From NCBI GenBank assembly GCA_024707075.1, contig JANQAK010000004.1:62001-126000 (forward strand): 64,000 nucleotides of DNA, read 5' to 3'. The notes beneath the pieces are model-generated. The model was not told where the DNA came from. It did no database searches and worked only from the letters and a program-made list of their open reading frames with translations. Of the stretch, positions 1 to 64,000 are shown one piece after another. The DNA comes from Afipia sp. (GTDB lineage: Bacteria; Pseudomonadota; Alphaproteobacteria; Rhizobiales; Xanthobacteraceae). Every line of letters begins with the position of its first letter. Position 1 is the stretch's first letter. The position numbers and the translations under genes were made by a program.

Positions 1-176
1 TGATCGATCGAGCCCGCGAGGCCGGCATCGACGCGATCCCGCTGGCGCCGGCACTCGGCGATTTCAACGACGATTTGCGGCTGCTCGGCGAGGATACGCT
101 GCGGGCCGCAATTCGGCTCCAACTCCTCCCGCAGGACGTCGCCCGCTTCATGCTGACGCCCGATCGGGTCCGCTAA
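1..176 (+). CDS. C-terminal end of a toprim-domain (DUF7146-like) protein, truncated by window edge
   Basis: An open frame enters from the left edge (first full codon at position 3) and stops at TAA 174-176. The 57 residues include LGDFNDDLRLLG and end in RFMLTPDRVR. From family knowledge, this tail resembles the C-terminus of toprim/DUF7146 proteins, primase-like genes that sit just upstream of DUF2493 genes in alphaproteobacterial conjugative elements; the next gene here is exactly that. No catalytic residues are visible in the fragment, so the assignment rests on the tail motif and gene order. Confidence 0.5.
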   Translation, partial: IDRAREAGIDAIPLAPALGDFNDDLRLLGEDTLRAAIRLQLLPQDVARFMLTPDRVR

Positions 177-525
177 GGGAGGGCGGGGGCGGTGCGGCGG
201 GCTTGCGGGTCGTGCGGCAGCTCCCGGTCTCGGAAAGGGCCGCGCAGCCGGCCTTCTTGAGAGGCGCCGTTTTGCGGCAAACGGTCCGGCCCGGCAATGC
301 CTGCGGCGCGGCTATTTTCCGCCGCGCGCCGCCGAAGGGCACTCACATTTATTCATAGGACGACGGCGCGCTTTGCATCGCGAAGCAAAATAACCGCGCC
401 TCCGGCATCCTCCGCTTTGCTCCGGCCACGGCGCTGCGCGCCGTGGTGCAAGTCTGGCCCGTCCGCCGCCTTTCGTCGCCATGAAGGCCGCGATGGGCGC
501 GGCCGATCCGACAAGGAGCACCGTC
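177..525. other. GC-rich non-coding stretch between two element genes
   Basis: No convincing gene is visible in these roughly 350 bases; open frames here have arginine/proline-rich translations typical of shadow frames. The stretch contains a GGCGCTGCGCGCC near-palindrome at about 440 and a CGGCATCCTCCGCTT segment that resembles one upstream of the DUF736 gene (around 2542-2560). That suggests a leader sequence reused by genes of this element. The ribosome site of the DUF2493 gene lies at its right end. Confidence 0.4.
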
Positions 526-1464
526 ATGACGACCGACCACGACCGCACCGAGGCCACGCCATCCGTCACCGAACACGCGCTCGACGAACTTCAGCTTTAC
601 GGTTACCGCCCCTTCGAGGACGAGCCGGACACGCGACCACTTCCCGAAGGGCGCATGATCGCAGGCGCCGTCGCCGACATCTTCGACGCTCTCGTCGTGA
701 GCCTGCGCGACACCAGGCTCGAGCCGGACCTCGACGATCTGCTCTGGTCGACCGTCAACATCTTTCACCGTGCCGGCGAGAGGATCGCACACCAGCTCGA
801 CGACAACGAACAGGCGCAGCGGCGCTGCCAGACCGAACAGGACGGCAGCGAGATCCGCTCGGTCGAACTCGAACGCCTCATCGCCGAAGGTCTCACCCTT
901 GTCGAGCGCCGCAACAGCATGGAGCTGTTCCGCGATCAGTCCGCCGACCTCTACGCCCGGTACAGCGGGTCGCACTGGCATCCGCGCTCCGGATCGAAGG
1001 TCAGCCATCGCACGATGACGGCCGCGATGATCGACAGTCGCGACTTCATCGCGGCAAAACGCCGAGCCGAAACCGAGATCATGCTGCCGCCAGGTCCGAA
1101 GGTCGCCTTCAGCGGTGGCGCTGACTGCAACGATCATCACGCCATCTGGGGTCGACTCGATCAGGTCCACACCAGGCATCCCGACATGGTGCTGTTGCAT
1201 GGCGGATCGCCGAAGGGCGCCGAACGCATTGCCGCCCGCTGGGCCGATCACCGCAAGGTTCCGCAGATCGCATATCGCCCCGATTGGGACAGGCACGCCA
1301 AGGCCGCGCCGTTCAAGCGCAACGATGCAATGCTCGCGGCCTTGCCGATCGGCGTTCTGGTCACACCCGGTACGGGAATCCAGGCGAACATCATCGACAA
1401 GGCTCGTCGTCTTGGCATCCCGGTGTTCAAGATCGGCAAACCCGCCACCGCGGGCGGCGCGTAA
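526..1464 (+). CDS. DUF2493 (SLOG superfamily, YspA-type) protein of the conjugative element
   Basis: A 312-residue protein. The ATG at 526 is preceded by AAGGAG at a good distance and is preferred to an in-frame ATG at 481 that lacks one. The N-terminal ~170 residues form a helical region seen in element-borne members. From about residue 190 there is a Rossmann-like SLOG domain starting PKVAFSGG, with the phosphate-binding HGGSPKGAE loop and a late TPGTGIQANI segment. SLOG proteins are thought to bind nucleotides or nucleic-acid-derived ligands; the function of this subfamily is unknown. It is a regular cargo gene next to toprim and DUF736 genes in these elements. Confidence 0.82.
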   Translation: MTTDHDRTEATPSVTEHALDELQLYGYRPFEDEPDTRPLPEGRMIAGAVADIFDALVVSLRDTRLEPDLDDLLWSTVNIFHRAGERIAHQLDDNEQAQRRCQTEQDGSEIRSVELERLIAEGLTLVERRNSMELFRDQSADLYARYSGSHWHPRSGSKVSHRTMTAAMIDSRDFIAAKRRAETEIMLPPGPKVAFSGGADCNDHHAIWGRLDQVHTRHPDMVLLHGGSPKGAERIAARWADHRKVPQIAYRPDWDRHAKAAPFKRNDAMLAALPIGVLVTPGTGIQANIIDKARRLGIPVFKIGKPATAGGA

Positions 1465-1662
1465 GCGCCGCCTCAGTTTCCGAAAATCACAATGCGCGAC
1501 TGGCGCGACGGCTCGCCGCGCCATGCGGATCTGCGTCACCACTATGACGACGACAGCAGGAATTCGCTTGGTGGGCACAGTGCCATCCATTACACCTATC
1601 AACGTGCCGTGGAGGTGGTGGAAGGCACAAACCCTGTCATTCTGTCACGGGAGCATCCACCC

Positions 1663-2103
1663 ATGCTTACGCTCGCGATTCCACTCAGCATCGTCGGCCT
1701 CGGCGTCTTCTGCTGGATTCTTTACAGCCTTGCCGTCTATGCGTTGCCGTTCTTCATCGGTCTGTCCGTCGCTTTCTATGCTCACGTGACCGGAGCCGGA
1801 GCGGCCGGTGCGATCATCCTCGGCCTTCTCAGCGCCGGCTTCGTTCTCGCTATCGGACAAACGGCGTTCGCGACTGCGCATTCACCTGTCCTGCGCATTG
1901 TTCTGGGATTGACGTTTACCATTCCGGCGTCGCTCGCCGGTTATTATGCGAGCCTCACGCTTGGAGGACTCACGATCCCATCCGAGGGATGGCGCCATGT
2001 CTTCGCGCTTGTCGACGCTGTTGCCATCGGCGCGACGGCCTGGCTGCGCCTTGCAGCGATGCCCGCCGGTGTGGAGGCATATCGTCTGCCCGTCCAGTCA
2101 TAG
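1663..2103 (+). CDS. Small multi-spanning membrane protein of unknown function
   Basis: A 146-residue hydrophobic protein beginning MLTLAIPLSIVG. The start at 1663 follows GGGAG nine bases upstream; the same frame is open from 1492, but that extension is hydrophilic and looks non-coding. About four membrane segments are visible: residues near 3-25, 33-60, 70-90 and 110-130. Similar unnamed membrane proteins accompany DUF2493/DUF736 genes in alphaproteobacterial integrative elements. No catalytic or binding motif was recognised. Confidence 0.65.
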   Translation: MLTLAIPLSIVGLGVFCWILYSLAVYALPFFIGLSVAFYAHVTGAGAAGAIILGLLSAGFVLAIGQTAFATAHSPVLRIVLGLTFTIPASLAGYYASLTLGGLTIPSEGWRHVFALVDAVAIGATAWLRLAAMPAGVEAYRLPVQS

Positions 2104-2660
2104 CGTTGGCGGCTCGGCAACCAGAACGCATGGTATCCCGGCCGTCTTCGGTTCGCCGCTGATCGGCACGATGACGGTGTCGGCAACGACCATCGAGACC
2201 GGGCACGTTATCGGATCGCTGCCGGCCGCGCGTCGGCCCGGACGAGAAGCGGGCCAGACGCGCGTGCGTGTCTTTGCTGCTCTCGGGCGGCGAATACGAC
2301 GCTATCGCCGTGCCAGGTGAGGGATGCGCCGGCGCGCTTTTGACCTTTGCTTCTGGGCGCGTTCGCCGCGTCTCCTTGCCTGATCCTGTTCCGAGAAGCG
2401 CGTCCATTCACGTCTACGATGGCCTGACCTTGGCCGGACAACGGCTGCGCCTCGATCGACTGGCCGCAATGCCGTCGTTCAACTTTCTTCCCCTGGCGGC
2501 TGCGCCGCCATTCCTCGCGAGACAAGAAAGTTGCCCGCCTGGCATCCTCCGCTGCGCTTCGGTCCTAAAAGCGGATGCGGCGTCGCTCGTCTCCAGCCAG
2601 TCGGTCGCCATCGAGACCGCGATGGTCGCGGCTCGGAAACAGAGAGCAAGGAGAACTATC
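2104..2660. other. Long leader/intergenic region before the first DUF736 gene
   Basis: No gene is assigned with confidence. One frame, open without a stop from 2268 into the DUF736 gene, has a coding-like first part (MSLLLSGGEYDAIAVPGEG), so a small or decayed upstream gene is possible. The part after about 2490 (AAGAAAGTTGCCC then GGCATCCTCCGCTGCGCTTC) resembles non-coding leaders elsewhere in this element. A GATCCTGTT string near 2383 superficially resembles IncP-type nick sites but has no visible flanking inverted repeat. Confidence 0.35.
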
Positions 2661-2984
2661 ATGGCGAACATCGGCACCTTCACGAAGACCGAAAACGGCT
2701 TCACCGGCGAGATCGTCACCCTCAGCCTCAAGGCCAAGAACGTCCGCCTCGTCGGTGAACCGGCGAGCAGCAACGAGAACGCGCCGTCCCACCGCATCTA
2801 TGTCGGCCGAGTCGAGATCGGCGCCGCTTGGGCCAAGCGCTCCACCGAGGGTCGCCCGTATCACTCGGTCAAGCTCGACGACCCGAGCTTCACCGGCCCA
2901 ATCTACGCGAACCTGGTCGAAGACGAGGCCGGCGAGACGCAGACGCTGATCTGGTCCCGCCCCCGCAAGGCCAACGCCGACTGA
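2661..2984 (+). CDS. DUF736 domain protein, copy 1
   Basis: A 107-residue DUF736 protein with the diagnostic start MANIGTFTKTENGFTGEI, a central GAAWAKRS segment and the LDDPSFTGPIYANL motif near the C-terminus. The ATG at 2661 follows AAGGAG; an upstream extension in the same frame is not supported. DUF736 proteins are small and widespread in conjugative elements of alphaproteobacteria and have no settled role. A strong GNRA-loop hairpin follows the stop. A second, diverged copy is at 6277-6606. Confidence 0.9.
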   Translation: MANIGTFTKTENGFTGEIVTLSLKAKNVRLVGEPASSNENAPSHRIYVGRVEIGAAWAKRSTEGRPYHSVKLDDPSFTGPIYANLVEDEAGETQTLIWSRPRKANAD

Positions 2985-2997
2985 CCAGCCGGCTCCC

Positions 2998-3023
2998 GAT
3001 GCCCCGCCGCAAGGCGGGGCATC
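2998..3023 (+). terminator. Hairpin with GCAA tetraloop after the DUF736 gene
   Basis: A perfect 11-bp stem (2998-3008 with 3013-3023) closed by a GCAA tetraloop lies 14 bases after the DUF736 stop. No U-tract follows immediately, so it may be an imperfect terminator or an mRNA-stabilising structure. It separates the plus-strand DUF736 gene from the convergent XRE regulator gene. Confidence 0.55.
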
Positions 3024-3098
3024 GCTCCTGTCCTGCTTCCAGGTCGCGGCCTCCGCACGGCCGCGCGGCCTTTTTCGCGCTCAGCAGAGAGTCATCGC

Positions 3099-3326
3099 TT
3101 AGCTCTTGCCGCGCGCCGAAGTGCGCCGCAGCAATTCGTCAGGTTCGATGCCGAGGACGTTTGCCAGCTTCTCGACCGTGTCGATGCTGGCGGCATAGGT
3201 GCCGCGCTCCAGCGAACTGATATAAGTCCGGTCGACGTCCGCATCATGCGCCAGCGCCTCTTGCGACAGGCTTTTGGCCTGCCGGGCACGGCGCAGATTG
3301 CGAGCAAACACGTCCCGTAAACGCAT
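3099..3326 (-). CDS. XRE-family helix-turn-helix transcriptional regulator
   Basis: A 75-residue Cro/C1-type regulator. From the ATG at 3326 it reads MRLRDVFARNLRRARQ, followed by the helix-turn-helix LSQEALAHDADVDRTYISSL and the ERG signature (SSLERG), then a dimerisation helix ending ELLRR. It is transcribed against its neighbours. Small XRE proteins of this type commonly control integration/transfer genes in such elements; that role is inferred from position only. No clear Shine-Dalgarno sequence precedes the chosen start. Confidence 0.85.
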   Translation of the reverse strand: MRLRDVFARNLRRARQAKSLSQEALAHDADVDRTYISSLERGTYAASIDTVEKLANVLGIEPDELLRRTSARGKS

Positions 3327-3543
3327 GCGGTGAGTGTTCGGCTTGTAGAGTATTCCACCACGGAGTATTTTCGACAAAATGCTCCAGCCCGCCGTTCCAA
3401 ACTCCAAGGCTCGCCTCGGGACTGTCGGGTTTGGAAGCGCCAGCGGACAACCAGGTCCTTGATAGTCGCAATTCTGTCATGGCGGCGCGGCATCTCTGTC
3501 TTAGGGTCGCCCGCCATCCATGCTCAATCGGAATGGACCACCT

Positions 3544-3804
3544 ATGGCGACAGACGCTTTCGATGATCAACCGCCCGATGTGCCGCATCTGACGCCCTAC
3601 GATGAGGGGCATGTCGAGATCTACCTTCGCTTGCTCGATGCCGATCACGAAGGGGCCGATTGGCGCGAGGCGGTGCAGATCATCTTCGGGATTGATCCGG
3701 ACAAAGAGCCCGAACGCGCGCGGCGCGTGCATGACAGCCATCTTGCACGGGCGCGCTGGATGACCACAACCGGCTATCGCGGCTTCCTCAAGCCGCCGCA
3801 GTAG
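3544..3804 (+). CDS. Small DUF2285-type protein of the conjugative element
   Basis: An 86-residue acidic protein starting MATDAFDDQPPDVPHLTPYD. It contains the block WREAVQIIFGIDPDKEPE and ends HLARARWMTTTGYRGFLK. From memory, this short protein is usually annotated DUF2285 and lies directly upstream of a longer DUF6499-DUF2285 gene, as here. An in-frame ATG at 3520 would add eight residues not typical of the family. The function is unknown; a DNA-binding regulatory role is often assumed. Confidence 0.72.
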   Translation: MATDAFDDQPPDVPHLTPYDEGHVEIYLRLLDADHEGADWREAVQIIFGIDPDKEPERARRVHDSHLARARWMTTTGYRGFLKPPQ

Positions 3805-3974
3805 ACTGAAATATCGAACATTTTTGCCGCCGGCTCCCGCCACCGGGGCGGCGTGACCTGCTGCCCCTGCAAAACGCTTTGCACCCGCGACTCTTCTGGC
3901 CTGCACAGGTCCCCGGAATACTCCGCAACGGGACGGCCCATGACTCTCTTCACGCAGATTGCTGGAGGTACGGC

Positions 3975-4755
3975 ATGCCGGATCACGGAGGTTGGCGATC
4001 AGCCGACGCAAGCGGCTATCTGAAGCACGCGCAGCGTCTCGGACTGGCGTGGGAATTCCTGCGGCGCAATTCTGACTACCGCCGTGATTTCGAGGCGATG
4101 AGCCGCATGTTGGAAACCGGAAATCAGAACGATCTGGAGGCGGTCCTGGCGCTCGTTCGGCGCTGGGGCCTGGGCTTTCCCTTGCGACCCGGCGCTCCGG
4201 TGCAACCAGGCCCGGGCCGTCTGGGATGTCGCAGTTCAACCCGCGGCCGTCGTGTTCCACACCAGCCCGGTGGCGAGCAGCAGCAGCCTTCATCCCGACG
4301 TCTTTCCAAGCGCGGTTCTGGCAATCGCACATAGGGGCAATCAGCACGCGCTGTGGCCTGACAATGGCGATCTCCAGCAGGTCATGATCAGCGGCACGAT
4401 CGCCGCTGACGCGCCGGTCGCAGCGTCGGTGACGATGGACGCCATTACCCCGCACCGCCTCATTGCTACCCTTCGGGTGTGGCATCGGCTGCAGGGCAAT
4501 CCTGCGACAAAGCCTGTCCTGCCACTGACGCAACAGCAGCGTCGTCGCCTCATTCTCATGCTGCGTGCGCTTGATGGCTGGCAGGAACATGCGACTTACC
4601 GCGAACTTGCGGAAGTCCTTCTCGATCCCGGCGTGCGGCATCAAAGCCGCCGGGACTGGCTGACATCGTCGACGCGGGCGCAGATCATTCGCATCGTCCG
4701 TGACGCCATCGGCCGCATGCAAGGCGGCTATCTCGATCTTCTGCTCGGCTACTAG
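3975..4755 (+). pseudogene. DUF6499-DUF2285 regulator-like gene, disrupted by one frameshift
   Basis: The frame starting at ATG 3975 (after GGAGG) reads MPDHGGWRSADASGYLK and AWEFLRRNSDYRRDF, the DUF6499 N-terminal domain. Near 4183-4192 homologous coding switches to the +1 frame, where QARAVWDVAVQPAAVVFH continues. The C-terminal DUF2285 domain follows: LTQQQRRRLILMLRALDGW, then TSSTRAQIIRIVRDAIGRMQ and GGYLDLLL. A single-base change next to the CCC of TTTCCCTTGC would restore one protein of about 260 residues. Either the gene is inactivated or the base is an assembly error. Confidence 0.8.
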
Positions 4756-4929
4756 CGCGCAGCCAGCGGACGCCAGCAGTCGCACAGACACCGTGCCGAC
4801 GTTCTAAGGGGGGATGGACAAAATCACGAGCGCCATCTTCGTCATCCTCCCAAGGCCCCCGATTACGCCAGACTGCGCGCATTCCACCGAGATACGTCGA
4901 CGGTGGTGGTTTGTTGCGGATCGCGCACC

Positions 4930-5205
4930 ATGGCCGACAAGGATCAATTCGAACGGTTTCTGCGCACGCCGGAGGCGGCTCGTTTGCTCGGGCTTTCGCC
5001 GCGGACGCTGGAAAAGCATCGCACCTACGGCACCGGTCCACGTTACCGCAAACTCGGCGGACGTGTCGTCTATGCGATCGCGGATATTCGCGCCTGGGCC
5101 GATATTGGCTTGCGGGAGTCGACCAACGATCCCAACGCGCGCGTCATTCCCGCTGCCAAGCCGCTCGTCCTCAAGCTGACACCACGCACGGGCGGGACGC
5201 GATGA
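4930..5205 (+). CDS. AlpA/excisionase-like helix-turn-helix DNA-binding protein
   Basis: A 91-residue protein with a MerR/AlpA-type winged helix: FLRTPEAARLLGLSPRTLEK, then GPRYRKLGGRVVYAIADIRAW, the wing and following helix typical of excisionase-like proteins. Its stop overlaps the next start (ATGA at 5202), so it is translationally coupled to the DUF2840 gene. In related elements this gene is usually followed by replication-initiator-like RepA and ParA genes before DUF2840; both are missing here. Confidence 0.85.
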   Translation: MADKDQFERFLRTPEAARLLGLSPRTLEKHRTYGTGPRYRKLGGRVVYAIADIRAWADIGLRESTNDPNARVIPAAKPLVLKLTPRTGGTR

Positions 5206-5699
5206 TCATGCTCGCGAACCGCGCAGCCCACACCGCCGATATGCGCACCGATGTCGATCTCGTCTGGCGCGCCAAAAGAATCGAGCATCGCCTACGCTTC
5301 GGCCATCCTGCTGCCATTCAGCATCTTGACCGCGAACGCCGGCGCGCAAGCTTTGCGCCCGGAGCCGTCTTCGCCGTGTTGCGCTGGACCGGAAACACCT
5401 ACGGCACGACCTCGTCGCGGATCGATATCCTGCGCGCCGTCGGACACGGCGAGGGCTTCACCACGGTGCCGCTTGTCGCGCCGGGCGCCGCCGTCCTGTT
5501 GTCGCTGACCGCCTGGCCGAAGATCGAACGCGCGCTTCAGGCCATCGATGCCGTCGAGGCTCTCGGTATCGACCCTGCCGACGTTGCGCCGGATCACTGG
5601 CTGCACATTCACAACCGCCTCAGCGTTGGCGAGACGCCGCGACGCTACACGCCGGGCCGCCATCAGGCCTGGCTGAAACGCCGAAAGATCGCGCTATGA
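5202..5699 (+). CDS. DUF2840 protein of the conjugative element
   Basis: A 165-residue DUF2840 protein. Family blocks include VDLVWRAKRIEHRLRFG near the N-terminus, TYGTTSSRIDILRAV in the middle and DPADVAPDHWLHIHNRL near the C-terminus, ending in a basic tail. It overlaps the upstream regulator (ATGA) and the downstream peptidase gene (ATGA at 5696), forming a tight transfer operon. The biochemical role of the family is unknown; it almost always sits directly upstream of traF. Confidence 0.9.
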   Translation: MIMLANRAAHTADMRTDVDLVWRAKRIEHRLRFGHPAAIQHLDRERRRASFAPGAVFAVLRWTGNTYGTTSSRIDILRAVGHGEGFTTVPLVAPGAAVLLSLTAWPKIERALQAIDAVEALGIDPADVAPDHWLHIHNRLSVGETPRRYTPGRHQAWLKRRKIAL

Positions 5700-6244
5700 A
5701 TCCCCGCTGGCGCGCCATTCTGATTGCGGCCATCGGCATCGGTGCGATCGGCGCAAGTGCGCCTGACCGCACGCCGCATTACATCTGGAATCTCACACCC
5801 AGTATTCCGCGCGGACTCTATCGTCTGGACCCGGACGCAGATGTCACTGTGACGACATTGGTGGCCGTCCGGCTTCCCGAGCCGCTCGCCACCGCGCTCG
5901 ATCTCAACGGCTACCTGCCGCTTGGCGTCCCGCTTCTCAAACGCGTGGTGGCTTTGCCAGGGCAGGAGGTCTGCCGCGCCAATGTCACCATAACGGTTGA
6001 TGCGGTCGCGCTGCCTTCGCCATCGCGGCTGCGTGACAGCCGCAATCGTCCGCTTCCGTCATGGCAAGGCTGCCATCGCGTCGGCGACGACGAAATCTTT
6101 CTCATGAACTGGGACAGCGACGACAGCCTCGACGGCCGCTACTTCGGCGTCCTGCCGCGCAGCGCGATTATCGCGCGCGCCGTTCCGGTGTGGACCGATG
6201 AAGACGGCGACGGCCGCTTCGTCTGGTTCGCGCCAACCGACTGA
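5696..6244 (+). CDS. traF: TraF-type S26 signal peptidase (conjugative transfer)
   Basis: A 182-residue membrane-anchored serine peptidase. An N-terminal hydrophobic segment (AILIAAIGIGAIGASA) is followed by the catalytic-serine motif TPSIPRGLYR and the catalytic-lysine motif LLKRVVALPGQ, the SIPRG/K dyad of the S26C TraF family. In IncP-like systems TraF matures the pilin by proteolysis and cyclisation. It overlaps the DUF2840 gene by four bases and precedes a second DUF736 gene. No trbC pilin gene is in the window. Confidence 0.92.
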   Translation: MNPRWRAILIAAIGIGAIGASAPDRTPHYIWNLTPSIPRGLYRLDPDADVTVTTLVAVRLPEPLATALDLNGYLPLGVPLLKRVVALPGQEVCRANVTITVDAVALPSPSRLRDSRNRPLPSWQGCHRVGDDEIFLMNWDSDDSLDGRYFGVLPRSAIIARAVPVWTDEDGDGRFVWFAPTD

Positions 6245-6276
6245 ATTCCGTTCGTATGTAACCAAAGGAGATAACT

Positions 6277-6606
6277 ATGGCGCATATCGGCACGTTCACC
6301 CGCACCACTGACGGCTTCACCGGGACCATCAATACGCTGATGCTGAAACGGCATGTGATCGTCATCGTCCCGGCCATCGCCACGGAGTCCGAGAACGCAC
6401 CAAACTACCGCGCTCTCGCCGAAGATGCTGAAATCGGCGCGGGCTGGAAGCGTCGTAGCGACAAGATAGGCGACTATGTCTCGCTTGTGATCGACGATCC
6501 GAGCTTCGTGCAGCCGCTGCGCGCCAATCTGTTTCCCGCGACCAGCGACGGCAAGACCTTCCATCTGATCTGGACCCGTCCCACACGGCGTCAAGCCGCG
6601 GCCTGA
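6277..6606 (+). CDS. DUF736 domain protein, copy 2
   Basis: A 109-residue DUF736 protein starting MAHIGTFTRTTDGFTGTI, with GAGWKRRSD and the LVIDDPSFVQPLRANLF motif. AAAGGAG precedes the ATG at 6277. It is clearly related to, but diverged from, the copy at 2661-2984, notably in the central VIVIVPAIAT segment. It lies in the core transfer operon between traF and the lytic transglycosylase gene, the conserved position for this family. Confidence 0.9.
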   Translation: MAHIGTFTRTTDGFTGTINTLMLKRHVIVIVPAIATESENAPNYRALAEDAEIGAGWKRRSDKIGDYVSLVIDDPSFVQPLRANLFPATSDGKTFHLIWTRPTRRQAAA

Positions 6607-6641
6607 CAGGCGTCAGGGCTGAAGCAGGCGAGGGCGACACA

Positions 6642-7409
6642 ATGCGTAAACCTTCCTCTGTCGTGGTGCGATCACACGTGACCACGGCGCGCCGCAAACA
6701 ACCTCTTCTGCGCACCGTCATTGTCGCCGCCGTCTGCGTTCTTTCCCTTCCGGCCCATCCCGAACCAGTTCCAGGCGCTGCATCCGATCACCGCTCCCGC
6801 TACGAGCCCATCGTGACGGAAGCAGCCGAGCGCTTTGCCATTCCGCCCATCTGGATTCGCGCGGTCATGGACGTCGAAAGCCACGGCGATGCGCACGCGT
6901 TGTCATCGAAAGGCGCCATCGGCCTGATGCAGGTCATGCCGAAAACCTACGATGCCCTACGCGTCCGGTATGCGCTTGGAGGCGATCCCTACGATCCCCA
7001 CGACAACATCATGGCGGGCGCAGCGTACTTGCGCGAAATGTTCGACCGCTTCGGCGCCTCCGGCTTTCTCGCCGCCTACAATGCAGGACCGGAACGCTAT
7101 CAGGACTATCTGACCACCGCGCGGCCGTTGCCGCTGGAAACGCGCGCCTATGTCGCCCGGCTCGCTGTGCGGTTGGCCGGAACACTGCCAGCCGTCAGCG
7201 ACACCATCGACCTGGCGCAGGATCAGGAATGGCCCGCGTCTGCGCTCTTCGCCAAACGCGCCGAGCGCAGCCAGAGCGACACCGCCAGCATGCTGGTCAA
7301 GACATCGAGATCACCAGCCAAAGACACAGGCGCATCACAAGCGAAACCATTCTCGCCGTCACGCGAAGCACTCTTCATCCCGCTTTCCGGCAAGAAAGAG
7401 CGGCCATGA
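6642..7409 (+). CDS. Conjugation-associated lytic transglycosylase (SLT family)
   Basis: A 255-residue periplasmic protein with an N-terminal membrane/signal segment (VIVAAVCVLSLPAHP) and an SLT domain at about residues 50-175. Catalytic glutamate lies in VMDVESHGDAHA, followed by the family motifs KGAIGLMQVMP and FLAAYNAGP. The C-terminal ~80 residues are a disordered Ser/Lys/Pro-rich tail. It would open peptidoglycan for the type IV secretion channel. A second, unrelated-context transglycosylase is at 36007. Confidence 0.9.
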   Translation: MRKPSSVVVRSHVTTARRKQPLLRTVIVAAVCVLSLPAHPEPVPGAASDHRSRYEPIVTEAAERFAIPPIWIRAVMDVESHGDAHALSSKGAIGLMQVMPKTYDALRVRYALGGDPYDPHDNIMAGAAYLREMFDRFGASGFLAAYNAGPERYQDYLTTARPLPLETRAYVARLAVRLAGTLPAVSDTIDLAQDQEWPASALFAKRAERSQSDTASMLVKTSRSPAKDTGASQAKPFSPSREALFIPLSGKKERP

Positions 7410-7512
7410 TGCGCATGCGAATTCATGGCGGCACAGAACGCCTGTCTGCTCATTGCGAACAGGCCATGTCCGCACAAAACCAACGGCAGATTGATGGCAA
7501 GATAAAAGAGAT

Positions 7513-7563
7513 GCCCCCGCGCAGGAGCCAAGCCACTGACGTGGCTGGTCTTCCCGCGGGGGC
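7513..7563. other. Strong bipartite inverted repeat upstream of the relaxase gene (oriT or attenuator candidate)
   Basis: A perfect 9-bp outer stem (GCCCCCGCG at 7513-7521 with CGCGGGGGC at 7555-7563) encloses an inner 6-bp stem (AGCCAC at 7531-7536 with GTGGCT at 7541-7546) and a TGAC loop. It lies in the 273-base gap before the relaxase gene. There is no U-tract, so a simple terminator is unlikely. Position next to a relaxase gene makes it a candidate oriT element or a regulatory mRNA structure; neither is proved. Confidence 0.5.
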
Positions 7564-7682
7564 GTCGGTCGGCGCGCGTGCCGCGCGAAGAGAAAGAGCC
7601 AACAAGAACAACGCTGTTTTCGGCACCATTGGCGGATTCCCGGCTCGATGGCGACAACGATGCGCGTCTCGCGGCGGATGCC

Positions 7683-9434
7683 ATGAACGACCGCGACGAC
7701 GATTTCCGCGTCCGGCCAGGCCGTATCGGCAATCGCGGATCAGGTCGGCACAAACCGTTCGTTCATCAGGTGCTCAGGGCCGCGAAGAAGGAAGGTGGGG
7801 AGGGCGGCGGCGGTGTGGCCGGCCGGCGCCGCGGATCGCGGTTCGGGCGCGGCGGAGCATCCTTCGGCCGCAGCCGGCTGCTCGGCGCGCAGCGGCGCGT
7901 GGTGATCAAGGCGAGGATCGTGCGGAATTCATCGCAGCAGGCGCGAACGGCGCCGCTGAGCGCACACGTCGCGTACCTCAAGCGAGACGGCGTCACCCAG
8001 GATGGCAGCCACGGCCGCATGTTCGACGCCGCAGGCGACGATACCGACGACAAGGCGTTCATGGCGCGCTGCGGCGGCGACCGGCATCATTTCCGTTTCA
8101 TCATCTCGCCTGAGGACTCCGGCGAGATGAGCGACCTGCGTGCCTTCACCCGCGATCTCGTCGGGCAGATGGAGCACGATCTCGGGACGAGACTGGATTG
8201 GGTTGCTATCGACCATTGGAACACCGACAATTCGCATGTCCACCTCCTGGTCCGCGGCGTCACGCAGGATGGCGGCGATCTTGTGATCGCGCGTGATTAC
8301 ATCAGCCGCGGTTTGCGATCTCGGGCCGAAGATCTGGTCGCGCTCGAACTCGGCCCCAAGCCCGAGCATGCCATTCGCTCCGGGCTGGAACGCGAGGTCG
8401 AGGCGGAGCGATGGACGCGGCTCGACACCGAGATCCGGCGCGAAGCAAACGAGGCCGGTCTGATCGATCTTCGGCCGCCCGAAGCCAGTGCGGGCGATGG
8501 GCAGATCCGCCGCCTGATGGTCGGGCGTTTGCAGCGTCTCGAGCGCATGGGATTGGCATCTGCGGATGGCCCCGGCCGGTGGACGCTCAGGCCTGACGCC
8601 GAGACCGTGCTGCGCGACCTCGCGGTTCGCGGCGACATTATCAAGACCATGCACCGCGCGATGACGGGGCAGGGTCAAGAGAGGGCAATGGGCGACTATG
8701 TCATCGAGACTGCGCATGCGCCGTCTCCTGTCATCGGCCGTCTGATCGAGACCGGCCTGCACGATGAATTGAGCGGGCAGGCCTATGCCGTCATCGACGG
8801 CGTTGACGGGCGCATCCATCACGTCCGGTTTGCTGCGACTGGCGCTTTGGCGAATGCTTCGCCTCCGGGCGGTTTGGTTGAAGTTCGCCGTTTCGGACGC
8901 GCTGATGATCGGTCTCTCACGTTGAGCCTGGTGTCACGTTCCGACGTCGATCTCACGGTTCAGATCACAGCTCGCGGGGCGACCTGGCTCGATCACCGTT
9001 TGGTGGCGAAAGATGCGGCGACGTTTGCATTGGGAGGTTTTGGCGCAGAGGCGCGCCAGGCGATGGAGGAGCGCACGGCGCATCTTGTCGGCGAGGGACT
9101 GGCCCGCCGCTACGGTGACCGCGTCGTGCTCGCACGGGATCTCTTGGCGACGCTTCGCCGCCAGGAGATCGATGCCGTCGCCGCGGGCCTTGCTGGTGAG
9201 ACTGGACGGCCCTACCGACCAGCAGAAACCGGCGAGCAGATTTCAGGACAATATATCCGCCGCCTCAGCCTGACCTCCGGCCGCTTTGCCATGATTGACG
9301 ATGGCTTCGGATTCAGCCTCGTTCCCTGGTCGCCGTCGCTGGAACGGCATGTTGGCCGGCACGTCGCAGGTCTTGCACGCGCCGACGGCGGTGTCGAATG
9401 GGGCTTTGGGCGCTCACGAGGACTGGGCCGCTGA
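7683..9434 (+). CDS. rlxS: DUF3363-type VirD2-like relaxase (mobilisation nuclease)
   Basis: A 583-residue relaxase. The ATG at 7683 gives the family-typical start MNDRDDDFRVRPGRIGNRG; the frame is open farther upstream, but that part is atypical. A Gly/Arg-rich segment is followed by the relaxase core with VAYLKRDGVTQDG, HHFRFIISPEDS and the metal-binding histidine motif DHWNTDNSHVHLLVRG near residue 180. The long C-terminal DUF3363 region ends near the stop. It would nick oriT and pilot the transferred strand to TraG. The symbol follows the Mesorhizobium symbiosis-island naming and is tentative. Confidence 0.9.
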   Translation: MNDRDDDFRVRPGRIGNRGSGRHKPFVHQVLRAAKKEGGEGGGGVAGRRRGSRFGRGGASFGRSRLLGAQRRVVIKARIVRNSSQQARTAPLSAHVAYLKRDGVTQDGSHGRMFDAAGDDTDDKAFMARCGGDRHHFRFIISPEDSGEMSDLRAFTRDLVGQMEHDLGTRLDWVAIDHWNTDNSHVHLLVRGVTQDGGDLVIARDYISRGLRSRAEDLVALELGPKPEHAIRSGLEREVEAERWTRLDTEIRREANEAGLIDLRPPEASAGDGQIRRLMVGRLQRLERMGLASADGPGRWTLRPDAETVLRDLAVRGDIIKTMHRAMTGQGQERAMGDYVIETAHAPSPVIGRLIETGLHDELSGQAYAVIDGVDGRIHHVRFAATGALANASPPGGLVEVRRFGRADDRSLTLSLVSRSDVDLTVQITARGATWLDHRLVAKDAATFALGGFGAEARQAMEERTAHLVGEGLARRYGDRVVLARDLLATLRRQEIDAVAAGLAGETGRPYRPAETGEQISGQYIRRLSLTSGRFAMIDDGFGFSLVPWSPSLERHVGRHVAGLARADGGVEWGFGRSRGLGR

Positions 9435-9508
9435 CCTATTGAAGTGGCCGGGGCGGGTTCGCGGCGCTTCTCGTTCTGGTATAGTGGCCGGACATCCAGG
9501 AGGCTCCC

Positions 9509-9703
9509 ATGACCGAGAAGCCGATGGCATCTCGCCAAAGTCTCACCGATTGGAAAGACGAGATGCGCGAGGAACTTGATCGGGCGCTGGCGCGCGAAGA
9601 GCGCCTGCGCGCCGCTTGGCGTGAAGAGCGACGTCGCAAGTTAGCGAACCGCAACGAGCAGTCAACGATCGTCGACCCGGCCCGCCGCAAGGGCAACGCC
9701 TGA
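9509..9703 (+). CDS. Small charged helical protein between relaxase and coupling-protein genes
   Basis: A 64-residue protein with a strong ribosome site (CCAGGAGG six bases before ATG 9509). The sequence is highly charged: SLTDWKDEMREELDRALARE and then EERLRAAWREERRRKLANRN predict one long amphipathic helix. No family recognised. Its place between relaxase and traG suggests a transfer accessory or regulatory role, which is inference. Confidence 0.6.
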   Translation: MTEKPMASRQSLTDWKDEMREELDRALAREERLRAAWREERRRKLANRNEQSTIVDPARRKGNA

Positions 9704-9880
9704 GACGCAGCGTGTGCCGCGCATTCGCGATAGCTTCCACACATCGCGATATCCTCAGACTGTCAGATCAGTATCTGCACGCCATCTCCGCCGTTTCTAC
9801 GATGGTCGGCCGGTGAGGGTTGTTTTCCGTGAGCGGCGTCGCTTCCTTGGCACGCATCCGCATCCCGGAAGAGCAAGCCC

Positions 9881-11872
9881 GTGCCAGCAACCAAGGTCCT
9901 GTGGGGCCAGATTGTCGTCGTCTTCTCGATCGTACTCATGACAACATGGGGCGCGACACAGTGGACAGCGTGGCGACTTGCCTATCAGTTCGAACTCGGA
10001 CGGCCGTGGACTGAGATCGGTCACTTTCCTGTCTATCCGCCGCCCGCCTTCTTCTGGTGGTGGTTTTCGTTCGACGCCTATGCGCCGGGTATCTTCGTCG
10101 AAGGGGCCTGCATTGCCGCCTCGGGCGGATTCATCGCCGCAGCTATTGCGATCGCAATGTCCGTCTGGCGCGCCCGCGAGGCCCGCGAGTCGCAGACCTA
10201 TGGATCGGCGCGCTGGGCCAGCGAAGATGAAATCAGGGCCGCCGGTTTGTTTGCGCCCGACGGCGTCATGCTCGGACGGCTTGAGCGTGCCTATGTCCGG
10301 CACGACGGCCCCGAGCATGTGCTCTGCTATGCGCCCACCCGCAGCGGTAAAGGCGTTGGCCTTGTCGTACCGACATTGCTGACCTGGCCGGGAAGCTGCA
10401 TCGTCCACGATATCAAAGGTGAAAACTGGCAGCTCACCGCCGGGTGGCGCGCGCGCTTCGGCCGTGTCCTTTTGTTCGATCCGACCAATCCGGATTCGAC
10501 ACCCTACAACCCACTGTTGGAAGTCCGTCGCGGTGACAGCGAGGTCCGTGACGTTCAGAACATTGCCGACATCCTGGTCGATCCTGAAGGCGCGCTCGAG
10601 CGCCGCAACCACTGGGAAAAGACCAGTCATGCGCTGCTGGTCGGCGCTATCCTCCATGTGCTCTACGCCGAGCCCGACAAGACGCTCGCTGGCGTCGCCA
10701 ATATTCTGTCCGATCCGAAACGTCCCATCGAGACAACGTTGCGCGCCATGATGGCGACGCTGCATCTCGGCGACCGCGTGCATCCGGTCGTGGCGTCGGC
10801 GGCGAGGGAACTACTCAACAAGTCCGAGAACGAGCGATCTGGCGTGCTCTCCACCGCCATGTCGTTCCTCGGGCTCTATCGCGATCCGGTTGTTGCCAAG
10901 GTGACGGCGTGCGGCGACTGGCGGATCACCGATCTCGTCGAAGGAGAATTGCCGATCACGCTCTATCTCGTGGTGCCGCCGTCCGATATCTCGCGGACAA
11001 AGCCGCTCATTCGCTTGATCCTGAACCAGATCGGCCGGCGCTTGACGGAAGACCTTCATGCCAAATCGAAACGCCGCCGTCTGCTGCTAATGCTCGACGA
11101 ATTCCCGGCGCTCGGCCGCCTCGACTTCTTCGAGTCCGCGCTCGCCTTCATGGCCGGGTACAACATCAAGTCTTTCCTGATCGCGCAATCTCTCAACCAG
11201 ATCGAGAAAGCCTACGGCCAGAGCAATTCGATCATGGACAATTGTCATGTCCGGGTCGCCTTCGCCAGCAATGATGAACGCACCGCCAAGCGCATATCCG
11301 ACGCTTTGGGAACCGCGACCGAATTGAGGGCCATGAAAAATTATGCCGGTCATCGGCTGTCGCCGTGGCTTGGCCATCTTATGGTCTCTCGTCAGGAAAC
11401 AGCACGACCGTTGCTGACCACGGGCGAAGTAATGCAACTGCCGCCGACAGACGAAGTGGTTCTCGTTGCTGGTCTGGCGCCGATCCGCGCCAAGAAAGTA
11501 CGTTATTTCGAAGATCGCCGTCTGAGCGGCCGGGTGCTGCCGCCACCGAAACCAGGCGCATCCGAGCGGCAAGACGGGGGCCGACAGCAACGCGTCGATG
11601 ACTGGTCGGCACTGCCGGCGCCGAAGTCATCAGCTTCGCGCGACGTCGAAAGTTACGCCCGCGACGCTTCTGCTGATGGCGGCATCCGGCGCGAGCCCGC
11701 CTTGTCCGAGCACGAGGCAATCGCACCTGAAGCACCGCCACCGGCCACGGAATTCGCCATTGTCGACGATGATGCCGAAGAGGACGTGAAGCGGGTGACC
11801 ACGGTGCGGCGGTACGTTCGCACAGTCGCGCGCCAGGCCGCGATGGATCCTGACGACGGAGTTGCACTCTAA
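9881..11872 (+). CDS. traG: TraG/VirD4-family conjugative coupling ATPase
   Basis: A 663-residue type IV coupling protein. The GTG at 9881 follows GGAAGAG. Membrane segments lie near residues 8-24 and 76-94. Walker A is APTRSGKGVG at residues 151-160, then GPEHVLCY just before it and the Walker B region LLLMLDEFPALGRL near residue 400, with the IAQSLNQIEKAYG and CHVRVAFASND blocks downstream. The C-terminus is variable and Pro/Ser-rich. It would recruit the relaxase-DNA complex to the type IV channel. It is intact although the channel (trb) genes are not next to it. Confidence 0.95.
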   Translation: MPATKVLWGQIVVVFSIVLMTTWGATQWTAWRLAYQFELGRPWTEIGHFPVYPPPAFFWWWFSFDAYAPGIFVEGACIAASGGFIAAAIAIAMSVWRAREARESQTYGSARWASEDEIRAAGLFAPDGVMLGRLERAYVRHDGPEHVLCYAPTRSGKGVGLVVPTLLTWPGSCIVHDIKGENWQLTAGWRARFGRVLLFDPTNPDSTPYNPLLEVRRGDSEVRDVQNIADILVDPEGALERRNHWEKTSHALLVGAILHVLYAEPDKTLAGVANILSDPKRPIETTLRAMMATLHLGDRVHPVVASAARELLNKSENERSGVLSTAMSFLGLYRDPVVAKVTACGDWRITDLVEGELPITLYLVVPPSDISRTKPLIRLILNQIGRRLTEDLHAKSKRRRLLLMLDEFPALGRLDFFESALAFMAGYNIKSFLIAQSLNQIEKAYGQSNSIMDNCHVRVAFASNDERTAKRISDALGTATELRAMKNYAGHRLSPWLGHLMVSRQETARPLLTTGEVMQLPPTDEVVLVAGLAPIRAKKVRYFEDRRLSGRVLPPPKPGASERQDGGRQQRVDDWSALPAPKSSASRDVESYARDASADGGIRREPALSEHEAIAPEAPPPATEFAIVDDDAEEDVKRVTTVRRYVRTVARQAAMDPDDGVAL

Positions 11873-11882
11873 AGGAGCCGGA

Positions 11883-12386
11883 ATGAGAGAGCGGATCAAC
11901 GTCTATGTCCCGCCCGAACTGTTGCGCCAGCTTATCGATCTGTCGGAACGCAAGCGCGTGTCGCGCAGTGCCATTGTCGAGGCGGCCGTCTCATCCTTCC
12001 TTTCGCCGGACGGTTCCGAGCGCATGGAGGCAGCGCTCGCCCGCAGGCTCGATCGCTTGACGCGGCAGGTGCAGCGGCTCGAACGCGATGTGACCATTGG
12101 AACTGAGACGCTCGCTCTGTTCATCCGTTTCTGGCTCACCGTAACGCCCGGATTGCCTGCTGACGCCCAGGCCAGCGCGCAGGCGATGGGACGGGAGCGG
12201 TTCGAGAACTTCGTCGAGACCCTCGGACGCCGGCTCAGCAGGGGGGCTAGCTTTCTGCAAGAGGCTCCGTTCGAGGGGATACGAAGGTCTGATCCTGCGG
12301 CCGGGCAGTCGGATCAACTGACGCCGGCGAATGGTCAGGAAAGCCAGATTGGGGCGGGTAGGCGGAATGACCAGATGCCCCTTTGA
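11883..12386 (+). CDS. CopG-like ribbon-helix-helix protein at the truncated end of the conjugative element
   Basis: A 167-residue protein whose ATG at 11883 follows AAAGGAGCC, ten bases after traG. The N-terminus MRERINVYVPPELLRQL with a following SRSAIVEAAVSSFL helix is a CopG-type ribbon-helix-helix fold. It then has a coiled region (RLDRLTRQVQRLERD) and a hydrophobic LALFIRFWLTVTPGLP stretch. In related elements this protein is immediately followed by trbB. Here its last ~40 residues look unrelated to the family and the frame ends about 120 bp before a different operon, so the element may be cut within or just after this gene. Confidence 0.8.
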   Translation: MRERINVYVPPELLRQLIDLSERKRVSRSAIVEAAVSSFLSPDGSERMEAALARRLDRLTRQVQRLERDVTIGTETLALFIRFWLTVTPGLPADAQASAQAMGRERFENFVETLGRRLSRGASFLQEAPFEGIRRSDPAAGQSDQLTPANGQESQIGAGRRNDQMPL

Positions 12387-12402
12387 ATCCCATCCAAGAA
12401 TC

Positions 12403-12457
12403 TTTTGCAGGTTAGGTGGCGGTCAGTTGTCTTTTAACTGTGCGTTAGTGATTGCGG
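12403..12457 (+). promoter_or_regulatory. Shared fibre-operon regulatory module, copy 1 (TpsB operon)
   Basis: A 55-bp element, TTTTGCAGGTTAGG followed by GTCAGTTGTCTTTTAACTG and CGTTAGTGATTGCGG, lies upstream of tpsB. Two other copies precede the curlin operon (56785) and the csgF-like gene (63532), with no gaps in the alignment: 49 of 55 and 43 of 55 bases match by hand count. It contains the inverted repeat CAGTT-N7-AACTG and a CGTT (12443-12446) that resembles ECF sigma -10 elements. TTGTCTT-N4-CTGTGCG within it also loosely resembles a Pho box. The function is inferred from recurrence. Confidence 0.75.
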
Positions 12458-12505
12458 CGTGCCGCAGCGCTGACGCTTGGCTTGTTTGGAGTCGTCGGGG
12501 TACTC

Positions 12506-14302
12506 GTGCGAATTCGTCGTATAGAAATCACGTGCAGATGGCGATGGGCGAGGAGGGGATTGCTTTGCTTGGGCGTATCGATGGCCGCACTTGTCGGCGG
12601 CGTTGGCATCTCACAGCCTGTCTCGGCGGCAAACGCCAGTAATTCAGTGGTCTCTACCAAGCCGGCGGTGACCGCGACCGGGAAAGTGGAGCGAGGGCAG
12701 GCAGAAGAAGGGAAGGAGGGGCAAGGGAGAGTTGCCTCACCTGCCGGCGCGGTGCGACCGTCGGTGTCGCCTCAAAAGTTCGAGATCGATGATTTCGCCA
12801 TCGAGGGCGGAAATAGCCTGTCTCAGATCGAGATCGAAGAAGCGGTCTATCCGTTCCTGGGACCGAACAAAACGGTCGAGGATGTCGAAAAGGCGCGGGC
12901 CGCGCTGGAGAAAGCATATCACGACAAGGGATTTCAGACCGTCAGTGTCTCTATCCCGGAGCAGAACTCCCAGCGCAAAGTCATTACGCTGAAGGTTGTC
13001 GAACTCAAGGTCGGGCGTCTACGAGTTAAGAATTCGCGCTATTTCGACCTTGAGAGGATTAAGACCCGTGCCGAATCCCTGAAAGAGGGTGTCGTTCCCA
13101 ACTTCAATGACGTAACGAAGGACATTGTTGCGCTCAACCAATGGCCGGATCGTCGTGTGACACCGGCGCTTCGCGCGGGGGTAACCCCCGGTACGGTGGA
13201 TGTCGATCTCAATGTCGAGGACACCGCACCGATCCATGCCAGCGTCGAATACAACAATCGTCAATCGCCGAGTACGACGGCGACGCGGTTTATCGGGACG
13301 GTGCGCTACGATAATCTCTGGCAGCTTGGGCATTCGGCAAGTTTCATCTATCAGGTGGCGCCCGAGCGCCCTGATGATGCCAAGGTGTTTTCGGGCTCGT
13401 ACCTAGCGCGCATTCCAGGTGTGGAATGGCTCAGCTTCCTCACCTATGGCGTGAAATCGAGCAGTAGTGTTGCGACGGTCGGCGGCGCCAATATTGTCGG
13501 TCCGGGTGAGATTGTCGGCAGTCGCGCCATCATCACATTGCCGCCGCGGGACAGGTTCTTTCACTCCCTGTCGGTTGGTCTTGACTACAAGCACTTCCAG
13601 CAGACCGTGACGCTAGGATCCGGTGGGTTCTCCTCACCCGTGACCTACTACCCCCTCTTGGCAAGCTACGGTTCGACTTTCCAGGGTGAAAAGTTCACGA
13701 CGCAGTTCAATGCCTCGATCACCTACAACATGCGGCCAATCAGCAGTGACTGGGAGGCCTTCGATGCGAAACGATACTATGCGTCGGCAAGTTTCACCCA
13801 CTTCAACGCCGATGTGTCCCATACCCAGGAACTGCCGGAGGGCTTCCAATTGTGGGGCAAGGTTCAGGGGCAGATCGCCGATGGGCCGCTCGTCTCGAGC
13901 GAGCAGTTTAGCGCCGGCGGCTTTGACACCGTCCGCGGATATCTCGAATCCGAGGTGCTTGGCGACAACGGCGTGGCTGGCAATATCGAGCTGCGCAGCC
14001 CCAATATAGGCCAATTGTTGCAAAGCCATGTAAAGGACGAGACCGGGCTGGGGGCGCCGCGCTTCACGACCTTCAACGACTGGCGGTTCTTTGCCTTCGC
14101 CGATGGCGCGCGTGCGGAGACGTTGAAACCATTGCCGGACCAGCAGTCGCACTTCAACCTGTGGAGCTACGGCGTCGGCACGCGCTTCAAGTTGTTCAAT
14201 TACGTCAATGGCGTCGTCGCCTATTCTGTGCCGATGGTCACGCAAGCGTACACGCGCGCCAACGATCCGCGTTTCAATTTCCGCATTTGGGGTGAATTCT
14301 GA
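12506..14302 (+). CDS. TpsB outer-membrane transporter of a two-partner secretion system (ShlB/FhaC family, PdtB-like)
   Basis: A TpsB protein of about 598 residues. The frame is open from a TTG at 12452, but that lies on the putative transcription start. The GTG at 12506 gives a basic N-region, a hydrophobic core (LLCLGVSMAALVGGVGI) and a QPVSAANA cleavage site. Then come a POTRA domain (FEIDDFAIEGGNSLSQIEIE onward), a second POTRA region (VVELKVGRLRV) and a barrel from about residue 210 (ASVEYNNRQSPSTTATR) ending in FNFRIWGEF with the terminal phenylalanine of outer-membrane barrels. It would export the giant TpsA encoded from 23234. Its stop overlaps the next start. Confidence 0.9.
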   Translation: MRIRRIEITCRWRWARRGLLCLGVSMAALVGGVGISQPVSAANASNSVVSTKPAVTATGKVERGQAEEGKEGQGRVASPAGAVRPSVSPQKFEIDDFAIEGGNSLSQIEIEEAVYPFLGPNKTVEDVEKARAALEKAYHDKGFQTVSVSIPEQNSQRKVITLKVVELKVGRLRVKNSRYFDLERIKTRAESLKEGVVPNFNDVTKDIVALNQWPDRRVTPALRAGVTPGTVDVDLNVEDTAPIHASVEYNNRQSPSTTATRFIGTVRYDNLWQLGHSASFIYQVAPERPDDAKVFSGSYLARIPGVEWLSFLTYGVKSSSSVATVGGANIVGPGEIVGSRAIITLPPRDRFFHSLSVGLDYKHFQQTVTLGSGGFSSPVTYYPLLASYGSTFQGEKFTTQFNASITYNMRPISSDWEAFDAKRYYASASFTHFNADVSHTQELPEGFQLWGKVQGQIADGPLVSSEQFSAGGFDTVRGYLESEVLGDNGVAGNIELRSPNIGQLLQSHVKDETGLGAPRFTTFNDWRFFAFADGARAETLKPLPDQQSHFNLWSYGVGTRFKLFNYVNGVVAYSVPMVTQAYTRANDPRFNFRIWGEF

Positions 14303-16335
14303 TGACAACGAAGCTGGGTCGGTGCCGGGGTGAGATGCGTCCGCGTAAACCAGGTTTTATTCGGCGGGCGACCGCAAGGGGCATCGCCGCGATGTTGTTC
14401 GGGCTTGTTGGCGCGCTGACATTGTCGTCACCGGCGAAAGCGTGGTGGAACGATGAATGGTCGATGCGCAAGAAGATTACCATCGACGCCAGCGCGTCGG
14501 GCGCCAACATCACCGATCCGATCGGGACTACACCTGTTTTGATCCGGCTGCATGCGGGTAACTTCCGTTTCGCCTCGGCGAAGGATGACGGCAGTGATCT
14601 TCGCTTCGTGGCCGGCGACGACAAGACGCCGCTCAAGCACCACATTGAGAAGTATGATCCGCTGCTGGCCGAGGGCCTGATGTGGGTCTCGGTGCCAAAT
14701 GTACAGGCGGGTGCCAAGATCGAGATCTGGCTCTACTCTGGTAACAAGAAGGCGGCTTCAACGAGCGACGCCAAAGGTACCTATGATCCAGACACGCTGC
14801 TGATCTATCACTTCAACCAGCGCGGCACCCCCTCGCTGGATTCTTCGGTATGGGCCAATAACGCGCAGAGCGTGGGGCAGCCTGCAGACGGGTCGATCAT
14901 CGGCACGGGTCTTCGTTCGACGGGGGCTGCGCCGCTTGCACTGCCGGCGTCGCCGTCGCTGGTACTGCCTTCGGGCAGTCCCTTCACCTTCTCGGCCTGG
15001 ATCAAACCGGCTGTGTTGCAGCCGAATACGGCACTTTACAGTCGCCGTGATCCAGGCGCCGGCAATGCGCTCGTGATCGGACTTGATAGCGGCGTGCCGT
15101 TCGTCGAGGTAACCAATGCCGGCACCGTTCAGCGTAGCGGCGCGGGCGCGCCGGTTGCGCCGAACAGCTGGCATCATCTCGCGGTCATTGCCAGCAACGG
15201 TCAAGTCACGCTGTCCCTTGACGGAGCGCCTTACGCGTCGGTGGCGGCATCGCTACCGGCCCTGAATACGATTTCCCTGATCGGGGGCGACACCGCGACC
15301 TCCGGTGCCGCGCCCGTGGCGGTGCCGTCCGCAACCGAGCAGCCCGATACCCCAGCTGCGCAGGGGGCGGACGGCAGCGCGGCGCCTGCGGCAGATGTGC
15401 CTGCGACCACTATCGTTCCAGGTATGGCAGGCTTCATCGGCGATCTCGACGAACTGCATATCGACAAGGTGGCGCGGCCGGCAGGCTTTATCAGGTTCGC
15501 TGCTATCGGGCAGGGGCCGGAAACGGCCAAGCTGATTGCCTTTAGTGGTGATGAAGAGACCGCAAGCTGGCTCTCCGGCTACTTCGCGGTGATCCTCAAG
15601 TCGGTGACCCTCGACGGCTGGATCGTGATTGGCATTCTTGTCATCATGGCGGTGTTGAGTTGGGTCGTGATGTATGACCGCACCACCTATCTCGGCAAGC
15701 AGGCTAAAGCCAACGCTGTGTTCATGAAGCACTTCCGTGAAGTTGCAGACGATCTGACGGTGCTTGATCAGGCGGACGACAAGAGTGCGGCGACGCTGGG
15801 CGGCCGTCTGAACGCGAACGACGCTGAGACGATGAAGTTGTCTTCACTATATCGCATTTATCACATCGGTGCGCAGGAGCTTCGTCATCGTTTTGCCCGC
15901 AGCGGGGTCCGTGCGCGGTTCCTATCGGCTGCCTCGATTGCCGCGATTCGGGCTTCGCTCGACAGCGGCGTGGTCAAGGAGATCCAGCGGCTCAATCGGC
16001 AGATGGTGGTGCTGACGATTGCCATTTCCGGCGGTCCGTTCCTTGGCCTGCTTGGCACTGTGGTCGGCGTCATGATCACTTTTGCTGCGATCGCAGAATC
16101 TGGTGACGTCAACGTCAATGCGATCGCGCCCGGCATCGCGGCGGCGCTGGTGGCAACGGTCGCGGGTCTCGGCGTCGCGATCCCGGCGCTATTTGGCTAC
16201 AACTACCTGATTTCCCGCATCAAGGAATTGACCAACGACATCCAGGTGTTCGTCGATGAGTTCGTCACCAGAATGGCGGAAGCCTATGATGCCGAGCGCC
16301 CCGATCCGATCGATCACCGCATGGCGGCGGAGTAA
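14302..16335 (+). CDS. exbB: DUF2341-LamG-ExbB/TolQ fusion: proton-channel subunit with a large periplasmic domain
   Basis: A 677-residue fusion, start overlapping the tpsB stop by one base. After a signal-like N-terminus (GIAAMLFGLVGALTLSSPAKA) comes a DUF2341 domain (WWNDEWSMRKKITID onward), then a concanavalin/LamG-like fold (LIYHFNQRGTPSLDSS, SPFTFSAWIKP, NSWHHLAVIAS). The C-terminal ~250 residues are ExbB/TolQ, with membrane segments VTLDGWIVIGILVIMAVLSW, ISGGPFLGLLGTVVGVMITF and IAAALVATVAGLGVAIPALF. It should form the proton-motive-force motor with ExbD and TonB. The periplasmic lectin-like domain could sense or hold a carbohydrate or the exoprotein; that is speculative. Confidence 0.9.
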   Translation: MTTKLGRCRGEMRPRKPGFIRRATARGIAAMLFGLVGALTLSSPAKAWWNDEWSMRKKITIDASASGANITDPIGTTPVLIRLHAGNFRFASAKDDGSDLRFVAGDDKTPLKHHIEKYDPLLAEGLMWVSVPNVQAGAKIEIWLYSGNKKAASTSDAKGTYDPDTLLIYHFNQRGTPSLDSSVWANNAQSVGQPADGSIIGTGLRSTGAAPLALPASPSLVLPSGSPFTFSAWIKPAVLQPNTALYSRRDPGAGNALVIGLDSGVPFVEVTNAGTVQRSGAGAPVAPNSWHHLAVIASNGQVTLSLDGAPYASVAASLPALNTISLIGGDTATSGAAPVAVPSATEQPDTPAAQGADGSAAPAADVPATTIVPGMAGFIGDLDELHIDKVARPAGFIRFAAIGQGPETAKLIAFSGDEETASWLSGYFAVILKSVTLDGWIVIGILVIMAVLSWVVMYDRTTYLGKQAKANAVFMKHFREVADDLTVLDQADDKSAATLGGRLNANDAETMKLSSLYRIYHIGAQELRHRFARSGVRARFLSAASIAAIRASLDSGVVKEIQRLNRQMVVLTIAISGGPFLGLLGTVVGVMITFAAIAESGDVNVNAIAPGIAAALVATVAGLGVAIPALFGYNYLISRIKELTNDIQVFVDEFVTRMAEAYDAERPDPIDHRMAAE

Positions 16336-16340
16336 TCACC

Positions 16341-16745
16341 ATGCAGGTGCAGAGCGACTCCAAGCCGTACGATGACATCAACATCACGCCGATGCTCGAT
16401 CTCGCCTACGTGCTGCTGGTGATCTTTATTATCATGACCACGGCGACGGTGCAGGGGCAGAAGGTTAATCTGCCGAAGGCTTCCGCTGCGCCGTCGCTGG
16501 CGACACAGACCACCAAGGCGATCACGGTGGCGAATGACGGCAAGATCTTCCTCGACACCATTCCGGTGACGCTGCCTGAACTCGAGCAGCGGCTGGTGCA
16601 GCAGAAGGCGCTGACACCTGAGTTTCCGGTGGTTCTGCGCGGTGATGCGCAGGCGCAGTACCAGAGCGTGATGGATGTGCTCGATCTGCTTGGCCGGATT
16701 GGGCTCAACCAGGTCGGACTTGCGACGAAGCCATTGGTGAAGTGA
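16341..16745 (+). CDS. exbD: ExbD biopolymer transport protein
   Basis: A 134-residue ExbD/TolR protein. A short cytoplasmic N-terminus (YDDINITPMLD) leads into a single membrane helix LAYVLLVIFIIMTTATV that carries the conserved aspartate (MLD) needed for proton conduction. A periplasmic domain follows with ITVANDGKIFLDTIPVTLPE and the C-terminal RIGLNQVGLATKPLVK. It starts six bases after the ExbB fusion gene and belongs to the same operon. Confidence 0.93.
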   Translation: MQVQSDSKPYDDINITPMLDLAYVLLVIFIIMTTATVQGQKVNLPKASAAPSLATQTTKAITVANDGKIFLDTIPVTLPELEQRLVQQKALTPEFPVVLRGDAQAQYQSVMDVLDLLGRIGLNQVGLATKPLVK

Positions 16746-16807
16746 GGCGGAGACCGGCGTGCGCACGATAGGCAATCATCCTGAGTCCAGCATCGCAGGG
16801 AGAACGC

Positions 16808-16945
16808 ATGACACTGTATCAGCTTTTCATGTGCTGGCTGATCGTCAACGAACTCGTCGTGGTCGTGGTCATCTTGCGCGCGGCGGATCGGAAAGGTTCG
16901 GCGGCACCGGCTACGGAGAGCCGTGCGATGCGACCAGTCCGCTAG
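16808..16945 (+). CDS. 45-residue single-pass membrane protein in the ExbBD-TonB operon
   Basis: A short frame starting at ATG 16808, with GGGAG seven bases upstream, encodes MTLYQLFMCWLIVNELVVVV and continues VILRAADRKGSAAP. One clear membrane helix (residues 4-23) is followed by a basic, probably cytoplasmic tail. It fills the otherwise empty gap between exbD and the next gene, and both flanks are same-strand operon genes. No family recognised. It may be a small accessory subunit of the ExbBD motor, which is inference from size and position. Confidence 0.6.
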   Translation: MTLYQLFMCWLIVNELVVVVVILRAADRKGSAAPATESRAMRPVR

Positions 16946-16964
16946 TGAAGTGAGGGAGGATCAG

Positions 16965-17534
16965 ATGCAGGCCGCATCCACGCAGAATATTGCCGAACTC
17001 GCCGGTCCCGGCGGAGGGCTGCTGCCGCGTCTGCGGGCGTGGTTCGCAAGAGGCACCACGATGTATGCGGCCGTGCTTCGTCACGATGGCGCGGCGGAGG
17101 ATGCGCGGGTGGTCGATACCAGTGTCCGTAATGGGGGTGTCGATCGGCGTGGCGGCACGATGCAGGCCGGCGTGCCTGCGCCGGAGCAGGGCGCTCAACG
17201 GCCGACAGCCGTCCTGTTGCCGTTTCCGATTCACGGCGAGGCGCTGATGGTCAGGCTGGCGGAGCAGTTGCGCGCGCGCATTGCACGCAGTGGCGTCAAT
17301 CGCGATTCATTCGTGTTGACGATGTGGCGGCGGCAGTATGTGCGCCTCATCATCGATGGCGCGGCTCAACTCGAGTTTTGCCCCGAGACGGACATCTATC
17401 GTCTTGTCATCGGCACCGAGCGAGACATACGGATCATCGTCGAGACAACGGATTTCGACTCCGTGGTGAGATTCATCGCGCAGTATGTCACCGACCGCCT
17501 TTCCGGTGAGTTGACAGGAGAGGTCGCGTCGTGA
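16965..17534 (+). CDS. Unrecognised cytoplasmic protein of the TPS operon
   Basis: A 189-residue protein from ATG 16965, preceded by GGGAGGA. The first ~85 residues are low-complexity and probably unstructured; the rest is a compact domain beginning RPTAVLLPFPIHGEALMVRL, with RDSFVLTMWRRQYVRLIID and IYRLVIGTERDIRIIVETTD. There is no signal peptide or membrane segment. It overlaps the tonB start (GTGA at 17531), indicating translational coupling. No known family recognised; the context implies a role in TPS energising or assembly. Confidence 0.65.
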   Translation: MQAASTQNIAELAGPGGGLLPRLRAWFARGTTMYAAVLRHDGAAEDARVVDTSVRNGGVDRRGGTMQAGVPAPEQGAQRPTAVLLPFPIHGEALMVRLAEQLRARIARSGVNRDSFVLTMWRRQYVRLIIDGAAQLEFCPETDIYRLVIGTERDIRIIVETTDFDSVVRFIAQYVTDRLSGELTGEVAS

Positions 17535-18280
17535 GCCTGCTGGCCAAAATCAGGAATCGGCTGAACGTAAAAGCGGACACCTCGGCCAACGAGGATGGCG
17601 AGGGCCGCAAGCCGAATCTGCGCTATGGCGGGGCGCTGGCCGCGATCGCGCTGGTGCTGAGCGGGACCATTTATCTGTTCGTCGGCCACGACGACGCTCC
17701 GCTGCCGCGCCAGGTGCGCGAACTGGCCGTCACCGTGGTGGTGCCGCCCCCGCCACCTCCACCGCCCCCGCAGAAGTTGCCCGAGCAGAAGATGATCGAG
17801 CAGCCCAAGATGGCGGAACCCGAATTCAAGGAAGACAAGCCGGTCGACACGCCAAAGGATGAGCCGGCCAAAGATGCCAAGAACGACGATGCGCCGGGGC
17901 CGCTCTCGCTTGACGCGATGGCGACTGGACCGGGCGATCTGTTCAATCTTGGCGGTAAGCCTGGCGGCAGCCCGTATGGTGGAGGGGGCGGCGGCGGTAG
18001 TCGCTGGGGGTGGTACGGCTCGATTGTGACCGCGCAGGTGGAGTCCGCGCTGCGTTCCAACCCCAAGACCCGTCTGGTGGTTGCGACTATCCAGATCCGA
18101 CTGTGGGCCGATGGCTCGGGCCGGATAACCAGGGTTGTTCTGACGCCATCGACTGGTGATGCCGAGGTTGATGCAGCGATTCGAAACGAGGTGCTTGGTG
18201 GCCTCGCGCTCCGCGAACCTCCGCCCAAAGACATGCCGATGCCGATCGTTACGCGCTGGATCGCGCGGCGTCCGAGTTGA
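17531..18280 (+). CDS. tonB: TonB-family energy transducer of the TPS operon
   Basis: A 249-residue TonB-like protein. GTG 17531 overlaps the upstream stop. It has a cytoplasmic N-terminus, one membrane helix (about residues 35-51, GALAAIALVLSGTIYLF), a polyproline stretch (VVPPPPPPPPPQK), a Lys/Glu/Pro linker, a Gly-rich hinge and a C-terminal TonB domain. The latter has SIVTAQVESALRSNP, IQIRLWADGSGRITRVVL and REPPPKDMPMP. That end motif recurs in the proteins at 35535 and 39322. It probably couples the ExbBD motor to an outer-membrane partner, possibly the porin or TpsB. Confidence 0.88.
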   Translation: MSLLAKIRNRLNVKADTSANEDGEGRKPNLRYGGALAAIALVLSGTIYLFVGHDDAPLPRQVRELAVTVVVPPPPPPPPPQKLPEQKMIEQPKMAEPEFKEDKPVDTPKDEPAKDAKNDDAPGPLSLDAMATGPGDLFNLGGKPGGSPYGGGGGGGSRWGWYGSIVTAQVESALRSNPKTRLVVATIQIRLWADGSGRITRVVLTPSTGDAEVDAAIRNEVLGGLALREPPPKDMPMPIVTRWIARRPS

Positions 18281-18297
18281 GCTTCCGAGAAAGAACC

Positions 18298-20199
18298 ATG
18301 CGTAGAGTGACTGGGGGACTAATGTCTATGACTATGTTGAATGTGCACCAGCGACCGATGTCGCTTGCTGTCTCGTTATGTGCGCTGATGTGTGCATCGT
18401 CGGCATTCGCTCAAAACGCGATAAGCGAGGACAACACTCGGGCGAGCCGGGAGCCGTCACGGAGACCGACCGTCTCGCAATCAGCGCCGACATCACCGAG
18501 CACGACCGTCAACCTGCTCAATCTCATGGTGAAGCGCAAGATTGTTTCCCAGGAGGAGGCCGACGCCCTGATCAAACAGGCTGATAATGAAGCTTATGTA
18601 TCACGTCAGGCTGCGAAGGATGCGACGGCCAAGGCTGACGAGGCGGCCAAAGCCGCAACGGTGGCCACAGCGGCCGCCAATCCTCCTGGAACTAGGCATG
18701 TTGCCTATGTCCCGGAAATCGTCAAACGACAGTTACGCGAAGACATTAAACGGGAGGTGATGGCAAAGGCTGAAAAAGAAAACTGGGCGTCGCCTGGCCT
18801 CTATCCGGAATGGGCGCAACGTATCCACTTCTATGGGGATGCGCGCGCACGCTATCAGGGCGCTTTCTTTCCGACCGGAAACAATCCGCTCGGCCTTTAC
18901 AACTTCAATGCCATCAACACCGGCTCGCCCTTCGACAACAGCATAGGCAATCCGTACTACTCACCGACTTATAACACGGCGGAGAACCGCGATCAGTTCC
19001 GTTTCCGCGCGCGGCTCGGCATGGATGCGGACCTGTCCCATGGCTTCACCGTCGGTTTGCGGCTTGCCACGGGCGAGAACAGCTCACCGGTTTCGACCAA
19101 CCAGACATTCGGAGCAAACGGGGGCAATTTTTCGAAGTATGCGCTTTGGCTCGATCGTGCAAACCTCAAATGGAAAAACGAAGACCTTGCACTATCAATC
19201 GGTAGGTTCGACAGCCCGTTCTGGTCGCCGACCGACCTCGTCTGGCACCGCGACCTTGGATTTGACGGGTTCGCTTTTCAGGCCAAGCACGAAGTCGTGC
19301 AGGGCTTCACGCCTTTCGTGGCTGCGGGTGCGTTCCCGATCTACAACACCGACTTCAATGCCGGCATTAACCTCAGCACTCGGGGTGCCAGCGCCGGTGA
19401 TCCCAACGCGGGCCTGCCGAGAAAGTTCGCGAGTCAAGACAAGTGGCTGTTTGGCGCTCAGGCCGGGCTGAAGGGCAAGGTTGATGAGGTCCATTCGTTC
19501 ACCATGGGCGCTGCCTATTACGACTTCACCAAGGTCCAGGGTCGCCTCTCTAGGCCATGCACTGTGGCCTCCACTGCAGACGTTTGCGACACCGACATCC
19601 TGCGTCCGTCCTTCGCGCAGAAAGGCAACACCTACATGCTGCTGCGCGATATCATCGCGGATCCAATCGGAATCGGGAACGACAATGGCACGAAGAGCCA
19701 GTACCAGTATTTTGGGCTCGCAAGCCAGTATCGTCCTCTGGTCGTTAGCGGTCAGTTCGACTTCGGCGAATTCCATCCGACCCACATCGTCGTTGATGGC
19801 GAGTACGTGATCAACACTGCCTTTAATCGTGCCCTGTTGAACCAGATCGCGGTGAACAATCGCGGCCCTGATATCGCGAAGGACGTGCCAGGCCCCTTCC
19901 AAGGCGGAAACCAGGGTTGGCTCGCGCGCGTGACCGTCGGCGACAAGCAGATCAAGCGGTTCGGCGATTGGAGTGTTCATGCCGGTTACAAGTACCTCGA
20001 ATCGGATGCGACCATCGACGCGTTCGTGGACTCCGATTTCGGTCTTGGCGGCACCAACCTCAAAGGTTATTTCGTCGGCGCGAACGTCGGTCTCAGCGAC
20101 AATGTCTGGGCCAGCCTGCGCTGGATGAGCGCAAATAGTATCGCCGGCGCGAGTTATGCCGTCGATGTTCTCCAAGTTGACGTCAGCGCGAAATTCTAA
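18298..20199 (+). CDS. Putative outer-membrane porin with periplasmic coiled coil
   Basis: About 633 residues. The signal peptide ends CASSAFAQNA; ATG 18298 is chosen, though TTG 18277 and ATG 18322 are also in frame. A periplasmic N-domain holds VNLLNLMVKRKIVSQEEADA and an Ala/Lys-rich coiled coil. From ~175 a barrel of the putative-porin (PF16930-like) type follows: WAQRIHFYGDARARYQGAF, FRFRARLGMDADLSHGF, LALSIGRFDSPFWSPTDLVW. It ends VDVLQVDVSAKF with terminal phenylalanine. It is co-encoded with TonB/ExbBD but has no TonB-dependent plug domain. Confidence 0.82.
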   Translation: MRRVTGGLMSMTMLNVHQRPMSLAVSLCALMCASSAFAQNAISEDNTRASREPSRRPTVSQSAPTSPSTTVNLLNLMVKRKIVSQEEADALIKQADNEAYVSRQAAKDATAKADEAAKAATVATAAANPPGTRHVAYVPEIVKRQLREDIKREVMAKAEKENWASPGLYPEWAQRIHFYGDARARYQGAFFPTGNNPLGLYNFNAINTGSPFDNSIGNPYYSPTYNTAENRDQFRFRARLGMDADLSHGFTVGLRLATGENSSPVSTNQTFGANGGNFSKYALWLDRANLKWKNEDLALSIGRFDSPFWSPTDLVWHRDLGFDGFAFQAKHEVVQGFTPFVAAGAFPIYNTDFNAGINLSTRGASAGDPNAGLPRKFASQDKWLFGAQAGLKGKVDEVHSFTMGAAYYDFTKVQGRLSRPCTVASTADVCDTDILRPSFAQKGNTYMLLRDIIADPIGIGNDNGTKSQYQYFGLASQYRPLVVSGQFDFGEFHPTHIVVDGEYVINTAFNRALLNQIAVNNRGPDIAKDVPGPFQGGNQGWLARVTVGDKQIKRFGDWSVHAGYKYLESDATIDAFVDSDFGLGGTNLKGYFVGANVGLSDNVWASLRWMSANSIAGASYAVDVLQVDVSAKF

Positions 20200-20201
20200 T
20201 C

Positions 20202-20807
20202 ATGACCAGGCGAATCTTCATTGTCGTGGCGACTGTGATAGCGGCTCTTGGCGCGGTCGCGAGCGCCCCTGCACAGTCGCAGTCGGAGGCCGATCGTCTG
20301 CGCGATGCATTGCGTGCTGCGACGGCGCAGGCCCGCCAGCTCGAGGACGAGCGTGCCGCGCTTCAGGGCAAGATCGCTGAGGCCGAACGCGAGAAGGCAG
20401 CGGCCAAGGCCCAGATCGATGCCGCGAAAGCCGAGGTGCGGCGAGTCCGGAAGGAGCAGCGTGAGGCGATCGATGAGTTCAACAGACGGCTCGCTGAGCG
20501 AGATGAGACGCTCGAGAAATGGAAAGCCGCCTATGAAGAGGCCGCGACTGTTGCCCGCACCAAGGACGCCGAGCGTGCAAGGTTCGAAGGCGAGGCCAAG
20601 GCCTACAAGGCAAGCGCAAAAAGCTGTGGCGGCAAGAACAAGGAACTCCTGAAGGCCGGTGGCGAGCTGCTGGAGCGCTACAAGTCAGTGACCGTCGGCG
20701 ACGCATTCGTAGCGCAGGAGCCGATGTTCGGCCTGGGTCGGGTCGAAGTGCAAAACCAGATTCAGACCACCTGCGACCGGATCCTCGACCAGCGGGTGCA
20801 ACAGTGA
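20202..20807 (+). CDS. Periplasmic coiled-coil protein of the TPS operon
   Basis: A 201-residue protein with a signal peptide (FIVVATVIAALGAVASAPAQS) and a long Ala/Glu/Lys/Arg-rich coiled coil over about residues 28-130 (EADRLRDALRAATAQARQLE and onward). A small C-terminal domain with two cysteines follows (SAKSCGGKNKELL, IQTTCDRILDQ). It begins three bases after the porin stop and overlaps the following gene's possible start. No named family recognised. A periplasmic scaffold or chaperone role for exoprotein export fits the context but is inference. Confidence 0.7.
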   Translation: MTRRIFIVVATVIAALGAVASAPAQSQSEADRLRDALRAATAQARQLEDERAALQGKIAEAEREKAAAKAQIDAAKAEVRRVRKEQREAIDEFNRRLAERDETLEKWKAAYEEAATVARTKDAERARFEGEAKAYKASAKSCGGKNKELLKAGGELLERYKSVTVGDAFVAQEPMFGLGRVEVQNQIQTTCDRILDQRVQQ

Positions 20808-20833
20808 TGAACTGTGAAACAAGGAGCAGGGGC

Positions 20834-21853
20834 GTGACGAACTGCATCGCAATGCTGACGCGGGTCGCCGCGGGAGTGATCATGCTCTGTGGCCTAGCAA
20901 CGCAAGGCGGTGCGCAGACGCCGCGACCGGCCCAGCCGGCCCAGGCAAGACCCGTTGTGGTGCAAACGGCGCCGGCGACCCAACCTGCGTTCACGGCCGT
21001 GACCCAAGGCGCGGTCCCACCACGCACGAGGTCGGCCGACATCGTCGCGCGGGTTGGCAACTCCGAGGTCTCGATCGAGGAGATCATGGCCTATGTCGCA
21101 AACCTCAGCGCGCGCGAGCAGGCCGCGGTCAACCAGGATCCGGCATTGTTGAGCCAGGCCGTCCGCGCGCTCCTCGCCAACCGCCTAGTCCTGCAGGAGC
21201 TGCTTTCCAAGAAGTGGGATCAGCAGCCGAACGTCGCGGCGCAGCTTGATCGCTTGCGGGAGACCGCGCTGGCCGAACTCTATTTGCAGTCGGTCTCCGT
21301 GCCGCCGGCAAATTATCCGAGCGACGACGAACTGCAGAAGGTCTACGACGCCAACCGGGACGCTCTCTTGGTGCCGCGTCAGTTTCAGCTCGCGCAGATC
21401 TTCGTAGCTGTACCCAAAGGCAGCGATAGGGCGGCCGAGGACAACGCAAAAAAGGTGGTTGACGATCTTCAGCGGAAGCTGAAAGTCGGGAGCGACTTCG
21501 CCGGCCTCGCTAACGAGAACGGTGCAAAGAATGGCGGAGATCTTGGGTGGATCGCCGAGCAGCAAATTCGTCCTGAAATTCGCAATCAAGTCATGGGGCT
21601 TGCGAAGAATGCCCTCTCTGAGCCGATCAGACTGGACGACGGTTGGCATATTCTCAAGCTGATCGACACGAAAGCGTCCTATACGCGCACGCTGCCTGAA
21701 GTAAAGGAAGCGCTCGTTCAGCAAATGCGCAGCGAACAGGCGTCCGTCCTGCGCCGCGCCTATCTTGCCGATCTCCTCAAGAAGTCGCCGCCCGCCATCA
21801 ACGAGATCGCCTTGTCCAAGGTCTTGCACGACGCCAGCGGGGCGAAACGGTGA
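20834..21853 (+). CDS. Periplasmic parvulin-type peptidyl-prolyl isomerase/chaperone
   Basis: About 339 residues. GTG 20834 follows AAGGAG and gives a good signal peptide (VAAGVIMLCGLATQGGAQ); an in-frame GTG at 20804 overlaps the previous gene. A SurA/PrsA-like N-domain starts VARVGNSEVSIEEIM. The parvulin domain is at about 190-290: PRQFQLAQIFVAV, FAGLANENGAKNGGDLGWI, KNALSEPIRLDDGWHILKLI. It probably keeps TpsA or porin unfolded, or aids folding, in the periplasm. A parvulin gene also accompanies pdtA in the Pseudomonas system. Confidence 0.9.
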   Translation: MTNCIAMLTRVAAGVIMLCGLATQGGAQTPRPAQPAQARPVVVQTAPATQPAFTAVTQGAVPPRTRSADIVARVGNSEVSIEEIMAYVANLSAREQAAVNQDPALLSQAVRALLANRLVLQELLSKKWDQQPNVAAQLDRLRETALAELYLQSVSVPPANYPSDDELQKVYDANRDALLVPRQFQLAQIFVAVPKGSDRAAEDNAKKVVDDLQRKLKVGSDFAGLANENGAKNGGDLGWIAEQQIRPEIRNQVMGLAKNALSEPIRLDDGWHILKLIDTKASYTRTLPEVKEALVQQMRSEQASVLRRAYLADLLKKSPPAINEIALSKVLHDASGAKR

Positions 21854-21934
21854 GGGGTGCGATGTCGTCAGTATTGAGAAGGGATATCGAGACGATTCTG
21901 AAGGGCGCTTGCTGCTCGCGGCTATAGGAGCGAG

Positions 21935-22627
21935 GTGGCGTCCATATGGCGTAGAGGCGAGCTCCGTCCAGGAAGTGCGCTCGCCATCCAGTTTGGCGAG
22001 GCCACCGCGGCTGGATCGAACGGCCATTCGCGGCTGTTCATTGATGGCATCGTCCAAATCAACGCGGACGAGCAGGCCTCTCAAGGTCTGGTCCATCTGG
22101 TGATCGAGAAGGCGGACCAGGTGATCACCGACCGTTCACTTGAGCTTAGCTTGAAGATTGATCTGCATTTGGCCATAGACGCAAACTGTCGCTTGCCGAA
22201 TGAATTGCGACTTGGCGTGTCCGCAATTCAAAGCGGATACGCCTATCGGCATCTTGTGGGGTTGCTCGCGGATGCCAATGAGACCATCAGGTCTCTCCCG
22301 CTTGGTCAGCAACGGAGAAGTGGCGGTAGCCCAGCCGCGAGCATCGAAGCACGTATGGTCGGCGATCTCGCTATCGGTCGCACTGGGCTTGCGCAGTCGA
22401 GTCTGCAGACCTTCTCGCAAAATTACCGGGACAGTGTGCTTTCCGCCTGTAATTGGCTGCAACAACGCGCTCTGCCGGAGCTTCGACTCGTCATGCGTGA
22501 CCTGGCGGGAACGCGATACGGATCCAAGCGTCAGCCGGGTCGGTCTCCGATCGCGAACGACCCTGTTGGCATTCCCGGGTTCCATGAAGCAACCAACTCG
22601 GTTCTCGAACCGCAGACGGCCCAATAA
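21935..22627 (+). CDS. Unrecognised protein between the isomerase and YbjN genes
   Basis: A 230-residue frame from GTG 21935, with GGAG four bases upstream. Codon usage matches its neighbours. The central part reads LFIDGIVQINADEQASQGLV and SLELSLKIDLHLAIDANCRL, alternating like a beta-sandwich. The N-terminus has no signal peptide and the C-terminal ~60 residues look disordered. The preceding ~80 bases also contain coding-like fragments in another frame, so the true start could be upstream with a frameshift. No family recognised. Confidence 0.5.
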   Translation: MASIWRRGELRPGSALAIQFGEATAAGSNGHSRLFIDGIVQINADEQASQGLVHLVIEKADQVITDRSLELSLKIDLHLAIDANCRLPNELRLGVSAIQSGYAYRHLVGLLADANETIRSLPLGQQRRSGGSPAASIEARMVGDLAIGRTGLAQSSLQTFSQNYRDSVLSACNWLQQRALPELRLVMRDLAGTRYGSKRQPGRSPIANDPVGIPGFHEATNSVLEPQTAQ

Positions 22628-22668
22628 TTGGGCTGCTTGACATCGATCATCTTTCAGGGAGACCGCAC

Positions 22669-23184
22669 GTGACCGAAACGATCCTCACCGAAATCACTCT
22701 TCAGGCGTTGCGCGAGGCGTTCCAGGACGCCGGCTTCCGCGTCGAAGAGCTGAACGATCCGGTAGCCAATCTGCCGTATCTTCGTTCCGCAACCGGTGGC
22801 ATGCCGTTCGATGTTCGCCCCGGCAACCGCTCGGCGATCGGGACCGACAGATATGTGGATGTCGGCTTGATCACCGTGTTCCAGGTACAGGGCGAACTCC
22901 CACTTGAGATCGTCAACCGCTGGAATGCGACGCGCCGTTTCGGTCGCGTTCAAATAAGTCCGCCATTCCTAGCCCTGCATTTAGATATCTCTGTAGCGGG
23001 CGGTGTTACGCATCGATTTCTGCGCACCCAGCTTGAGCTCTGGGACCATCTGATCCAGCAGCTCATCAGCTATCTTCGTGACGAGCTGCAGAAGCTTCCG
23101 GCAGCAGGATCCGCTGTATCGGCAGATCAAAACGCGACACCGGAAATGATCCGATCCAGCTTCGAGTTGCCCGCTGACGCATAA
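22669..23184 (+). CDS. YbjN-domain protein (type III secretion chaperone-like fold)
   Basis: A 171-residue protein from GTG 22669 (AGGGAG upstream). It has YbjN features: LQALREAFQDAGFRVEEL at the start, FDVRPGNRSAI, VDVGLITVFQVQGELPLEIV and NRWNATRRFGRVQI, then LHLDISVAGGVTHRFLRTQL. YbjN folds resemble secretion chaperones. Its position immediately before the giant exoprotein gene suggests it may bind or escort TpsA, which is inference. Cytoplasmic; no signal peptide. Confidence 0.8.
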   Translation: MTETILTEITLQALREAFQDAGFRVEELNDPVANLPYLRSATGGMPFDVRPGNRSAIGTDRYVDVGLITVFQVQGELPLEIVNRWNATRRFGRVQISPPFLALHLDISVAGGVTHRFLRTQLELWDHLIQQLISYLRDELQKLPAAGSAVSADQNATPEMIRSSFELPADA

Positions 23185-23233
23185 AGCAGCCCACGATAAC
23201 CGTAAGATGCGCACAGCCTAACAGGAGACCGCC

Positions 23234-26200
23234 ATGTCCGTCCGCCGCTCCCATCGTCGTCACCGGAAGCACAACCGCAGCAATGAAAGCAGTGGAGTGA
23301 GCGCGGTGCGGAGCGGGGGATATTTCAGGCTGTCGCGCAGCGCGCTGCTTGCCAGCGCAAGCATCATGGTTCTGACGCTGGCATCACCGGCGCGCGCGGT
23401 GCCGATCGGGCAAGGCTCGGGATCAGCAGCATCGCCACTATCTGCCGCGACCTACGCGGCACAGCAGGCACAGCAGCAAGCACAACGGGCAGCAGAGCAG
23501 GCGCAGCGCGCGATGTCGCGGGCACGAAATATTCTGCAGGACATGCAGTCGGCACAGGTAGCAGCGCGTGCGGCTGCGCAGCAGGCCACGTCAGTGGTGC
23601 CCAATGGTTTGACTGCGGGAGGTCTCGTGGCCAATCCCGATCCGGCCTTCAAATGGACCGGCGCCAACGGGCCGACACAGACGACATCCGGGGATCGGAC
23701 CATCGTCACCATCCAGCAGACCGAGCAGAAGGCGATCGCCAACTGGACGAGCTTCAACGTCGGAGCGAAGACGACGGTCAATTTCGATCAGCAGGACGCA
23801 AGCTGGAGCATCCTCAATCGCGTGCAGGATCCGAGCCTCGCGCCAAGCAGTATCCTCGGGACCATCAACGCCAAGGGTACTGTCTACGTCATCAACCAAA
23901 GCGGCATCATTTTCGGCGGCACAAGCCAGATCAATGTCGGATCCTTGGTGGCCTCATCGCTCTGGCTCAACCAAAGCCTTTATGCGAATGGAATTCTAAA
24001 CAACTCCACTGGAGAGTTCCAGTTCTCAGCTTTGCCGACCATTAAACCTCCGACCGATCCACTCGACACGGCGCCGTCTGTCGGCGCGGTCGGCGAGGTC
24101 GTCGTCGAAAAAGGCGCGTTCCTAAACGCCGCTACCTCGGGCGCGCACCAGGGCGGGCGCATCATGCTACTCGGTCCCAACGTCAGGAACGAAGGCGTGA
24201 TCTCGACGCCGGACGGCCAGACCATTCTCGCAGCGGGCCTTCAGGTCGCGATCCGTGCGCATGACGCCAGTGATCCTAGCTTGCGCGGTCTCGATGTTTT
24301 CGTCGGCAAGGTTAGCGATCCTTCGCTTGGCGTTGTTGATACTGCAGGGAGCAGCCTGGCGGCGCGCGGTGTCATATGGAACGGCGGCTTAATTACCGCC
24401 CCGCTTGGCAACATCAGCCTAAACGGCGCGGCCATATATCAGGATGGAGTGACGCTGGCTACCACCTCGGTCGCGCTCAACGGACGGATCGATATCAACG
24501 CGGCCTACGACGCCGCCATCTTCTATGGGTTGCCGGGCGGGGCGTCGTTAAAGGACATCTATCCCGAAGGATTATACTTGGCACCGCGCAAAACAGGCTT
24601 GGTTGAATTCGGGTCGCGGAGCCTGACCTCGGTCCTGCCGGAGATCGACAGCACAGAAACTGTACAGCTTTCCTCACTTCAACAGAAATCCCAGATCAAT
24701 GTGCTGGGAAGCGCAATCCATCTCAAAAACGGGACGGACACCGGCGGAACATTAGTGGGAGCAACGATTCTCGCGCCGTCCGGCAAAGTTAGTATGAGTG
24801 CCGGCGAATTCCTCGATCTCGGTGATGCAGATATTGCAGATGAATATCGCACAACCAGGCTGCCCGGGATATCGCAGTTCTTTACGCCCTCCGGCAAGAA
24901 TGGCGTTCTCCATCAAATCTATCTTGACTCCGGTGCGCTGATCGACGTCTCCGGCCTGGTGAACGTCCCGGAATCGGTCGCCAACACCGTGATCCAGGCG
25001 GAGCTGCGCGCGGCTCAACTCGCCGACTCGCCGTTACAGCGCGATGGCGCACTGCGCGGCGCCACCGTCTGGGTGGATCTGCTGCAAAGCGGCGTCTTCA
25101 ACGGCAAGAGCTACATCGGCACACCGTTTGCCGACATTGCCGGCTTTATCGATCTCGTCCCGCACACAGTGGCGCAGCTCTCAGTCAACGGCGGCTCCGT
25201 GAACCTGAACGCGGGCGATGCTGTGGTGGTGCGCGATGGCGCCCGCATCAGTGTGGCGGGCGGGTCGATCGCCTATCAAGGCGGATATGTTCACGAGCAG
25301 TCGCAGCTCCTTCTGCAGGACGGCGGCTACGTGGCGCTGTCTCAAGCAACCCCTGATCGTGTCTATACTGGATTGGCTGGCGGATTCACGCGCAGTCACT
25401 CGCGCTGGGGGAGGACGGAAACATATTCGAGTTCGCTGCGCCCGACGATGCAATATCGCGACGGCTTCATGAAGGGCGGCGACGGCGGAACGCTTTCGAT
25501 TATGGCGCCAGCGATGGTACTCGATGGTGCGCTCAATGGCGCCGTCTTGACTGGTCCCTATCAGTTGACGGCGGCTTCGGCTCCGAAGCCTTCGACGCTG
25601 AATCTCTTGTTGGGCAGTATAGCCGATTTCGAAGCAGGCAACGCCAAGCCATTTTTCACATCGAGCGCCGCTAACGCTCAGACGTTCAACGGAGTGTCGT
25701 TCGGCGTTGGCCCCGACATTATTCTGGGCGCGGCGCGCGCATCCGGCGGACCCGTCCCTACTGAGTTCTCCCAGCCTTTGGCCGCCGCAGACAACGCCAC
25801 ACTCAAGATTGATGCGTCTGTTTTCGGCGTCGACGGTTTCGGAATCGCTAATATCGACAATCAGAGTGGCCGGGTTTTGGTGCCCGCCGGAGTCAACCTC
25901 GGTTATGCCATCTCACCCTTGTCGGGACTCAGCATCACGGCGCGCGGTATCGACGTTCAGGGCGACATCACCTATCATGGGGGACAGGTTGTCCTGACGG
26001 GATCGTTGCTTCCGCTGGACTATCTGACGACGACACCGCCTTCCGTAACCAATCCTATTCGGTTCGAAGATCTGCCCTCCATCGTGGTATCGGGCCGCAT
26101 TGATGTGTCGGGTGCCGTCATCGACGCCGCACAGGCTGCAGCATCTCCACGGATCACTGCGGGGGGGGCGATCAATATCTCTGCAGGAGGAATAGGGATT

Positions 26201-27325
26201 GGGAGCCTCGGTTCTCACGTGCCACCGACGTCTTTTGCCTACCCAATGGGTATCGGTGGGAGCGTCTTGATTCGGGAAGGCAGCGTTCTCGACGTTTCAG
26301 GCGGCGTTCTCGTCAGCAGTTCGAGCAAAATTTCCTACGGTAATGCCGGAGCAATCAGCCTCCTCGGATTGGCTCCCTCTACCTTTAATGCGTTGATTGA
26401 AACGGCGCCGTGGATAGCAACCGGGGGCGGAACTGGCTCCTATCGAACAACGTTGCTTACCTCCGGTGAGTTGAGGGGGTTTTCCGGCGCAGCAGGCGGA
26501 TCGCTCGCGCTCCAGGGCAGGGCCTTCCAGATTGGTGGCGCGGCTGCCGAAGACGTGACTGTGATCTCGCCGGACTTCTTCGATCGAGGGGGCTTCAGCC
26601 GCTTCGCACTGACCGGGTACTCTGCGCTCGGCCCCGATGGAGTCACAGTTGTTCCCGGTATACATCTGGTCGCAGGGATAAAGATCGAGCCCAAGGTGCA
26701 GAAGGTCGCGGCATCTTTCAGCGGCTCGCATGAAATAGGGCTGTCGCCTTATCTGCCCGTGGATGAGCTCCGCGATCCGGTGTCACTGACGCTGAGGGCA
26801 ATCAACAACAGTTCCGCGCGTGGCGACATCCTCATAGGGGAAGGCGCTGCAATCTCGCTCAAGCCGGGTCGCACCGCCAATACGATCAAGGGCTCCTCCA
26901 TCGCCATCAGTGGTTCCACGGTCACCGTGCTTGGAACGCTGACTGCGCCCGGAGGGAAAATCTCGATTGCCGCGGGATCGACGGCAAAGATTAACGAGAG
27001 CGGCGAGACCCTTACGCATACGCTGCACCTGGGCGCCAACAGCAGCCTGAATGTGGCTGGCGCCACCGTGCTGATTCCGGATGCGCGCGGATTGCGCACT
27101 GGCGCGGTGCTTGCTGGTGGCAGTATCACGCTTCAGGGTGACATTGTTGCCGAGAAGGGCAGCACTCTCGATGTTTCCGGTACCCGTGGTGTTCTCGACC
27201 TCCCGTCGAGTGCTGGAAGCGGACTATCTGCTAAATCCGTGGCGACGTGGATAGAGAGCGATGGTGGCTTGTTGTCGATCATAAGCTCGGGATTGCTGGT
27301 CGTCGAGATCTACGCTCCGCGGTAA
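23234..27325 (+). pseudogene. Giant filamentous-haemagglutinin-type exoprotein (TpsA, PdtA-like), N-terminal part before frameshift 1
   Basis: The first 1,363 residues of a TpsA. An extended basic signal peptide (start MSVRRSHRRHRKHNRSN, core ALLASASIMVLTLASPARA) is followed by a Gln/Ala coiled segment. The TPS secretion domain is at ~120-260, with IANWTSFNVGAKTTVNFDQ and the NQSGIIFGG motif that takes the place of NPNGI. Beta-helical repeats follow. Near 27303-27325 coding moves to the +1 frame (GLLVVE then STLRGNAGG), so this part ends at a premature TAA. TpsA would be exported by the TpsB at 12506 to the cell surface. Confidence 0.88.
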
Positions 27326-27335
27326 TGCCGGCGGC

Positions 27336-30300
27336 GTGAACGCTGCGGGTGGCGTGCTTTCCGTATCATCATCGGTAAATTTTGGAGATAGCCGCATAGG
27401 GCCGTCCTCCTTCGTCCCCTCCCTCATCGTCACTCAGGACGATCAGCAACTGCTCAACGGAATCACGTTCGCACCCGGAAATGCGACAGTACGGACCGCG
27501 CTGCCGGGCAGCATATGGTGCGCCGTCGGCTGCCCGGACAGTGTCGTGTCCCGCGGGCATTTCTCCATCGACCGGTTCGCCAGCGGTGGCTTCGACACCC
27601 TGCGCTTGAACAGCGACGGCGGCGCAGGTGCCGTGCTGTTTCGAGGCGATGTCACGATTGACGCCCGTCGGAGCCTGATGGTGAGCCAGCTGGGCAACGC
27701 GATTTATGCTGACGGCGCGGTGACGTTGAGGGCGCCTTACGTCGCGCTCGGCAGCTCTTATCGGCCTTTCGCTCCAAGTGATGCTGCCTTCCTGCTGCCC
27801 AACCTCGACGCTGGCATTTTGGGTGCGATTCCGGCACATCAATTCGGCCCCGGCAGCCTGAGCGTCATCGCCCAGAAGCTGATCGACATCGGCAATCTGG
27901 CGCTGGAGAATATATCCACAACCTCGTTCGACGTCAGGGACGGAGACCTGCGCGGGTTCGGCGTCCTCGATGCCGCAGGGAGCGTGGTGATCGCGGCGGG
28001 GCAAGTCTACGCGCCAACCGACGCGCGGTTGCAGATCATCGTCAATCCTTCGAACGCCGACGAAGGCCGCTTGACGATCAGCGGCGGTGCATCGCGGCCA
28101 ACGCCGCTGTCCGTCAATGGCGGGATCGAGCTTTACGCCCGTACGATTGACATCTCGGGCACCGTACGCGCGCCGTTCGGCACCATCAATGTCGGTTTCG
28201 ATCCCGCGGAGCCAGCGCCTAAGGATCCCATCACCGGAGCGGATATTCCGGGTGTAAATACCCTGACGCTGGCGGACGGCAGCCTGCTTTCGGTGTCAGC
28301 GGATGGCTTGGTGATGCCTTACGGGGGTCTGGGTAAGGACGGCTCATGGATCCCGCCTTTCGCTCCCATCTCTCCGGTGCCGCCGATCAACACCTCGGGC
28401 GCACCGGAAAAGGTCGTCAGCCTTCTCGCCGACAAGATCAACTCGAAGTCCGGTGCCAGGATTGATATCGCCGGCGGTGGGGACCTCTACGCCTATCAAT
28501 GGACGCAAGGCAATGGCGGCTCGACCGACATCCTAGCCAAATCGGACGCCTACGCGGTGATCCCGGGTTACGGCTTCGACTATGCGCCGCACTATTCCAA
28601 CTCCGCCTCGGGCTATGTCAATGCGGGACTCGGCGTCGGCAGCCAGATCTATCTGGCTGCCGGCGCAGGCCTTGCTGCGGGCACCTATACGCTGCTGCCG
28701 GCGCGCTATGCGCTTCTCCCAGGCGCGTATCTCGTGACGCCAAGCTCCAGTTCGGCGACAGGCACCGTTTCCATAACGCGGCCCGACGGCTCAGCGATGG
28801 TCGCGGGCTATTTCAGCAATGCGCTGGACGGCAAGGCGCTGGGCGCGATCATGCCGAAGTACTTCGAGGTGGCGCCGGGCACCGTGGTGCATGCCCGCGC
28901 ACAATATGATGATTTCCGTGCCAACACCTTCCTGGCCGACGCTGCGGCCAAGGCCGGCATAACTCCGCAGCGCCTGCCGATGGATGGCGGCCGTTTGCTG
29001 ATCGCGGCGGCCACCGAGCTGCTGCTCCACGGCAGGGTACAGTCGGCAGGTGCGTCGGCTGCCGCACTCGGCGGGTTCGTTGATATCGGAAGTTCCAATC
29101 CGAATGGCATCGCCATCCTTGGCGGTACCGCCGAGCGGAGCCTTTATACCGGCTGGGTGACGATCGAAGCCGCCGATCTCGGCGCGTTTGGCGCGAGCAG
29201 CCTGCTCGTCGGTGGCCACCGGGACGGCACCGGTAACATCACGGTGACGAGCGCCAATCTCATCCTCGACAATCGGGAAGAAGCCCTCTTCGGGCAAGAC
29301 GTTGTTCTCGTCTCGCGCGGGGCTCTGACACTGAAGGACGGTGCGCGGATCGAGGCTCGCGGCGCTGCGACGGGCGGGGCCGGCCAGCCCTTGAGCATCG
29401 GTCGCGACGCGGTGGCGGGGAGCGGCAATGGCTCAGCCGTTCGCGTCAGCACTTCGGCTGACGCGCGGCTGACGCGATTTGGCTATGATAGCTCCACCAC
29501 GCCAACGCTGTTGGTTGGCCGCAATGTGCAGCTGATCGGCCGCGACGGACAGGGGCAGCCGAGTGCGGCTGGCTCGGTGATCTTGAATTCCACGGGCAAT
29601 ACGGTGATTGATCCGTCCGTCGTGATCAAGACACGCAGCCTGCAGGAGGCGGGCCAGCAAGTCACGCTAGCGCTCGACGGCAGCTACACGCTTCCCTCCA
29701 ATCCCGGCATCGTCCTCACCGGGCAGGCGCTCAGCCAGTTGCTGACGGAGGCCGAGCGCGTGATACTGACATCCTACCGGACGCTCGATATCTACGGCCA
29801 TGGCGAATTCGGCACCGTAGGGCAGGGCAAGCTCGCCTTCGAGGCCGCGCAGATTCGCGGCTTCAACACCGGCGCTGAGGGCGTGACTTTTGCCGCTGAC
29901 ACGGTGAGCCTCGGCAATCGCGAGCGCGGGATTGCTGCGTCAGCTGATCAGGCAGGAGCAAGTGGTGCGTTTCGCCTGAACGCCAACACTATCGAGCTCG
30001 GGGCTGGCGCGCTGGCGATCGACCAGTTCACGGGCGTGAAGCTTGATGCGGCGCGTGGAGTCCTGACCTCTGGGGCGGGCGGGCTTTCTCTCGGCAGTGA
30101 TCTTGTCGTGGATACACCGCTCGTTACCGCAGCCAAGGGTGTGGATTACACGATTTCGGCCAATGGCCGGGCGATCTTCAACAGCACACTAGGGCAGACC
30201 GCTACGGTCGAGGGTGGTCTCGCCGCCAAGCTCACAGTGCTCGCGACTACGATAGAAGCCACGGGCGCAACCTTCCGGCTGCCGAGCGGTCGTCTCAGCC

Positions 30301-33221
30301 TGCACGCGCTCGATGGCGACATCGCTCTCACGGACACCGTTCTCGATGCGTCGGGAACGGAGCAGGTGTTCTTCGATGTGATCCGCTACTCCGGTGGTGG
30401 CGGCGTAGCGCTGACCTCGGATGCAGGTTCGGTTCGCCTGACGGGTGGTAAAGTTTCGGTGGCGGCGCCGCAAGTGGGTGGCGATGGCGGGGAGTTCGAT
30501 GTCGACGTCAGGAACGGCGAGTTCATCGTCAGCGGAACGAGCCTCGAAGGTGGCGGTGGGGCCAAGGGCGTGGGCGGGCGTTTCAAGCTCGACACGAAGC
30601 GCCTCGTCGGCACTGCCGCGCTTGATGCCATGTTGGATCGGGGTAGCTTCTCGACCTTGCGCAACGTTCGGGTGCGCAGCGGCGATGTCATGCTCGACGG
30701 GCTCGCCACCGCTAAATCCTACTCGCTCTCGGCGGATGCCGGGGCCATCACGGCGACGGCCCACGGACAGATCCGTGCCGGCGGACCAACGGGAGGCACG
30801 ATCTATCTCGCGGCGTCGGACGATATTACACTACAAAGCGGCTCCTTGCTCGACGTCTCGGCCGATGCGTTCGACAATGCGGGCAAGGGCGGTACAATCT
30901 GGCTCGAAACCCGTGGCGAGGGAGCTAACGGGATCGACATCCAGACTGGATCGCGCCTTGATCTTGCCGTCGCGGGCGGCCCGGGCGGCGTCCTCCATCT
31001 GCGTGCGCCTCGCACTGACGCGGCAGACGGTGCCGTAACCACCTCTGGCGCCGGCACATCGATAAAGATCCAGCCGGTGAACGGCACGGTGTCGAACGCC
31101 TCCTCAATCGTGGCCGAGGGATTCAAGGTCTATGCGCGTGCCAATGGCGCAATTGACGGCGTCGTTCAGGCGTTGGCAGACAACGACGCGAAGGCCTATC
31201 TCGGCGCCGCCGGAAGCGACGCCAATACGACAGCGATCAAGACCCGGCTGTTCGGCTCGCAGCCAGCTCTCGCTGCCATCGCCCAGATCACACCCGGCGT
31301 AGAGATCCAGAATGGCGACCGCAGCGCCGTCGCCTTCAAATTGAACGGCGCGGGCAGCCTGATTTCCTTCGACGGGGGTACGACCGCGACCGTCGTCGCG
31401 GGAACCGGAGCTCTGACTGTCTCAACCGCCGGCTACTGGATCGACGCAGCCACAGGGAAGCGGACGAGCTTTGCCGCCGGAGCTACTCTGACGGGTCTTT
31501 CCGCTAACGCCAAGATCATCACCGTGGGGGCAGGAACTCTGACAGCTGGCGGATCGGTGAGCCTTTCGGTTCCCGGCAATATCAATCTGACCGGGCTGAA
31601 GAACGCTGATATCACGCCAGTTGCGGGCGGCGTCGTCCTGTCGTTGGCCTCGACTGCAGATGCGACAGCCAACACCATCACCCTGCCGGCGGCCACGCCG
31701 TTCACGCTTCCATTTGGAACCTCAGGTGTTCCAATCAAATCATCTGCGGCAGGCTCCTACAAGCTGCCCAGCGGAGTCACCACCAATTTTCTCGCTAACG
31801 CAAATCTAAATAGTTTGGTTCCCGGAACCATCGTTACACTCAATGCGCCAGGCACTTTGACACAGCAATTCACAGTCAGCAACGGAGCGACGGCGATCAC
31901 GCTGCCCGCCGACACGACGGTGAGCAACGTCACGCTCACGCTGAGCCAAACCAGCGGCGCGAATGTCGCGGTGCTTTCGAGCGGCAGCCTGGCGCTGGGC
32001 AGCGCCGCGAGCACAACGACATCCGACTGGAATCTCTCGACCTGGCGTTATGGTCCTGACCGCGTGCCGGGCACGCTCACTTTACGCGCTACCGGTAATA
32101 TCGAATTCTACAATACACTGACCGATGGATTCACCAGCACCGGCGTCACCTATCCGAGTGCTGTATTGCCCGGAGCAGCGTACGCATCCGCCACAAGTCG
32201 TCTACATTGGGGCGCTATGCTGGATCTGCTGATGCCAGCAGGCTCGGCCTCCTGGTCCTATCGTGTTATCGCGGGCGCTGATCTCTCGGCAGCCGACTAC
32301 CGAGAGCGCCTGCCTCTGGCGGAGCTTGGGACCACAACCGGTTCGATAACGCTCGGCAAGAACGGTGCGGATTACAACGGTTTTGCTTCCTATGCGCCAA
32401 AATCGGCAACTGCAAGTGTGTCTAACGACCGGGTGCCGTACTATAGCTCGACAAATTTCTTCCAGGTAATCCGCACTGGGACCGGCGATATCGATCTCCT
32501 TGCAGGTCAGGATATCCGGCTCATCAACCCGTTCGCCGCGATCTACACCGCTGGCAGCCGGATCGTTCCCGATCCAGCCATCTTCGATGCACCGACCACA
32601 ACATATCAGGCCTTCAATACAGCCTCCTACAATCTTGGTTATGCATTCCCCAAGCTCGTAACTTATCCAGCTCAATATAGTGATCATGGCGGCAACGTCA
32701 CGCTGGTAGCGGGGAATGACATCCGCAGGTTGACCGGCTACGGCGCGGTCGGGAGCCGGACGTTCGTCGACGCGTCCAGCCTGGAATTACCAAACAACTG
32801 GCTCTATCGGCGCGGCTATATCGACCCGGCGAACGGCATGTTCGATATGGCGACCCCGTTCACGGATGGCTTGGGTAAGCCGACCGATAAAGCATCGACC
32901 ACATGGTGGGTCGATTTCAGCAACTTCTTCCAAGGTGTCGGAACACTGGGCGGCGGCAACGTGAGACTCCAGGCCGGCCAAGACATCGTCAACGTTGACG
33001 CCGTCGCGCCGACTAATGCTTGGACTCCAAAGAACGTGCTGGCCGCGACGGCGCCGCTCACGGAATATGGTGGCGGCGATGTTTCCGTGATCGCAAGCCG
33101 TGATATCAGCGGCGGCGTCTACTACGTCGAAAAGGGCAAAGCGATCCTGGATGCCGGCGGCGGCATCCATTCCAATCCTGCGCGGAACACCGTAGATGCC
33201 CTAGCGTGGGGTCGGGCTTGA
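27336..33221 (+). pseudogene. Giant exoprotein TpsA, central part between two frameshifts
   Basis: About 1,960 residues of beta-helix repeat sequence. It continues the first part at the +1 frame (GNAGGVNAAGGVLSVSSSVN). Blocks such as GTINVGFDPAEPAPKDP and DLLAGQDIRLINPFAAIYTA, typical of large filamentous-haemagglutinin-family adhesins, recur. A Thr/Ala/Ser-rich stretch at about residues 1340-1570 is lower in complexity. There is no start signal here; the frame is only a continuation. The coding frame returns to the original one near 33190-33221 (PSVGSGLKISAAGVV), so the two breaks compensate each other. Confidence 0.85.
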
Positions 33222-35545
33222 AGATTTCGGCGGCGGGCGTCGTTGTCAGCGAGTTCACGAGAAATCTCATTCTCGATCCGGACTCCTGGCTGCCCACGAC
33301 CCTGTTCCTTGGGAAAGGCGATATCGAGATATCCGCGGCGGGCGACATTCTGGTCGGGCCAATTCTCAACCCGTTTGCTTTGCCGCAAGGGATACTCAAT
33401 AACTTGGCCCAGAAGACGTATTTCAGCACTTACGCGCCTACAAACAAGGTCATGGCGACCTCCCTCTCAGGGGATATCACCCTGTCGAACAAAAAAGGTC
33501 GCGACACGGTCGGCTCGCTTGCTAGTTACTACGAGCAGATGTTCGCTGTGCACAGCCTGTCTCCTTTGGCGTCGAGGCGTGGGTGGCTCCGTCTCGGGGA
33601 GGTGACATCTTTCGCGGGCCAGGACGTGTTCAGCCAAGTCTATCTGACCAAGCCGTCGACACTTCAGCTTGCAGCACTGTCGGGTGACGTATCTATTATT
33701 GGACCGCTGCTGCTCTCGCCGTCGCCAACCGGCACTCTCGATCTGCTGGCCTCTGGGAATATAAGTGGCTACAATTTAATAACGGACACAACTGGCTCCA
33801 GCATTTCCAAGTATGGCGTCGAAGCGCAGGTCACTCTTTCCGACGCAGACTACCTTCGCATTGCAAGCCCGCTGTCACCTCGGGCCACTTCTGGGGCGGG
33901 CAGAGTCATCGCAAGCCCGTCTTCATCCGCCGATGGGCTGTCTATCTCGGGTGCCACAAATCAAACCCTTGCCGACAAGCTTGCTGCGCACGGCAAGCTG
34001 ACACATCGGGATGATTGGGAGCCGGTTCGCCTCTATGCACGCGGTGGTGATATCACCGGTCTGCAAGTGATCTCGCCCAAGCAAACCCGCCTGATCGCCG
34101 GACGCGACATTTCGGACATTGCCCTCTATTTGCAGAACCTGCATGAGACGGACATCAGCATCGTGTCTGCTGGTCGCGATATCGTTGGCTATGCGCCGAA
34201 CTCGCTCGCGCGGCTGGCATCGTTGCCACTCGTTACTGTGATCTCCCCCTGGACAACTGTTGTCCAGATGGATTCGCCGCAGGCTGGTGATATCCAGCTC
34301 GGCGGGCCAGGCAGCCTTCACCTGCTGGCGGGACGCAATATCGATCTCGGCGTGGACGCTCGTGCCGGGACCGCGACTGCGCCTCAGAATGGAACCGCAA
34401 CCGGCATTGTCACGATCGGCAATCAGTCCAACCCGTTCCTGCCGTTATCGGGCGCCTCCATCACCATGGCGGCCGGTCTTGGTACAATGGCGAAAGATAT
34501 CGGCGGACCTGGCCTCGACTACGGCGCCTTCGAGCGAGATTTCCTCGATCCTGCGACAGCGGGTGACAGGGCGGACCGCCTGCTGTCGAAGCTTGGCAAG
34601 GCGCTCAATTTGTCGGACACCTCGCCCGCGACGGTGTACGCAGCGTACAAGGCTGCAGACGAGAACAAGAAGCGTAAATGGGCGCTCGAAGCCTTCTTTA
34701 TCGCACTCGATCAGTCCGGTCGGGACCATAACGATCCGGACGCGATCCATAGGACTTATGAGGACGGCTTTGCCGCTATTGCCGCGCTGTTCCCGGCCAA
34801 CGACGAGGCGAGAGGCAGCATCCTGCTCACATCGCGCCAGATCAAGACAGCGCGGGGTGGCGACATCAATATGCTAGTGCCCCACGGTGGAGTCGAGGTT
34901 GGCTTTACCTTGGTCGGGTCGCAGCCGCAGGAGCAAGGCATCCTTACCGAAGGTGGCGGCGACATCCGCATCTTCGCCGACGGCAGCATCCTGCTCGGCA
35001 CCTCTCGCATCTTCACCCTGCGCGGCGGCAATATCCTGATCTGGTCGAGCTTCGGGGACATCGCCGCCGGCGCGGCCTCCAAGACCGTCAAGGCGGCACC
35101 TCCGACCCGCGTGCGAATCGATCCCGATACCGGGATTGTCGAGAACGATCTCGCGGGCCTTTCCACCGGTGGCGGCATCGGTACTCTGGCTGTATTCCCC
35201 GACGCACCACCAAGCTGGATCAATCTCATCGCACCCAACGGTGCGGTGGATGCGGGCGATGCGGGCATCCGCGCGTTCGACATCAATCTCGCCGCGCGCC
35301 TCGTGCTGAACGCCGCCAACATCCAAGTGCAAGGCAACTCGACGGGAATCCCGACGGTGCAAGCGCCGCCTGTGGCCGCGCTCACGTCAGCCTCAAACGT
35401 CGGAGCCTCCACGCAGCAGTTAGCGCCGCAGCAGCCGAGCAACAACGGACAAGCCTCGGTCATGATCGTCGAGATTGTCGGCTATGGGGGATCGCAAGGC
35501 TCGGATCAGGACAATAACGACGAGCGGAAGCGTAATGCCCCATAA
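33206..35545 (+). pseudogene. Giant exoprotein TpsA, C-terminal part after frameshift 2
   Basis: The last 779 residues, in the same frame as the first part. It has features of the C-terminal region of large FHA-family proteins (DUF3739-like): GDITGLQVISPKQTRLIAGR, DISIVSAGRDIVGYAPNSLA, GGPGSLHLLAGRNIDLGVDA and a late ARGGDINMLVPHGGVEVGF. It ends in a Gln/Asn-rich tail. With the frames rejoined the protein is about 4,100 residues, close to what I recall for P. aeruginosa PdtA. The next gene starts inside its last codons. Confidence 0.85.
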
Positions 35546-36002
35546 GCAGCCGCTCGCTTTGTGGTGGAAGCGGGGGCTTCACCTCCTCGGGGCACTGACG
35601 GGCGTTATCGCAAGTGCGGCGACGCCGTCGCCCGCCGCTGCTCAAGGGACCGCCTATCGCTCCGCCGCGAGCGCGCCGGCGACGTGGCAAAACTTTGCCG
35701 GCGAGCTGAAAGGCAGTTTCGAAAACCGGCTCGCTGGTGATGATGCTGCCGCGCGCCGCCTGCACGAGGCCTTAGCAAAGCATGATAAACATTCGTCCGA
35801 AACCCTTGTGGTTCGTAGTTGGGTCACATCCGCCGGCAAAATCGAGCGATTGGAGTTCGACGGGATTGACGACGTAGACATTATCGTCGGTCTGCGCGCA
35901 CTTCTCGCCAGTGTCGTTGTAAGCCCGCCGCCTGCCGATATGCTTCAGCCGCTGCACCTTCACCTGTCAGTCCGCTCCAGCGATCAATCGCACGAGGAGT
36001 AG
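35535..36002 (+). CDS. Exported protein with a TonB-C-like domain
   Basis: 155 residues; ATG 35535 overlaps the end of the exoprotein gene. Signal peptide at 1-37 (LHLLGALTGVIASAATPSPAAA). The C-terminal ~65 residues (ETLVVRSWVTSAGKIERLEF through SPPPADMLQPLHLHLSVRS) resemble the TonB C-terminal fold and match the tails of the proteins at 17531 and 39322. There is no membrane anchor or proline linker, so this is a free periplasmic or secreted domain. It might bind the same outer-membrane partner as TonB, which is inference. Confidence 0.65.
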   Translation: MPHKQPLALWWKRGLHLLGALTGVIASAATPSPAAAQGTAYRSAASAPATWQNFAGELKGSFENRLAGDDAAARRLHEALAKHDKHSSETLVVRSWVTSAGKIERLEFDGIDDVDIIVGLRALLASVVVSPPPADMLQPLHLHLSVRSSDQSHEE

Positions 36003-36006
36003 TGGC

Positions 36007-36771
36007 ATGTGGGTAAAGCGATGTGTGCTCGCCATTCTGATTATGGCTACGTCGACCGACGTTTCCATTCGATTTGCCCGTGCCGAGTCCATCTTGAGCC
36101 CGCCGGCCTCGGAAAGCCAAGCGAATCCATCGACTAAAAACGCGGATACGCAGGAGTCGAAAGCTAATGCCTCCACCCCGAGGAGTGTGCATGACGGCGG
36201 TGCGCTGCCTCAGGGATACGGTATGCGGGCAGACTATCGCGCTCTGATCGAAACAGAGGCCAGACGCGAGGGCCTCGCGCCGGAAGTCGCGGAAGCCGTG
36301 ATGGCGGTCGAGAGCGGCTACAACCCGGCGGCGATTGGTGGCGTCGGCGAAATCGGCTTGATGCAGATTTTGCCGTCGACTGCACGGATGCTTGGCTTTG
36401 CCGGCAGCAATGCCGAGCTTGCCGCGCCCGCCAACAACATCCGTTACGGCGTCAGGTATCTGGCCCAAGCTTGGCGTCTGGCGGGCGGTGACCTATGCAC
36501 CGCCACGATGAAGTATCGCGCCGGGCATGGCGAGAGTCGATTTTCCTATCGTTCGGTCAACTATTGCCTGGCGGTGCGCAGCAAGCTGGTGGCGCGGGGC
36601 TTTCGCGTGACCGGCACCGTTCCGGTGGCGACGTTCGGGCAGCCGGACACCAGCGGGGGTGGGGATTGTAGACGCAAGTGCCTGAGCGGTGGGCGCATCG
36701 GCACTGTTAATCTCGCCGCGCTCAACACAAGGCTCAGCGCGCTGGTCGTGCAGGTCCGGACAGGGCGATAG
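36007..36771 (+). CDS. SLT-family lytic transglycosylase of the TPS locus
   Basis: 254 residues with a signal peptide (CVLAILIMATSTDVSIRFARA) and an SLT domain at ~75-190. The catalytic glutamate is in AVMAVESGYNPAAIG, then EIGLMQILPSTARMLGF, NIRYGVRYLAQAWRLAGGDL and KYRAGHGES. The C-terminal ~50 residues contain two cysteines (GDCRRKCLSGG). It starts four bases after the previous gene. It could make room in peptidoglycan for export of the giant adhesin. It is not closely similar to the conjugative transglycosylase at 6642. Confidence 0.88.
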   Translation: MWVKRCVLAILIMATSTDVSIRFARAESILSPPASESQANPSTKNADTQESKANASTPRSVHDGGALPQGYGMRADYRALIETEARREGLAPEVAEAVMAVESGYNPAAIGGVGEIGLMQILPSTARMLGFAGSNAELAAPANNIRYGVRYLAQAWRLAGGDLCTATMKYRAGHGESRFSYRSVNYCLAVRSKLVARGFRVTGTVPVATFGQPDTSGGGDCRRKCLSGGRIGTVNLAALNTRLSALVVQVRTGR

Positions 36772-36889
36772 CAATGATGACAACGGCGCCGATCTTCGTA
36801 CCCCGTTCGGCTCGGCAGTGGGCGCTAGTGAATCTTGTCGCCCTTCATATCAAAGCGAATGCGACCGTGACGCAGGTGAGGGTCATGCG

Positions 36890-37345
36890 ATGAGGGCGCG
36901 GAAGATCGATCCGGTTATCGATGCTGGGATTTGGAAACGAGTGGCGATTGTAATCGCAATCGTCATCCTTGTGGCGCTGGTCATGATCGCTGGCGCCAAA
37001 GCGCAGACGACCTTGCCCGAGATATTCGTCAGTCCGCCCGATCTTCCGCCGAAAAGTGTCCTGGGCGCCGGTCAAAAGGGCAGTAGAGACGGCGAGGCGG
37101 GAAACGACGGCAAGGCGGATGGCAACCAGGCACTCAAAGAGATCAATGAGCAACTCAGGCGCAAGACTGACGAGACCAATCCGGTTCTCAATACCCCACC
37201 GCTGGACGCACACTCCCCCGACACCAAAACCGGCATCGTTAATATCCCAGGAGTCCAGCAGCAATACGGGCTGAATTTCGGACATTCAGCCACGCCGTTC
37301 AGGCCGCCGCCCTCGACTTTCAACACGCCGCTCGGACGACGATAG
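36890..37345 (+). CDS. Single-pass periplasmic protein of unknown function
   Basis: 151 residues from ATG 36890; the frame is open from 36689, but that part overlaps the previous gene and looks non-coding. One membrane helix (VAIVIAIVILVALVMIAGAKA, here residues ~17-36) is followed by a hydrophilic Gly/Asp/Lys-rich region and an ordered end (TGIVNIPGVQQQYGLNFGHS). The last part is Pro/Phe/Thr-rich. No family recognised. It lies between the transglycosylase and DUF2167 genes. Confidence 0.6.
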   Translation: MRARKIDPVIDAGIWKRVAIVIAIVILVALVMIAGAKAQTTLPEIFVSPPDLPPKSVLGAGQKGSRDGEAGNDGKADGNQALKEINEQLRRKTDETNPVLNTPPLDAHSPDTKTGIVNIPGVQQQYGLNFGHSATPFRPPPSTFNTPLGRR

Positions 37346-37404
37346 AACGGGGTATGCCACGCCAGTTAGTCACTTAGGTCATACAGCACACTTTGGAGAG
37401 GTCG

Positions 37405-38352
37405 ATGAAAAGACAGGTCGGAGCTGTTGGAGTTCTGCTTCTGGCGCTATTTGCTGAATGTGCCTTCGCCGAGTCGGCGCCTCCGAGTGAGGCGTCGCGA
37501 AGAGCAGAACTGAGCACCGCATTGCAGGCGGCTGGGCAAGCAGGAACCAAAGGGCCTGCCGATGTTTCCCTGATCGACCAGGCCGCGCTCAAGCTTTCGA
37601 CCGGCGACCTTTTCGTCCCGAAGGAGGAAGGCGCGCGCCTGCTGCGCGCCTTCGGCAATGTCGTTAGCGAAACTAGTTTCGTTGGCCTTGTCGTCGGCCA
37701 ATATCAGAACGATCTGTCGATTGTGGTGATCCGTCATGTCAGGGATGGTTACATCAAGGACGACGACGCCAAGAGCTGGAACGCTGACGACCTTCTGAAG
37801 AACCTAAAAAGCAGCACCGAGGAGGCCAACAAGGATCTGGTAGCGCGCGGATTTCCCGAACGGCAGGTGATCGGATGGGTTGAGGCACCGCATTATGATG
37901 CCGTCACACATCGCCTGGTTTGGTCGGTACTTGGCGCGGATAAAGGAGCGCCGAGCGACACTCCCAAGAACATCAATTACAACACCTACGCGCTGGGGCG
38001 TGATGGCTATTTCAGCCTGAATCTGCTGTCCGATTCGGATCGCATTTCAGGCGAGAAAGCATTCGCCCACCGGTTGCTTGCCGCGCTCGCCTACAATGAT
38101 GGCAAACGCTACGAGGACTTTAACGCCTCGACCGATAGCATTGCCGAGTATGGGCTTGCGGCGCTGATCGGCGGAATTGCGGCCAAGAAGCTCGGCCTGT
38201 TTGCGTTAGCGATCGCCTTTGTGCTCAAATTCGCGAAGGTCATCTTCGCCGGAGCCGCGATGGTCGGCATTGGCGTCATAAAATTCTTCCGCCGTAAGAC
38301 GAGAGATGACAAGACGGCGGATAGGCCGTTAGACGCGCCAGACGCCGCATGA
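37405..38352 (+). CDS. DUF2167 membrane protein
   Basis: 315 residues from ATG 37405 (GGAGAGG upstream), with signal peptide AVGVLLLALFAECAFAES. Family blocks include DVSLIDQAALKLSTGDLFVP, VVIRHVRDGYIKDDDAKSWN, DLVARGFPERQVIGWVEAPH and NINYNTYALGRDGYFSLNL. Two C-terminal hydrophobic segments (GLAALIGGIAAKKLGLFALA, VIFAGAAMVGIGVIKFF) precede a basic cytoplasmic tail. Most of the protein should be periplasmic. Function unknown. It is followed by a decayed M50 protease gene, a pairing I recall from other genomes. Confidence 0.85.
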   Translation: MKRQVGAVGVLLLALFAECAFAESAPPSEASRRAELSTALQAAGQAGTKGPADVSLIDQAALKLSTGDLFVPKEEGARLLRAFGNVVSETSFVGLVVGQYQNDLSIVVIRHVRDGYIKDDDAKSWNADDLLKNLKSSTEEANKDLVARGFPERQVIGWVEAPHYDAVTHRLVWSVLGADKGAPSDTPKNINYNTYALGRDGYFSLNLLSDSDRISGEKAFAHRLLAALAYNDGKRYEDFNASTDSIAEYGLAALIGGIAAKKLGLFALAIAFVLKFAKVIFAGAAMVGIGVIKFFRRKTRDDKTADRPLDAPDAA

Positions 38353-38386
38353 AGGCGCTGTTTTTCATACTGCTCCCAGGCCTCAA

Positions 38387-39057
38387 ATGAGGCAAGATCG
38401 CTACCGCTGGCGGCAGCATCTGTTGTCGCTTGCGGTCTATGCCGCGATATGGGGTAGGCGCTTTGCGGCGCGTTTTAACAGGTTGCTGCTGGCCCACGAG
38501 ATGGGACACTATGTGGCGGCGCGCTAGCGCGGCCTGAAGGTCGGCGGGCCGGCCTTCATTTCGTTCGTTGGTGCCTGGATCGCATTCAAGGATCAGCCGG
38601 TTGATGTTGAAACCGAGGCCTATATCGCGCTTGCCGGCCCGGTTGCTGGAACCATTTCCGTTCTTACGGTGTATTTGTGGGCGCGGTCGGAAACCAGTGG
38701 CCTGCTGCTCGCTATTTCCTATTCAGGCCTGTTCCTCAATTTGTTTAATCTGCTTCCGATCTCGTCGCTCGTCGGCGGGACGGTGACGGACATCGTCAGC
38801 CCGCGTATCTGGCTTCTCGGCGCGCCGATGCTGTACCGGCCAAGCCCCACGCTGATCATTGTCGCTGTTCTTGCCCTGCCGCAGGTGATGAAGGCTTGGC
38901 GATATGCCCCCCAGCGCCGGAGAACGCCACTTACTATACCATTCTGCCTCGAACCAAGCTCGAATATGGCGCAGTCTATCTTGCGCCCGCGGCGCTGCTG
39001 GCAGCTTTGACATGCGAGGTCCATGAACTGATGGGGCCAGTTCACCCGTTCTGTTAA
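38387..39057 (+). pseudogene. M50 (site-2-type) membrane metalloprotease, inactivated
   Basis: From ATG 38387 the frame carries the zinc motif LLLAHEMGHYVAAR (HExxH), then stops at TAG 38525-38527, codon 47, where homologues have a residue before RGL. After the stop the same frame continues KVGGPAFISFVGAWIAFKD, EAYIALAGPVAGTI and FLNLFNLLPISSLVGG. A second break lies in the C run 38907-38912: the matching C-terminus (APENATYYTILPRTKLEYGA, then CEVHELMG) is in another frame and ends at 39057. Both changes would have to be errors for this to be a working gene. Confidence 0.85.
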
Positions 39058-39198
39058 GTGATGAAAGCCCGGTGCGTCGTCCCCGCCATGGCGCGGCACC
39101 TTTGTCACGGTAATCGGAGCACGGGGATTTGAATTCTAACGCTGGTTTGGGCTATTGAACCTGGATCATTGGCGGTCCTCATTCGGATCAATAGACTA

Positions 39199-39224
39199 CT
39201 GTCATCAAAGGGATATACTGTTAT
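39199..39224 (+). promoter_or_regulatory. Candidate promoter of the STN gene with a Pho-like half-site
   Basis: CTGTCAT at 39199-39205 matches a Pho-box half-site and sits in the -35 position of a TATACT (39214-39219) -10-like hexamer. A second CTGTTAT occurs at 39218, but its 19-base offset does not fit the 11-base phasing of a full Pho box. It is a weak candidate, supported mainly by the much better Pho box before the sigma-factor gene at 40824. Confidence 0.35.
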
Positions 39225-39321
39225 TACTCAGTCGGACCGCAAGCTGGTTAGTCCGCCATGAAGGTCGCGCGGTTCTAAGGCGGCCTTTCCTTTACGGCGG
39301 AGATTTGACGAGCGGACTTAA

Positions 39322-40080
39322 GTGAAGGACACGCCTTTGAACGCGGAAGTAATGGCGGCGAAATCGCCTACTAAGTCGCACCTGACAGCCTTAGTTATGA
39401 TCACGCTGTTGCTGATTCCGGCGCTCGTTTTTTCTGCGGGTGCCATCGAATTGAATTCTAGGTTGCCGCTGCAGCCTTTGGCGTTCGATATCCCCGCCCA
39501 GCCTCTTGCGGCGGCCTTGCACGCCTACAGTCGAAAAGTTGGTGTTCAGGTGCTTTACGACAGTCGCTCGGCTTCGGGCCAACAGTCTGTTGCAATCCAA
39601 GGATACTTTGCTCCAGATGAAGCGTTGATACGTCTTCTCGGCAACACTGATCTAGATGTGCGGCGTGCTAGGACGGATGCAATTACGCTGGTCGCGCCGG
39701 CAGTCATCGAGCATGGGCTTCCGCCGGTCAATCCGCTGACCGACGCCGATCTTGTACTCGGCGAATTGCGTGTTCGGGCGAATGTTCGGCCAAACGATCT
39801 TGAGAAATTTGCCGACTATAGCGAGACTGTCCGCTCCGAAGTCCAGCGAGCTTTGCTTAAGAATCCGCAAAGTGCAACGGGTAATTATCGAGCTGTTCTT
39901 GACTTGTGGATCGATCCCACGCGCACTATCCGCAAGGCCGCGCTCCTGCAATCGACCGGAGATGCTGTGCGCGATTCCGCTATCACAGGCACGCTACAAG
40001 GTTTGCTGATCCGCCAGCCGACGCCCGCTGATGCTCCCCAACCCATTCGCGCCGTCGTCGCTGTGAGCACGGCGAAATGA
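39322..40080 (+). CDS. STN-domain signalling protein without a barrel (VreA-like)
   Basis: 252 residues from GTG 39322 (ATG 39352 is an alternative). Signal segment LTALVMITLLLIPALVFSAG is followed by an STN domain at ~50-115: LQPLAFDIPAQPLAAALHAY, KVGVQVLYDSRSASGQQSVA, DEALIRLLGNTDLDVRRART. The C-terminal ~75 residues (VQRALLKNPQSATGNYRAVL, LDLWIDPTRTIRKAALLQST, PADAPQPI) resemble TonB-C. There is no TonB-dependent barrel, as in VreA of the Pseudomonas PUMA3 system. It would signal to the FecR-type anti-sigma at 41751. It overlaps the next gene. Confidence 0.82.
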   Translation: MKDTPLNAEVMAAKSPTKSHLTALVMITLLLIPALVFSAGAIELNSRLPLQPLAFDIPAQPLAAALHAYSRKVGVQVLYDSRSASGQQSVAIQGYFAPDEALIRLLGNTDLDVRRARTDAITLVAPAVIEHGLPPVNPLTDADLVLGELRVRANVRPNDLEKFADYSETVRSEVQRALLKNPQSATGNYRAVLDLWIDPTRTIRKAALLQSTGDAVRDSAITGTLQGLLIRQPTPADAPQPIRAVVAVSTAK

Positions 40081-40757
40081 GGCCGCTTGCTACCGACGAT
40101 AGCGCAGACCTAACGCCAGCCTCGACGTTCGCGCGGCTGATATTGTTTCCCGCGTTCGTTGGTATTCTCTTTATTGGCGGCGTCGCCTGGTTGCGGCTCG
40201 AACTCGCTGCGGCAGGCGGCACGCCTGAACAGATCCCGCTGGTGCAGGTCCATCTCATGCCGCGCCTGGACTCGCTGTCTATTCCAGTCGATTCAGAACA
40301 GCAATCGCTTGCGATTGCGACGCCAAGCCCCGTGCGTGGAATAACCGAAGCACCATCCTCTATATCCGACCGAACGCTGACAAGGTTTCCGGCAGAGGAA
40401 TCCGCACCGCCCTCCGATCCGCCGATGCCGTCAGCGGGTCTGAAGGATATCCCGGATCCCATACAGGATGATGCGAAGACAACGTTCCGGACAGAACTTG
40501 CGCGCCACATTGCGCGGTTCCAGCGGTATCCAAAGGGGGCTGAACGGCAACATCTACAAGGGACGGTCCGGGCCGTGTTCTCAATCAACCGTGCCGGCAA
40601 GCTGCTTGGCGTACGGGTCAAAGGTAGCTCCGGTCAGTCTGTGCTGGACCATGCTGCCCTTGAAACCATCCGCCGAGCCCAGCCGCTGCCCCGGATCCCT
40701 CCGGCCTTGTCGGATACGTTGAACGTAGAAGTGACGCTCGGATTTGACCCGTCCTGA
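40077..40757 (+). CDS. tonB: TonB-family energy transducer of the signalling module
   Basis: 226 residues; ATG 40077 overlaps the upstream stop. N-terminal membrane helix (ARLILFPAFVGILFIGGVAW), a Pro/Ser-rich linker and a C-terminal TonB domain with FRTELARHIARFQRYPKGAE, AVFSINRAGKLLGVRVKGSS and VLDHAALETIRRAQPLPRIP. It is distinct from the TonB at 17531, which has the PPPKDMP ending. It probably works with the STN protein in transmitting or energising the surface signal. Confidence 0.85.
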   Translation: MRPLATDDSADLTPASTFARLILFPAFVGILFIGGVAWLRLELAAAGGTPEQIPLVQVHLMPRLDSLSIPVDSEQQSLAIATPSPVRGITEAPSSISDRTLTRFPAEESAPPSDPPMPSAGLKDIPDPIQDDAKTTFRTELARHIARFQRYPKGAERQHLQGTVRAVFSINRAGKLLGVRVKGSSGQSVLDHAALETIRRAQPLPRIPPALSDTLNVEVTLGFDPS

Positions 40758-40823
40758 GTCGTTTCCTGTGCCGAACGTGGCGCGAATATAACGCCTGCCG
40801 TCGCATAACGGGCAGTCGTCCGA

Positions 40824-40841
40824 CTGTCATAAATCTGTAAT
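40824..40841 (+). promoter_or_regulatory. Pho box upstream of the ECF sigma-factor gene
   Basis: CTGTCATAAATCTGTAAT at 40824-40841 is two 7-base half-sites (CTGTCAT and CTGTAAT) separated by four bases, matching the classical PhoB box with one mismatch in the second half. Ten bases after it lies TATCAG (40852-40857), a plausible -10 hexamer at the expected distance for a PhoB-activated promoter. The sigma-factor start is 67 bases downstream of the box. Confidence 0.75.
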
Positions 40842-40908
40842 TCGCGACCTTTATCAGCAAGTTACCCTTGGAGTGTTGGGCTCCCGGGGCGCGTAGGGGG
40901 CCGCGAAA

Positions 40909-41451
40909 TTGGCAGAGTCCAATCAGACTAGGCTGAAGCGGCAGCTCGCTGAAAATTACGACACCTTGGTCAAGCACCTCACAGGGCAATTGGGGTCTTC
41001 CGAGTTCGCTTATGAGGTGCTGCACGAAACATTCGTGCGCCTTGATCGCGTTCCAGATGCGACACTCGTCGAAAAGCCCGCCGATTACGTCTTTCGCACC
41101 GCCATCAACGTTGCCAAGAACCTTCGAAAAGCGCGGACCTATCGTGTCCCTGCCTCCGAGATCGACGCGCTGCTCGAGGTAACCGACAACAGGCCAAGTC
41201 CGGCCCAGATCGCCGAGGAGCGGTCCGACTTCGAAGCCTTCGAGCGTGCGCTCCGCGAGCTTCCCGAACGCCCGCACCATGTGCTCCGTATGATGTCGCT
41301 CGAAGGCAAGACCGCCGAAGAAACGGCTGAGGCGCTCGGCGTCAGCGTGCGCACCGTTTCCTCAGACTACCAACACGCCTTGCAGCATTGTGCCAAGAGC
41401 ATCGACCGCCGCATTTCTCCCCGCCTAGGCGGTCCGAGGCGGCGGACCTGA
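40909..41451 (+). CDS. ECF sigma factor, FecI/VreI-like
   Basis: 180 residues from TTG 40909 with AGGGGG upstream. Region 2 includes YDTLVKHLTGQLGSSEFAYE, VLHETFVRLDRV and PADYVFRTAINVAKNLRKA; region 4 has ALRELPERPHHVLRMMSLEG and the helix-turn-helix KTAEETAEALGVSVRTVSSD. It is an iron-starvation-type (FecI) ECF sigma factor. Its Pho box suggests induction in phosphate starvation. The FecR-type regulator at 41751 is its probable anti-sigma partner. It may read the module shared by the TPS and curli operons (hypothesis). Confidence 0.88.
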   Translation: MAESNQTRLKRQLAENYDTLVKHLTGQLGSSEFAYEVLHETFVRLDRVPDATLVEKPADYVFRTAINVAKNLRKARTYRVPASEIDALLEVTDNRPSPAQIAEERSDFEAFERALRELPERPHHVLRMMSLEGKTAEETAEALGVSVRTVSSDYQHALQHCAKSIDRRISPRLGGPRRRT

Positions 41452-41524
41452 ATGCGAGGCGAAAGAGCTCCGAGAGACGCCTATTCCGGACAAGGACGAA
41501 CAGCGGCGCAGCCGCGCCATGCGG

Positions 41525-41546
41525 ATCCGCCTTTCGGATTCTTTTT
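41525..41546 (+). terminator. Intrinsic terminator after the sigma-factor gene
   Basis: ATCCG at 41525-41529 pairs with CGGAT at 41535-41539 around a short loop, followed by TCTTTTT. The hairpin plus U-tract lies 73 bases after the sigma stop, in the ~300-base gap before the anti-sigma gene. That gap otherwise holds no gene. The anti-sigma may therefore have its own promoter or rely on readthrough. Confidence 0.65.
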
Positions 41547-41750
41547 CATGATAGACCCTTCCCAGTTGTCTAAGAAAGAAAGGAGATAGTTGTTTGGTTC
41601 GGTTGGAGGAAAGCGGCCGTCCCAAAGAGGTTGGGAAGGCAATGGGTTTGCGCGCCAATGGCCCGGGTTGACGAGAATCATATATACCGAGGCGCCTTCG
41701 GCCGCGAAGGGATGTGTCGTCGGCTCTTGCGCGAATAGTGAGCGATCGCA

Positions 41751-42728
41751 GTGACCCTCCCTCCCGAAACACCAGGGCCGGACCCGCTACTTGACGAGGC
41801 GATCGTCTGGATCGTGCGGCTCAAGACCGAAGAGATTACACGCGCCGATATCGATGACTTTCAGCGCTGGCGAGCGCGGAGCGCAGCGCACGAAGCCGCC
41901 TTCCAGCGAGCAGCCCTTATCAATTGGCGGGCAGGCGTGGTCGCGGGCAAACTCACCGCGCCGTCGGCGCGTGTCGCCGGCATTGCGACAAGCCGCGGCC
42001 GCCTCAGCCGGCGCGCCCTAATCGGCGGCGGTCTTGCCGCCGCTGCCGTGGCCGGATACGCTGTCATCAGGCCTCCCTTCAACCTGTGGCCGTCATTGCA
42101 GGAATTGTCGGCTGACTACCGCACGGCAAAGGGGGAGCAACGCACGGTCAATGTCACCCCGGAAGTCTCGTTCGACCTCAACACACTGACCAGCATCGCC
42201 CTTCGCTCGAAGCAAAATCAGCCGACGATCGAGTTGCTGTCCGGCGAGGTCGTCGTCAGCACCCGCCGTCCGCCGCAAGGCGACTTGATCGTACTCGCTG
42301 CCGGTGGGCAAATCATCGCGAGCGAAGCGCGCTTCAGCGCACGCTGCCTTGATGACGTCGTCTCTGTTGTTTGCCTGAATGGTATCGTTAGTGTGCAGCA
42401 GGCTGGACAATCCACGCGCATCGTTGAGGGAGAACAGGTTTCCTATACAGGTAGTGGCCTCGGTGCCCGCGTGAGCGTCGATCCCGTGCAAGTGACTTCA
42501 TGGCAAACCGGCTTGCTGATCTTTCGTGATCGACCGTTAGCCAGCGTGGTCGAGGAGATCAATCGATATCGCCCTGGCAAGATAGTCGTCGTCAGCGCCG
42601 CGTTGCGGCAACGTATCGTTAACGGCGACTTCGAGATTGCCAAGCTCGACACGTTCATCACCCAAGTGCAGCAGCTGACGGGGGCCCGCGCCACCGAATT
42701 GCCAGGCGGGCTGGTTCTCCTGAGTTGA
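41751..42728 (+). CDS. FecR/VreR-type anti-sigma regulator
   Basis: 325 residues from GTG 41751. The N-terminal cytoplasmic domain has the DUF4880/FecR signature: DEAIVWIVRLKTEEITRADI, DFQRWRARSAAHEAAFQRA. A twin-Arg-like segment and membrane helix (RRALIGGGLAAAAVAGYAVI, ~88-106) precede a periplasmic FecR domain (YRTAKGEQRTVNVTPEVSFD, LLSGEVVVSTRRP) and a C-terminal STN-like part (SWQTGLLIFRDRPLASVVEE, INRYRPGKIVVV). It should sequester the sigma factor at 40909 and receive the signal from the STN protein. In VreR, release requires proteolysis. Confidence 0.9.
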   Translation: MTLPPETPGPDPLLDEAIVWIVRLKTEEITRADIDDFQRWRARSAAHEAAFQRAALINWRAGVVAGKLTAPSARVAGIATSRGRLSRRALIGGGLAAAAVAGYAVIRPPFNLWPSLQELSADYRTAKGEQRTVNVTPEVSFDLNTLTSIALRSKQNQPTIELLSGEVVVSTRRPPQGDLIVLAAGGQIIASEARFSARCLDDVVSVVCLNGIVSVQQAGQSTRIVEGEQVSYTGSGLGARVSVDPVQVTSWQTGLLIFRDRPLASVVEEINRYRPGKIVVVSAALRQRIVNGDFEIAKLDTFITQVQQLTGARATELPGGLVLLS

Positions 42729-42839
42729 TCTCCTTCCTCCCTGCGGTGGGGCTAATCAACCCGACCGTTCCAGAGATTATTTGCCATGGTGGATTTGATG
42801 CGCCGACGGTGCGCATCAGTTCGAGAGCGTCGGCGTGCC

Positions 42840-42866
42840 GAGGGGGCCCCCCGGCCGCTCCCCCTC
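42840..42866. terminator. Possible bidirectional hairpin between convergent genes
   Basis: GAGGGGG (42840-42846) pairs with CCCCCTC (42860-42866) around a GC-rich loop. It lies between the end of the FecR-type gene and the end of the minus-strand gene at 42885, where a shared terminator is expected. There is no clear U-tract on either side, so support is modest. The junction also marks the change from the TPS locus to the SigF island. Confidence 0.35.
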
Positions 42867-42884
42867 AAGTGGGACACTTTAGGC

Positions 42885-43547
42885 TTACTCCGGCCGCGCG
42901 ATGATCTGATGTTGGGCGTCCAACCCGATGCGGCCGCGCTCCAGTCCGTGTGACTGGCCCCCGCTGTTGTAGATGACGAGGACAGCATTGTCGTGGGTCG
43001 GCATGCTTGGCAATGTCACGGTGACGCTGGCGGTGCCGTCGGCCTTCGCGGTGAAACTGTTCGTCTTCCCGGCGCCGTCCATCGGCGTGAAGCTGATCGG
43101 ATTCGTGTCGAAGTGGTTCTCGAAAAGGCTGTAGCTCGCGTTCGGCTGCAGGTTCTTGAACGTCGCCTCGAGCGTCACCTTGCCGTCCTTCTCCGTGATG
43201 GAGACGGTTCCGGTGGCGGCCAACCATGATTGGAGATTGAAGCCTAGCGGCTTGTGCTCGGCGTTGAACAGCTTCGACGTCTTGGGATCCTGGTCGATGA
43301 ACGGCGGCCGAACGCCGGCGACGTGCTTGATGCCCTGCGGACCGGTGGCTTCTGCAGCGGCGGAATCCTCGACGAAGACCTGCGGATCGAGCACCTTAGG
43401 CTGTTTCGTCTCTGCGGAGAAGAAAGCGGCGTGCGTGACGAACTCAAGCTTCAGGGGCGAGGCCGCGAAGACGCCTCCGACGGAAGCGAAAAGCAGCCCG
43501 GCCGCGGCGGCCGAGAGGACGAGACGTCGTTCGAGCGTTTTGTGCAT
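42885..43547 (-). CDS. Secreted protein of unknown function under a SigF-type promoter
   Basis: 220 residues with a signal peptide (RRLVLSAAAAGLLFASVGGV, cleavage near FAAS). The mature part is beta-rich: TGTVSITEKDGKVTLEATFK, ASYSLFENHFDTNPISFTPM, NSFTAKADGTASVTVTLPSM and HDNAVLVIYNSGGQSHG. No cysteines or metal-binding cluster are seen. No family recognised. A GTAACT-N15-CGAA promoter lies about 97 bases upstream on the same strand (43644-43668), so it is probably part of the SigF stress regulon. Confidence 0.65.
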   Translation of the reverse strand: MHKTLERRLVLSAAAAGLLFASVGGVFAASPLKLEFVTHAAFFSAETKQPKVLDPQVFVEDSAAAEATGPQGIKHVAGVRPPFIDQDPKTSKLFNAEHKPLGFNLQSWLAATGTVSITEKDGKVTLEATFKNLQPNASYSLFENHFDTNPISFTPMDGAGKTNSFTAKADGTASVTVTLPSMPTHDNAVLVIYNSGGQSHGLERGRIGLDAQHQIIARPE

Positions 43548-43643
43548 TGGAGTACCGTTACCTTTTGAGGTGACCGAACGAGCACATCGAGCCCGCCCGG
43601 CGCCATGGAAGGCACCTAGCGGACACGGAGGCCCGACCTTCAG

Positions 43644-43668
43644 TTCGTTGCGATCCCCTCGAAGTTAC
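43644..43668 (-). promoter_or_regulatory. SigF-type promoter for the secreted protein gene
   Basis: On the minus strand GTAACT, 15 bases, then CGAA (plus-strand TTCG at 43644 and AGTTAC at 43663-43668). One base differs from the GTAACC of the other four copies in this island. It is upstream of and in the same direction as the gene at 42885-43547. Confidence 0.6.
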
Positions 43669-43705
43669 GTCGCCCTTGGCGAAAAACTTCGCGAATGGCC
43701 GCCCT

Positions 43706-44404
43706 CTAGCTGCCTGTGGCGACCCCGATCAGTTCCGAAAGACCCGCGAGCGTCCGGATTTCCCGGTCCGGTCGGCCCGGAAGGCGCTCCGGCCGCTGTC
43801 CGTACCGGTTGCACCAGACGACCCTCATGCCGAAGGCTGACGCCGCATAGGCGTCCCACGAATTCGACGAGAGAAAGCAAATCTGCTCCGGCGGAATCCC
43901 GAGCCGGTCGACCGCATAGCGGTAGACAGCGGAGTCGGGCTTGTACACGCCGACTTCCTCGACCGAGAGCACCGCGTCGAGCAATTCGTGGATGGCTGCG
44001 TTCCGGACGGCCCCGTCAAGCATCGCGGGAGATCCGTTCGAAAGGATCGCCGTCCTGAGGCCTGCCGCCTTCAATCGCCGGAGAATGTCAGGCGCCTCCG
44101 GAAAAGCCTCGAGTTTCAGATACAGGTCCATGAGGCGGTCGCGAAGGCCTGGCCGATCGATCTTCAATGTCTCAAGGGCATAGTCCAAGGCGTCGCCCGT
44201 CACCTGCCAGAAGTCCGCATGTCGTCGCTGTATCGCGCGCAACCAGGTGTATTGAAGTTGCTTGTCGCGTCAGAGGACGGTCAGCTTGTCGAGGTCGGCG
44301 CCGAGCATGTCCCGGCAGCCACGTGTTGCGGCGGCGAAGTCGAACAAGGTGCCGTAAGCGTCGAAGACGCAGGCCTTCACGTCGAATTGAAGCGTCGAAG
44401 TCAT
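43706..44404 (-). pseudogene. Type II haloacid dehalogenase (HAD), broken by an in-frame stop
   Basis: From ATG 44404 it reads MTSTLQFDVKACVFDAYGTL (HAD motif I with the nucleophile DAYGT) to LDKLTVL, then TGA at codon 45 (44270-44272). Coding continues in frame with RDKQLQYTWLRAIQRRHADF, motif II AILSNGSP and motif III/IV VGVYKPD with LSSNSWDAYAASAFGM. Homologues usually have LWRDKQLQYTW here, so TGG to TGA is the likely change. If read through, it would hydrolyse 2-haloacids. It is last in the minus-strand operon led by 44696-45154. Confidence 0.85.
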
Positions 44405-44460
44405 TCGGAACGTTCCTTAAGGGACCTGGTCAGGTGCCTTCCCGCCGTGAAGCAGAGACG

Positions 44461-44670
44461 CTAGGCTTGCCTGCAACAAGCCTCGGAGTCCTGACGCGGC
44501 GGGCACGGCACCGTTCCGTAAGAGCAGAATACGCAGCAGTCGCCGTCCTTGGGCTTCAAGCGGACGCCGCAGTGCCTGCAGTCGTAGAAGAATTGACAGG
44601 CGTCCGTCGGCATCCGCTCGGTCGACTCGTTGCCGCAGTTCGGGCACCGAATGGTGGAATCGAGGGTCAT
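44461..44670 (-). CDS. GDCCVxC-domain zinc-ribbon-like protein
   Basis: 69 residues with CPNCGNES, CRHCGVRLKP and the diagnostic KDGDCCVFCSYGTVPCPP block: paired CxxC ribbons followed by a CCxxC cluster. This family is known as GDCCVxC proteins, some of which are selenoproteins; here all these positions are ordinary cysteine codons. It starts 26 bases after the membrane-protein gene and should share its SigF-type promoter at 45226. It probably binds a thiophilic metal or takes part in thiol chemistry, which is inferred. Confidence 0.85.
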   Translation of the reverse strand: MTLDSTIRCPNCGNESTERMPTDACQFFYDCRHCGVRLKPKDGDCCVFCSYGTVPCPPRQDSEACCRQA

Positions 44671-44695
44671 GTTTGCTGCTTACTCGATCCGCGTT

Positions 44696-45154
44696 TCAGG
44701 TGCGCGCGCCCTGCAGGGCACTGGTATCTTCCGGCCGCTCGAGCACATAGACGGCGCCGAGAACGAAGCCGAATACGATATGCAACATCAAGGTCATGAC
44801 CGGTGCCATCATCCCGAGATGGGATCCGAAGAAGCCGGCGCCGGCCATCGGCATTATCGCGACCATCATGATGAGCCAGGCACCGACGGCGAACACGATG
44901 CCTCTCAGCCAGTGGCTCTCGCCGGGGAGGCTAGTGTTCAGCCACGCGAACAGCGTGCCCCAAAGCACTGTTCCGATCATGGAGTGCATCGCCCAGCCTA
45001 CGGCCGGCGATGCACCGAGCATGTCGGCGACCATCTTGATCGGGTTGAGCTCGGGCATCACGCCCATCATCGCCTTTATCGCCATGAGGCCAGAAAGAAC
45101 GACGGTGGCTACGAAGCCTGCCACCATTCCTTTCATCCAATTTCCTGTCGTCAT
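44696..45154 (-). CDS. DUF6789-like four-helix membrane protein
   Basis: 152 residues from ATG 45154 (GGAGGAG upstream); a longer frame upstream is non-coding. Four hydrophobic segments are visible: MVAGFVATVVLSGLMAIKA, VGWAMHSMIGTVLWGTLFAW, WLRGIVFAVGAWLIMMVAIM and MTLMLHIVFGFVLGAVYVLE. Several His and Met residues face the membrane region. Function unknown. First gene of a minus-strand operon with GDCCVxC and the HAD pseudogene. Confidence 0.75.
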   Translation of the reverse strand: MTTGNWMKGMVAGFVATVVLSGLMAIKAMMGVMPELNPIKMVADMLGASPAVGWAMHSMIGTVLWGTLFAWLNTSLPGESHWLRGIVFAVGAWLIMMVAIMPMAGAGFFGSHLGMMAPVMTLMLHIVFGFVLGAVYVLERPEDTSALQGART

Positions 45155-45200
45155 CGCATCTCCTCCATCTGTCCGTCGGCGACGAACCGTCACCGCACCG

Positions 45201-45226
45201 TTCGACGGGAGGGGCGAGATGGTTAC
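45201..45226 (-). promoter_or_regulatory. SigF-type promoter for the DUF6789 operon
   Basis: Minus-strand GTAACC (plus GGTTAC at 45221-45226), 16 bases, then CGAA (plus TTCG at 45201-45204). It lies about 47 bases before the ATG at 45154 and is back-to-back with the plus-strand copy at 45251. Confidence 0.7.
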
Positions 45227-45250
45227 GCCACACTTCGCGCGCGACGGCAG

Positions 45251-45275
45251 GTAACCTTTCGCAGGATGCGGCGAA
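45251..45275 (+). promoter_or_regulatory. SigF-type promoter for the 45309 operon
   Basis: GTAACC (45251-45256), 15 bases beginning TTTC, and CGAA (45272-45275), 33 bases before the ATG at 45309. The TTTC after GTAACC is also present in the copies at 46929 and 49256. Confidence 0.75.
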
Positions 45276-45308
45276 CCAATCCGCAGGTATCGTACGGAAA
45301 GTCGGAGC

Positions 45309-45638
45309 ATGTTGCGCCACGTCCGGATCACGCATCGAGCGAGCGGCGAGGTCATCGCGGAGGGGCCGATCGGATTCTTCGGAATCACACCTTTCGAGGG
45401 CAACTACTACATCGCGCGGAAGTACCTGAAGACTTCGCGGCTAAAGCCGAATTGGATTCCCGGGTTCTGCGTCTACAAGTTCCTGTACGTGTGGCTCGAC
45501 CTGCGTCTTCCAGACGGGACCCGCGAACCGTCGATTGGATGGTTGTACTGGCTGCCCAATCCGCTGTTCTTTTTAATCGCGTTCCGACCGGCCGTCCCTC
45601 AATCGTCGCCGGCGTTATCGGTACAGGAGATCGCTTGA
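45309..45638 (+). CDS. Unrecognised small protein in the SigF island
   Basis: 109 residues. It begins MLRHVRITHRASGEVIAEGP and contains FFGITPFEGNYYIARKYLKT, SRLKPNWIPGFCVYKFLYVW and the hydrophobic IGWLYWLPNPLFFLIAF. The last segment could be a membrane-associated or buried helix. The first part resembles a small beta-barrel, but I cannot name the family. It is translationally coupled to the thioredoxin gene (TTGA overlap at 45635) and follows a SigF-type promoter. Confidence 0.65.
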   Translation: MLRHVRITHRASGEVIAEGPIGFFGITPFEGNYYIARKYLKTSRLKPNWIPGFCVYKFLYVWLDLRLPDGTREPSIGWLYWLPNPLFFLIAFRPAVPQSSPALSVQEIA

Positions 45639-46267
45639 AGCAGGAGGGCACCGGCGCCGGTCCAGGTGCGGCGCGGATGCCGTCGCGTCGCACGCTCCTG
45701 CTGCGCGCGTTGGCCAGCATGGCCGCCGGACTCGCGTCGGGCGAGGCCGCCGCGGTCGAAGACGACGTTCCCAATTTCGAATCCGGAAGATACCAGTTCA
45801 CCATCGTCCGCCCTCGAGAGCAGCTGCCGTCGGTCAGGCTATTCCGTCTCGGTGGTGGCACGACCGACCTATCGTCGCTGCTCGGCAAGCCACTCCTCGT
45901 GAACTTCTGGGCATCGTGGTGCGCTGCCTGCCGCATGGAGTTGCCCGCTCTCGACAGGCTGTATCGAAACGCCTGGCGGGGTAGGGTGCATGTCGTCGCG
46001 ATTTCGGAAGACCGCGGTCCGCGCGAAACGGTCGCGCGCTTCGTGAAGTCGCTCGATCTGAAGGCGCTTCCGATCTTTCTCGATCCCAACGGGTACGTGG
46101 CGTACTCGGACCGCGACAACGCCAAGAAGGCGCCGTTCGCGCTCTACGGCATGCCGATCACCTACGCCGTCTCGAGCTCAGGCGCGGTCGTCGGCTACAT
46201 ACCGGGCGATGCGGACTGGTCGTCCGCAGCGGCGGACGACCTCATCGCCTATCTGAGCAGAACGTAA
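45635..46267 (+). CDS. Exported TlpA/ResA-type thioredoxin-like protein
   Basis: 210 residues from TTG 45635, with AGGAG five bases upstream and a stop/start overlap; ATG 45677 is the alternative. An N-terminal SRRTLLLRALASMAAGLASG resembles a Tat or Sec signal. The thioredoxin fold follows: SSLLGKPLLVNFWASWCAAC with the CxxC active site, VHVVAISEDRGPRETVARFV, the cis-proline region GMPITYAVSSSGAVV. It should act as a periplasmic thiol-disulfide enzyme. The neighbouring thioredoxin-CcdA protein could supply electrons. Confidence 0.85.
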   Translation: MKQEGTGAGPGAARMPSRRTLLLRALASMAAGLASGEAAAVEDDVPNFESGRYQFTIVRPREQLPSVRLFRLGGGTTDLSSLLGKPLLVNFWASWCAACRMELPALDRLYRNAWRGRVHVVAISEDRGPRETVARFVKSLDLKALPIFLDPNGYVAYSDRDNAKKAPFALYGMPITYAVSSSGAVVGYIPGDADWSSAAADDLIAYLSRT

Positions 46268-46281
46268 GAGCTGGCGACCCG

Positions 46282-46842
46282 CTACGCTGTCTTACGGAGG
46301 TCCGCCACTTCGCCGCGAGCGGGATAATTGTTCTTCACGACGAAATCGATCGCCGTCAGGATGTCCGAGAAATGCGGCCTCGCGAACGGCATGGTCTGCA
46401 CGCTGCCAAAGTAAAGGGTGCCGTCCGGCTTCACCAGGTAGATGGCAGGCTCCGAAAACAGCGCGGGCTCATCGACGCCGGCCGAGGTCTTTCCGCGCCC
46501 CGACGATACGTAGAGCCCCCAGTGGCGGGCCGCGTCGAGGGAAACTCCGTAGCCGATACGCAGCCGCGACAATCCCCACGTCTGCAGGGTCTGCTCCGCC
46601 CGCTCCTTGTCGTCGGTCGATAGCGCCACGACCGAGACGCCGCGCTTCTCGAACTCGTCGAGCTTGGACTCGAGGTCCTTCAACTGCATCTTGCAGATCG
46701 GGCAATGAAGGCCGCGATAGAAGACGAGCAGCGTAAAGTTGGCCGGCTTTTCAGATGCGAGATCGAATTGTCCGCCGCCGGCGAGATCGACGCGCAGCGC
46801 TGGCACGGCTTGGCGCGGCACGAGGGGAACGAGATCGCTCAA
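46282..46842 (-). CDS. Peroxiredoxin-like (AhpC/TSA) protein
   Basis: 186 residues from TTG 46842. It has VPALRVDLAGGGQFDLASEK, then FTLLVFYRGLHCPICKMQLK, where the CPIC motif takes the place of the peroxidatic cysteine region, and KRGVSVVALSTDDKERAEQT. The end has AIYLVKPDGTLYFGSVQTMP. The RGLHCPIC variant marks the AhpC/TSA-like group often annotated as peroxiredoxin-like or redoxin. It is convergent with the thioredoxin gene and divergent from the thioredoxin-CcdA gene. I found no SigF-type motif upstream of it. Confidence 0.85.
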   Translation of the reverse strand: MSDLVPLVPRQAVPALRVDLAGGGQFDLASEKPANFTLLVFYRGLHCPICKMQLKDLESKLDEFEKRGVSVVALSTDDKERAEQTLQTWGLSRLRIGYGVSLDAARHWGLYVSSGRGKTSAGVDEPALFSEPAIYLVKPDGTLYFGSVQTMPFARPHFSDILTAIDFVVKNNYPARGEVADLRKTA

Positions 46843-46928
46843 TTCGGTGTCCTTTCAGTGATGGCCCCGATGGCGACCATAGTTCGAGACACGCGCACAG
46901 GCACGTCCGATATTTTTCCGACTCCCGC

Positions 46929-46953
46929 GTAACCTTTCTTCGTGGCCGGCGAA
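46929..46953 (+). promoter_or_regulatory. SigF-type promoter for the thioredoxin-CcdA operon
   Basis: GTAACC (46929-46934), 15 bases beginning TTTC, and CGAA (46950-46953), 43 bases before ATG 46997. It should drive the three-gene run from 46997 to 49235. Confidence 0.75.
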
Positions 46954-46996
46954 CCTTGGCGTCGAGACGTCTCAACGCCCAAGGAGAACCCACCTC

Positions 46997-48097
46997 ATGT
47001 CCTCGAACGTCCTTTGCAAGGCTATCCTGTTCGCCGCGGTTGTCGCGATGCCCTCGCTCGTGAACGCCGGAGAGCCTTTCGACGCCAAGGCCTTCCAGGC
47101 CTCTCAGGCCGCCGGCAAGTCGGTCCTCGTTGACGTCACCGCGCCGTGGTGCCCGACCTGCAAGCAGCAGAAGCCGATTGTGCAGGCGATCGAGAAGGAA
47201 CGTCCGGATCTCGTCGTGTACGATGTCGATTTCGACACCGCGAAGGACGTGCTGCGGCAGTTTCGCGTTACGCAGCAGAGCACGCTGATCGTGTTTAAGG
47301 GGCAGAAGGAGGTCGCTCGATCCACCGGCGAGACCGATCCTGGCTCGCTTCGTTCGCTGGTGGCGAAGGCCTTTGAGGTGTCCGCAAATCTAGCGTTGGG
47401 CTACGCCGCCGGCGCGCTGTCGACGCTCTCGCCTTGCGTGCTTCCGATCCTTCCGATCGTGTTGTTCGGCGCGCTCGAGCGGCATCTGTGGGGTCCAGTC
47501 GCGCTTGCCGCGGGGCTGGCGGTTTCGTTCGCCGCAGTGGGGATTGCGCTCGCCTCGGTCGGCTTCAACATCGGTATTGATCCGGAGACGCTACGGCTCG
47601 CCGTCGCGGCCCTGATGGGCGCGGCCGGCGTGGTCCTTCTGGTGCCGGCGCTGCAGGGCAAGGTGGCCTCCATCGCGTCTCCGATCGCCGGCAGGGGCCA
47701 AGTTCTGCTCGACCGGCTACAGCCGTCCGGCATCTGGGGGCAGTTCGCGCTGGGCGCCGTGCTCGGCGTGATCTGGTCGCCGTGCTCGGGGCCGACGCTC
47801 GGCGCCGCGATCGGTCTCGCAACGCAAGGCGACGATCTCGGGAGGGCGGCGTCGACCATGGTGGCCTTCGCGCTCGGTGCGGCGACGCCGATCCTCGCGC
47901 TCGCTTACGGTTCGCGCCAGGCGATCATGGTGCGGCGGGACTGGATGGCGCGCGTCTCCCGCATCGGCAAACCGCTCATGGGGGCCGCCTTCTTCGGCAT
48001 CGGGCTCTTCGTGCTCACGGGTCTCGACAAGGTCGTCGAGACCTCCCTGACGAACGCCATGCCGGAATGGCTGGTGAACGTGACGACGCGTCTGTGA
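46997..48097 (+). CDS. Thioredoxin-CcdA/DsbD-like membrane reductase fusion
   Basis: 366 residues. Signal peptide (AILFAAVVAMPSLVNAGE), then a periplasmic thioredoxin domain at ~25-125 with VDVTAPWCPTCKQQKPIVQA, followed by a CcdA/DsbD transmembrane domain. Its two redox cysteines are in ALSTLSPCVLPILPIVLFGA and GVIWSPCSGPTLGAAIGLAT, within about six helices. The order (thioredoxin first, membrane part second) resembles a shortened, rearranged DsbD. It should carry reducing power from the cytoplasm to periplasmic partners such as the thioredoxin at 45635. Confidence 0.88.
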   Translation: MSSNVLCKAILFAAVVAMPSLVNAGEPFDAKAFQASQAAGKSVLVDVTAPWCPTCKQQKPIVQAIEKERPDLVVYDVDFDTAKDVLRQFRVTQQSTLIVFKGQKEVARSTGETDPGSLRSLVAKAFEVSANLALGYAAGALSTLSPCVLPILPIVLFGALERHLWGPVALAAGLAVSFAAVGIALASVGFNIGIDPETLRLAVAALMGAAGVVLLVPALQGKVASIASPIAGRGQVLLDRLQPSGIWGQFALGAVLGVIWSPCSGPTLGAAIGLATQGDDLGRAASTMVAFALGAATPILALAYGSRQAIMVRRDWMARVSRIGKPLMGAAFFGIGLFVLTGLDKVVETSLTNAMPEWLVNVTTRL

Positions 48098-48130
48098 CGC
48101 CCGTCGATTTTCAACCCGAGGAGAAAACGC

Positions 48131-48379
48131 ATGCCTACGCTGAAGAAGACACTACAGACCCTGGGATCGATCGCTGCCGTCGGCGGCATGATTGCGTCGA
48201 CACCGGTCCCGGCGGCGGCCCAGGGGGCGAACCCCTGCGCGCCCAAGACGAAGTCGTCCAATCCGTGTGGGCCGAAGGCCAAAAAAGCCGCCAATCCGTG
48301 CGCGGCGAAGGGGAATCCGTGCGCGCCGAAGGGGAATCCGTGCGCGCCGAAGGGAAACCCTTGCGCCGCCAGGAAGTAA
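48131..48379 (+). CDS. Secreted Cys-repeat peptide with NPCAPKG repeats
   Basis: 82 residues from ATG 48131 (GAGGAGA upstream). A signal peptide (TLGSIAAVGGMIASTPVPAA) leaves a ~50-residue mature peptide rich in Lys, Pro, Gly and Cys. It carries NPCAPK, NPCGPK, NPCAAKG, NPCAPKG twice and NPCAARK, six regularly spaced cysteines. The repeats are nearly identical at DNA level (period 21 bases, ~48300-48360). It is in the thioredoxin-CcdA operon. It is plausibly a metal-binding peptide or a second modified-peptide precursor beside the bufferin genes; no family name is certain. Confidence 0.75.
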   Translation: MPTLKKTLQTLGSIAAVGGMIASTPVPAAAQGANPCAPKTKSSNPCGPKAKKAANPCAAKGNPCAPKGNPCAPKGNPCAARK

Positions 48380-48494
48380 CGAACGCGGGTTCGTTGACGT
48401 ATCTCGTTCAGCGATGTTGCAGGATCGAATGGAGAAGGCGGCGGGCATCGCGAGATGACGCCGTCTTCGGCCATTCAGGCTTTCAAGGTTCATC

Positions 48495-49235
48495 ATGATC
48501 GTTCGACAGGCGAAGGTACCTTTTGCTGACGAGGCGCCGATCCTTTCGCCGGAGATGCTGTCGCGCATGGCGACCGCAGCGGAGACCGTCGTCGATTGCA
48601 TGCGCGAGCTTCACGAAAGCGGGAGCAACCTGGTCGTGGAGGCCCTGCGCGGTAGCGAGGAGTTCGTTGAGTGGGAACACTATCCACGCGACGACGTGCG
48701 CGATCCGGATACTCATTCCCAATTCTTCTTCCACGCGCACGCCCTGGACGACCGGGAGCGACCCGACTATGCCCACTTCCACGCGTTTATGGGCGCGGCG
48801 GGAATGCCGCCTGGCGTTGTTCCGGCGAAACTCGATGGCTACAGCTCACGATCCGCAGAAGATGGCACTGCGATGTCCCATCTCGTTGCGATCTCGATGA
48901 CGCCGACGGGCATGCCGGAGCGACTGTTCACCACGAACCGCTGGGTGACGGCGGAGACGTGGTACTGCGCGGGCGACGTGATCGCGATGCTCGATGGATT
49001 TGCCGTCGGCGGGGCGCGCCCCCTCGACCGCTGGATCACTTCGATGCTGGTTCTGTTCAGACCGCAGATCGAGCGGCTTCTCCACAAACGCGACGCCGCG
49101 GTCGATCGTTGGCGTGCGGCGCATTCCGACTGCAACGTCTTCGAGGATCGGCGTCTCGAAATCACGTCCTCGATGGATATCTCGCTCGAGGCGCACATCG
49201 TGTGGCTCGACGCACGGTTGGAAGGCGGTGGGTGA
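48495..49235 (+). CDS. DUF6969-like protein of the SigF island
   Basis: 246 residues from ATG 48495. Landmarks are ETVVDCMRELHESGSNLVVE, WEHYPRDDVRDPDTHSQFFF followed by HAHALDDRERPDYAHFHAFM, LVAISMTPTGMPERLFTTNR and AGDVIAMLDGFAVGG. The HAHA and HFHAF histidines could bind metal. From memory this matches DUF6969, but that name is uncertain. There is no signal peptide, so it should be cytoplasmic. It is third in the operon after the Cys-repeat peptide. Confidence 0.65.
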   Translation: MIVRQAKVPFADEAPILSPEMLSRMATAAETVVDCMRELHESGSNLVVEALRGSEEFVEWEHYPRDDVRDPDTHSQFFFHAHALDDRERPDYAHFHAFMGAAGMPPGVVPAKLDGYSSRSAEDGTAMSHLVAISMTPTGMPERLFTTNRWVTAETWYCAGDVIAMLDGFAVGGARPLDRWITSMLVLFRPQIERLLHKRDAAVDRWRAAHSDCNVFEDRRLEITSSMDISLEAHIVWLDARLEGGG

Positions 49236-49255
49236 CGCCGCGCGCGTCCGCGGAG

Positions 49256-49280
49256 GTAACCTTTCGGGCGCTGCCACGAA
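49256..49280 (+). promoter_or_regulatory. SigF-type promoter for the bufferin operon
   Basis: GTAACC (49256-49261), 15 bases beginning TTTC, and CGAA (49277-49280), 81 bases before the bufA ATG. As I recall, Caulobacter SigF uses GTAACC-N16-CGAA and controls similar operons. Confidence 0.78.
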
Positions 49281-49361
49281 TATCGATACAGACGGGAAGA
49301 TCACCCCGTCGGACCAGCGACCATGCACTTCGCAAAGTCGCCCGAACCCGGAGGAACTCGA

Positions 49362-49703
49362 ATGTCCAATCGCACGCTCAATGCAATGGTCGCCGGCGCG
49401 TTCGCCGTCGCCGTCGGAACGCTCGCCGCCACATCGGCCACCGCGCAAAGCAAGGCCGACATGGAAAAGATGATGAAGGAGAAGCAGGCCCAGACCATGA
49501 AGGCGATGGAGGGCGGCAAAATGGAGAAGTGCTTCGGCGTGGCGCTCAAGGGCCAAAACGACTGCTACGCCGGAGCCGGCACGACCTGCGCCGGAACTAG
49601 CACAATCGACTATCAGGGCAACGCGTTCAAGCTCGAGCCCAAGGGCACCTGCACGACCATGAACACGCCGAAGGGCGCCGGAAGCCTCACCCCGAAGGCC
49701 TGA
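49362..49703 (+). CDS. bufA1: Bufferin precursor BufA1 (DUF2282)
   Basis: 113 residues from ATG 49362 (GGAGGAAC upstream). Sec signal [20 protein letters not shown], a Lys/Met-rich spacer, then the DUF2282 core with four cysteines: [20 protein letters not shown] then [20 protein letters not shown] and a final Cys in GTC. Bufferins are exported peptides in which MNIO enzymes convert cysteines to thiooxazoles; the products chelate copper. It is directly followed by the MNIO and partner genes. A copper or metal-stress role is inferred from the family. Confidence 0.92.
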
Positions 49704-49752
49704 CGAATCCCGGGCGGGCCGCCATGGCCCGCCCTCAATAATCGAGATCGCC

Positions 49753-50640
49753 ATGCGCTTTCACTCGTCGTCACCAGAAGATCGCATACCGGCGCGTGCC
49801 GGCGTCGGCCTTAAGGCCGAGCACTACCGCACGATCATCGATACGGCGCCCGACATCGGCTTCTTCGAGGTGCATGCGGAGAATTACATGGGCGCGGGCG
49901 GTCCGCCGCACCGCTATCTTTCGGCGATCCGGGAGCGCTACCCCTTGTCCCTTCATGGCGTCGGATTGTCGATCGGAGCGGACCGTCCGCTGGACAAGGA
50001 TCATATCGCGCGGCTGAGACTGCTCCGGCAGCGTTATAGACCCGGTCTATTTTCCGAACATCTGGCGTGGTCGACGCACGACGCCGGTTTCCTGAACGAC
50101 CTGCTTCCTGTGCCGTACACGTCCGAGACGCTCCAGCGTGTCGTCGAGCATATCGACCAGGTCCAGACGGCCCTCGGCTGTCAGATGCTTCTGGAGAATC
50201 CGTCGACCTACGTCGCGTTCGCCGAGAGCACCTACGCGGAGACCGATTTCATCGCCGAAGTGGCTAAGCGCAGCGGCTGCGGCTTGCTGCTCGACGTTAA
50301 CAACGTCTTTGTCACATCGACCAATCAGCAATGGGATCCAGTTGCCTACATCGAAGGCTATCCGCTCGCCAGTGTGAAGGAGATCCACCTCGCCGGAAAC
50401 GACCGACAGGCCGACGAGACCGGCAGGCCGCTTCTCATCGATACTCACGATCGCCCGGTCGAGGATGCCGTCTGGTATCTCTACGAACTCGCGGTGCGGC
50501 TCGTTGGTCCGGTGCCCACGCTGATCGAGTGGGATGCACAAGTGCCCGCCTGGTCGACGCTCGCCGCGGAAGCGAAGCGGGCCGAGGCGATCATGTTCGC
50601 AAACCGGCCGGAGAGGCCACGCCATGCCGTCGCTTGCTGA
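49753..50640 (+). CDS. bufB: BufB, DUF692-family multinuclear iron oxidase (MNIO)
   Basis: 295 residues, a TIM-barrel MNIO. Landmarks: [98 protein letters not shown] and TLIEWDAQ. The His, Glu, Asp and Asn in these blocks are the usual iron ligands. It would oxidise bufA1 cysteines to thiooxazoles with the help of BufC. Start ATG 49753 gives the usual family length. It overlaps bufC by 17 bases. Confidence 0.93.
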
Positions 50641-51412
50641 ACTGCAGCGCGGCTTCGCGGCCGCGTTGATCGATCCCGCGCTTCCGGCGCCGGCAGGCGT
50701 GGTCGGGCCGGACGGCAAACCGAGCTCGAGGCGTTTCGCCGTCTACCGCAACAACGTGATAGTCGGCCTGACGCAGACACTGCGGGATGCTTACCCCGCC
50801 GTGCATTGCATCGTCGGATCGGAATTCTTCCTCGCCTTGGCCCGCGCCTTCGTCGTCGGCGATTTGCCCCGGTCGCCGATGCTCTTCGACTATGGCGCGG
50901 GCCTACCCGATTTCATCGACCAGGTCGAACCCGCCTCCGTGTTGCCTTATCTGGCCGACGTGGCGCGTATCGAGAGGGCCTGGATCGAGGCTTACCATTC
51001 GGCCGAGTCCACGCCGGTCGGTCCTTCGGCGTTTGCCGAGATCGATCCGGACCGGCTTCCCGCCATGAGTCTTGTGCTGCATCCGTCCGTCCGGGTCGTC
51101 CGCTCGCGCTTTCCGGCACTGACGATCTGGCAGATGAACGTCGAGGGCGGCGTTCCCGGTCCGGTCGATTTGGCGGCCGGCGGCGAAAACGCGCTCGTTG
51201 TCCGGCCTGACGCCGACGTGGAGGTCCGATCGATTCCGGACGGTAGTCCGGAGTTCATCCACGCGCTCGCATCCGGAAGGTCGGTGCTGGCCGCGTTCGA
51301 ACAAGCGCTCGTCGCCGACCCGGGCTTCGACCTGGCGGCGAACTTGACGGATATCATCCAGGTCGGCGCGGTGATCGGCTTCGAGACCGCACGGGAGCCG
51401 CTGAAGCCATGA
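50624..51412 (+). CDS. bufC: BufC, DUF2063 partner protein of the MNIO
   Basis: 262 residues from ATG 50624, inside the end of bufB. DUF2063 N-terminal helical domain: [60 protein letters not shown]. The C-terminal part ([20 protein letters not shown] onward) is the peptide-recognition-like beta domain. DUF2063 proteins deliver the precursor to the MNIO; earlier annotation as DNA-binding is not supported by the context. It is translationally coupled to doxX. Confidence 0.9.
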
Positions 51413-51918
51413 GTTCGCTCGCGACAATCTCTACCGTCGAGGACGTCGTGCGTGGGGCGACGGAACGCCTCGCGCAGGTCGCCCTCGTCGTGGCGCCGCC
51501 GTTGCTGCGCGTCGCTTTGGCACTGCCGTTTTTCAAATCCGGATTGACGAAGTGGGACGGCTTCCTGTCCCTGTCGCCGGCGGCGTCGTTCCTTTTCGAA
51601 GACGAGTTCAAGCTGCACATCTTCGGACACGCGTACGATTTTCCTTTTCCCGCCGCGTTCGCGTACTTCGACGGCATCGCGGAGATCGTATTGCCGGTCT
51701 TGCTGATCCTGGGGGGCGCGACGCGCTTCAGCGCGCTTGCGCTCCTGGTCATGACGGGGGTGATCCAACTCGTCGTGCCGGAGGGTTGGGCGAATTTCCA
51801 TTTGCCGTGGGCGGCGCTCGCCGTCGCCCTCATGGCGCTCGGTCCCGGCAAGCTTTCGCTCGATCATCTCGCCGCATCGCTTTGGCGGCGCAGGGTCCCT
51901 GACGGAGGCCGTCCATGA
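51409..51918 (+). CDS. DoxX-family membrane protein
   Basis: 169 residues; ATG 51409 overlaps the bufC stop and its own stop overlaps the sigma gene. DoxX features: LLRVALALPFFKSGLTKWDG, FLFEDEFKLHIFGHAYDFPF, GIAEIVLPVLLILGGATRFS and LLVMTGVIQLVVPEG, with four helices. DoxX proteins often accompany bufferin genes. A link to quinone or thiol redox balance is plausible but not shown by the sequence. Confidence 0.88.
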   Translation: MSSLATISTVEDVVRGATERLAQVALVVAPPLLRVALALPFFKSGLTKWDGFLSLSPAASFLFEDEFKLHIFGHAYDFPFPAAFAYFDGIAEIVLPVLLILGGATRFSALALLVMTGVIQLVVPEGWANFHLPWAALAVALMALGPGKLSLDHLAASLWRRRVPDGGRP

Positions 51919-52547
51919 CCGAGCGAAACGGTCGTCCTCCGCGGCTCAGGCTCGTCGGAAGCGAAGGCGACGCTGCGCCGGCCGCCCGCGAGCCCGCCGC
52001 CCGCGACTCCGACTGGGCGATCCTGATGGCTCATGCCCAGGACGGCGACAGGTCGGCTTATCAGCGCCTGCTTCGGGAAATCGCTCCGTACCTGCGTTCG
52101 CTGGCGGCGCGCCGCCATCGCGACCCGAGCGACGTCGAGGACGCGGTGCAGGACATCCTGCTGACCGTTCACGCGATCCGGCATACGTTCGATCCGACAA
52201 GGCCGTTCGGTCCGTGGCTGGTGACGATCGCGAACCGGCGGTTCATCGACCGGCTCCGGCGGCAGGGACGCAAGCGCGATCGGGAAACGCCGCTGATGCC
52301 CGAACATGAAACCTTCGCCGAGCCTCAGGCGAACCTTGAAGAGAGATCCGACAGACACGAACTCGAAAAGGCGATCGACGAGCTTCCCCCAATGCAGCGC
52401 AAGGCGGTACAGCTACTCAAGCTCAAGGAGATGTCCCTGAAGGAGGCCTCGACGGAGAGCGGCATGTCGATCGCGGCGCTGAAGGTGAACGTGCACCGGG
52501 CGGTGAAGAGCCTGCGGAAGATTCTCGGCGATCGGAGCGAGCCATGA
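51915..52547 (+). CDS. sigF: ECF sigma factor SigF (metal/oxidative stress)
   Basis: 210 residues with ATGA overlaps on both sides. Region 2: DWAILMAHAQDGDRSAYQRL, DPSDVEDAVQDILLTVHAIR, PFGPWLVTIANRRFIDRLRR. Region 4: AIDELPPMQRKAVQLLKLKE, MSLKEASTESGMSIAALKVN and VHRAVKSLRKIL. It is paired with the membrane anti-sigma NrsF. In Caulobacter, SigF-NrsF responds to heavy metals and oxidants. The five GTAACC-N15/16-CGAA sites in this island are its probable targets, and its own operon starts at one of them, suggesting autoregulation. Confidence 0.9.
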   Translation: MTERNGRPPRLRLVGSEGDAAPAAREPAARDSDWAILMAHAQDGDRSAYQRLLREIAPYLRSLAARRHRDPSDVEDAVQDILLTVHAIRHTFDPTRPFGPWLVTIANRRFIDRLRRQGRKRDRETPLMPEHETFAEPQANLEERSDRHELEKAIDELPPMQRKAVQLLKLKEMSLKEASTESGMSIAALKVNVHRAVKSLRKILGDRSEP

Positions 52548-53212
52548 TTGCGACACCTGATCTCATCGAATCTCTCTCGAAGAACTTGAAGCCGGTACGC
52601 CGGCTGCGTTCTCCGGTGATGCGCGCTGCCTGCTGGCTTCTGCTCGCGGCGGTCGTCGTGGGTCTCCTGGCGGTCAGTCAGGGGATCCGTCCGGATCTCG
52701 CGACGCGGATTCATGATCCATCGTTCGCCGCCGGCATGACCGGAGCGATCCTGACGGGCATGCTCGCCGCAGTCGCCGCCTTCCTGGTGAGCCTGCCGGA
52801 CCGGTCGCGCCTGTGGCTCTTTCTGCCAGCGCCGGCAGTCGTCCTTTGGCTGGCGAACATCGGCTACCAGTGCCTCGGCGATTGGGTCTCGTTCGGCCCC
52901 GACGGCGTCTCGATCGGAGAGGCGACGCGTTGCCTCGCCACCCTGGTGCTCACCAGCCTGCCGCTGTCGCTCGCGATGCTCGTCATGCTGCGCTACGCGG
53001 CACCGCTACGTCCGACCGCGGTGACCTGCATGGGCAGCCTGTCGGTGGCGGCGATCACCGCGACGGCCCTGTCGCTCTTCCATTCGGGAGACGCGACACT
53101 CATGATCATCATGTTCAACATCGGGACGGCAGTGATGTTCGTCAGTCTCGGGGGGCTGTTTGGACGCCGCATGATGCAATGGATCGCACCGCGCCTTTCG
53201 ATCCGCGACTAG
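52544..53212 (+). CDS. nrsF: NrsF (DUF1109) membrane anti-sigma factor
   Basis: 222 residues with six predicted helices: MRAACWLLLAAVVVGLLAVS, GMTGAILTGMLAAVAAFLVS, LWLFLPAPAVVLWLANIGYQ, LATLVLTSLPLSLAMLVMLR, MGSLSVAAITATALSLFHSG and MIIMFNIGTAVMFVSLGGLF. Cysteines in RAACW, GYQCL, ATRCL and VTCMG are the probable sensing residues, as two conserved cysteines of Caulobacter NrsF are needed for sensing. It overlaps sigF by four bases and should hold SigF at the membrane. Confidence 0.9.
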   Translation: MIATPDLIESLSKNLKPVRRLRSPVMRAACWLLLAAVVVGLLAVSQGIRPDLATRIHDPSFAAGMTGAILTGMLAAVAAFLVSLPDRSRLWLFLPAPAVVLWLANIGYQCLGDWVSFGPDGVSIGEATRCLATLVLTSLPLSLAMLVMLRYAAPLRPTAVTCMGSLSVAAITATALSLFHSGDATLMIIMFNIGTAVMFVSLGGLFGRRMMQWIAPRLSIRD

Positions 53213-53227
53213 CCGGAAAGGATCTCC

Positions 53228-53719
53228 ATGGCTCATCTCCCGTCGTTGCCCGCCAAGGCCACGCTGCTCGACGTCTTCAAGACGTTTCCGGAGACGAACC
53301 GTTCGCCGCTCGAATTCACGATGCGCTACTGCACGGGCATCGCCATTCACTGAGGCCGAATGCGAGATGATCGCGGCCTACGTATCGGGTCTGAACAGTT
53401 GCCGATACTGCCACGGCGTGCGCACGGCGACAGCCGAACGTCTCGGTGTTCCGCAAGGGGCGGTCGCAGCACTGCTGGCCGACGATGCGCAGACGGACAT
53501 TCCGGCGAAGATGCGGCTCGTGCTGGCGGTCGCGGTTAAGCTCACCGAGCGGTCTGACAGCGTGACGAAGTCCGACGTTAATGCGGTCTTTGCTGTGGAT
53601 GGGACGGCCAAGCGTACTACCACCTCGTCGCGACGGTGGCGCTCTTCAACTATATGAACCGGCTCGTCGAAGGCCTCGGCATCGAGCTCGATCAGGCCTA
53701 CGCGGACGTCGCCGCGTAG
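53228..53719 (+). pseudogene. AhpD-like carboxymuconolactone-decarboxylase-family protein, multiply frameshifted
   Basis: From ATG 53228 the frame reads MAHLPSLPAKATLLDVFKTF PETN, then homologous coding jumps to a second frame (HDALLHG, ~53323) and a third (SPFTEAECEMIAAYVSGLN, ~53338). That part contains the CxxC/His motif NSCRYCHGVRTATAERL. A third break at ~53595 leads to WDGQAYYHLVATVALFNYMN and RLVEGLGIELDQAYADVAA ending at TAG 53717. Three one-base changes are needed to restore a ~165-residue peroxidase-related enzyme. It follows nrsF by 15 bases. Confidence 0.82.
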
Positions 53720-53795
53720 CGCCTCGCCGACCGTGGCTATTGCCCGCTGATCCAGATTCCGGGCACAATGAACTGTTCTACAGTCGCCACCGACA

Positions 53796-54078
53796 ATGGA
53801 TATCTCTGCATGGCACTTAGCGGACGAGGGCGGCGCCCTAAATATCGTTGTGAATGATATTTGCGACCGCGTATCAAGGGATATCATTCCTGACCTCGAT
53901 GAGCTGAACGACACGGTGCGTCGATCTGATGAAGTCAAACGCAGATAGGAATTTTGGGGCGGGAAATTATGGATCGCCGCGAAGGTTCGAGTTGTTGGCT
54001 TTCTTCCACAAGCACCTCGGAAACCGAGGTAAGGCCAAGTTATATCTTGAGGAGGCTAAGAAGCGTCCGAGGAGATGA
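53796..54078 (+). pseudogene. Remnant of a ~90-residue protein with stop and frameshift
   Basis: ATG 53796 opens MDISAWHLADEGGALNIVVN and DICDRVSRDIIPDLDELNDT, ending at TAG 53946. In-frame readthrough continues EFWGGKLWIAAKVRVVGF, after which the coding-like sequence FFHKHLGNRGKAKLYLEEAK moves to another frame and ends KKRPRR at 54078. The two halves look like one short, charged helical protein with one nonsense change and one frameshift. No family recognised; similar small proteins occur near toxin-immunity genes. Confidence is moderate. Confidence 0.5.
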
Positions 54079-54285
54079 TCAGAAAGAATGCAAAGTATTT
54101 AAAAGAGATTCCAAAGAACGCTCCGATATTTTTGCAGATCAGAGTGATTTGCGATGCGCTCAGCGAGATTGGTTATGGTTAGAGTGCCCAAGGTGCGCTG
54201 AGGCGCGGACCACACATCATCTCTCCGGGTACAGACGAGATGGCCAATGGACGGAACGCCTTGGCTCAGAGATCGAGCCGACTCG

Positions 54286-54894
54286 TTATAACATGAAGCG
54301 AAGGCCGGTGGCGCGATGGAGCGCCTTCAGGTTCTCCGGCGTCTGGCAAACGATAAGGCAATCTTGGCCAAGGCTTTGCATGGCAAAGCGGAGCGAAGAG
54401 CCCGTTGCTTTCAGACGCTCCTGCATCTCTAGGAAGATTTTTGGGTCGGTCCAATCATTGTTGACCGTGAGCTCGATCCGCTCGGTCCTGCCGGCGCTTT
54501 TCAGCTCGACCCAGGCGACGCCTTCCTCCACATCGACGTAGTCCTCAATCTCATTGAAGGAGAGACCGCCCCTGGTCATGCGGCAAAGCCTCTTGACGAT
54601 GGTCTTATAGGCGCCGTGGCCCTCGATGAACTCGACGTCGAAATACCAGACGTCATCGCTGGGCGGATCGAGCGAGACATGGGTTGCCGGATCGTAACCC
54701 TCATCGCCCATCGCGATCAGCAGCGATTCAAATCCACCCTTCTCGATGGTAGCAACCGATCGTTCGGGCTCCCATTGAGTCCTCGGTTGATAGAGCGCCT
54801 CCGCGGAGACGCCTTCGCGAAGCGAGAGGCCGCAAGCGGCAACTGTATCCAGCATCTGCTGCAGGGATCGTCGTTTCCGAAAACCAAAGAACAC
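54286..54894 (-). CDS. Unrecognised cytoplasmic protein, possibly immunity-like
   Basis: 202 residues from GTG 54894 (GGGAGATA upstream). It begins MFFGFRKRRSLQQMLDTVAA and contains WEPERSVATIEKGGFESLLI, DVWYFDVEFIEGHGAYKTIV, LSFNEIEDYVDVEEGVAWVE and RIELTVNNDWTDPKIFLEMQ. It is acidic, mixed alpha/beta, and has no signal or membrane segment. Size and composition resemble immunity proteins of polymorphic toxins, but no toxin gene is near. No family recognised. Confidence 0.6.
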   Translation of the reverse strand: MFFGFRKRRSLQQMLDTVAACGLSLREGVSAEALYQPRTQWEPERSVATIEKGGFESLLIAMGDEGYDPATHVSLDPPSDDVWYFDVEFIEGHGAYKTIVKRLCRMTRGGLSFNEIEDYVDVEEGVAWVELKSAGRTERIELTVNNDWTDPKIFLEMQERLKATGSSLRFAMQSLGQDCLIVCQTPENLKALHRATGLRFML

Positions 54895-55084
54895 GGGTAT
54901 CTCCCAATCCGATCGATTGCGCAGATGGTCTTTTCCTCAGCCGTTGCGGCGGAAAGCCAAGCGCAGGCTCACAGGCTGAAGCATGACGGTGGGCGGCAGT
55001 TGTCTGACCGAGTTGCCAAGAGCGATGATGGTCGAGCGATCAAGCTACTCCCGCACGCCTCTTCTATCTCGGCGAAATGGTGAC

Positions 55085-55861
55085 TTAGTTTTCTAGTTTG
55101 CGTTTCGACTGCGCGATTCGGGTCTCCGAATCGACCTGCAAGCCGTGCAGCTTTGACTGGGTTATGGTGATGGCGTCGCGCTCCCCGTAGGCCCGGCGCG
55201 GCGCGGCGGGCGACTTCGCTTGGGCTGGGGGAAGTCCCACCTGGGAACCGGGTTCCTTGGCGATCGGCGTGGTCGTGACCTGAGCACCCGGCCGCTTTTT
55301 CAGAATATCGGCGATGAAGTTCGCGACATCCGCTGGCGGCACCAGTCGGCCTGGCCGGATCTCGACATCCACGATTCTGCGCGCGACCGGATCGTAGGCA
55401 CACTCATAGGCGTGGCGGATCCATTGATTTTGCATCGTGAGCACGCGGATGGCGTCGCCGCGATAGCGGACGATGCCGTCGGCACCCGGCTGCTCGGCCT
55501 GGGTGAACATTCCTCCGAACGGCCGCGACAGCCAGTCGTAATCAAGCGGCGCCTTAGCCTCGATCAGCGGCACACAAGCCTGCGCTGCAGCATCGGCGCT
55601 TCGGTGGACACAGCTGGCATCGCATGCCGCCGCGGAGGGGGCGGCCGGCGGCTCCGCCAGGGTCGGGGGCAGGCTGGGCGAGGATTGTGGAGCCTGAACC
55701 GTGCGGACAGGCTTGTCAGCTTGCTGTCCGGTGGCAACAGTAACTCCCATGAGCGAGATCGCCGATCCGAAAAGAGCACTAACGAAAGTTCGGGAGCACC
55801 GGCTGCGGCAAGGCACCCAGCGAAATTCGCGATCAGGTTCACTCAGATTGCGCATGTTCAT
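55085..55861 (-). CDS. Exported Ala/Pro-rich protein of unknown function
   Basis: 258 residues from ATG 55861 (TTG 55867 and ATG 55855 also in frame). Signal region TFVSALFGSAISLMGVTVAT, a Pro/Ser/Ala-rich stretch, then a probable structured part: CDASCVHRSADAAAQACVPL, YDWLSRPFGGMFTQAEQPGA, DAIRVLTMQNQWIRHAYECA, YDPVARRIVDVEIRPGRL. Four cysteines could form two disulfides. The C-terminus is Ala/Pro/Lys-rich. No family recognised. Confidence 0.6.
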   Translation of the reverse strand: MNMRNLSEPDREFRWVPCRSRCSRTFVSALFGSAISLMGVTVATGQQADKPVRTVQAPQSSPSLPPTLAEPPAAPSAAACDASCVHRSADAAAQACVPLIEAKAPLDYDWLSRPFGGMFTQAEQPGADGIVRYRGDAIRVLTMQNQWIRHAYECAYDPVARRIVDVEIRPGRLVPPADVANFIADILKKRPGAQVTTTPIAKEPGSQVGLPPAQAKSPAAPRRAYGERDAITITQSKLHGLQVDSETRIAQSKRKLEN

Positions 55862-55961
55862 TTTCAACTCGGCAAAACAATATTTCTATCAATTCAATTC
55901 TAACATCATTTGCAGCGTAATCAACGCGGGTCGAAATCATACCCTCTGCCGTCACGAAAGC

Positions 55962-56482
55962 TTAATCGAACTCGCAGTTGTTCATCTTCGTGATCCAGTC
56001 GGCGTCCAGGTTCAGGAACGCTTCGGCGACATCGATATGTCTTTTCGCAACGGCTAGCGCCGCCGCTGCGGACAACAGCATGGATTGGTCCCAGGCCGCG
56101 TGCCGATGAAGGCTTACATTCTCGACCATTTGCGCAGTTGCGCGGTGGTACTCATCGGCAAGGGCCTCGGGGATATCAGCCCCGCGCCCAGTCCGACGAG
56201 CGATTTCAATGGCGGTCGGTAGCTGGAAAAATCCGAAGTCAATCGGGTCTTTCGCATCGTTCGCAATCTGCACGATATAGTGAGCGGCCGCATAGGAAGC
56301 CGTATAAACGTCGTCCTGATGACACAGGCTCGACTAGAGACTGAACCATATCTCATTGCGATAGCGGCCCCGGCCTTTGGTCCCGCTGATGAGGCTAGCA
56401 CCCGCAATAAGTCCGGCACATCGGCGGCACCGCCGTAGGCGTGCTGAACGTCTCCCCAACGCGGATCATCAAGAGACAGCAT
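55962..56482 (-). pseudogene. Decayed immunity-like gene (frameshift plus stop)
   Basis: From ATG 56482 the frame gives MLSLDDPRWGDVQHAYGGAA DVPDLLRVLASS. The homologous continuation is in the next frame (GTKGRGRYRNEIWFSL), which meets TAG at 56334-56336 and then resumes SSLCHQDDVYTASYAAAHYI, PTAIEIARRTGRGADIPEAL and ALAVAKRHIDVAEAFLNLDA to the stop at 55962. The HQxDVxTASYAA...TAIEIAR pattern is one I associate with unnamed immunity-like proteins. One frameshift near 56370 and one nonsense change separate it from an intact ~170-residue gene. Confidence 0.65.
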
Positions 56483-56784
56483 CAGACTAATTTATCCCCA
56501 GCCTGTGCGGCGTTAACCTGTCTCGGACCGGTAGTTCTTTACGGGTGCATAACCTCGCGGAAAGAACGCAGCGTCACTAACGTATGAATAACATACTGCT
56601 GGCGCGTCACTTCTCTGGCTGATTTTCAGTTTTGTCAATCCGTTGAGGGCGATGCCGATATCAGAGCAGGCAAGTTCACTATGCCGCATTGCCGCAGGCA
56701 AAGATTCGGTGGTGTGGATCGCAGGTGCCTTGGCTGGCCGAGGGGAGCGCTTCAGCCAAGCGCTTCTCAACAATTTTCGATAAT
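56483..56784. other. AT-richer intergenic region before the curli operon
   Basis: No gene is supported. A minus-strand open frame (56513-56773) has a translation without recognisable features and no good ribosome site. Base composition is lower in GC than the surrounding genes. The right end leads directly into the shared regulatory module at 56785. Confidence 0.4.
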
Positions 56785-56839
56785 TTTTGCAGGTTGGGCC
56801 CCGGCCAGTTGTCTTTTAACTGTTCGTTAGTGATTGCGG
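56785..56839 (+). promoter_or_regulatory. Shared fibre-operon regulatory module, copy 2 (curlin operon)
   Basis: TTTTGCAGGTTGGG, then GGCCAGTTGTCTTTTAACTG and CGTTAGTGATTGCGG. It matches copy 1 at 49 of 55 positions with no gaps, and clear similarity to copy 1 continues for about 60 more bases (to ~56905). The inverted repeat CAGTT-N7-AACTG and the CGTT (56825-56828) are kept. It lies ~360 bases before the first curlin start. Confidence 0.75.
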
Positions 56840-57197
56840 AGTTCCGCGGCACTGACTCTTGAACTGTTTGAGGGCGAGTGGGGTATTTGTCACAAATCGT
56901 TGGGTCGGCATTGCGATGTCACGCGCGAGGGATGGTTCTCGGGTCTGAAGCTGTTTGGACTGACGCGTCTGCTTCCTTTTGCCGGCGCTCGCGTAACGCT
57001 TCGGCGTCGAGCACTTCGCGGTGCGAAGAGTCGCCAACCAGAACGGCAGCGCCCCTATCATCAAGCAGCAATGGCGAATTTGGCCGCGGCGCAGCCCCCG
57101 CTCCTCGGAGCGACTAGCCTTGGCGAGGGGCGGCGGAATTCCGCCATCACGATCATCGTTCAATGTCTGAATCATGACTTTTAAGGGAGTTGTCACC
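56840..57197 (+). other. Long leader of the curlin operon
   Basis: A 358-base stretch between the shared module and the first curlin start. Its first ~65 bases are homologous to the region 12458-12520 before and inside the tpsB frame. A frame open from TTG 56834 to 57184 begins MRSSAALTLELFEG, close to MRRAAALTLGLFGV at 12452. The rest of that frame looks non-coding. The region may be a regulated 5' leader. Confidence 0.4.
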
Positions 57198-58528
57198 GTG
57201 AAAAAGCTTCTTCTCACCACCACTGCCATCGTGGCGTTTGCGACATCCGCCTTCGCCGGCGGCTCGTCCACCACGCTCACCCAGATCGGCGCGGGTCACC
57301 GCGCTGACATCGACCAATCGGGCGGCACCACAGGCTCCGTGGTTTTCCAGCAGGACAACGGGGGCAGCAGTTCCGGCGCCAACGTTCTCACGATCACTCA
57401 GGGAGGCAGCGCCAACAAGGTCTACGGATTGAACATCAACTACGATCCGCGCGGCGGACAGTCCGGTACCGCGAACAGCACCACGGTGAATCAGAGCGGC
57501 AACGCCAATCTTGTTGGGGTGCGCCAGGCAGGTGCCAACCAGAGCATTGCTGTGACCCAAAGCGGCAACAACAATGACGCAGCATATCTCTTGCAGACTA
57601 CCGCCCCGGCAAATCCATCGACGACGCCGAATACACCTCTCTGTCGCAGTTTGGTAGTTCTTTGGCTAGGTCGTTCCAGACAGGCAGTTCTCTCTCCGCC
57701 GCCATCCAGCAGGGGAGCGCAAGCGCCTCGGGCAGTCTGCTGGAGATTTACAATGAGCAACAGGGAAGCAACAACAGCTTTACTGCGATGCAGGCGGGCA
57801 CAGGTGGATATATCCAGAACCAGCAGGCCGGTACAAACCACACCGTCGCCGTCACGCAGAACAGCTCCGGTTCGGATGTGGTGCGTAACTTCCAGAGTGG
57901 CGACAAAAACGATCTGCTTGTGATCAATCAGGGCGGCAACGGGAATACGATCGGCAACGTTCAGCCGGGCACCTTCAATCGTCTTACGGTTGATTTGCAA
58001 AACGGCAGCGGCAACACGATCGCGAGCGTCCAGTCTGGCACCTCCAATACCGCACGTGTGGCGATGCAGTCCGGAAGCGGTAACTTCATCTCCAATACTC
58101 AGTCCGGCTCCAACGGCAACGCCGAGTATAGCCAGACCGGTTCGGTTAACCGGGCGATTCTGCAAAACCAGGTTGGCGCCTACGGGCAGTTGACCGTGAC
58201 CCAGGATGCGACCTCGCTCAACAGCGTCGTCGTCGCCTACCAGAACAGCGCGGCGACTGCTTCTGTTCCGAACAAGATCAAGGTCACGCAGTCGGGCGGC
58301 AGCGACAACAATGCCTATGTGCTCCAGGGTGCGGCGTTCGGGTCGACGCTGCCTGTGGCGGGCGACGCGTCGATCGGCCTCACGTCCGGTGTGGCCGGCA
58401 GCGGCAACACGATCACTGTCAGCCAAACCGGCGGCGCCAATTACGCCGCTGTCAGCCAGGTCGGCAGCAACAACACGGCGACAACAGTGCAGAACGGCAC
58501 CAGCAACAGCGCGGTCGTCAGGCAGTAG
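57198..58528 (+). pseudogene. csgA: Large curlin (CsgA-like) 1, split by a frameshift
   Basis: GTG 57198 (AAGGGAG upstream) opens MKKLLLTTTAIVAFATSAFA, a Sec signal almost identical to that of the next gene, then curlin repeats such as ANSTTVNQSGNANLVGVRQA. Near 57625-57640 coding moves to the adjacent frame (TSLSQFGSSLARSFQTGSSL) and continues to TAG at 58528 with NTITVSQTGGANYAAVSQVG. Comparison with gene 2 shows a net loss of four bases at the break. Intact, it would be about 443 residues with many Gln/Asn repeats. Secreted amyloid subunit. Confidence 0.85.
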
Positions 58529-58553
58529 GCCTCAGGCATGCGGCGAGGAATCT

Positions 58554-58579
58554 GTCAGGTGGGTAGGTGCCCACCTGAC
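58554..58579 (+). other. Intercistronic hairpin after curlin 1
   Basis: GTCAGGTGGG (58554-58563) pairs perfectly with CCCACCTGAC (58570-58579) around TAGGTG. No U-tract follows, so it is more likely an mRNA-stabilising or attenuating structure than a full terminator. The hairpin after curlin 2 has the same stem with one compensatory pair change. Confidence 0.65.
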
Positions 58580-58621
58580 GTGCGATAGCGTTTTAGCTAG
58601 TATCTTTTTGAGATTATCATC

Positions 58622-60157
58622 ATGAAGAAGCTTCTTCTCACGACCACTGCCATCGTGGCGTTCGCGGCATCCGCCTTCGCCGGCGGCTCGTCCACAAATC
58701 TCACCCAGAGCGGCACGGCTCAGAGTGCTGACATCGACCAGTCCGGCGGCATTGTTGGCACGGTCGTTTTCTCGCAGAGCGACGGGGCCGGCACCGGCAA
58801 CAACGTGATCACCATCATCCAAAGTGGCAGCTCGAACCAAGTCCATGGACTGGTGTCAGCGAACAACCTCGGCGGCGGGCAGTCTGGCACTGTCAACACA
58901 GCGACGGTATCTCAGAATGGCGGCTCCAACATTGCTCGGCTCGGGCAGGTCGGCGCTAACCAGAGCATCGCCGTGACCCAGAGCGGCAGCTACAATTACG
59001 CGGGCGACCTCATTCAGACGAGTGCCGCGTCGAACACCGCGGCGACGCGGAACTCATTAAATCTATGGCAGTATGGTTCCGGGTCTTCGGCCAGGTCGTT
59101 CCAGACAGGCAGTTCTCTCTCCGCCACCATCCAGCAGGGGACCGTAAGTGCGTCGGGCGCTAACCTGAACGTCTACAACTATCAACAGGGAAGCAACAAC
59201 AGTCTTACTACGACGCAGGCGGGGACGGGCGGAGCGATCGAGAACTCGCAGAGCAGCACGTACCAGACCGCCGGCATCGCGCAGACCGGCGAATACGGCT
59301 TCGTGATGAACATCCAGGACACTGGCACCAATAATCATCTGCTTGTGAGCAATCAGGGCGGCATCGAGAACTCTATTGGTAACGAGCAGTACGGCTCGTT
59401 CGGCCACGTCACCGTGAACAATCAGCTTGGCTATAACAACGGAGTCAGTGCGCGCCAATTTGGCAGCGGCAATACGTTGACGGTTACCACGCAGGATGGC
59501 GAAGGCAACGTGATCGTCAGCTATCAGTCCGCCAACAACGCCAGGCTGACTGTGCAATCGCAGACCGGCGACAGCAACCACATCGTCAACTACCAGTATG
59601 ACACCTCGAATATTGCTGATGTGGTGCAGTCCGGCACCCGCAACACGATCACCAACAGTCAGTTAGGCAACTCGAACCAAGCCGACTTGGTACAAACCGG
59701 CACCAACAACACGATCAGCAATACTCAGTCGGGCTCCAACGGCAACGCCGAGTACACCCAGAGAGGTTCGGGTAACCAGGTGACCTTGATGGAGCAGAAT
59801 GGCACGTACGGCCGGTTGAGCGTGACCCAGGATACGTCCTCGCTCAACAGCATTGTCGTCGCCTACCAGAACAGCGCGGCGACCGCGGCGGCTCCGAACA
59901 AGATCACGGTCACTCAGTCGGGCGGCAGCGGCAACAACGCCTATCTGCTCCAGGGGGCGTCTTTCACGAGCCATGCGCCGGACGTGGGTGCAACAACGAT
60001 CGCCTACACGGCCGGCGCTCTCGGCAGCAACAACACGATCAACGTCAATCAATTCGGTGGTGGCGCCAACTACGCCGCCGTCAGCCAGGTCGGCAGCAAC
60101 AACACCGCGACAACGGTGCAGAACGGCACCGGCAATCGCGCGGTCGTCAGGCAGTAA
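58622..60157 (+). CDS. csgA: Giant curlin (CsgA-like) 2
   Basis: 511 residues from ATG 58622. Signal peptide MKKLLLTTTAIVAFAASAFA, then roughly two dozen curlin-type repeats with the spaced Ser/Gln/Asn pattern, e.g. VNTATVSQNGGSNIARLGQV and GTRNTITNSQLGNSNQADLV. The C-terminus NNTATTVQNGTGNRAVVRQ is shared with gene 1 and ends in Gln as in the other curlins. Classical CsgA has five repeats, so this is unusually long. Exported through CsgG to form amyloid fibres. Probably a tandem duplicate of gene 1. Confidence 0.9.
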   Translation: MKKLLLTTTAIVAFAASAFAGGSSTNLTQSGTAQSADIDQSGGIVGTVVFSQSDGAGTGNNVITIIQSGSSNQVHGLVSANNLGGGQSGTVNTATVSQNGGSNIARLGQVGANQSIAVTQSGSYNYAGDLIQTSAASNTAATRNSLNLWQYGSGSSARSFQTGSSLSATIQQGTVSASGANLNVYNYQQGSNNSLTTTQAGTGGAIENSQSSTYQTAGIAQTGEYGFVMNIQDTGTNNHLLVSNQGGIENSIGNEQYGSFGHVTVNNQLGYNNGVSARQFGSGNTLTVTTQDGEGNVIVSYQSANNARLTVQSQTGDSNHIVNYQYDTSNIADVVQSGTRNTITNSQLGNSNQADLVQTGTNNTISNTQSGSNGNAEYTQRGSGNQVTLMEQNGTYGRLSVTQDTSSLNSIVVAYQNSAATAAAPNKITVTQSGGSGNNAYLLQGASFTSHAPDVGATTIAYTAGALGSNNTINVNQFGGGANYAAVSQVGSNNTATTVQNGTGNRAVVRQ

Positions 60158-60182
60158 GCCGCAAGGCTTGTCTCGCGAAGTA

Positions 60183-60210
60183 TGTCAGGCGGGCTCACGC
60201 CCGCCTGACA
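60183..60210 (+). other. Intercistronic hairpin after curlin 2
   Basis: TGTCAGGCGGGC (60183-60194) pairs perfectly over 12 bp with GCCCGCCTGACA (60199-60210), loop TCAC. The core stem GTCAGG-C-GGG corresponds to GTCAGG-T-GGG after curlin 1, with the matching change on the other arm. No U-tract. Confidence 0.65.
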
Positions 60211-60268
60211 TTGTCATGAGCTGTACGTCATTTAACATGACAGCGACTTCGATTAAGGAGACTGCGCC

Positions 60269-61456
60269 ATGAGAACGCTGTTGCTGGTCTCCGCATGCGT
60301 GTTTGTTCTTGCGCCGGCACCATCCGCGCTCGCTGTTGGCTCGACCACCTTCCTCGTGCAGGTCGGCGTCCAGACGGCCAACATTGATCAAACCAAGGCC
60401 AATTTCGGTCAAGTCGGCACCGCCCTCACGGCGTTCACCCAGAACAACACCGGAGGTACCGGCAAAAACATCATCCACATCATTCAGGCCAATACCGGCG
60501 CGCCCCATCAGAGTGCCAATAATACGGTAAATGGCGTGCAGTCCGGCTCGACGAACCTTGCCAGCATCTATCAGTATGGCAACACCGGCAGAGTGATCAT
60601 CAATCAGATCGGTGACAACAACGGCAACTGGATCGCCTTCACCCATACCATCGAGCAGAAAGAAAGCGCAGATCACAATTCGGTGGAGCTGTCGACCACC
60701 GGCAACGACAATGATTTCAGCGTCCTGCAGGAAGGTGGCGTCGGCAACACTGCCGCGATCAGCCAGATTGGCAGTTCGAACACGGTGAGCACCACCCAGA
60801 ACGGGGCCAATCTCGTGTTGTCCGTGGTTCAAAGCGGGCCGAGCAATCTCAATAGCGTTCTGTCCAACCAGCTCGGTAGCCAGCACAGCCTCGCTGTTAC
60901 GCAGGACGGCGGCGGCGGTCACGCGGCGAACAGCGACCAGAACGGCATCGGTAATTCTACGACGGTCATCCAGCACGGGGCGAGCCAGCAGGTGTTCAGC
61001 ACCCAGTCAGTCGGTGGCACCGGTGTGCTCGGCAATGCGGCGACCTTCGTGCAGGACGGCTCGGGCAACCAAGCGCACAACACCCAGTCCGGCAGCTCTG
61101 GCCGCTTGAGGGTGAACCAGACCGGCCGCGACAACGAGGTGACGCTGAGCGATCAGATCGGCAACGGAAATATCGCGCTCCTGATCCAGTCGGATACCCG
61201 CAACATCGTAGTGCTGTACCAGAATGGCAACATCAACAACGCCAGTTCGAGTCAGTCGGGCGGTTACCAACTGGCAACGCTGTCGCAATACGGCAGCAAC
61301 AACACCATCGTCGGTACGCAGGCCGGCGGCGGTAACAGTCCGGCGCTGGGTAATTCGGCGATCGTGACCCAGGGAGCGGAGGCCGCGCGGAGCAATGGCA
61401 ATGCCGCCACCTACAGCCAGAGTGGTGCCGGACACTCGCTGACCATCAGGCAATAA
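60269..61456 (+). CDS. Large curlin-like protein 3
   Basis: 395 residues from ATG 60269 (AAGGAG upstream). Signal peptide LLLVSACVFVLAPAPSALAV. About twenty curlin-like repeats: SADHNSVELSTTGNDNDFSV, GNTAAISQIGSSNTVSTTQN, GNIALLIQSDTRNIVVLYQN. C-terminus GAGHSLTIRQ again ends in Gln. Its repeats are more diverged than those of genes 1 and 2, so it may be a nucleator or minor subunit. It follows the 12-bp hairpin. Confidence 0.87.
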   Translation: MRTLLLVSACVFVLAPAPSALAVGSTTFLVQVGVQTANIDQTKANFGQVGTALTAFTQNNTGGTGKNIIHIIQANTGAPHQSANNTVNGVQSGSTNLASIYQYGNTGRVIINQIGDNNGNWIAFTHTIEQKESADHNSVELSTTGNDNDFSVLQEGGVGNTAAISQIGSSNTVSTTQNGANLVLSVVQSGPSNLNSVLSNQLGSQHSLAVTQDGGGGHAANSDQNGIGNSTTVIQHGASQQVFSTQSVGGTGVLGNAATFVQDGSGNQAHNTQSGSSGRLRVNQTGRDNEVTLSDQIGNGNIALLIQSDTRNIVVLYQNGNINNASSSQSGGYQLATLSQYGSNNTIVGTQAGGGNSPALGNSAIVTQGAEAARSNGNAATYSQSGAGHSLTIRQ

Positions 61457-61469
61457 TCCGCGAGCCCGT

Positions 61470-61496
61470 GATATTAGCGCGCCGTTAGCTAATATC
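61470..61496 (+). other. Hairpin after curlin-like gene 3
   Basis: GATATTAGC (61470-61478) pairs with GCTAATATC (61488-61496) around a 9-base loop, 14 bases after the stop. A second small GC hairpin follows (CCC TTC GGG near 61511). They separate gene 3 from gene 4. Confidence 0.5.
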
Positions 61497-61624
61497 CCCG
61501 GCTTCAGTGCCCTTCGGGGCGCTGAGGTTCGATTTGCTACAATTTGAATGGCCAGTTTAAAGGCGGCTTTCCACCCCTCTGCGATGCTTCGCGCATTGCA
61601 AAAATGCGGCAGGGGGAGCGGGTT

Positions 61625-62281
61625 ATGAAGGTCAACATTTTCAGCATGGGTCTGATGGCCGGACTTACAGCGGTGCTGGCCTCCACCACGACGCTGGCGT
61701 CGGTTATCAGTACCGGCACCACCGCAGCGAGTTTTGTCGTCTATCAGGCACCCGCTAGCGGCGATGTCATCGTCATCACCCAGAGCGACACCCGTAATCA
61801 GGCCACGGTCACCCAGAACGCCGACAGCAGCGCGATCACGATCGTGCAGAACGGCAGCGGCAACACCTTTCAGGTGATCCAGGCGGGCATGCAGAACGCC
61901 AGCGGCATGAAGCAGGCTGGGAATGGCAACGGTGCCAGGCTCGGTCAGAATGGCACCGCCTTGTCGGCGACTGTCATGCAGGATGGCGGCGGCAACAGCC
62001 TGCGCGCCGATCAAAGCGGCTTCAACCAACTCCTGATCGCGAGCCAGACGGGTCTCGGCAATACCCTATTGGTCAACCAGAGTGGCAACTCCAACCAGAT
62101 CAACGCCTCGCAGAACGGCAACAACCAGTCTGCGTGGCTGGCGCAGTCCAGCAGCAACAATCTGATCATCGCCAGCCAGGTCGGTAGCACCAATCAGCTC
62201 TCGGTAAACCAGGTATCGAACAACAACGTCGCATTTGTTTCACAAAACGGCCGCGGCAACGTGGCTCACATCCGCCAGTAG
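61625..62281 (+). CDS. Curlin (CsgA/CsgB-like) 4
   Basis: 218 residues from ATG 61625 (GGGGGAG upstream). Signal peptide GLMAGLTAVLASTTTLAS, then repeats closer to the classical 20-22-residue curlin unit: SDTRNQATVTQNADSSAITI, SGNSNQINASQNGNNQSAWL, GSTNQLSVNQVSNNNVAFVS. It ends GRGNVAHIRQ. Length and regularity fit a CsgB nucleator or conventional CsgA. It lies immediately upstream of csgH. Confidence 0.87.
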   Translation: MKVNIFSMGLMAGLTAVLASTTTLASVISTGTTAASFVVYQAPASGDVIVITQSDTRNQATVTQNADSSAITIVQNGSGNTFQVIQAGMQNASGMKQAGNGNGARLGQNGTALSATVMQDGGGNSLRADQSGFNQLLIASQTGLGNTLLVNQSGNSNQINASQNGNNQSAWLAQSSSNNLIIASQVGSTNQLSVNQVSNNNVAFVSQNGRGNVAHIRQ

Positions 62282-62346
62282 TTCAGCGCGCCTTTCTTCA
62301 TTAGCCAAACCGGATATTTGCTTAATAAATCGTTGCAGTCTGCTTG

Positions 62347-62367
62347 CCCCGACCGCCTTGGCCGGGG
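62347..62367 (+). other. Small GC hairpin upstream of csgH
   Basis: CCCCG (62347-62351) pairs with CGGGG (62363-62367), with two further C-G pairs inside, followed by TAAAAGTTTT. It may be a weak terminator or attenuator between curlin 4 and csgH. Confidence 0.4.
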
Positions 62368-62397
62368 TAAAAGTTTTGCCATTGCGGGAGTGGAGCA

Positions 62398-62718
62398 ATG
62401 GCCGCCTTGGATCAATCGCCCCAAATTGTGTGCGTCGTCGTGCGCGAAAATGTTGGCGACAAAGTGCAGGTGCGCGGGCGCGTGGTGAGCCCCGAGGCCG
62501 GCCAGGGCATCTACTCCCTGCATGTCGTGAGGTCGGGTCCGGCCGGATCATCCAACATCAAGATGGGCGGCCCGGTCACCTTCGACGCGAATACGGAGAC
62601 TTATGTCGGTCTCGCCAATTTCAATGTGGATCCGAACGCCGACTACAAGACCGAATTCTCGGTTACGGTGAATTATCGGACCTACAATTGCTCGTTGCCA
62701 AACGGAGAGTCGAAATGA
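62398..62718 (+). CDS. csgH: CsgH, periplasmic curli inhibitor/chaperone
   Basis: 106 residues from ATG 62398. Immunoglobulin-like beta-sandwich sequence: VVVRENVGDKVQVRGRVVSP, GQGIYSLHVVRSGPAGSSNI, VGLANFNVDPNADYKTEFSV and TVNYRTYNCSLP. CsgH is the alphaproteobacterial counterpart of CsgC and stops curlin from polymerising in the periplasm. No signal peptide is visible at this start, which is odd for a periplasmic protein; an upstream start in frame was not found. It overlaps the next curlin by four bases. Confidence 0.85.
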   Translation: MAALDQSPQIVCVVVRENVGDKVQVRGRVVSPEAGQGIYSLHVVRSGPAGSSNIKMGGPVTFDANTETYVGLANFNVDPNADYKTEFSVTVNYRTYNCSLPNGESK

Positions 62719-63341
62719 ATTTCAAAGCATCTGCCTCGCTCACAGCGATGGCTTTGGCGACGTCGCTCGCCGCCTCATCCGCAAGCGCCCAGACACTCTT
62801 GGCGACGTCGCCCTATACGGACATTTCCCGCTATACGGACACCGGCGCCTATATCGTGAACGCGGCCGCGCCTGGCCTCGGCGGCAACAACGCGACGATC
62901 AATCAGAGCGGTAACAGCAACGTGGCCTCGAGCGATGTGACGCTCGGCGCGTTCCGGAGCGGCAATGTCACGTCGCAGGCGCAGGCCGGCACTGCCAACA
63001 TCTCGACTGTGACGGCGAACGGCAATTCCAACACGCTGGTGACCAGTCAGAACGGCAACGGCAATACCTCGACGGTGACAGCAAACGGCAGTTCCAACGC
63101 GCTCCTGACCAACCAGTTGGGCGATAACAACACCTTCAATGTCACGGTCAACGGCAACGGCAATACCTATAGCGGCATCCAGTCCGGAAACGGGAATACC
63201 TATACGATCACGACTCCGAACGGGACCAGCAACAACAGCTACAGCTCCAATCAGACTGGCCAGAACTTGTCCTACAGCATCACGCAAACGGCCAGCAATC
63301 AGTCGGTCTCGGTCACCCAGACCGGGATCGGACGGAAATGA
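62715..63341 (+). CDS. Curlin-like protein 5 (CsgA/CsgB-type)
   Basis: 208 residues; ATG 62715 overlaps csgH. Signal peptide SLTAMALATSLAASSASAQ, a non-repeat segment (TSPYTDISRYTDTGAYIV), then Asn/Thr-rich curlin repeats: GGNNATINQSGNSNVASSDV, GNGNTSTVTANGSSNALLTN, GNGNTYTITTPNGTSNNSYS. It is richer in Thr/Asn and poorer in Gln than the others and ends TGIGRK. It could be an alternative subunit. Confidence 0.83.
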   Translation: MNFKASASLTAMALATSLAASSASAQTLLATSPYTDISRYTDTGAYIVNAAAPGLGGNNATINQSGNSNVASSDVTLGAFRSGNVTSQAQAGTANISTVTANGNSNTLVTSQNGNGNTSTVTANGSSNALLTNQLGDNNTFNVTVNGNGNTYSGIQSGNGNTYTITTPNGTSNNSYSSNQTGQNLSYSITQTASNQSVSVTQTGIGRK

Positions 63342-63531
63342 TGCGGCTTCCCCGACGAGGCTCAACCGGGCTTGAGGTCGTTTAGCCGAGCGCTGGCTTC
63401 CTAAATTCAGCGTTAGGACTCTCCGCCGATTTCCGCGAGCTTGAGCGGAATGGACCGCAGGCAGGCGGATAGTCGCTGCCTTGGCGGGATGGCTGAAGCC
63501 GGCCGGGCGAATCGTAAATTTTTCGCTATTT

Positions 63532-63586
63532 TTTTGCAGGTTAGGCTGCCGTCAGTTGTCTTCTATCTAGTCGTTGGTGGGCGCGG
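63532..63586 (+). promoter_or_regulatory. Shared fibre-operon regulatory module, copy 3 (csgF-like gene)
   Basis: TTTTGCAGGTTAGG, then GTCAGTTGTCTT and CGTTGGTG. It matches copy 1 at 43 of 55 positions without gaps. The distal half of the inverted repeat is degenerate (ATCTAG in place of AACTG), but CGTT (63572-63575) is kept. It lies ~60 bases before the likely GTG start of the csgF-like gene. The rest of 63342-63647 holds no gene that I can support. Confidence 0.68.
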
Positions 63587-63647
63587 GTTGCCGGGAAGTG
63601 CGGATCGCGCTGCGCTGACATGTGCGTTTTTGGGATAGGGGACGTCC

Positions 63648-64000
63648 GTGCCAGATCGTCGTGCTGACATCGCACGCAAATGCGATGGGCCTATCATTCA
63701 GGCGGCTGCGATAACGACCTATGGATTTTGTCCATGGCCGGTTTTCCCGCTTGGACTGCGGCCTGGAATGCTGGTTGCCGCCGCGATGCTGGTCGTTGCC
63801 GCGATGCTGGTTGTTGCGGCATGCGGGCGGGCGGGCGCAGGAACGTTGGTCTATCAGCCGGTCAATCCCTCATTCGGCGGCAATCCGAACAATGGTCCTA
63901 ATCTGCTGGGCCTGGCTAACGCACAAAACATTCCGCTCGCCAATCAGACCGCAGCACAAGCCGCAGCTGCGGCCGCGCGCGGCAGCAGCAGTGGAAGCTC
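63648..64000 (+). CDS. csgF: CsgF-like curli assembly protein, truncated by window edge
   Basis: An open frame from GTG 63648 (GGGGAC upstream), or ATG 63768, runs off the right edge. The CsgF signature is GTLVYQPVNPSFGGNPNN, then GPNLLGLANAQNIPLANQTA and an Ala-rich run. CsgF anchors CsgG to the fibre nucleator. The signal region is odd: MLVAAAMLVVAAMLVVAAC arises from a duplicated ~18-base unit and ends in a lipobox-like VAAC. It has its own copy of the shared module, so it begins a new transcription unit that may continue with csgG. Confidence 0.82.
   Translation, partial: MPDRRADIARKCDGPIIQAAAITTYGFCPWPVFPLGLRPGMLVAAAMLVVAAMLVVAACGRAGAGTLVYQPVNPSFGGNPNNGPNLLGLANAQNIPLANQTAAQAAAAAARGSSSGS

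Follow-up and report, generated by a model that had tools for sequence, protein, structure and literature searches.

A two-box promoter predicted for a VreI-like sigma factor precedes giant-adhesin and curli genes on one ICE-like element of Afipia

In a 64,000-nt stretch of an Afipia sp. genome (hereafter the window), the operon for a giant two-partner-secretion (TPS) adhesin, the curlin operon and csgF are each preceded by a copy of one short module. Our main reading, to which we assign a probability of roughly 0.8, is that this module is a bipartite promoter used by the VreI/FecI-like sigma factor encoded at 40909, that it drives seven targets on one element, and that the curli copies came about when the tpsB promoter was duplicated along with its leader. 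Direct comparison of sequences establishes the family of sites with its register and conservation, and also shows that it is restricted to the element and that the leaders are alike. The copies in the window are as follows.

12403..12433, + strand: copy 1, predicted sigma promoter of the TpsB operon (-35 TTTTGCAGGTT at 12403-12413, -10 TGTCTT at 12428-12433)
56785..56815, + strand: copy 2, predicted sigma promoter of the curlin operon (-35 at 56785-56795, -10 at 56810-56815)
63532..63562, + strand: copy 3, predicted sigma promoter of csgF-csgG (-35 at 63532-63542, -10 at 63557-63562)
41542..41572, + strand: sister site before the anti-sigma gene (-35 TTTTTCATGAT, -10 TGTCTA)

The original prediction described the module as three 55-bp repeats, and its counts were reproduced: ungapped identity is 49/55 between copies 1 and 2 and 43/55 between copies 1 and 3, to which we add 42/55 for copies 2 and 3. 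The best remaining 55-mer on either strand of the window reaches only 32/55, and TTTGCAGGTT-N10-CAGTTGTCTT occurs exactly three times, always on the + strand. Allowing up to three mismatches, the 5.3-Mb genome holds one additional copy (copy 4), 5 kb past the window at C3:130618, which precedes a LysR gene. Among 29 genomes of the genus, one besides this one (G006) carries the same four copies and a TpsB 99.5% identical to that of the window; the remaining 27 contain no copy with two or fewer mismatches. The identical places and letters point to Afipia massiliensis DSM 17498 as the identity of G006.

The genes next to the three copies are those originally named, with ShlB/POTRA and TPS domains behind copy 1, Curlin_rpt in five ORFs behind copy 2 and CsgF (E 4.7e-31) behind copy 3:

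12452..14302, + strand: TpsB (ShlB/POTRA) ORF, true start probably at about 12532
14302..16335, + strand: ExbB/TolQ-type protein with DUF2341 and laminin-G-like domains
23234..35545, + strand: giant TPS exoprotein region of three ORFs (23234-27325, TPS domain; 27336-33221; 33206-35545, DUF3739)
57174..62281, + strand: five ORFs with Curlin_rpt, of which the first two overlap; the likely first start is GTG 57198
63648..64000, + strand: csgF, running on outside the window, with csgG next at L005:1274-2356

Curlin-repeat subunits, CsgF and CsgG together make up a curli (type VIII secretion) system. The cargo lies between conjugation genes (relaxase-like DUF3363, T4SS coupling protein, TrbI, CagX, TrbL, TrbE-like and T2SSE), as expected of an ICE. 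On its 5' side (window 5696-12386) are a signal peptidase, a transglycosylase, the relaxase-like DUF3363 gene, the coupling protein and an RHH gene, with a Strawberry-notch helicase and a Toprim gene still further upstream (L125:12658-18176); the TrbI, CagX, TrbL, TrbE-like and T2SSE genes are on the 3' side (L005:7006-16037). Separate pieces of a P-type ATPase, probably a decayed gene, occupy L005:3617-5316 between csgG and the LysR gene. At 49753-53212 of the window, genes for an MbnB/TglH/ChrH-type RiPP enzyme, DUF2063, DoxX and NrsF are grouped, and they resemble the RpoE7 target genes named in the excerpt of PMC6180224. No Rfam element was found in the window at gathering thresholds. A search of a plasmid collection with copy 1 and its flanks gave nothing, and we rejected spread on plasmids on this ground.

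The nature of the module becomes apparent from other species. Among 391 genomes of the family, nine have a match with up to three mismatches, this genome and G006 included. Six of the others belong to one large-genome genus, with boxes TTTGC[AG]GGTT and CAGTCGTCTT-like, and the ninth, G268, is weak and of different make-up; the two family sites whose surroundings were read completely are flanked by a FecR gene on one side and a TpsB gene on the other. An exact scan with TTTGCRGGTTN9YCARWYGTCTY over 84,980 genomes, one per species, returned 33 matches, 25 of which precede TpsB. Three more are the curlin, csgF and LysR sites of A. massiliensis, and five are in unrelated taxa, about the level of chance (seven or so by a hand estimate). 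TpsB homology begins 48-356 nt downstream of the 25 TpsB-linked sites, and a FecR gene ends 81-267 nt upstream in 20 of them; for three of the remaining five, the available upstream DNA was too short for a FecR call. In the 23 distinct TpsB promoters of other species, information is confined to two blocks, TTTTGCGGGTT and CGTCTT, with 11 invariant columns; the letters invariant across species are TTGC.GGTT and GTCT. The sequence between the boxes drifts at a constant length of 14 nt from GGTT to YGTC, and the FecR sites described below keep the same register.

Two boxes at a fixed distance are what an ECF sigma promoter has, and they differ from sigma-70 hexamers. The conserved unit as delineated by these alignments is TTTTGCAGGTT (-35) and TGTCTT (-10) in fixed register with a gap of 14 nt, and the module is very probably a promoter, specifically the predicted promoter of Pdt-like TpsB operons. 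Its -35 element is without the AA usual for ECF promoters; the -35 of sigma-VreI promoters is likewise reported without it. The two-box sites in fixed register support the promoter that the giant-adhesin, curlin and csgF genes were predicted to share. Its -10 was originally placed elsewhere, at CGTT, 16 bases after a GGTCAG-type box. This assignment had to be given up: CGTT falls in the leader, is absent there from copies 4-6 and most relatives, and is not among the letters invariant across species.

A different kind of regulation was considered at this point. The Pho box consensus is CTGTCAT-N4-CTGTCAT, and TTGTCTT-N4-CTGT of copies 1 and 2, which was originally called loosely Pho-box-like, could make the module an operator for PhoB or another activator or two-component regulator in front of ordinary promoters. 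Precedent exists in the Pseudomonas pdtA promoter, which needs PhoB and a pho box according to the excerpt of PMC4971064. However, the promoters agree with the consensus at only 7-10 of 14 positions, and the best match at every promoter was reached by two or more of 40 shuffles, as was also the case for the DNA before the VreA-like gene. Hence no box of this consensus stands above chance, though a degenerate one may be present; the Pho box was rejected. Moreover, copy 4 is without the second half of the direct repeat, and the single box-to-box length in the TpsB set is promoter-like. We regard the operator explanation as improbable, and retain the reading of the module as a sigma-dependent promoter.

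To describe the regulon in this genome, we used two models, R1, made from the TpsB promoters of other species, and R3, made from nine FecR, TpsB and LysR sites of dw_411, Rhodoblastus, G324 and G032 and containing no Afipia letters; 150 candidates were scored per genome. With R1 the best site of the genome is that of curlin (33.6 bits), followed by TpsB (32.2), LysR (26.6) and csgF (22.2). Two further copies come after these: copy 5 at C3:51832-51802 (21.2 bits) and copy 6, which is weak, at C3:53492-53468 (15.1 bits, E 0.117). Among the 150 of 619 candidates scored with R3, the top seven in 5.3 Mb are curlin (28.4), TpsB (26.2), csgF (24.2), the FecR sister site of the window (22.5-22.6), LysR (20.8), copy 6 (19.6) and copy 5 (16.9 bits, E 0.038), and the next reaches 12.4 bits (E 1.06) on another contig. 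R1 also gave a 17.6-bit match in A. massiliensis on another contig, off the element, which R3 did not list. Copies 5 and 6 each point towards a small ORF that follows them, one of 64 aa and one of about 80 aa or longer; the two ORFs scanned at these copies had no Pfam match.

All seven sites are inside 79 kb of the ICE-like region. The three originally reported copies are real, but they understate the set, which extends to the LysR gene and two small ORFs outside the window and to the anti-sigma gene within it. The search of the genome and its relatives that had been proposed as a check shows the confinement of the sites; the fibre operons are not their only bearers.

The candidate for the sigma factor that reads these sites is encoded together with its signalling partners:

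39322..40080, + strand: VreA-like protein with an STN domain and a TonB_2-like C-terminal domain
40077..40757, + strand: TonB-like protein
40909..41451, + strand: VreI/FecI-like ECF sigma factor, proposed reader of the sites
41751..42728, + strand: FecR/VreR-like anti-sigma factor

The VreA-like receptor (252 aa) matches STN with E 8e-8 and TonB_2 with E 2e-4 at 21.7 bits, slightly below the 22-bit cut-off, and so combines STN with a TolA/TonB-like C-terminal domain and no barrel, as does the PUMA3 receptor. As in PUMA3, the ECF sigma gene is followed by a FecR-like anti-sigma gene and is linked to TPS-ExbB genes. These VreAIR-like genes (window 39322-42728) stand behind the TPS cluster in the window, dw_411, Rhodoblastus and G032, and before TpsB in the Bradyrhizobium types.

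The gap between the sigma and FecR genes is filled by a second conserved site in the same register. Bradyrhizobium types have it as TGCGGGATAG...CGTCTA; the window, dw_411 and Rhodoblastus have it as TTTCATGATAG...TGTCTA. A FecR-type model of 14 such gap sites, all from other species, gives the sister site of the window 25.0 bits and the three fibre copies 7.5-12.8 bits. Immediately before GTCT, the TpsB and FecR sites carry one and the same base in each of the 18 genomes compared (T/T in five, C/C in 13; the FecR letters of this table were entered by hand, and L096 was dropped as its sigma match was below threshold), an agreement that connects the module with the 40909 sigma. Residue 71, within the aligned sigma-2 region, is N in all five T-type proteins and D in all 16 C-type proteins; it is one of 16 aligned columns that separate the two types. 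At a guess, residue 71 touches the -10 box, and in the 40909-41451 sigma it is a candidate specificity residue. Since the covariation sets one clade against the rest, it perhaps reflects one or two events.

The sites could also be promoters of another ECF sigma factor of the cell, for instance a second FecI-like factor or EcfG. The genome has seven FecR-domain genes, so that another FecI/FecR pair could read the sites, and CGTT resembles the -10 of the general stress sigma EcfG, which in the excerpt of PMC8103513 is CGTT with AAC at -35. Nevertheless, the sites have no AAC at -35 and do not conserve CGTT, and, of the 18 genomes outside Afipia in which a strong site is present, 17 encode their closest counterpart of the 40909 sigma beside that site and TpsB; in the 18th the two genes are on separate contigs. 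In G032, the sigma is 66% identical, the -35 has drifted and the R1 score is poor. The sister site, furthermore, is located inside the operon of the 40909 sigma itself. We regard another cell sigma as about as improbable as an operator. The case for the 40909 sigma as the reader is strong but indirect: the synteny with TpsB in relatives and the shared -10 box of the gap site both favor the VreI-like factor that the original prediction had put forward.

Similarity among copies 1-3 continues downstream of the -10 box into the leader of tpsB:

12434..12550, + strand: tpsB 5' leader with hairpin; alignment to relatives suggests GTG 12532 as the likely start
56816..56930, + strand: tpsB-type leader behind copy 2, hairpin retained, tpsB start codon gone
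63563..63690, + strand: tpsB-type leader behind copy 3

The leaders of copies 1 and 2 align with a local score of 85, compared with a mean of 23 and a maximum of 38 in 200 shuffles. The continuation of these two copies past the core was thus seen correctly, but it extends about 115 nt past the -10, not about 60. Copies 1 and 3 (55), copy 2 and dw_411 (52) and copy 3 and dw_411 (55) also score above all 200 shuffles, and copies 2 and 3 score within them (29, maximum 34). The start region of the dw_411 TpsB aligns with GTG 63648, the first codon of the csgF ORF. Behind the -10, copies 4-6 align with no other copy beyond shuffles and share the core alone; upstream of the -35, there is no similarity among copies except for a weak match between 2 and 3. 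In a tree of promoter and leader, copies 1-3 group with the TpsB promoters that G023-type genomes have on the ICE type (L023, L024; support 0.99); the tree does not settle the branching order of the three. As the leader similarity reaches the tpsB start region, duplication of promoter and leader is the simplest account, and the curlin and csgF copies are probably such duplications.

The leader hairpin (12434-12490, 56816-56870) is alike in shape in relatives and differs in letters, with modest statistical support. It is predicted in most of them, with single z-scores from -3.0 to +0.4, and its consensus has 10 pairs, three of them changed on both sides; the tpsB leader hairpin is likely to be real.

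The copying of the leader along with the promoter, and the position of every copy within the same 79 kb, would also fit remnants of a small repeat or of cargo that was duplicated, with no regulatory role at curli. Against this, both boxes persist on either side of a drifting gap, no site in the genome scores higher than the curlin copy, and relatives have a single site, before TpsB. We hold such remnants to be similarly improbable, and return to the 40909-sigma promoter as the preferred reading.

Of 43 other family genomes with TpsB that were searched with R1, 18 have a match with E < 0.01, one apiece and always at TpsB. As 16 of the 18 were in the training set of R1, these strong matches are there by construction, and the informative part of the search is that the 18 genomes have no second R1 site at E < 0.01. 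Similarly, the 23 named non-Afipia genomes, which overlap the 43, have exactly one such match each. R3 finds three sites in Bradyrhizobium sp. dw_411 (TpsB, FecR and the orthologous LysR), two in Rhodoblastus, two in G032 and three in G324 plus one at noise level. In dw_411, TraG and an RHH gene are immediately 5' of TpsB, as in the window, LysR comes immediately after FecR, and the 39.9 kb that were read hold no curli genes. From the sites at TpsB, FecR and LysR in relatives and the dw_411 stretch, the reconstructed ancestral set is the anti-sigma gene and TpsB, joined on the ICE type by LysR (one relative), and curli is a putative Afipia addition. None of the 26 non-Afipia loci among the 28 CsgG loci of the family matches more than 16 of 20 motif letters within the stored flanks of at most 1.5 kb, and seven longer curli regions of the family reach at most 10.4 bits; a site at other curli loci was rejected accordingly.

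These findings fit the following scheme. The STN-domain protein and the FecR-like anti-sigma factor would release the 40909 sigma, which would then start the anti-sigma gene itself in a feedback, the TpsB/ExbB/giant-adhesin operon, curlin and csgF-csgG, as well as the LysR gene and the two small ORFs, all seven targets being part of a single ICE-like element. Duplication of the tpsB promoter and leader would have given the curlin and csgF copies. With TpsB-promoter copies before the curli genes, a common regulation of adhesin and curli has good support from the sequence, and both surface systems are probably switched on together. In this scheme the sigma that reads the sites, the inducing signal and the actual co-expression are what we infer.

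It is also reasonably likely, with less assurance than the main reading, that the mobile element has a sigma regulon to itself, made up of the VreI-like ECF factor that it encodes and seven cognate promoters with no counterpart above noise in the rest of the genome, and that curli were recruited into this regulon by duplication of the tpsB promoter, leader and start region, so that adhesin and amyloid fibre would form one switchable program traveling as a unit. For the VreI-like sigma factors of Bradyrhizobium-type bacteria, the sites at TpsB and the anti-sigma gene supply a concrete candidate promoter sequence, and they make the growth of a regulon traceable, with promoter and leader duplicated before new cargo on a mobile element. 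The seven predicted promoters over a clean background make the regulon testable. The statement that no link of a Pdt-like system and curli had been described agrees with the open-licence literature, where we found no paper on curli with an ECF sigma factor and two-partner secretion, nor one on Afipia massiliensis with curli. Among the papers listed in that literature for an ICE with curli and csgG or for pairings of curli, VreI, PUMA3 and FecR, none was on point.

Among known systems, curli (csg) systems have CsgD-type control. The present genes resemble them in curlin repeats, CsgF and CsgG, and differ from other curli in the ECF-type site at the operons, none being seen at the 26 other family CsgG loci. 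With Sinorhizobium meliloti RpoE4 (ECF26), the sites share a CGTC-type -10 (CAGTCGTCTC / CTCGTCTC); RpoE4 promoters have TCGTCTC at -10 in the table of PMC6180224. However, the RpoE4 -35 is GGAAT in that excerpt and the -35 here is TTGCRGGTT or TGCGGGAT, and RpoE4 belongs to a separate sigma group. The closest likeness is to PUMA3 (VreA-VreI-VreR) and PdtA-PdtB of Pseudomonas aeruginosa, with an STN and TolA/TonB-like receptor, an ECF sigma and a FecR-like anti-sigma factor (excerpts of PMC2729926 and PMC4971064), and with signaling genes beside a TPS-ExbB-PpiC gene set (PMC2729926). The vreAIR genes are described as one operon, whereas the anti-sigma gene here has its own site. Also unlike PUMA3, no pho box above chance, by the CTGTCAT-N4-CTGTCAT consensus, is present upstream of the -35 or before the vreA-like gene. 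Finally, curlin, csgFG and LysR carry sites here, and the genes reside on an ICE-like element.
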